From: a virus
DNA length: 21,579 nt
IMG/VR virus record: IMGVR_UViG_3300023119_000916
Location: 1 to 21,579 of that record
Direction: 5' to 3' (one strand)
Shown here: positions 1 through 21,579 of the stretch, piece by piece
How the letters are laid out: each line of letters opens with the position of its first letter
How positions within the stretch are numbered: position 1 is the stretch's first letter
Made by a program: the position numbers and the translations under genes
The notes under the pieces: generated by a model
The model's input: the letters and a program-made list of their open reading frames with translations, nothing else
Databases searched by the model: none
What the model was told of the DNA's origin: nothing

Positions 1-369
1 CCCTGGACCAATACGATAATTATCTTCAACACTATCTGGTGTACTTACTTCAGTAATGCTAGACTCGTCTCTTGTTGCTACTAATTGATGAGGTAGTAAA
101 GGAGGATTATGCCAAACATCTCCTTCGTTTAATTCTTTTTCATATAGCATTGAATCCTTAGTATCAATATATCTAACTTTAAAACTTCCGCTGTTTACAA
201 ACCAACTTTCATCTTTTTCTTTATGAAAGTGCATACTTGTTTTATTACCTGCCTTATTAAAGAACATAATCTTTCCGCAGTATTGATCATTAGTTGCCCA
301 AATTAATTCGTAACCCCAGCCTTTTTGTACTGCACCACTTAGACGTGTAGGTTCTGTTTTATTTTCCAT
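1..369 (-). CDS. Cupin-fold sugar-phosphate isomerase-like protein (3' end off window)
   Basis: The 123 residues seen form a small single-domain cupin. Cupin motif 1 is complete: His47-x-His49, Glu54 and Gly61 fit HxH-x4-E-x6-G and should bind a metal. Motif 2 is recognisable at Gly83, Pro89 and His94, with the usual central Gly replaced. The overall pattern resembles type II mannose-6-phosphate isomerase-like cupins, and the gene lies in a sugar-nucleotide cassette, so sugar-phosphate isomerisation or epimerisation is a reasonable inference; the substrate is unknown. The ATG at 369 overlaps the end of the hldD-like gene by 11 bases. A GAGG about 10 bases upstream, inside hldD, can serve as ribosome binding site. 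This suggests it is the last-seen gene of the unit hldE-oxygenase-hldD-cupin. No stop codon occurs before base 1, so the C-terminus is missing, probably by only a few residues. Confidence 0.8.
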   Translation of the reverse strand, partial: MENKTEPTRLSGAVQKGWGYELIWATNDQYCGKIMFFNKAGNKTSMHFHKEKDESWFVNSGSFKVRYIDTKDSMLYEKELNEGDVWHNPPLLPHQLVATRDESSITEVSTPDSVEDNYRIGPG

Positions 370-1168
370 TGATAAATTCCTCTAATTTTGTAAAATTAAT
401 ATTTACTACATTACTTAATTTTTGTATGTCTGCACAAGTATATTCTTGATATTGACCTTTAAGTTCTTCTGGCATTGGTATAGTTTCAATTTTAGCGTTA
501 TATCTTTTAGCAACTAATTCTGCAACAGTTTGAAAACTTGTTGCAATACCTGTTCCAATATTAAAAATACCTGTTTCTTTAGTGCCTAATAGATAACGAT
601 GTATATTACAACAATCGCCAACATATATAAAATCACGTTTGTAATTATCACTATTTTCAAATAACTTGATAACTTTGTTTTCTTTAGCCTGTTTAAAAAA
701 CTTTGTCACAGGACTTGCTTGGTCGCCTTTGTGATCTTCATGAGGGCCATATACATTAAAATAACGAAATCCTTGTACAATTACTTTGTGTTGTTGTTGC
801 ATTACCCATCTGTCAAATAGATATTTGCTTGTAGCATAATAACTCTGTGGTTGTTTAGGAGCATCTTCTGTAAAGTCTGTATTACATCCATATACACTAG
901 CACTTGATGCATATTGAAAATTTACACCCTTAGTATTGCATTCATTAAACAACCATTTGGAAAACTCATAGTTTTGAAGCATTACTTTATCTATATCACG
1001 TTCTGTAGTTGCACTAATTGCACCAAGATGAATTACCCAATCAAAACCTTCTACTTCAGGCAAAAACTCTGTATCCCATTCATATCCAAATAATTCGTGA
1101 TCTTTATCTAAGAATGATTTTAAATTTTTACCAATAAACCCTTCAAATCCTGTAATTAAAATTTTCAT
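359..1168 (-). CDS. hldD: ADP-L-glycero-D-manno-heptose 6-epimerase (HldD/RfaD-like)
   Basis: Predicted to convert ADP-D-glycero-beta-D-manno-heptose to the L-glycero epimer, the last step of making the LPS inner-core heptose donor; cytoplasmic. It is a 269-residue short-chain dehydrogenase/epimerase with the N-terminal NAD(P)-binding motif Gly7-x2-Gly10-x2-Gly13 and the catalytic Tyr111-x3-Lys115. The segment RYFNVYGPHEDHKG (135-148), the stretch KLFENSDNYKRDFIYVGD (168-185), and the C-terminal IPMPEELKGQYQ followed by ADIQKL match my memory of Escherichia coli RfaD closely, which sets it apart from generic GalE-type epimerases. Length is slightly below the roughly 310 residues usual for bacterial HldD. 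Its ATG overlaps the oxygenase stop (ATGA), so translation is probably coupled. A HldE-like enzyme for the preceding steps lies in the same unit, supporting the specific call. Confidence 0.88.
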   Translation of the reverse strand: MKILITGFEGFIGKNLKSFLDKDHELFGYEWDTEFLPEVEGFDWVIHLGAISATTERDIDKVMLQNYEFSKWLFNECNTKGVNFQYASSASVYGCNTDFTEDAPKQPQSYYATSKYLFDRWVMQQQHKVIVQGFRYFNVYGPHEDHKGDQASPVTKFFKQAKENKVIKLFENSDNYKRDFIYVGDCCNIHRYLLGTKETGIFNIGTGIATSFQTVAELVAKRYNAKIETIPMPEELKGQYQEYTCADIQKLSNVVNINFTKLEEFINGK

Positions 1169-1716
1169 TTTGTTAACTCTGTAAATTCTTTATTTTCTGG
1201 ATGTGGTATAAAATTAATATTTGCTACAATCCTTGAAAGTGCATCAGTATGTGTACTACCTGAATGTTCTTGTTTAGCTGGAAACACTAAAAGTCTATTA
1301 AACTTACTTTCAATCTTAGTACCATCTTTAAATTCAGTCCATCCATTGTTATCGTTAAAATAATATACAGCAGTTAATGCACAATCATGAGGAGGATCTA
1401 AATCTATATGAAATCCGTGTGTGGTTAAAATATCTGCTCTTGGAGTTAAATTAACTTTTAATCTTAATAATGTATAAGTGTGACATCTATTAATTAAAGG
1501 AATAATTGCTTCACCTATTTCGGGGCTAGTAGTCCAATTTAAATTTTTATAAATTGTGTGAAAAAATTGTAATTGGTAAAGACTTGTGCCTTCTGTTTGA
1601 AATTTTTGAGGAACAGGTTGACCTGTCTTCCAAAATATCTCCTCAGATTCAAATAAGTTTTTTAAATTTATAGCATCGTTGTGTTCTAATGCATCGTCAA
1701 TTACTAAGTACTTCAT
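1165..1716 (-). CDS. 2-oxoglutarate/Fe(II)-dependent oxygenase family protein
   Basis: This 183-residue protein belongs to the prolyl-4-hydroxylase-like 2OG-Fe(II) oxygenase superfamily. The iron ligands are His103-x-Asp105 (in HGFHIDLD) and a distal His, most likely His151 in FPAKQEHSGS, with Arg162 as the probable 2-oxoglutarate carboxylate contact. Such stand-alone oxygenases are frequent in T4-like marine phages, but their substrates are mostly unknown. Its position between hldE and hldD, with ATGA overlaps at both ends, places it firmly in the same transcription and translation unit. Hydroxylation of a sugar, lipid A/LPS component or nucleotide sugar is therefore possible, though protein hydroxylation cannot be excluded. 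The fold assignment is well supported; the role is inference from neighbours only. Confidence 0.8.
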   Translation of the reverse strand: MKYLVIDDALEHNDAINLKNLFESEEIFWKTGQPVPQKFQTEGTSLYQLQFFHTIYKNLNWTTSPEIGEAIIPLINRCHTYTLLRLKVNLTPRADILTTHGFHIDLDPPHDCALTAVYYFNDNNGWTEFKDGTKIESKFNRLLVFPAKQEHSGSTHTDALSRIVANINFIPHPENKEFTELTK

Positions 1717-2852
1717 TTGCTTTTCTCTATAATATTAGTTGTGCTATAACCTTCTACTGTAGGTATAATATGCACAGGTGCTAAATCGTGTCCTACAATT
1801 TCTTCTACAGTATAGTCACCGCCTTTAACAATTAAGTCTGGCTTTATTTCTTTAATCAAATCATATGGAGTGTCTTCATGAAAAACAACAACTTCGTCTA
1901 CATACGGAATAAGTTCTAGCTGTTCGCGTCTTGTTTCAAGATCGTTAAATGGCCTAGTTTCGCCTTTTAAACGTTTTACACTACCATCGCTATTAAGTCC
2001 TACAACAAGTTTATCGCCTAAACTACGTGCTTCTTTTAGCAGTGTAAGATGCCCTTTGTGTAATATATCAAAACAGCCGTTAGTAAAAACTACACGCTTC
2101 TTTAGATCTTTTTCGTTAAGAATGTATGTGCCTACATGTTTGACACTTTCAGTTGATCCTTGTACAGCAAGTTTAATTGCACTTTCGTAATCGTATCCTT
2201 TTGTAAGCGCATAAACAAATGCTGCTAAAAAACAATCACCGGCTCCAGTAACATCGTTAACTTCAACTTGTTCTACATCAACGGTATAATATGTTTTATC
2301 TATTTCTGCAATAGTAGGTTGACTTGCAGCAGTAATAATTATGTTACCTGTCCAACTTGTAAATCCTAAATCTTCAAATTCTTTTTTGTTAGGTTTAACT
2401 AACCAAGCACCGTCATAATAACTAACATGACGTTTAGGATCTACAATAACTTTACAATCATATTGATTAATGTGTTCTATAATATTGTTTGAGTATTCTA
2501 ATACACCTTTATTATAATCACTTAATATAACATAATCGTATGTACTAAAATCTTTTGCACAAATTATTTCAAGTACACCTTGGCCATTAGTAAAATGATC
2601 TTGGTCTATACGTGTAACATAATGTCCGTCACATAATACACGAGTCTTAATACATTTTGGATATGACAAATCTAATAATTCTACATCAACGCCTAAACTT
2701 AATAAATTTTGATATACTAGTGCAGCGCCGCCTAATTGTTCCCATACTTCTTGTTGATTAACAACAGGCACAGGTGCTTCAGGACTCAATCTAGTTGAAG
2801 TTCCTGTAATGTATTTGTCAATGATTATATCGCCAATAACTAAGACTTTCAT
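1713..2852 (-). CDS. hldE: Bifunctional heptose-7-phosphate kinase / heptose-1-phosphate adenylyltransferase (HldE-like)
   Basis: Predicted to phosphorylate D-glycero-beta-D-manno-heptose 7-phosphate at C1 and, after phosphate removal by GmhB, to transfer AMP to give ADP-heptose. The 379 residues hold two domains. Residues 1-245 are a PfkB/ribokinase-type kinase with GG41-42 near the sugar site, KPNKKEFE (153-160), and the signature Asp200-VTGAG-Asp206, whose last Asp is the catalytic base. Residues 253-379 are a cytidylyltransferase-fold domain with TNGCFDILHKGH (HxGH at 265-268), RLKGETRP and VKGGDY (342-347), all like E. coli HldE. E. coli HldE has 477 residues; the shortening lies in the kinase half. 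I chose the ATG at 2852 because the ATG at 2867 lies inside the promoter -10 region. The gene ends in an ATGA overlap with the oxygenase. Confidence 0.9.
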   Translation of the reverse strand: MKVLVIGDIIIDKYITGTSTRLSPEAPVPVVNQQEVWEQLGGAALVYQNLLSLGVDVELLDLSYPKCIKTRVLCDGHYVTRIDQDHFTNGQGVLEIICAKDFSTYDYVILSDYNKGVLEYSNNIIEHINQYDCKVIVDPKRHVSYYDGAWLVKPNKKEFEDLGFTSWTGNIIITAASQPTIAEIDKTYYTVDVEQVEVNDVTGAGDCFLAAFVYALTKGYDYESAIKLAVQGSTESVKHVGTYILNEKDLKKRVVFTNGCFDILHKGHLTLLKEARSLGDKLVVGLNSDGSVKRLKGETRPFNDLETRREQLELIPYVDEVVVFHEDTPYDLIKEIKPDLIVKGGDYTVEEIVGHDLAPVHIIPTVEGYSTTNIIEKSK

Positions 2853-2858
2853 ACTACA

Positions 2859-2887
2859 ATTATACATTAAAACAGAGTGTTAGTCAA
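2859..2887 (-). promoter_or_regulatory. Sigma70-type promoter of the hldE cassette
   Basis: On the minus strand a TTGACT -35 box (2887-2882) and a perfect TATAAT -10 box (2864-2859) are separated by exactly 17 bases. The -35 overlaps the last codon and stop of the Nudix gene. The hldE ATG starts at 2852, only six bases after the -10 box, which is where transcription should begin, so the mRNA would have essentially no leader. It differs from the TATAAATA-type late promoters of the virion genes and suggests expression by unmodified host RNA polymerase. Confidence 0.8.
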
Positions 2888-3314
2888 GTAAATTTATTAC
2901 TTCAAATACTGTTTCTAATTTTTTAAGATTAACTTTTTTGTTTAATGTATTTTGTAGTCCATAGTGTAAAGGTTTTGGCCACATGCCAAAGCTACACCAA
3001 GAATACCCATCATGTTCACTGTTTAGTGTAGGAAGAAATTCTGTGTTTACTAAACACAGGTATGTATGAAAATGAAATTTAGAGTCATTTGATACAAAGG
3101 TTTCGAGTGGAATAGTTTTTTTAATTTCTACTTCACCAATTTCCTCAGTAATTTCTCGTCTTAACCCTTCCCAAGGAGTTTCAGCGCCTTCATTTGTGCC
3201 GCCAACAAGACCCCATACGTTATTACTACGTTTTCCGTTAGATCTATGTAAAAATAAAAATCTTTGCGTATCTAGACTATAAAATAAAGCGCCGCTACAA
3301 ACTATATCACTCAT
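2880..3314 (-). CDS. Nudix hydrolase
   Basis: A 144-residue protein with an exact Nudix box, G-x5-E-x7-RE-x2-EE-x-G. In the protein it starts at the second Gly of GGTNEGAETPWEGL and runs through RREITEEIGEV; the paired Glu residues bind the divalent metal. Nudix enzymes hydrolyse nucleoside diphosphates linked to another group (nucleotide sugars, NADH, dNTPs, Ap4A, capped RNA); nothing visible fixes the substrate here. I start it at the ATG at 3314 (protein begins MSDIVCSGALFY), 13 bases after the gp15 stop. The frame is open further upstream to 3506, but that part lies inside gp15 coding sequence and does not look like Nudix protein. Lying between gp15 and the ADP-heptose cassette, it might act on a nucleotide sugar such as GDP-mannose or ADP-heptose, or on nucleotides. 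Confidence 0.85.
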   Translation of the reverse strand: MSDIVCSGALFYSLDTQRFLFLHRSNGKRSNNVWGLVGGTNEGAETPWEGLRREITEEIGEVEIKKTIPLETFVSNDSKFHFHTYLCLVNTEFLPTLNSEHDGYSWCSFGMWPKPLHYGLQNTLNKKVNLKKLETVFEVINLLD

Positions 3315-3327
3315 ACTAATAATTATG

Positions 3328-4962
3328 TTAGTATGCAAGTCTCCAGGTGCCATCTGGATATTCTCCTTCAAACGAAAGAATCCATTCTGACCCAGTCCAT
3401 TTATATTGTTTATTAGTGGTGAAATTTGTAACAAATGTTTCTGTAGAAGTATTGATAGCTTTAAATATAACATTCCATTTACTACCATCCCATTCAACAA
3501 TATCATTTACACTAGCTGCAAAGTCTGTGCCATCTGCATTTTTCCAAGCATCAGGACCATCTACATCTAGATATAATTCATAATAGACTTTGTCACCTTC
3601 GTTTAAGAATTCACTAAATTTTATTTGATATGTTTCGTCCGATGAATCAACTGTAAAATGTGTAGCATTTACTTGAGTACCATTAACAAAAACTTTTGAA
3701 TTTACAACTTCATTAAATGGATATTTTGTATCATATAAGATAGTTCTATCAGACACAGTAAATTCTCCAGTGTGTATATGTCCAACATTTCCAAGTAGTA
3801 ATATTCTAGGATTTGTATTAGGAAGTAATTTAGGATTTCCTTTAACAGGATCAATGATTGCATCAATTCCAGTTGTTCCGTTAATTACAGTATCATCTGG
3901 TAATGTATCATTGTCAATATTAACACTTAATACAGTTTGATCTAAAGGATTAATAGATACTGTACCTACAATTTCGTAACCATTAGAACGTTGTAACCTT
4001 AGTTCTGTAATATCAGGTTGGAATAATTGTGGTATAGATTTAATGTATCCTGTCCATGTTTCTGCGCCAACTACACCTTTTCCAAGTAACTGTGCGTAAT
4101 AGCCGCCAGCACCATCATTCATAAAAATAAGATCGTAGTTATTATGGCTAGTAGCAACTAGAGTAGTTTCGCTAGTCATTGCTTCTCTTTTTCCATAAAG
4201 TTTATCTGGAACTTCTGCTTTGTTTTCATTAAGTACAGATTGTTTAACTAGACTTTGTGCATAAGCAGTATCGTCAATATTAACTTCTAATCCATTTTCA
4301 CTAAACATTGCAGTAATAATATTTTGTATAACACCCAATTTTTTAACCTTAACTGGAGGACTAATAAAGATTGGTGTGTTAAATGTAAGTGTTGCAATGT
4401 CAATTTCACTTTCAACACCAACAGGAATACTTCTAGAACTCCAATTAATATTATCTAAGTTTACTACACTCAAACTAGTCCAGTCAATATAATTGTCAGT
4501 AGTTTGTATTTCTAAACTTGGATTAAACAACATTAATATTTGTTCTATTATTTGTAATTTTTGATCTGTATTTGTTGCCCAAAGATCAAGATTAACAGTA
4601 AGTTTATACGGAGTAGGCATTAATCTTTCAATAGTGTAGTTTTTACCTTCTTTTTTGAGATATTCTACACCGTTAGCATCTACTGCACGTTCTCTAATGT
4701 TTAATTTGTTTACATAACTACTATCTGCTAATCTAGAAGTATCCATTTCTAAGCCAGTTACATAAACTGCCATTCTTGGAGCACTTGGTATTTTATTTTC
4801 GCTGTTATCACGAATAATGTTTGCAACTTGACGGGTTAAATCTCCGTAACTAATTGGAATCTTAACTACATTATTGTTTCCGTCTTTGTACCCAAATTCA
4901 CTAAACATTCGAATTATTTGTGTAAGGTACCTTCTTATTTGTTGATCATAAAAATGTTGCAT
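3328..4962 (-). CDS. 15: Tail completion and sheath stabiliser protein (T4 gp15-like), C-terminally extended
   Basis: Predicted to cap the head-proximal end of the contracted or extended sheath and tube, as T4 gp15 does, so the tail can join the neck. The N-terminus HFYDQQIRRYLTQIIRMF, followed by KIPISYGDLTRQ, aligns with the T4 gp15 start (YFYNSSFRRY..., then RVPITYASK). Further matches are MPTPYKLTVNLDLW (115-128), QIIEQILMLFNP and FISPPVKV. T4 gp15 has 272 residues; this protein has 544. The extra C-terminal half holds Trp-rich stretches such as WDGSKWNV and YKWTGSEW, and ends GEYPDGTWRLAY, an ending I associate with marine T4-like gp15 proteins. Its ATG overlaps the gp14 stop by one base (TAATG), so both probably share the late promoter at 6084-6077. 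Confidence 0.85.
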   Translation of the reverse strand: MQHFYDQQIRRYLTQIIRMFSEFGYKDGNNNVVKIPISYGDLTRQVANIIRDNSENKIPSAPRMAVYVTGLEMDTSRLADSSYVNKLNIRERAVDANGVEYLKKEGKNYTIERLMPTPYKLTVNLDLWATNTDQKLQIIEQILMLFNPSLEIQTTDNYIDWTSLSVVNLDNINWSSRSIPVGVESEIDIATLTFNTPIFISPPVKVKKLGVIQNIITAMFSENGLEVNIDDTAYAQSLVKQSVLNENKAEVPDKLYGKREAMTSETTLVATSHNNYDLIFMNDGAGGYYAQLLGKGVVGAETWTGYIKSIPQLFQPDITELRLQRSNGYEIVGTVSINPLDQTVLSVNIDNDTLPDDTVINGTTGIDAIIDPVKGNPKLLPNTNPRILLLGNVGHIHTGEFTVSDRTILYDTKYPFNEVVNSKVFVNGTQVNATHFTVDSSDETYQIKFSEFLNEGDKVYYELYLDVDGPDAWKNADGTDFAASVNDIVEWDGSKWNVIFKAINTSTETFVTNFTTNKQYKWTGSEWILSFEGEYPDGTWRLAY

Positions 4963-6071
4963 TAGTTATCTGCCTTTGGTCTAAGTGCTTGTGAAAGGCT
5001 TTGTTTTTCGTTAAACGTTTCACCTGCAACAGTAGTAGTTGCATCGTCGTTATTAATAAATGATCCTTTTTGGTTATTAGTAGTATCAGAACCGTATAGA
5101 TCTGCACGTTGTACATCTTGTACTTTATTCCATCTTTGATTCTTATATTTAAATAATCTATTAGGCATAAAATCAGTTCTTAAGAAATAATCATCATCTT
5201 CTGGATTTGATGGAAAGCTAATACCATGTCCAAATACAGTTTCTCCGTTTGGCGGCAAACTTGTTCCAACTAAGTAACCTTTATAACCAGGTCTATCAGG
5301 TGGCTGCATTTCATTAAGGCCATCTGCGTCTTGTGTATTAGTTAATTCTGTCTTTCCATTTTCGTCAGTTTGTAGTGTAAAGAAACTAGTAATGTCATAT
5401 CCACTTTGCTGAACTTCTTCAGTTGCTTCATTAACTACTGCGTTTGAAATTTGCATTTCTTTTTCATATGTAGATAACAAATCACGAAGTGTATTGCCCT
5501 CTGGTGTATCTTCACTTGCTGGCAAGTCTAATATATCTTTAAATTCTTGTCCGTCGTATATTTGTTTTAATTTCACACGATATAAATGTGGATACCATGT
5601 TTGACTAAATCCTTCTGCAGAACGATTAACATCTTCTACAACATAATACCTTTTAAGAGCTACATTATAATCGTTTTCAGCATATTCATCTTTTAGATGC
5701 GGAAATTCAATTACATCACCGCTCATTATTTTTCTGCCAAGTGTCTTAACACTGCTTCTTATATGTATTGTTAGAAATAATGTATCATTACTTAAAAACA
5801 ATCCAAATTGGCTAAGATCAAAATCAATATCTTGTACATTGTAAATGCCTCTCATGGTATAAATGTCTTGATCATATTTTCTGTCTCTATTTTCTAGAAA
5901 CATCATATCTTGTATTTGTGTATGATCTTTGACAGTTGTTCCGTCGTCAGTACCAATATATTTGTGAATATGTATATCAGTACCACCTACAGTAAACATT
6001 TCCTGGATCTGTTTGTCTAGGAATTCATAATCATTACTTTTTTCTGGTTTGTATAAACTTAATCTTGGCAT
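4962..6071 (-). CDS. 14: Neck protein (T4 gp14-like)
   Basis: Predicted to assemble with gp13 on the portal after DNA packaging, forming the neck to which the tail attaches. The start MPRLSLYKPEKSNDYEF and the motif TVGGTDIHIHKYIG are, from memory, typical of gp14 of marine T4-like phages. A middle part, DLSQFGLFLSNDTLFLTI followed by GDVIEFP, recalls the T4 gp14 arrangement (SNFGMQVNDEVTLSI, then GDLIYFP). Length is 369 residues against 256 in T4, with a polar C-terminal extension. I use the ATG at 6071; an ATG at 6077 overlaps the promoter octamer and a TTG at 6095 lies upstream of it. The predicted transcription start coincides with 6071, so the message may be leaderless. It is divergent from gp13 and followed directly by gp15. 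Confidence 0.75.
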   Translation of the reverse strand: MPRLSLYKPEKSNDYEFLDKQIQEMFTVGGTDIHIHKYIGTDDGTTVKDHTQIQDMMFLENRDRKYDQDIYTMRGIYNVQDIDFDLSQFGLFLSNDTLFLTIHIRSSVKTLGRKIMSGDVIEFPHLKDEYAENDYNVALKRYYVVEDVNRSAEGFSQTWYPHLYRVKLKQIYDGQEFKDILDLPASEDTPEGNTLRDLLSTYEKEMQISNAVVNEATEEVQQSGYDITSFFTLQTDENGKTELTNTQDADGLNEMQPPDRPGYKGYLVGTSLPPNGETVFGHGISFPSNPEDDDYFLRTDFMPNRLFKYKNQRWNKVQDVQRADLYGSDTTNNQKGSFINNDDATTTVAGETFNEKQSLSQALRPKADN

Positions 6072-6076
6072 ATACA

Positions 6077-6084
6077 TATTTATC
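6077..6084 (-). promoter_or_regulatory. T4-type late promoter of gp14-gp15
   Basis: GATAAATA on the minus strand, one base off the T4 late consensus TATAAATA. Five bases separate it from the gp14 ATG at 6071. It abuts an identical plus-strand octamer. Confidence 0.75.
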
Positions 6085-6092
6085 GATAAATA
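6085..6092 (+). promoter_or_regulatory. T4-type late promoter of gp13
   Basis: GATAAATA on the plus strand, 21 bases before the gp13 ATG at 6114. In contrast to its mirror image, it leaves room for a leader that carries a GGAG ribosome binding site at 6099-6102. Confidence 0.75.
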
Positions 6093-6113
6093 CAATACGG
6101 AGAAGATATCATT

Positions 6114-6872
6114 ATGGCAGACTTAACAACACAAAAACAGGAAGTATTTGATTACGTTAACGCAATGCTCGGCGGTGGCATGATTGACGTTGAGCTTGAT
6201 CCAGTACATTATCAAACAGCATTAAATAAAGCACTTTCTAAATTTCGACAGCGTTCGGATAATTCTGTAGAAGAAAGTTATTTGTTTATGCCAACTGTTG
6301 AAGATCAAAACACTTATACCTTACCAAATGAAGTTGTTGAAGTTCGTCAAATATTCCGTAGATCAATTGGATCACGCAGCGGTGGAGGAGATGGCGGCAC
6401 ATTGTTTGAGCCGTTTAATTTAGCATATACAAATACATATTTGTTATCAAGTTCTAATATTGGCGGTCTAGCAACATATGACCTTTTTAGTCAATATCAA
6501 GAACTTGTCGGACGTATGTTTGGTAGTTTTATTGAATTTAAATGGAATACTACAAACAAACAATTAACGTTACTACAACGTCCTAGAACTGAAGAAACTC
6601 TTATGCTTTATGCATATAACTACCGTCCAGATAGTGAACTATTAAATGATTATCTTGCGCAGCAGTGGATTAAAGATTATACTTTAGCAACGTGTAAGTA
6701 TATGCTAGGCGAAGCAAGAAGTAAGTTTGCTACTATTGCAGGCCCACAAGGCGGTTCAACACTTAATGGTGATGCACTAAAAAATGAAGCTATGCAGGAA
6801 ATAGAAAAACTTGAAAAAGATGTTCAAGAAGCTGTTTCTGGCGGCGCAGGATACGGCTTCACCATTGGTTAA
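6114..6872 (+). CDS. 13: Neck protein (T4 gp13-like)
   Basis: Predicted to form, with gp14, the connector between portal and tail after packaging. The 252-residue protein starts MADLTTQKQEVFDYVNAMLG and continues with an acidic segment VELDPVHYQTALNKALSKFRQ, then YTLPNEVVEVRQIFRR, and later YRPDSELLNDYLAQQWIKDY and a helical end rich in Glu and Lys (NEAMQEIEKLEKDVQEAV). This pattern is what I recall for gp13 of cyanophages and related marine myoviruses; T4 gp13 is a little longer (309). The divergent location next to gp14 supports the identification. It has its own late promoter (6085-6092) and a Shine-Dalgarno sequence. Confidence 0.78.
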   Translation: MADLTTQKQEVFDYVNAMLGGGMIDVELDPVHYQTALNKALSKFRQRSDNSVEESYLFMPTVEDQNTYTLPNEVVEVRQIFRRSIGSRSGGGDGGTLFEPFNLAYTNTYLLSSSNIGGLATYDLFSQYQELVGRMFGSFIEFKWNTTNKQLTLLQRPRTEETLMLYAYNYRPDSELLNDYLAQQWIKDYTLATCKYMLGEARSKFATIAGPQGGSTLNGDALKNEAMQEIEKLEKDVQEAVSGGAGYGFTIG

Positions 6873-6892
6873 TGTTAACGCTATAATCTAAA

Positions 6893-6912
6893 CATACTGT
6901 AAATACAGTATG
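6893..6912. repeat. 20-bp near-perfect dyad overlapping the start of the 70-residue gene
   Basis: CATACTGTAAATACAGTATG is symmetrical except at the central base pair step. The ATG at 6910 is its last three bases. A TATAAT box at 6882-6887 (weak -35 TTCACC at 6858-6863) would start transcription at about 6894, inside the dyad. The same bases also contain a late-promoter-like TGTAAATA (6898-6905) four bases before the ATG. It could be an operator or a start-codon hairpin. It shares ATACTGTAAA with the dyad at 7141-7158. Confidence 0.55.
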
Positions 6913-7122
6913 ACATACTTTCAACACAAAGAAGCAAATCGTTTGTACTGGATGGTTAAAGGTCACCTTATCCCAAAATCATGGAGCGAAAAAGATATTG
7001 AAAAAACATATGATTCCTACATGGCTAGATTATGGGGTAATTGTGAACGAGCTGAGTATAGCACACTTGGTTTTGAAGCCGCCTGGGCACAACGACAAGC
7101 AAAAAAATTAAAAAATACTTGA
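6910..7122 (+). CDS. Small uncharacterised protein, 70 residues
   Basis: I do not recognise a family. The protein is soluble-looking, aromatic and basic (many Trp, Tyr, Lys, Arg), begins MTYFQHKEANRLYWMVKG and ends WAQRQAKKLKNT. There is no signal peptide, membrane segment or cysteine motif. Its ATG is embedded in a 20-bp dyad with TATAAT and TGTAAATA elements in front, and there is no clear Shine-Dalgarno sequence, so it may be read from a leaderless or near-leaderless message. Its last codons overlap the TTGACA box of the next gene's promoter. It sits in an accessory patch (6910-8006) between gp13 and the tail sheath. Protein-like composition, tight spacing and a dedicated upstream element support a real gene. 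Confidence 0.6.
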   Translation: MTYFQHKEANRLYWMVKGHLIPKSWSEKDIEKTYDSYMARLWGNCERAEYSTLGFEAAWAQRQAKKLKNT

Positions 7123-7147
7123 CAAAAACGCAATTATTCTATATACT
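7119..7147 (+). promoter_or_regulatory. Near-consensus sigma70 promoter of the kinase-like gene
   Basis: A perfect TTGACA (7119-7124) and TATACT (7142-7147) are separated by exactly 17 bases. The predicted start is near 7154, giving a leader of about 27 bases with AAAGGA before the ATG at 7181. It indicates transcription by host-type holoenzyme, probably early, unlike the flanking late genes. Confidence 0.8.
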
Positions 7148-7158
7148 GTAAAGTATAT
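7141..7158. repeat. Dyad overlapping the -10 box (possible operator)
   Basis: ATATACT-GTAA-AGTATAT: seven-base arms around a four-base centre, covering the -10 box and the expected transcription start. It could be a repressor site or a 5' hairpin. The left half and centre (ATACTGTAAA, 7143-7152) repeat in the dyad at 6893-6912. Confidence 0.5.
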
Positions 7159-7180
7159 TGTGCAAAGGATAATTTAATTT

Positions 7181-7741
7181 ATGTTACCTAAACTACTTGT
7201 TGTTGGACACGGCAGGCATGGCAAAGATACCGTCTGTGAAATGCTAGAAAAATACGGCTATAGTTTTCAGTCTAGTTCTAAGTTCTGTTCAGAACTTTTT
7301 ATATTCAACGATTTAAAAGACAAGTACGGATACGCTAACGAAGAAGAGTGTTACGCAGATCGACACAATCATCGTACAGAGTGGTACAACATGATACACG
7401 ACTATTGTAAAGATGATTTGGCACGCCTTGGGCGTAACTTGTTTGCTCAAAATCAAATATACTGTGGACTACGTAACAAGCGTGAATTCTTTGCAATGCA
7501 AAACGAAGAAATTTTTGACTATGCTATTTGGGTAGATCGTACAGATCATTTACCAACTGAAGATCCTAGCTCAATGAGCATCGAACAGTGGATGTGCGAT
7601 TACACAATTGACAACAACGGCGATTTAAAACGATTAGAAAAGAATGTTGATGTACTAGTTCGTACTATCTTTAGAAATCGGGGACTAGGTCACCTTGCTT
7701 CCAACGCACCCCGTCCTTTTGAACTAGACGCTGACAATTAG
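7181..7741 (+). CDS. P-loop kinase, probably deoxynucleoside monophosphate kinase-like
   Basis: A 186-residue P-loop NTPase. The Walker A variant GHGRHGKDT (residues 9-17) is of the GxxxxGKD(S/T) kind seen in nucleoside/nucleotide kinases and phage dNMP kinases. The stretch DLARLGRNLFAQNQIYC, followed by LRNKREFFA, and the later IWVDRT are in keeping with that group. The role would be to phosphorylate dNMPs to feed phage DNA synthesis; the exact substrate cannot be told. It has its own near-consensus sigma70 promoter and an AAAGGA ribosome binding site, consistent with early expression although it sits among late genes. Its last 71 bases overlap the 3' end of the convergent HNH gene, so the C-terminus (LASNAPRPFELDADN) may have been reshaped by the arrival of that gene. 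Confidence 0.65.
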   Translation: MLPKLLVVGHGRHGKDTVCEMLEKYGYSFQSSSKFCSELFIFNDLKDKYGYANEEECYADRHNHRTEWYNMIHDYCKDDLARLGRNLFAQNQIYCGLRNKREFFAMQNEEIFDYAIWVDRTDHLPTEDPSSMSIEQWMCDYTIDNNGDLKRLEKNVDVLVRTIFRNRGLGHLASNAPRPFELDADN

Positions 7742-8006
7742 CACACACAGTTTTTAGATTGCTAGGTCGACAGTTTTCTAAATTTCCGTCAATATGAAAT
7801 ACATTAAACTGTTCTGGATGTCTTGACTGAAATCCGCATTTTTCGCAAGTATCTTTTTTTGTATATCCTGCTTGTTTCCATTTAGGTATTCCATTACCTA
7901 ACCCGTTGCGCAAACAACTTTCACAGAGTTTACGATAGTAAGTTTTGTTGCCTTTTTTATAATTTATAGCAGCAGGACGGTGTCCACATAAGCATAATGG
8001 TCTCAT
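7671..8006 (-). CDS. HNH/zinc-binding endonuclease-like protein
   Basis: A 111-residue protein with four cysteine pairs: CLC (5,7), CESC (28,31), CEKC (54,57) and CANC (88,91). The core FHIDGNLENCRPSNLKTVC has the HNH-type spacing His71-x-Asp73, an intermediate Asn, and Asn83-Leu84. It should therefore be a small HNH nuclease of the phage type, possibly a free-standing homing endonuclease; the target is unknown. It is the only minus-strand gene between 6085 and the right end, converges on the kinase gene with a 71-base overlap, and starts four bases after a GCTAAATA late-promoter-like octamer with no Shine-Dalgarno sequence. These traits suggest insertion as a mobile gene. The zinc and HNH motifs are clear; active homing is inference. 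Confidence 0.78.
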   Translation of the reverse strand: MRPLCLCGHRPAAINYKKGNKTYYRKLCESCLRNGLGNGIPKWKQAGYTKKDTCEKCGFQSRHPEQFNVFHIDGNLENCRPSNLKTVCANCQRLVQKDGVRWKQGDLVPDF

Positions 8007-8010
8007 ATTG

Positions 8011-8018
8011 TATTTAGC
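8011..8018 (-). promoter_or_regulatory. Late-promoter-like octamer of the HNH gene
   Basis: GCTAAATA on the minus strand, two mismatches from TATAAATA, four bases (CAAT) before the ATG at 8006. An identical octamer on the plus strand at 8074-8081 serves the tail sheath. Confidence 0.5.
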
Positions 8019-8073
8019 TCACCTTTTCGGTCCCTTTTTCTATGGCATAACTGCTATATTTTCTGATCCAAGT

Positions 8074-8081
8074 GCTAAATA
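8074..8081 (+). promoter_or_regulatory. Late-promoter-like octamer of the tail sheath gene
   Basis: GCTAAATA on the plus strand, followed by a 38-base leader with an AGGAG ribosome binding site (8107-8111) before the ATG at 8120. Weaker match than the other late promoters. Confidence 0.5.
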
Positions 8082-8119
8082 CATGTAACAGAATACCCAT
8101 CCAGATAGGAGAATATAAA

Positions 8120-11100
8120 ATGGCATTAGTATCACCAGGTGTACAGGTTAGCGTAGTAGATGAAAGTTTCTACACACCCGCTGAACCAGGTACAGTTCCA
8201 GTTATCTTCTGTGCAACGGCACAAGATAAAACAAATGCTTCGGGTTCAGGCACTGCGCCAGGCACACTAGCACAAAATGCTGGTAAGCCTTACTTAATGA
8301 CTTCGCAACGTGACCTGGCAGAAACATTTGGCGATCCAATTTTTCAAATTGACGCAAATAATAATCCAATTCACGGTAGTGAATTAAATGAATATGGTTT
8401 ACAAGCAGCATACTCATTTTTAGGAGTAAGTAACAGAGCTTGGGTTGTTAGAGCAGGAATTGACTTAGGATCATTAACACCAAGGTCATCTGTTCCAACA
8501 GCAGATCCAGAAGACGGAACATATTGGTTAGATACAGCTTCAACATTGTTTGGTATCCAAGAATGGAACAATGCGCCAATAGATATTAATGGCGGCCAGA
8601 CATTTACTAATAAGATTCCATTAGTAATCACTAACGCTGCTCAAACCGAAGACGCTTCAGATGATAACGGAACTGTTGTAAAACGTCCTTTAGCATCCAT
8701 TGGTGAAATTGGCGATTATGCAGTAGTTGCTGTTACTAACCTTAATACATTTTGGTATAGAGAATCCGGCGGTACTTGGGTTGAATTAGGTAGTGATGCG
8801 TGGCGTGATGCGTGGCCAGCAGTAACTGGTACTAAATCAGCAGCACCAGCAACAGGTAATTTTACAATTGATGGTTCTCCAGTTAGTTGGACAGGTGCAT
8901 CAACTATGACAGATGTTGCACAAGGAATTAATAGTACTATTCCTTTAGGTTTCCGTGCAGGAGTTGTTAACGGAAAAATTGCAATTTACACTGACGGTAC
9001 GGTAAGCGGACCTGATTCTTCATTAGCTGGTTCATTTAGCATTTCTGAAGCAGGTGGAACAACTACGCTTGATGCATTAGGTATTGAGAGCGGAACATAT
9101 CATGCACCAGCATTACAAATTAGTAGACATACTAGTGTTCCAGAATTTAAAGACACTGATACTTACAATAGACCTACTGGTAGTATTTGGATTAAAACAA
9201 CTACACCAAATGCAGGCGCACGTTGGAGAGTAAAGCAGTGGAACGATAACACAAGATTATGGGAAGACATTGAAGCACCTATCTATGATACTGCACAAGA
9301 TGCATTAGTACAATTAGATAGAACAGGCGGCGGTGAAAATTTAACTATTGGTGATTTATTCATTAATAGTAACGTTGCACAAGACGAACTTCCATTAGGT
9401 ACTTTTAAAATTATGCGCAGAGCAGCAGTTGGTTCAACTGCCGTAAGAACTGCAAAAATTACCGATGGAAAATTTGGTAACGGAACTGTTTACAATTTCC
9501 AAATTGAAGCAACAGCACCTGGAGATGCTAATTTCTCATCCCCAGTATATGTACAATTTACTGGTTCCGGTGACGGCGCAACAGACGCTATTGCTATAGC
9601 CGGAGCAATTACAAACGCAGGAGTTTCATATGTAAGTGCTGATGTAGATAGTGCAGACAGAGTTATTATTAAACATTCAAAAGGCGGCGAGATGCGTTTA
9701 ACAGACGGTCAAGGTGCATTTGCATGTTTTGTTTTATTTGGATTATCAGCGTTTGATGTAGATGATGCAACTACAACACAATTTTTAATAGACGAGCCTG
9801 GTGTTGATAACAGTTCAGGAACTTTGCAATTTAGAGCAAGTAACTGGTTACCACTAGTATATACACCAAGTGCAACACCATTAACACAAGCTGCACAAGA
9901 CGGAACATTATGGTATAACTCAATTGTCGACGAAGTTGATATTATGATTAACGATGGCGAAAAATGGGTTGGTTATCATAACTTTAATGCAGATTATCAA
10001 GACTGTGATCCAGCAGGACCAATTGTTCGTGCAACACAGCCTACTAAACAAACTGATAGTTCAGAACTAGTTGACGGTGATCTTTGGATTGATACTAGTG
10101 ATTTAGAAAACTATCCAGTAATTTATCGTTACAGAAAACTTACTGACAAGTGGGAATTAATTGATAACGGTGATCAAACAACTGAAAACGGTATTGTGTT
10201 TGCAGATGCACGTTGGGGAACTAGCGGAGCAAATGGAAATACTCAAGCTGACATTGTAGATTTGTTAACAGAAAACTATGTTGATTTTGATTGCCCAGAT
10301 CCAGACTTATTTCCAAAAGGAATGATGCTGTTTAATACTCGTCGTTCAGGATTTAATGTTAAGCGTTATGTATCAGACTATGTTGATAGTGGCGCACAAA
10401 ACATTAGAATGAACAACGAAGAACAAGCTAACTACGGTGATGCATCTACTGGTGTATATGATCGTTGGGTTACTGAATCAGCTAACCAAGTTGACGGCTC
10501 AGGTAGTTTTGGACGTAAAGCACAACGTAAAGTTATTTTACAAGCAATGCAAGCAGTTATCAATAATAACGACGATGTACGTGACGATGAATCACGCATC
10601 TTTAACTTGATATCAGCACCAGCATATCCAGAACTAATTGGCGAACTAATTAATCTAAACTACGATAGAGGTTTAACTGGTTTTGTTGTTGGAGATAGTC
10701 CTGCAAGATTAACACCAGATGCAACTTCATTAAACGAATGGGCAACAAACGCTCGCTCAGTAGTTGAAGATAATGACGACGGCTTAGTAAGTAGAGATGA
10801 ATACTTGGCAATGTTTTATCCATGGGGCTTTACAAGTGACAACGTAGGTAACAATATTGTTGTTCCGCCAAGTCACATGATGCTAAGAACTATTGCATTA
10901 AGTGATCAAGTTAGCTATCCATGGTTTGCACCAGCAGGTACAAGACGTGGCGGTGTAACTAATGCAAGCTCAACAGGGTTTATTACTAGCGAAGGTGAGT
11001 TTTCAAGTGTTGCACTAAATGAAGGTCAACGTGATACATTATACTCACAAGGCGTAAATCCAATTACATTTATTACTGGTGCAGGTCTTGTTAACTTTGG

Positions 11101-11452
11101 ACAGAAAACTCGAGCAAGAGGTACAAGTTCTCTAGATAGAATTAACGTAGCACGTTTAGTAATTTACTTACGTAGCCAGTTAAATCAATTAGCTAAACCT
11201 TATATCTTTGAACCAAACGATAAAATTACACGTGATGAGATCAAAGGTCAAACTGAGAGCTTGTTATTAGAACTTGTAGGACAGAGAGCACTTTATGACT
11301 TCTTAGTTGTATGTGACGAAACCAACAACACTCCTGCAAGAGTTGATCGTAATGAACTATATGTTGATATTGCGATTGAACCTGTTAAGAGTATTGAGTT
11401 CATCTATATTCCACTACGTTTGAAAAACACCGGTGAAATAGCAGGACTTTAA
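8120..11452 (+). CDS. 18: Contractile tail sheath protein (T4 gp18-like), greatly enlarged
   Basis: The polymerising sheath subunit of the contractile tail. The N-terminus MALVSPGVQVSVVDESFY and the C-terminal 230 residues (from about NARSVVEDNDDGLVSRDEY through YPWFAPAGTRRGGV, GVNPITFITGAGLVNFGQKT, RGTSSLDRINVARLVIYL, and IYIPLRLKN near the end) are typical of the gp18 family. The length is about 1110 residues against 659 in T4. The excess lies in the middle, where a Gly/Trp module recurs at least four times around Trp136, Trp357, Trp598 and Trp656 (DGTYWLDT, TGSIWIKT, DGTLWYNS, DGDLWIDT), each followed by a second Trp in a W-x-x-I/Y-like end. I start it at the ATG after AGGAG; the upstream GTG at 8072 overlaps the promoter octamer and adds an unlikely leader. 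Confidence 0.9.
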   Translation: MALVSPGVQVSVVDESFYTPAEPGTVPVIFCATAQDKTNASGSGTAPGTLAQNAGKPYLMTSQRDLAETFGDPIFQIDANNNPIHGSELNEYGLQAAYSFLGVSNRAWVVRAGIDLGSLTPRSSVPTADPEDGTYWLDTASTLFGIQEWNNAPIDINGGQTFTNKIPLVITNAAQTEDASDDNGTVVKRPLASIGEIGDYAVVAVTNLNTFWYRESGGTWVELGSDAWRDAWPAVTGTKSAAPATGNFTIDGSPVSWTGASTMTDVAQGINSTIPLGFRAGVVNGKIAIYTDGTVSGPDSSLAGSFSISEAGGTTTLDALGIESGTYHAPALQISRHTSVPEFKDTDTYNRPTGSIWIKTTTPNAGARWRVKQWNDNTRLWEDIEAPIYDTAQDALVQLDRTGGGENLTIGDLFINSNVAQDELPLGTFKIMRRAAVGSTAVRTAKITDGKFGNGTVYNFQIEATAPGDANFSSPVYVQFTGSGDGATDAIAIAGAITNAGVSYVSADVDSADRVIIKHSKGGEMRLTDGQGAFACFVLFGLSAFDVDDATTTQFLIDEPGVDNSSGTLQFRASNWLPLVYTPSATPLTQAAQDGTLWYNSIVDEVDIMINDGEKWVGYHNFNADYQDCDPAGPIVRATQPTKQTDSSELVDGDLWIDTSDLENYPVIYRYRKLTDKWELIDNGDQTTENGIVFADARWGTSGANGNTQADIVDLLTENYVDFDCPDPDLFPKGMMLFNTRRSGFNVKRYVSDYVDSGAQNIRMNNEEQANYGDASTGVYDRWVTESANQVDGSGSFGRKAQRKVILQAMQAVINNNDDVRDDESRIFNLISAPAYPELIGELINLNYDRGLTGFVVGDSPARLTPDATSLNEWATNARSVVEDNDDGLVSRDEYLAMFYPWGFTSDNVGNNIVVPPSHMMLRTIALSDQVSYPWFAPAGTRRGGVTNASSTGFITSEGEFSSVALNEGQRDTLYSQGVNPITFITGAGLVNFGQKTRARGTSSLDRINVARLVIYLRSQLNQLAKPYIFEPNDKITRDEIKGQTESLLLELVGQRALYDFLVVCDETNNTPARVDRNELYVDIAIEPVKSIEFIYIPLRLKNTGEIAGL

Positions 11453-11455
11453 TAT

Positions 11456-11463
11456 GATAAATA
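11456..11463 (+). promoter_or_regulatory. T4-type late promoter of the tail tube gene
   Basis: GATAAATA, starting three bases after the sheath stop codon and 23 bases before the tube ATG. The leader carries AGGAG at 11474-11478, eight bases from the ATG. A separate promoter fits the need for large amounts of tube protein. Confidence 0.75.
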
Positions 11464-11486
11464 CTATTGAATTAGGAGCAATATAA

Positions 11487-12113
11487 ATGGCAATTTCAAC
11501 ACTATCAAAAATTTCAGTACCGTTAGCTGGCGGAGATTCTGCAAGTAACCAAGGTTTGTTGATGCCGAAGCTCCAGTATCGCTTTAGAGTGTCGCTGGAA
11601 AACTTTGGTGTTTCAACACCGACTACTGAACTTACCAAGCAGGTAATTGATGTTACTCGACCAACGGTTGCATTTGAGCCAATGGAGATCCATGCGTACA
11701 ACTCAAAAGCATACTTAGCAGGTAAGCACACATGGTCACCGATTACATTGAACTTACGTGAAGATGTAAACAATGCTGTACAGAAACTAGTTGGCGAACA
11801 GTTACAGAAACAGTTTGACTTCTTTGAACAGTCAAGTGCAGCATCAGGACAAGATTATAAATTTACAACTAGAATTGAAATCTTAGACGGTGGTAATGGT
11901 GTACATACACCAAATGTTTTAGAAACATTTGAACTATATGGTTGTTTTGTAACAAATGCTAACTATAATACTTTAGCATATCAAAACAATGAGCCAGTAT
12001 CAGTTACATTAGAAATCCAATACGATAACGCTATCCAAACACCTACAGATACAGGAATTGGCACAGCAGTTGGACGTACAATTGGAAGTCTAATTACTGG
12101 CGGCGGCGCTTAA
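11487..12113 (+). CDS. 19: Tail tube protein (T4 gp19-like)
   Basis: The major subunit of the inner tail tube. The 208-residue protein has the layout of the gp19 family: an N-terminal strand region (MPKLQYRFRVSLENFG), a segment QVIDVTRPTVAFEPMEIHAY leading to the conserved loop KAYLAGKHTWSPITLNLRED, and a C-terminal part with TFELYGCFVTNANYNTLAYQ and VSVTLEIQYDNAIQT. T4 gp19 (163 residues) has the matching INVAGDRTFDDWTVTVMND and GLWPTNVGELQLDW elements. It directly follows the sheath gene, as in T4, has its own late promoter and strong ribosome binding site, and is followed by an intrinsic terminator, so it is probably an independently and highly expressed unit. A Gly-rich C-terminal tail (LITGGGA) is extra. 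Confidence 0.88.
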   Translation: MAISTLSKISVPLAGGDSASNQGLLMPKLQYRFRVSLENFGVSTPTTELTKQVIDVTRPTVAFEPMEIHAYNSKAYLAGKHTWSPITLNLREDVNNAVQKLVGEQLQKQFDFFEQSSAASGQDYKFTTRIEILDGGNGVHTPNVLETFELYGCFVTNANYNTLAYQNNEPVSVTLEIQYDNAIQTPTDTGIGTAVGRTIGSLITGGGA

Positions 12114-12133
12114 AAGTTAATTTAAACTTTGAT

Positions 12134-12162
12134 AAAAAGGGAGCAACATTGCTCCCTTTTTT
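12134..12162 (+). terminator. Intrinsic terminator after the tail tube gene
   Basis: AAAAAGGGAGCA, a four-base ACAT loop, and TGCTCCCTTTTT form a 12-bp stem (seven G/C-containing core pairs) running into a T tract. It ends the sheath/tube unit just before the next late promoter. Confidence 0.9.
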
Positions 12163-12187
12163 ATTATCTGCGTACATAATAGATATG

Positions 12188-12195
12188 GATAAATA
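12188..12195 (+). promoter_or_regulatory. T4-type late promoter with start codon five bases downstream
   Basis: GATAAATA followed by TTAGT and the ATG at 12201. No Shine-Dalgarno sequence fits between them, and transcription should begin at or beside the ATG. Confidence 0.75.
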
Positions 12196-12200
12196 TTAGT

Positions 12201-13508
12201 ATGGCAGCAACATCAAATGGATTCTTAGATAATTTAGTAAATGGGCTTTTAGGACCTAAAGGCACAATGGCAGACTGGCAACACGCTAGTCGTCTTTATG
12301 TTGACGGCAATTTAAAACTTGCTCCAAAATCAAAATTTCTATATCATACATATTTTCAATTAGATCCAATTGTTAGGAGTATTTTACCAGAATTAAAAGA
12401 CAAGCATAATTTAGAAATAGGCATGCTTGTAAAGTCTGCAGACTTGCCTAGATTTACAGCAAATGTTGAAACACGTAACAAGTATAATAGAAAAAAGAAT
12501 ATACAAACTGCTATACAGTATGAACCTATAACTATTACATTCCACGATGATAACTATGGTGTAACTACTGCATTGTTAGAAGCATATTATAGATACTATT
12601 ATGCTGACGCAGGTTATGGACGTATGCCAGGAGCATTTAATAAAGCTGGTTCAGGTGATAATACATACAAAGGTGCTGGAGCCAATCAATACAAGTTTGG
12701 TTTAGATAATAATATTTCAGTACCATTTTTTCAAAATATACAAATTAGCCAATTAGCTAGAAGAACTTATACTACATATACTTTAGTAAATCCAATTATT
12801 ACAAATTGGAATCATGATTCAGTTGATAACTCAGACGCAGCTACGCCTATGCAAAATACTATAACAGTAGCATATGAAGCAGTACATTATTCTAGAGGAC
12901 CAAGTGACGGCAATAATCCTGAACAACCAGGACCAACTGGATTTGGAGAACCAGAACATTACGATAGACAACCCTCGCCTATCTCATTATTAGGCGGAGG
13001 TGTGTTAAGTTTAGAAAGTGCATTTGGTGCAGGCGCAGACTTAGCCGACTTTATATCGAAAGGTCAAGGGTTTAGTAGTCCATTAGAAGCAGGACTTGCA
13101 GCATTTCAATTAATACGAGGTCTTGAAAATTTAACTTCGGAAGGTATAAGAGAAGAAGGTATAAATTTATTAGAAGATACATTAGGTGATATTGCAGGCA
13201 CTAATGTTAGTGGTGTAGCAAATACAATTATACCTAAAAATAATGGCACAGGCGGTACAGCAAGTTTAACTACTGGTACTAGTATAAACACTTCTACATC
13301 ATCTAATTCTGTAGTTGCTACATCAACAACTAAACAACTACTTATAGATAATCCAGTAGCCCTTGAAGATGCAGCAAAAGATCTTTTCAAAAATGATTTT
13401 TTAACTGGAGGCGGCACTGGAGGTGTTAATGGTATTAATTCTGCTTGGAATGGATTACCAGATGGCACTAAACAACTTTATAGAGACAGGGCGTTAGATA
13501 TAGCATGA
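12201..13508 (+). CDS. Probable tail tube/baseplate structural protein (gp19-like N-terminal domain)
   Basis: A 435-residue protein I do not recognise as a named T4 gene. Residues about 60-150 look like a tail-tube beta-barrel: LPELKDKHNLEIGMLVKSAD, then LPRFTANVETRNKYNRKKNI, and YEPITITFHDDNYGVTTALL. This matches the order found in gp19-fold proteins (hydrophobic strand, alpha-loop, 'ITITFHDD' strand). The rest is low complexity, rich in Gly, Asn, Thr and Ser, and ends in a helical segment. A tube-initiating or baseplate-tube adaptor (the T4 gp48/gp54 role) is plausible because the gene follows sheath and tube and precedes a fibre-like gene; a minor tube protein is the alternative. It is probably read from a leaderless late message and overlaps the next gene by ATGA. 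Confidence 0.5.
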   Translation: MAATSNGFLDNLVNGLLGPKGTMADWQHASRLYVDGNLKLAPKSKFLYHTYFQLDPIVRSILPELKDKHNLEIGMLVKSADLPRFTANVETRNKYNRKKNIQTAIQYEPITITFHDDNYGVTTALLEAYYRYYYADAGYGRMPGAFNKAGSGDNTYKGAGANQYKFGLDNNISVPFFQNIQISQLARRTYTTYTLVNPIITNWNHDSVDNSDAATPMQNTITVAYEAVHYSRGPSDGNNPEQPGPTGFGEPEHYDRQPSPISLLGGGVLSLESAFGAGADLADFISKGQGFSSPLEAGLAAFQLIRGLENLTSEGIREEGINLLEDTLGDIAGTNVSGVANTIIPKNNGTGGTASLTTGTSINTSTSSNSVVATSTTKQLLIDNPVALEDAAKDLFKNDFLTGGGTGGVNGINSAWNGLPDGTKQLYRDRALDIA

Positions 13509-13978
13509 GCAATAGTGGATTACCAGTAAAAAATATTTCTAAAAGAAGTGATGAAGATGTTCGTTACTTTTTTGATAGATATTATACAAAAACAATAAAC
13601 TTTAATGACAACGATCTAAATTCAGTAGTTGGCTTTTTTGAATCAAAAGGGTTTGATAAAAGTAGTGCAATTTCAGTAAGTGTTGTATTGCTCCAACAAG
13701 CAAAATTAGATAACATAAAAATTTTTAAACTACTTGACACATTAAAAGGATACAAAGATTTACAACTAAGTGCAGTAGTAGCAGAAGTCTTAAATTATAA
13801 TAGAAAGCGTACTAGCGCAGTAGGATTTAAAAGACAAAACACAGAAAATAGACTAGAAAAAAGAAATATAATTGAAGGATCCCCAGCACCTGTTATAATA
13901 AATAGTGAAGTTGAGAATAACTTTAGTGCAACTGGATTTACATTTGATTCTAGAACTATCACTTTGGACGGAGTATAA
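13505..13978 (+). CDS. Uncharacterised protein, probable virion/baseplate component
   Basis: The 157-residue product has no family I can name. Residues 15-100 look helical and regular (DEDVRYFFDRYYTKTINFND, then LNSVVGFFESKGFDKSSAIS, then KLLDTLKGYKDL), followed by a basic linker with many Arg/Asn and a C-terminal beta-like tail VIINSEVENNFSATGFTFDS. There are no membrane segments, signal peptide or cysteines. Start and stop overlap or abut both neighbours (ATGA with the tube-like gene, three bases to the fibre-like gene), so it belongs to the same late unit. By position it may be a chaperone or adaptor for the fibre or baseplate; that is inference only. Confidence 0.6.
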   Translation: MSNSGLPVKNISKRSDEDVRYFFDRYYTKTINFNDNDLNSVVGFFESKGFDKSSAISVSVVLLQQAKLDNIKIFKLLDTLKGYKDLQLSAVVAEVLNYNRKRTSAVGFKRQNTENRLEKRNIIEGSPAPVIINSEVENNFSATGFTFDSRTITLDGV

Positions 13979-13981
13979 CAT

Positions 13982-15439
13982 ATGGCAAAACAAATAGTTA
14001 ATAGAGGCGCAAACGCAAACGACGGTACAGGTGATAGCTTACGTGACGGCGCTGAGAAAATCAATGATAATTTTAATGAAATATATTCTGTATTAGGAGA
14101 TGGCGAAAATCTTCTTACTACTGATATTGATTTTGGTACTAATAAATTATTTTATTCTAACAAAGTTGATTCATTAAATGATTTAGCAGCAATTGATCCA
14201 TCAAAGTATCATGGCTTAATTGTACACGTTCATGCTACTGGAGCATTATATTATGCACACGCAGACGGCTGGAGAAAATTATTAACAGATAATTCTACTA
14301 CTATTGCTAACTATGTAGATTCATTAGATACAGTTGCGTATTCAGGAAATTATAACGATTTAAACAGTCGACCTGCAATACCATCACTAATTACTGATTT
14401 AGGAATTATTGACGGCAGTGCTGGACAAGTGTTAAGTACAGACGGTACTGGCAACTTTGTATTTAGAGATGTTGTTGCAACAAGTATTGCATTTAGCAAT
14501 GTAACAAATAAACCTACTACACTTTCAGGTTATGGTATTACTGATTCGTTTACTGGACGTTATGAAGATTTAACAAACTTACCAGTATTGTTTAGCGGAG
14601 AATATGCTGACCTAGCAAATAAGCCTACAATTCCTGTGGATATTGCAGATTTAACAGACAATAGTTTACTTTTATTTGATAAAGAATATTCTAGTCTAAA
14701 CGGTCGTCCACTTATTCCAAGTGATTTAAACCAATTAACAGACGATGACGGAAGATTGTTTAGTAGAGATTACAATGATCTAACTAATAAGCCAACATCA
14801 TTTAATCAATTAACTACACTACAGATGACACTTGGTGTCGAAGTAGACGAATTTAGTAATGATGGAGGATTAACTGACAATAGCGAAACAGCACTAGTTA
14901 CAGAACGTGCGGTTAGAACATATGTTGCTGCACAAATTCCTGATAGTTTAACAGACCTTAATATTGTAGACGGTAGTGCCGGACAAGTATTAACCACAAA
15001 TGGTGCTGGAGTATTTACATTCCAAGCTGCAGGCGATACTATTGGAAACTTTACTTTAAGTAATAGTGTTATTGACACAGATGACTCTAGTCCAATTAGC
15101 ATTACTCCAGCAGTGTTTGCACGAAGCGATCTTAGTGTTGATAACTCGTTAGTTGTTAGCAATGACGTTACTGTTGGCGGCAATTTAATAGTAAGCGGCG
15201 ATATTATTACTACATCAACAGGTACTCCTGAAATAATTTCAGAAAATGATATACATTTAACAGCAGCAACAAGAGTTGAAGTTACACAGTCGCCATTTAA
15301 ATTTGCAAGTTTTACAAACGCACAACGAGATGCATTAACAGCTGAAAACGGTGATATGATTTACAATACAGATAATAATAGGTTTGAAGCATATGTAAAT
15401 GGTGCTTGGGTAATTATTGATCATAGTCCAATTGTATAA
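13982..15439 (+). CDS. Fibre-like virion protein with repeated Y-x-DL-x-NKP modules
   Basis: A 485-residue structural protein. The N-terminus MAKQIVNRGANANDGTGDSL (then RDGAEKINDNFNEIYSVLG) is an attachment-type domain I associate with fibre and structural proteins of marine T4-like phages. Residues about 120-275 carry six imperfect repeats ending in the motif Y-x-(D/S)-L-x-(N/G)-(K/R)-P: YNDLNSRP (from 124), a divergent SNVTNKP, YEDLTNLP, YADLANKP, YSSLNGRP, YNDLTNKP (from 264). Two copies of GSAGQVL(S/T)T-(D/N)G-x-G-x-F flank the later region, and a C-terminal NGDMIYNTDNNRFEAYVNGA module closes the protein, resembling fibre tip domains. It lies immediately before the S8 protease gene. Role: probably a tail-fibre or collar-whisker type appendage; which appendage is not determined by the sequence. 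Confidence 0.7.
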   Translation: MAKQIVNRGANANDGTGDSLRDGAEKINDNFNEIYSVLGDGENLLTTDIDFGTNKLFYSNKVDSLNDLAAIDPSKYHGLIVHVHATGALYYAHADGWRKLLTDNSTTIANYVDSLDTVAYSGNYNDLNSRPAIPSLITDLGIIDGSAGQVLSTDGTGNFVFRDVVATSIAFSNVTNKPTTLSGYGITDSFTGRYEDLTNLPVLFSGEYADLANKPTIPVDIADLTDNSLLLFDKEYSSLNGRPLIPSDLNQLTDDDGRLFSRDYNDLTNKPTSFNQLTTLQMTLGVEVDEFSNDGGLTDNSETALVTERAVRTYVAAQIPDSLTDLNIVDGSAGQVLTTNGAGVFTFQAAGDTIGNFTLSNSVIDTDDSSPISITPAVFARSDLSVDNSLVVSNDVTVGGNLIVSGDIITTSTGTPEIISENDIHLTAATRVEVTQSPFKFASFTNAQRDALTAENGDMIYNTDNNRFEAYVNGAWVIIDHSPIV

Positions 15440-15447
15440 GGTGAGTC

Positions 15448-17505
15448 ATGGAAGAAAAATACTATATTATAAATGCAATATCTGAGGATGCGTTTGATAC
15501 AATACATGAATATCTTACTACTAGTACATCAGCAATTTCAAATGTTCCAAATAGAGAAGTTATTTGTGAAAATTACACTCTTCAAAGTCCTACAAGAGGA
15601 ACTTACTTACTAACAGACGAAGAAAAAGCAGACTTAGAGAATCGTCCTGAGATTGAATATATAAACCTTGATGTTGCAAAATATCCAGAGATGCAAATTC
15701 CTTCAGATCAATTACAATGCGATATTCCTCCAAAAAAAAATAGATATGCGAACAATATAAGAAATTATTTTTATTATTTTACAAATTATAACGGACTAGC
15801 AAATAATGATAACGGTGCTGCAACTAGTCAATTGTTGCGTATGCGACAAAAGGCACATCCTTGGGCAGGACAAGACAGAGCAGATGTTATTAATGATATT
15901 CCTACTCAAAGAGGAACAGGCAAAGGCGTTGATGTTATTGTAGGTGATAACGGGAGTTGGATAGGTCATCCTGAATTTATGAATGAAACATTTCATACAG
16001 GGTCGTTGAACAACGGCGAAGCAGGAATTGTTCCGCAAGATTTTATACCCGGTAATGTCTTAAGCAAACGTGATGGACGCGATGCACTTAATGCAACAGC
16101 ACCGTTATGTAATGTTTTAGATTTAGTTTTAGATGGTCCTTATTACATAGACCCTGATTATTTTAATGCTGACGCTGCTAATAGATTAGAAACACGTTGG
16201 GACGGAACTATTGTGCCAGTAGAAAGTGTTGCGAGATCTTGGTGGGGTAATGGATCAAATCGTTCAACGCAATTTGCAAACATAGGTACTGTAACAGTAA
16301 CAACAAATTATACTAGAAATACTGCACACGGATCTAATACTGTAGGTCCTGGCAACGGAACACACGGAACGCAGTGTGCAAGTTTAACATTTGGTAAAAC
16401 ACACGGTTGGGCATATAACGCAAATAAATGGGTTGTAGATGTGTATGGTACTGCATTTTTAGGTTTTGAACAATACTTTGACATAATGAAAATTTTCCAT
16501 CTTAATAAACCTATCAATTCAGAATATAATACACAAGATCCTACAATAAGCTCTAACAGTTGGGGATTTCGTGTAAGCACTAGGACTAGTGGCGAATCTA
16601 ATTATAGAGGTACTGATTATAACTTTACTACAAATAGTAATGCTACTAATAACTATCGTGTTATTAGAGAAAATGGCGACGGGCGTGTAAAGCACTATCC
16701 TAAACCTAACAGTTTGTTTACAGCAGGTAACGAAATGACCGAAGCTGGAGTGATTTTTGTAGCTGCCGCAGGTAACGATAGTCAACAACAAGTGTTACCT
16801 GATCATCCTAATTGGGATAACTTCCATTGGAATACAACAGGGGCTACTATCGATCAAACTAACCAGGTAGAATTAGGCGGTTACTTTAATGCTTTTGCTA
16901 GTGTAAATAGACCAGGATTTCCTCAATGTTTAGGCCCTACAAATGATAACAGATTTAGAACTATAAACATTGGTGCGTTAGACGACGATTGGGGCGAAGG
17001 CACTGCAATAGGTAGCCAAGACAACAAAGCATATTATAGTGACTGCGGACCGGCAGTTGATTGTTTTGCACCAGCTGACGGTACACTAGCGGCAGCTGCA
17101 CCTGGTGACGGAAGTGTTGAGACAAGATTTGATAATACATATACAGGACTAACAGCTGATGCTGGCACTGCTGATGACACATACTTTAATGGTACTTCGT
17201 CTGCATGTCCTGTTGCTTGCGGGTTTTTAGCAACAGTGTTAGAACATAACAGAGGCTGGATTTGGAGTGATGTTAAAGATTATATAAAAAATACAATCGA
17301 ACAACAGACTACAGCAACAATGTACATAGGTGATGATTATTCAGATCCTTATGATAGTGGTTGGTTGAATACTAAAAGTCTAGCAGGAGCAGATCCTATT
17401 GTGTTATACGAAGGTGAATATACAATAAGTAATAATGTTACGTTAAGACCACTTACTAGAGGTCCTTTAAATCTAAAGGGTGGAATTAAGATAAGGTTTA
17501 AGTAA
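15448..17505 (+). CDS. Subtilisin-like serine protease (family S8) in the structural cluster
   Basis: A 685-residue protein with all S8 catalytic elements in order: Asp167 in VIVGDNGSWIGHPEF, His306 in NGTHGTQCA, oxyanion Asn443 in VAAAGNDS, and nucleophile Ser584 in NGTSSACPVA. The motifs SNSWG and DCFAPADG also fit subtilases. Distances between catalytic residues (139, 137 and 141) are much longer than in subtilisin (32, 91, 66), so large insertions are present. Residues 1-145 are an N-terminal region without a signal peptide, possibly a propeptide or virion-docking domain. The last 40 residues (VLYEGEYTISNNVTLRPLTR and GGIKIRFK) look like a beta appendage. The ribosome binding site is AAGGTGAG before the ATG. 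Following a fibre gene, it may cleave virion or host-surface proteins; a role in particle maturation is the alternative. Confidence 0.88.
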   Translation: MEEKYYIINAISEDAFDTIHEYLTTSTSAISNVPNREVICENYTLQSPTRGTYLLTDEEKADLENRPEIEYINLDVAKYPEMQIPSDQLQCDIPPKKNRYANNIRNYFYYFTNYNGLANNDNGAATSQLLRMRQKAHPWAGQDRADVINDIPTQRGTGKGVDVIVGDNGSWIGHPEFMNETFHTGSLNNGEAGIVPQDFIPGNVLSKRDGRDALNATAPLCNVLDLVLDGPYYIDPDYFNADAANRLETRWDGTIVPVESVARSWWGNGSNRSTQFANIGTVTVTTNYTRNTAHGSNTVGPGNGTHGTQCASLTFGKTHGWAYNANKWVVDVYGTAFLGFEQYFDIMKIFHLNKPINSEYNTQDPTISSNSWGFRVSTRTSGESNYRGTDYNFTTNSNATNNYRVIRENGDGRVKHYPKPNSLFTAGNEMTEAGVIFVAAAGNDSQQQVLPDHPNWDNFHWNTTGATIDQTNQVELGGYFNAFASVNRPGFPQCLGPTNDNRFRTINIGALDDDWGEGTAIGSQDNKAYYSDCGPAVDCFAPADGTLAAAAPGDGSVETRFDNTYTGLTADAGTADDTYFNGTSSACPVACGFLATVLEHNRGWIWSDVKDYIKNTIEQQTTATMYIGDDYSDPYDSGWLNTKSLAGADPIVLYEGEYTISNNVTLRPLTRGPLNLKGGIKIRFK

Positions 17506-17509
17506 TGTT

Positions 17510-17947
17510 ATGTCAAGATTTGCTCAAGGAAAATTTACTCTCAAAAACCCAAACAAATACGTAGGCGGAAAAACACCAACATATAGATCAAGTTGGGAAT
17601 TTGCTTTTATGAGATTTTGTGACGAACATCCTAGTGTAAATCAGTGGGCAAGCGAAGCTATTAAAATTCCTTATAGAAATCCACTTAGCGGAAAATATAC
17701 AATATATGTGCCAGACTTTTTTATCGCATATGCAGACAAAGGCGGAAAGCAACGTGTAGAAGTAATTGAAGTTAAGCCTGCTAACCAAACAGTTAAAGAA
17801 AAGTTAGGTAGATCAAGAGCTAATCAATTGCACTATGTAGTTAATCAAGCAAAGTGGGGTGCAGCAAGAGCATGGTGTAAACAAAAAGGAATTGTATTTA
17901 GAATTGTAAACGAGGGCGACATTTTTCATCAAGGTCGCCGAAGATGA
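17510..17947 (+). CDS. 4: Head completion protein, PD-(D/E)xK nuclease fold (T4 gp4-like)
   Basis: Needed in T4 to finish filled heads so tails can join; the family has a restriction-endonuclease-like fold. The 145-residue protein aligns well with T4 gp4 from memory: GKFTLKNPNKYVG, then YRSSWEFAFMRFCDEHPSV, then IPYRNPLSGKYTIYVPDF, later KWGAARAWCKQKG. Candidate catalytic residues are Glu30, Asp69 (VPDF) and Glu87-x-Lys89 (IEVKP), a complete PD-(D/E)xK set. The length equals T4 gp4 (150). The ATG at 17510 follows the protease stop by four bases; there is only a weak AAGG upstream, so translation is likely coupled. Its stop overlaps the sulfotransferase ATG (ATGA). Confidence 0.88.
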   Translation: MSRFAQGKFTLKNPNKYVGGKTPTYRSSWEFAFMRFCDEHPSVNQWASEAIKIPYRNPLSGKYTIYVPDFFIAYADKGGKQRVEVIEVKPANQTVKEKLGRSRANQLHYVVNQAKWGAARAWCKQKGIVFRIVNEGDIFHQGRRR

Positions 17948-18573
17948 ATATAACATTTTATGATAGCACAAATCATCCTTGGACATTTTTACACGTTCCT
18001 AAAACAGCTGGAAAAAGCATTAGTGCTTATATAATGCAACATAGTAAAAATGCTAAAACATTACACCCTACAAGTCATGCAACATTAAATGAAATGCAAG
18101 AGTTAAATGTAGACTTAGGTACAACATTTGCAGTATTTAGAAATCCTTATGCTCGTGCAGTAAGTTTATACAGATATTTGTTTGAAGTTGATATTAGAGA
18201 AATGTCAATTGCGCATGCCAATTATTTTCATAAAACACCTGAATATGATTGGCACGATAATTTAAGAAAAGAATACAAAAATATAACATTTTTAGAATTT
18301 TGTAAAATATTACCTTGGTTTCCTTTAGGTATAGAACAATCTAATTATTGGCCAGTAGATAACCCTTTAAAAATGGAAACTTTATTAACTGACTTTAAAC
18401 TAATACAAAATAAATTAGAAACAGATGATCCTCTTTATAAATTTAATTCTACAGGACTACATAATTGGAAATCATACTATAACGAAGAATCACAATTAGA
18501 AATATATAATACATATAAAAAAGACTTTGAGTTATTAGGGTATTCGAAAGATATAAATAATAGTAGCATATAA
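17944..18573 (+). CDS. Sulfotransferase family protein (auxiliary gene)
   Basis: A 209-residue protein with the two PAPS-binding signatures of the Golgi-type/bacterial sulfotransferase superfamily: the 5'-phosphosulfate loop HVPKTAGKSI (PKTAGKS 19-25) and the 3'-phosphate segment VFRNPYARAVSLYRY (RNPYARAVS 66-74). It would transfer sulfate from PAPS to an alcohol or amine acceptor, often a surface sugar; the acceptor is unknown. Its ATG overlaps the gp4 stop by four bases, so it is translated with a morphogenesis gene despite not being one. The gp16 late promoter lies inside its last codons. Together with the ADP-heptose cassette it suggests this phage changes surface glycans of the host or of its own virion. 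Family call is firm, role is inference. Confidence 0.8.
   Translation: MNITFYDSTNHPWTFLHVPKTAGKSISAYIMQHSKNAKTLHPTSHATLNEMQELNVDLGTTFAVFRNPYARAVSLYRYLFEVDIREMSIAHANYFHKTPEYDWHDNLRKEYKNITFLEFCKILPWFPLGIEQSNYWPVDNPLKMETLLTDFKLIQNKLETDDPLYKFNSTGLHNWKSYYNEESQLEIYNTYKKDFELLGYSKDINNSSI
18552..18559 (+). promoter_or_regulatory. T4-type late promoter of gp16 (perfect consensus)
   Basis: TATAAATA, identical to the T4 late consensus, lies within the end of the sulfotransferase gene, 26 bases before the gp16 ATG at 18586. Confidence 0.75.
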
Positions 18574-18585
18574 TGGTATAGGACT

Positions 18586-19092
18586 ATGACCAAAAAATTA
18601 GAAGAATTATTAAATTTGCCAGATGCAAAAGAAATTGTAAACGAAGCAAAGGCAGAAGATAAAAAAACAAAAAAAGAAACTGCTATTGTTGAGATAGCTG
18701 AAACTAAACGCGATATAGAAGAACTTGATAAGATTGCATCAGCTCTTCCTGCTGTTAAAGGTCTTGGCGAAATGGCCGACAACGAGCTTAATGATATTGC
18801 TTCGCGAGCATTAGAGGCATACGAAGATCTAATGGATTTAGGTATGAATGTAGAAAGCCGTTACAGCGGTAGAGTTTTTGAAGTTGCAGGCGGCATGTTA
18901 AAAACATCATTAGATGCTAAAGTTGCAAAAATGGATAAAAAACTAAAGATGATTGAGTTGCAACTTAAAAAAGAAAAAATGGACAAAGACAACAAGCCCG
19001 GAGGCGATGGCATGATTGAAGGTGAAGGATATGTTGTCACTGACAGAAATAGTCTGTTAGAAAGACTAAAAGGCTTAGATAAAGATAAATAA
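18586..19092 (+). CDS. 16: Small terminase subunit (T4 gp16-like)
   Basis: Recognises phage DNA and regulates the gp17 packaging motor. The 168-residue protein (T4 gp16: 164) begins KKLEELLNLPDAKEIVNEA, contains a central helical region (ELNDIASRALEAYEDLMDLG and VFEVAGGMLKTSLDAKVAKM) that should form the oligomerising coiled-coil hairpin, and ends with VVTDRNSLLERLKGLDKDK, comparable to the FVGSPTELMDEI end of T4 gp16. It is Lys- and Glu-rich with no cysteines. Context is supportive: a consensus late promoter, then gp16, two small genes and gp17. In T4 the two terminase genes overlap; here two extra genes separate them. Confidence 0.8.
   Translation: MTKKLEELLNLPDAKEIVNEAKAEDKKTKKETAIVEIAETKRDIEELDKIASALPAVKGLGEMADNELNDIASRALEAYEDLMDLGMNVESRYSGRVFEVAGGMLKTSLDAKVAKMDKKLKMIELQLKKEKMDKDNKPGGDGMIEGEGYVVTDRNSLLERLKGLDKDK
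19084..19091 (+). promoter_or_regulatory. T4-type late promoter upstream of the capsid-targeting-like gene
   Basis: GATAAATA overlaps the gp16 stop codon region; 23 bases separate it from the ATG at 19115, with AGGA about 10 bases before that ATG. Confidence 0.65.
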
Positions 19093-19114
19093 CATATAAG
19101 CAGGATAAGTTAAT

Positions 19115-19615
19115 ATGAAAACATTTACAGATATTCTAACAGAATCAAAAAAAACATACAAGTTTCTTGTAAGGATAGCAGGACCTTGTGCTGAAGATAT
19201 TACTGAAAAACTTAAAACAAATTTAGAAAAGTTTAAAGTAGTTAACGTTTCAAGCCCAAAACGTGCTCCAATACAAGAAACACCAATGGATTTCCCACAA
19301 TTACAAAACATGGAAGTAACTACTTGGGAAGTAGAAGTTCAATATCCAACTACTAGAGATGTTTTACAAGAATACTTATATCAATGCTGCGGGGTAGCAC
19401 AAACCCATCTAAATGTTAGAGCAGACGGCGATCCTATTGAGGCTTATCAAAAACAAACAGAAGAAACACCATACGAAGCAATGTTAAACACTGAAGACAT
19501 GGGCGGCGAAAGCGCACAAGATGATGTTGGAGAAAATCGTGTTATGGGGCTTCTTAAAGAACTTGAAACTGCTCGCAAAGAACGTGATTTCGACGCAGTA
19601 GTAGTGGAGAAATAA
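19115..19615 (+). CDS. Small protein with capsid-targeting-like N-terminus, conserved in marine phages
   Basis: A 166-residue protein whose first ten residues, MKTFTDILTE, closely resemble the T4 capsid targeting sequence MKTYQEFIAE of internal head proteins, which ends at a gp21 protease site of the (L/I)-x-E type. Here LTE-10 followed by Ser11 fits such a site. The rest has a compact alpha/beta look (YKFLVRIAGP, then ITEKLKTNLEKFKVVNVSSP, then PIQETPMDFPQLQNMEVTTW), and I recall similar 'MKTF...PIQETPxDFP' proteins in other marine phages, including podoviruses, without a known function. The C-terminus is acidic then helical (LLKELETARKERDFDAV). It lies between gp16 and gp17. A packaged or prohead-associated protein is the favoured inference. 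Confidence 0.7.
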   Translation: MKTFTDILTESKKTYKFLVRIAGPCAEDITEKLKTNLEKFKVVNVSSPKRAPIQETPMDFPQLQNMEVTTWEVEVQYPTTRDVLQEYLYQCCGVAQTHLNVRADGDPIEAYQKQTEETPYEAMLNTEDMGGESAQDDVGENRVMGLLKELETARKERDFDAVVVEK

Positions 19616-19617
19616 TT

Positions 19618-20253
19618 ATGGACATGAAAACAATATTACAAAACATGGATGCAGCAGCAGCTGGCGAAAAGCCATCAGCAGGTGCTAAAAATGTTAATGA
19701 TATGAAGTCAATTTTAGAAGCCATCAAATCAGTTGAAGAATGCGGTGACATGCCAATGATGGCAAGTCAAGAAATGAATAAAGGCAATCCTGTAACAGTA
19801 AACATTACAGCTTCAGGAAAAGAAAATGTAAACGACTTAATGGATTTAATTAAATTAGCAGGCGGAAATACAGAACAGCATATTGACATGCCAATGGCAC
19901 ACGATGCTATGCATACAGATGTAGATTCACACAAAAGTCTTTCTATGTCAGATATGGCAAGACTGTTAAATGGAGAAGATGAAGAAGGCGAAGTTGAAGA
20001 GTGGGCTAACTCACCAGAAGATTCAGCAGGCGACGAAGATTATCAAGACCACAAACATATGACTCAAGATTTAAGCGGCGGCCTTAATAGAGCTAAGCCA
20101 AAAGGTTCAGAGCGTGTTAAAGATCCAGCAATCGAATCTATTAAAACTACTTTATGGGCAGCACTACAAGAAAAGAAAGCTACCGAAGGCAAATATAAAT
20201 CAGATGCACAGCGCAAAGCAGTACACGCATCAAAAAACGAAAAGAAAAATTAA
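19618..20253 (+). CDS. Polar virion-type protein, conserved in marine T4-like phages, function unknown
   Basis: A 211-residue hydrophilic protein. It starts MDMKTILQNMD and repeats a related element at NDMKSILEAIKS (28-39). Residues 40-105 hold Met/His/Asp-rich stretches (GDMPMMASQEMNKG and HIDMPMAHDAMHTD), 118-145 are strongly acidic (NGEDEEGEVEEWANSPEDSA), and the end is basic (KYKSDAQRKAVHASKNEKK). The segment DHKHMTQDLSGGLNRAKPKG followed by KDPAIE recalls a motif I know from hypothetical proteins of cyanophages. There is no transmembrane segment. Only two bases separate it from the preceding gene, and an intrinsic terminator follows. A prohead core or internal head protein is possible but unproven. 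The Met, His and acid clusters could bind metal. Confidence 0.6.
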   Translation: MDMKTILQNMDAAAAGEKPSAGAKNVNDMKSILEAIKSVEECGDMPMMASQEMNKGNPVTVNITASGKENVNDLMDLIKLAGGNTEQHIDMPMAHDAMHTDVDSHKSLSMSDMARLLNGEDEEGEVEEWANSPEDSAGDEDYQDHKHMTQDLSGGLNRAKPKGSERVKDPAIESIKTTLWAALQEKKATEGKYKSDAQRKAVHASKNEKKN

Positions 20254-20272
20254 ACTACGGTGGGGTCACGCC

Positions 20273-20300
20273 AAATAGGGCCTACGGGCCCTATTTTTTT
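20273..20300 (+). terminator. Intrinsic terminator before gp17
   Basis: AAATAGGGCC, loop TACG, GGCCCTATTT form a 10-bp stem followed by further T residues. It closes the gp16 unit just before the gp17 late promoter. Confidence 0.9.
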
Positions 20301-20301
20301 G

Positions 20302-20309
20302 AATAAATA
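20302..20309 (+). promoter_or_regulatory. T4-type late promoter of gp17 with start codon five bases downstream
   Basis: AATAAATA followed by TTTGT and the ATG at 20315. It begins right after the terminator T tract. No ribosome binding site fits between promoter and ATG. Confidence 0.75.
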
Positions 20310-20314
20310 TTTGT

Positions 20315-21579
20315 ATGGCAGCATCACTCGACGGCGTATTAATTAAAAAAGCCAATAAACAAGAAACATATACTGAAGAACAAATACAAGATCTTGCACT
20401 TTGTATGGATCCTAATGAAGGGTATCTTCACTTTGCACGTAAGTTTGCATACATTCAACATCCTGTAAAAGGTAAATTGCTATTTGATCCTTACGAATAT
20501 CAATTACGATTGATGCATAGTTATCATACATATCGTTTTAACATTAACATGATGCCTCGCCAGACTGGTAAAACTACTTGTGCGGCTATCTATCTTGCTT
20601 GGTATGCAATGTTTAATCCTGATCAAACTATACTAATTGCTGCACACAAATACACAGGTGCGCAAGAGATTATGGCACGTATACGCTATGTTTATGAAAC
20701 TTGCCCTGATCATATTAGAGCAGGTGTTACAAGTTACAACAAAGGTAGTATTGAATTTGAAAACGGAAGTCGTATTGTAAGTCAAACAACAACAGGCAAC
20801 ACAGGACGTGGTATGAGTATCTCGCTACTATACTGTGACGAGTTTGCGTTTGTGCAACCTAACATTGCGGAAGAGTTTTGGACTTCAATTTCACCTACAC
20901 TAGCAACAGGTGGTCGTGCTATTATTACTAGCACACCAAACAGTGATGAAGATACTTTTGCTACTATTTGGAAACAAGCAGAACAAAAGTTTGACGATCA
21001 CGGTAATGAAAGCGAAGTAGGTATTAACGGATTTCATAGTTTTAGAGCTAGTTGGGAAGAACATCCAGATCGTGATGAAGAATGGCGTGATGCTGAAATT
21101 GGACGCATTGGTGAAGAAAAATTCCGTCGTGAATACGGCTGCGAGTTTTTGGTATTTGACGAAACATTAATTAATTCAATTAAACTAGCAGTAATGGAGG
21201 GCACAAGTCCTTTATTAAATATGGGTCAAACACGTTGGTATAAAAAACCTACTAATCAATATACATATGTAGTAGCACTTGATCCAAGTATGGGTACAGG
21301 AGGAGACTATGCAGCAATACAAGTAATAGAATTGCCTACATATGAGCAAGTAGCAGAATGGCAACATAATACTACTGCTATACCTGGACAAATACGAATA
21401 TTGTCAGATATATGCAAATACTTAGAACAAGAAACTAAAAATCCACAAGGCATATATTGGAGTGTAGAAAATAACGGTATCGGAGAAGCAGCACTAATCG
21501 TTATAAACGATTTTGGGGAAGAGAATATACCAGGACTATTTGTGTCTGAACCTATTCGCAAAGGACATGTGCGCAAGTT
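20315..21579 (+). CDS. 17: Large terminase subunit, ATPase-nuclease (T4 gp17-like; 3' end off window)
   Basis: The packaging motor: it cuts concatemeric DNA and pumps it into the prohead. The first 421 residues are present. The ATPase domain has Walker A MPRQTGKTT (80-88) and Walker B LLYCDEFAF (Asp175, catalytic Glu176). The segment SQTTTGNTGRGMSI fits the usual coupling region, and TSTPNSDED matches motif III. The nuclease domain shows the first metal-binding Asp323 in VALDPSMGTGGDYAA and Glu385 in WSVENNGIG; the third acidic residue lies beyond the window. T4 gp17 has 610 residues; the N-terminal part before the ATPase is shorter here. The ATG at 20315 follows a late promoter octamer by five bases and lacks a Shine-Dalgarno sequence, so the message is probably leaderless. 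Confidence 0.93.
   Translation, partial: MAASLDGVLIKKANKQETYTEEQIQDLALCMDPNEGYLHFARKFAYIQHPVKGKLLFDPYEYQLRLMHSYHTYRFNINMMPRQTGKTTCAAIYLAWYAMFNPDQTILIAAHKYTGAQEIMARIRYVYETCPDHIRAGVTSYNKGSIEFENGSRIVSQTTTGNTGRGMSISLLYCDEFAFVQPNIAEEFWTSISPTLATGGRAIITSTPNSDEDTFATIWKQAEQKFDDHGNESEVGINGFHSFRASWEEHPDRDEEWRDAEIGRIGEEKFRREYGCEFLVFDETLINSIKLAVMEGTSPLLNMGQTRWYKKPTNQYTYVVALDPSMGTGGDYAAIQVIELPTYEQVAEWQHNTTAIPGQIRILSDICKYLEQETKNPQGIYWSVENNGIGEAALIVINDFGEENIPGLFVSEPIRKGHVRK

Follow-up and report, generated by a model that had tools for sequence, protein, structure and literature searches.

Late promoters joined to start codons

Among the uncultured T4-related phages of a large and mostly marine family, genes for virion assembly and DNA packaging are very probably transcribed from T4-type late promoters as genuinely leaderless mRNAs and translated without a Shine–Dalgarno (SD) sequence, in a general mode of expression that would include sigma-70 promoters and leave the abundant virion proteins SD-leadered. 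The window, that is, the whole stretch of DNA analyzed here, is a 21.6-kb virus record with T4-like synteny (gp15, gp14, gp13, gp18, gp19, a second tube-like gene, and gp17). Its nearest isolates, Phosso, PA5oct, and Atu_ph07 (compared via gp14, gp17, and gp19), are distant, and its related IMG/VR contigs number in the hundreds, the largest reaching 275 kb. Homologues of gp55 are encoded by the relatives G001, G002, and G013; none is found in the 21.6-kb fragment itself, which is too short to show one. An earlier note on this DNA had described four places where a late-promoter octamer is followed by an ATG after only four or five bases, and all four are where it had placed them, three with a spacer of five bases (N5) and one, at the HNH gene, with four (N4):

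6069–6084, minus strand: gp14 promoter and start; late octamer GATAAATA (6084–6077), TGTAT, ATG at 6071; N5
4962–6071, minus strand: gp14-like virion protein, predicted leaderless (PHROG_11591, E 2e-85)
8004–8018, minus strand: HNH gene promoter and start; variant octamer GCTAAATA (8018–8011), CAAT, ATG at 8006; N4
7671–8006, minus strand: HNH endonuclease-like gene, predicted leaderless (PHROG HNH endonuclease, E 2e-5)
12188–12203, plus strand: 12201 gene promoter and start; late octamer GATAAATA (12188–12195), TTAGT, ATG; N5
12201–13508, plus strand: 12201 gene, second tail-tube-like protein, predicted leaderless (PHROG tail tube families, E 3e-18)
20302–20317, plus strand: gp17 promoter and start; late octamer AATAAATA (20302–20309), TTTGT, ATG at 20315; N5
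20315–21577, plus strand: gp17 terminase large subunit, predicted leaderless (PHROG terminase large subunit, E 3.5e-105); 3′ end beyond the window

The octamer of the HNH gene departs from the consensus at −12, and the 12201 product is a candidate tube initiator or baseplate-tube protein. Five further genes have late promoters that are separated from the start codon by a leader:

6085–6113, plus strand: gp13 promoter and SD-bearing leader; divergent late octamer GATAAATA (6085–6092); N21
8074–8119, plus strand: gp18 sheath promoter and leader; variant octamer GCTAAATA (8074–8081), 38-nt spacer with AGGAG, ATG at 8120
11456–11486, plus strand: gp19 tube promoter and SD-bearing leader; late octamer GATAAATA; N23
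18552–18585, plus strand: promoter and leader of orf18586 (small-terminase-like); late octamer TATAAATA, 26-nt spacer
19084–19114, plus strand: promoter and leader of orf19115; late octamer, 23-nt spacer

The octamers of gp14 and gp13 adjoin divergently and form a perfect 16-bp palindrome (TATTTATC/GATAAATA, 6077–6092), at which gp14 would be leaderless and gp13 SD-leadered and the two promoters should compete; a similar abutting layout is also seen in several relatives. Amid the virion genes lies an ORF for a large subtilisin-like (S8-type) protease, judged by sequence only (15448–17505), of a kind that few relatives have. Metagenome-assembled genomes that hold contigs of the phage group (L477–L487) are labelled Halorubrum, Pelagibacter, Rickettsiales, Neomarinimicrobiota, and others; the contigs are probably misbinned phage DNA, and as labels this mixed are uninformative on the host, deducing it from genome bins was dropped.

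Spacing statistics and conservation

The heptamer ATAAATA as such is no commoner in the window than chance predicts (8 occurrences versus 14 expected), but seven of the eight stand 5–26 nt before a gene start, within octamers resembling TATAAATA. Three sites have the arrangement ATAAATA-N5-ATG (those of gp14, the 12201 gene, and gp17) versus 0.34 expected, a count reached in none of 100 dinucleotide shuffles. When the distance from ATAAATA to an ATG opening an ORF of at least 60 aa was scored across the window and 80 related loci, its distribution was bimodal, with 96 sites at N5, 5 at N4, and 3 at N6, a second hump at N14–N36 (centre about N18–26), and very few sites at N0–3 and N6–13. Twenty permuted heptamers scored 0–14 at N4–6. 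Three large contigs of 200–275 kb had 6, 8, and 5 sites at N5, versus 0.2–0.4 for permuted motifs.

After dereplication of the orthologues (a minimum of 9 differences over 90 nt), each gene kept mainly to one spacing class. N5 was found in 42/53 gp14 and 54/71 12201 orthologues; for gp17, scored with TAAATA, 46 of 76 had N5 and 13 had N4; and the HNH gene was mostly N4 (50/65, with 13/65 at N5). Leadered genes retained long spacings: N16–26 for gp13, N29–48 for gp18, N15–27 for gp19, N15–30 for orf19115, and mostly N23–27 for orf18586. In a search that favoured ATG where several starts lay close together, the start codon was ATG in 71/71 orthologues of the 12201 gene, 52/53 of gp14, 76/76 of gp17, and 65/65 of the HNH gene. 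A wrongly assigned start codon could be ruled out for gp14, as alignments with its distant homologues in Phosso and PA5oct begin at residue 1; for gp17, alignments with homologues begin at residues 3–10. Distant homologues of the 12201 product align only from residue 42, so its start rests on close relatives.

The start codon as predicted transcription start

In a review of T4 transcription the first base of the late octamer is numbered −13 (PMC2988020), and the gp55 structure has recognized bases or pockets at −12, −9, and −8 (PMC7892883). With the octamer spanning −13 to −6 in this published T4 numbering, five further bases reach −1, and N5 therefore puts the A of ATG at the predicted +1, as it does for the 12201 gene; the placement of the AUG at or beside +1 in the earlier note thus agrees with promoter geometry. 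A pyrimidine is present at −1 in 36 of 37 N5 sites, with A at +1. Where a late promoter is followed by a leader, whether in T4, in pelagiphages, or at the leader genes of this lineage, T and A are likewise favoured at positions 5 and 6 after the octamer. This preference, in which no start codon is involved, is consistent with initiation six bases past the octamer. A −10 promoter element lies ∼10 bp before the start codon, and the first 30 nt of the N5 mRNAs are predicted to be weakly structured (mean −0.9 versus −2.2 kcal/mol further in). The N4 sites of the HNH gene and the N8 sites of some gp14 orthologues do not fit an exact +1; the choice of transcription start can shift by one base. At nearly all N4 sites a C stands right behind the octamer (TAAATAC-NNT-ATG; G011 at 176962 and 250117, G012 at 39792, 153684, and 212898, and the HNH gene), which suggests that the start register depends on that base.

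Shine–Dalgarno sites and exchanged leaders

An SD motif was found at the start of only 2% of gp14 and 3% of gp17 orthologues, as opposed to 96–100% for gp13, gp18, and gp19, and at 2 of 37 N5 sites versus 109 of 125 sites of the leader class. Both the missing SD at the fused starts and the leaders with SD sites at gp13, gp18, and gp19, as described earlier, are thus features of the orthologues too. At the N5 genes, the octamer fills the SD position. The 12201 and HNH genes scored 31% and 38%, values that probably stem from AG or GAG adjoining the octamer on its 5′ side, which would lie upstream of any transcript from that promoter.

Leadered and leaderless forms replace each other among orthologues. 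Several 12201 genes read GATAAATATTAGT-AAGGAGAGTTCG-ATG instead of GATAAATATTAGT-ATG, that is, promoter and +1 A are retained and a 12-nt SD leader is inserted before the ATG. In PA5oct and Phosso, gp14 has the octamer followed by an SD leader. The leadered gp14 orthologues L384, L387, L394, and L398 read AGGAGA-ATGGTTATCCCT; in these, the usual ATG-Pro-Arg has become ATC-Pro-Arg, and a new ATG is found six bases upstream, right behind the SD. A third, unexplained start type is seen at orf18586, the conserved leader of which (ATAGTAGCA..TAATGG; 18552–18585) lacks an SD in most orthologues and contains an internal upstream AUG, in some cases yielding a two-codon ORF.

Upstream terminators

Two sites in the window resemble intrinsic terminators and lie directly upstream of fused promoters:

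12134–12161, plus strand: T-tailed hairpin in the stretch from gp19 to the 12201 promoter; strongest terminator-like site in 3300–21579
20273–20296, plus strand: hairpin adjoining the gp17 promoter upstream; among the two strongest sites in the scanned 18 kb

A terminator-like site precedes 52/57 leaderless-type orthologues of the 12201 gene and 48/64 of gp17; the same scan found 1–3 per about 55 for gp13, gp18, and gp19. For gp14 and the HNH gene, no conserved upstream terminator was found among the orthologues, which makes transcripts reading in from further upstream possible there.

Sigma-70 promoters with the same geometry

In the lineage of the window, the spacing between TATAAT and ATG peaks at N6, which in sigma-70 geometry corresponds to about +1. 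When a −35 element was required as well (at most one mismatch in twelve bases), 19 promoters had N6, versus 3 with N5 and 4 with N7. One of them is in the window:

2850–2887, minus strand: sigma-70-type promoter of an RfaE-like gene; TTGACT-N17-TATAAT-TGTAGT-ATG, ATG (2852) at the predicted +1

Its homologues in G002 and G005 (N6) and G004 (N5) share this geometry. For the RfaE-like gene, an ORF finder picks another ATG further upstream, in overlap with the −10 box.

The peak of near-consensus sigma-70 promoters at N6 indicates that leaderless expression is a general mode and not a property of a late virion class. Of the two classes of late mRNA that had been proposed earlier, the separate SD-leadered late set stands, but the other class reaches beyond virion genes, to the HNH gene and, in relatives, to genes for a 2OG oxygenase and a sugar-nucleotide adenylyltransferase, and its framing by late promoters was too narrow.

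Distribution in other phages

T4-type late promoters depend on gp55/gp33/gp45 (T4, TATAAATA; marine cyanophages, NATAAATA). The lineage of the window shares with them the octamer core, the absence of a −35 element, gp55 homologues in relatives, and the placement before head and tail genes. It differs in that a large fraction of its octamers is fused to ATG and that the −13 base is often G. T4 has no sites at N4–6 and 25 at N13–30, and cyanophages, Phosso, and PA5oct are similar; at N5, the counts were 0 for T4, Syn9, and Phosso, 1 each for S-PM2 and P-SSM2, and 2 for PA5oct.

An N5 class is, however, common to the window lineage and T4-like phages of Pelagibacter and OM43. With ORFs of at least 60 aa, HTVC008M had 9 sites at N5 and none at N4 or N6, Mosig had 6 at N5, and Melnitz 3; in the first 50 kb of HTVC008M, all seven N5 ATGs are GenBank CDS starts. 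The genome-wide comparison of spacings with controls that the earlier note had proposed thus came out in favour of the N5 class, both in the large relatives and in these three isolates. The positive group had 37 N5 sites to 104 leadered ones, and the remaining phages had 4 to 127 (Fisher p = 3e-8, an optimistic value since orthologues from different genomes were treated as independent). The three phages are distant from that of the window, and as gp17 of HTVC008M is only about 35% identical and N5 stands at mostly different genes, the feature may have two origins or may follow the biology of the hosts. An alphaproteobacterial host as the sole cause was discarded, because Cr30, phiM12, and Phosso have no leaderless class.

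The ribosomal protein bS21 is located near the anti-SD on the ribosome. It is phage-encoded in G011 (181784–182044) and G012 (121228–121476) and also in HTVC008M, Mosig, Melnitz, PA5oct, and Phosso; as the latter two have no N5 class, bS21 is not diagnostic of leaderless genes.

Proposed mechanism and alternative explanations

From the geometry of the promoter and its −10 element, we infer where the 5′ ends actually lie. The gp55-dependent T4-type late promoters would stand at such a distance that transcription begins with the A of the ATG; the mRNAs of gp14, gp17, and the tube-like 12201 gene would then be leaderless, as would that of the HNH gene, with its register one base shorter. The 5′-terminal AUG would then be recognized together with fMet-tRNA, typically by 70S ribosomes, without SD pairing. 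Sigma-70 promoters would share this +1-AUG architecture, making it a general mode for genes in modest demand that are insulated or come first on their strand, with SD leaders kept by the most abundant virion proteins. Translation route and level of output are parts of this explanation that we infer as well.

An AT-rich genome will place some octamers near ATGs, and ATAAATA is, as mentioned, not over-represented in the window; still, the exact peak at N5, the permuted-motif controls, the conservation among orthologues, and the lack of an N5 peak in the equally AT-rich T4 and PA5oct make chance a practically negligible explanation. Scarcely more credible is that octamer-N5 acts at these genes not as a promoter but as an A/T-rich enhancer of translation initiation. 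In some bacteria, A-rich upstream elements do take the place of an SD. However, the identical octamer also stands 14–40 nt upstream of SD-led starts, which suits a promoter and not a start-codon signal, it is retained in swap orthologues when a leader is inserted, and sigma-70 promoters with a −35 element have matching geometry. The octamer might also be a promoter the +1-AUG RNA of which is incidental, the protein being made from longer transcripts of upstream promoters. Short intergenic distances speak for this possibility; the 12201 gene and gp17 lie behind insulating terminators, though, gp14 and the HNH gene come first after a strand switch, and with the octamer in place of the SD, initiation would have to be SD-less anyway, so that we regard it as very unlikely.

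Genome compaction is compatible with (near-)leaderless mRNAs and competes only over their meaning: they would result purely from the tight packing of genes, as is evident from the adjoining gp14 and gp13 octamers, with no functional design of two classes. By itself, compaction would neither produce the nearly empty ranges at N0–3 and N6–13 nor leave the abundant virion proteins leadered, and we consider it unlikely as the full account. At the other extreme stands a deliberate two-channel programme in some marine T4-superfamily phages, in which low-demand essential genes would be obligately leaderless under both sigma-70 and gp55, abundant virion genes SD-led, the balance tunable, for example, via bS21, and the register selected to the single base; this we can propose only tentatively, and doubt it more than we believe it.

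The earlier suggestion of a low output for proteins needed in few copies fits only in part. In the window lineage sheath and tube keep SD leaders, and in the pelagiphages checked, the genes for major capsid, sheath, and portal have SD sites, as has the tube gene of Mosig; leaderless genes thus avoid the most abundant proteins. In contrast, leaders are also present at gp13 and at the small-terminase-like orf18586, the T4 counterparts of which are not known to be abundant. Low demand may therefore be necessary, yet not sufficient, for the leaderless state.

Relation to known leaderless mRNAs and implications

Leaderless mRNAs are widespread in Actinobacteria, Deinococcus, and archaea, and lambda cI is a phage example; to our knowledge, those of phages are mainly known as such single cases. 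The lineage of the window resembles the known leaderless mRNAs in its −10 element ∼10 bp before the ATG and in lacking an SD, and differs in using a phage-encoded late sigma system, in comprising several essential virion genes, and in the alternation of leadered and leaderless forms among orthologues. A TA-like signal about 10–12 bp before the start codon has been reported for leaderless mRNAs (PMC3160421). A paper on phage AR9 calls phage transcripts “often leaderless” and gives leaders of 26–491 nt for AR9 itself, and one study reported that the prediction of late promoters failed in pelagimyophages (PMC7029224). A search of the open-licence literature yielded no account of late mRNAs without leaders for T4-like phages; subscription journals may contain one. 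Nor was leaderlessness found for HTVC008M, Mosig, or Melnitz in the papers searched, where the word “leaderless” in the Melnitz paper derives from the gene-finder cited.

In a widespread group of marine phages, genes essential for assembly and packaging thus appear to be obligately leaderless, with a register that is precise to a single base, and the leaderless and SD modes interchange among orthologues. The hosts of these phages should translate 5′-terminal AUGs well, and HTVC008M on Pelagibacter offers a testable system for the split between SD and leaderless translation during infection. In practice, the promoter–ATG register helps in annotating marine T4-like phages, for gene starts as well as for late promoters.
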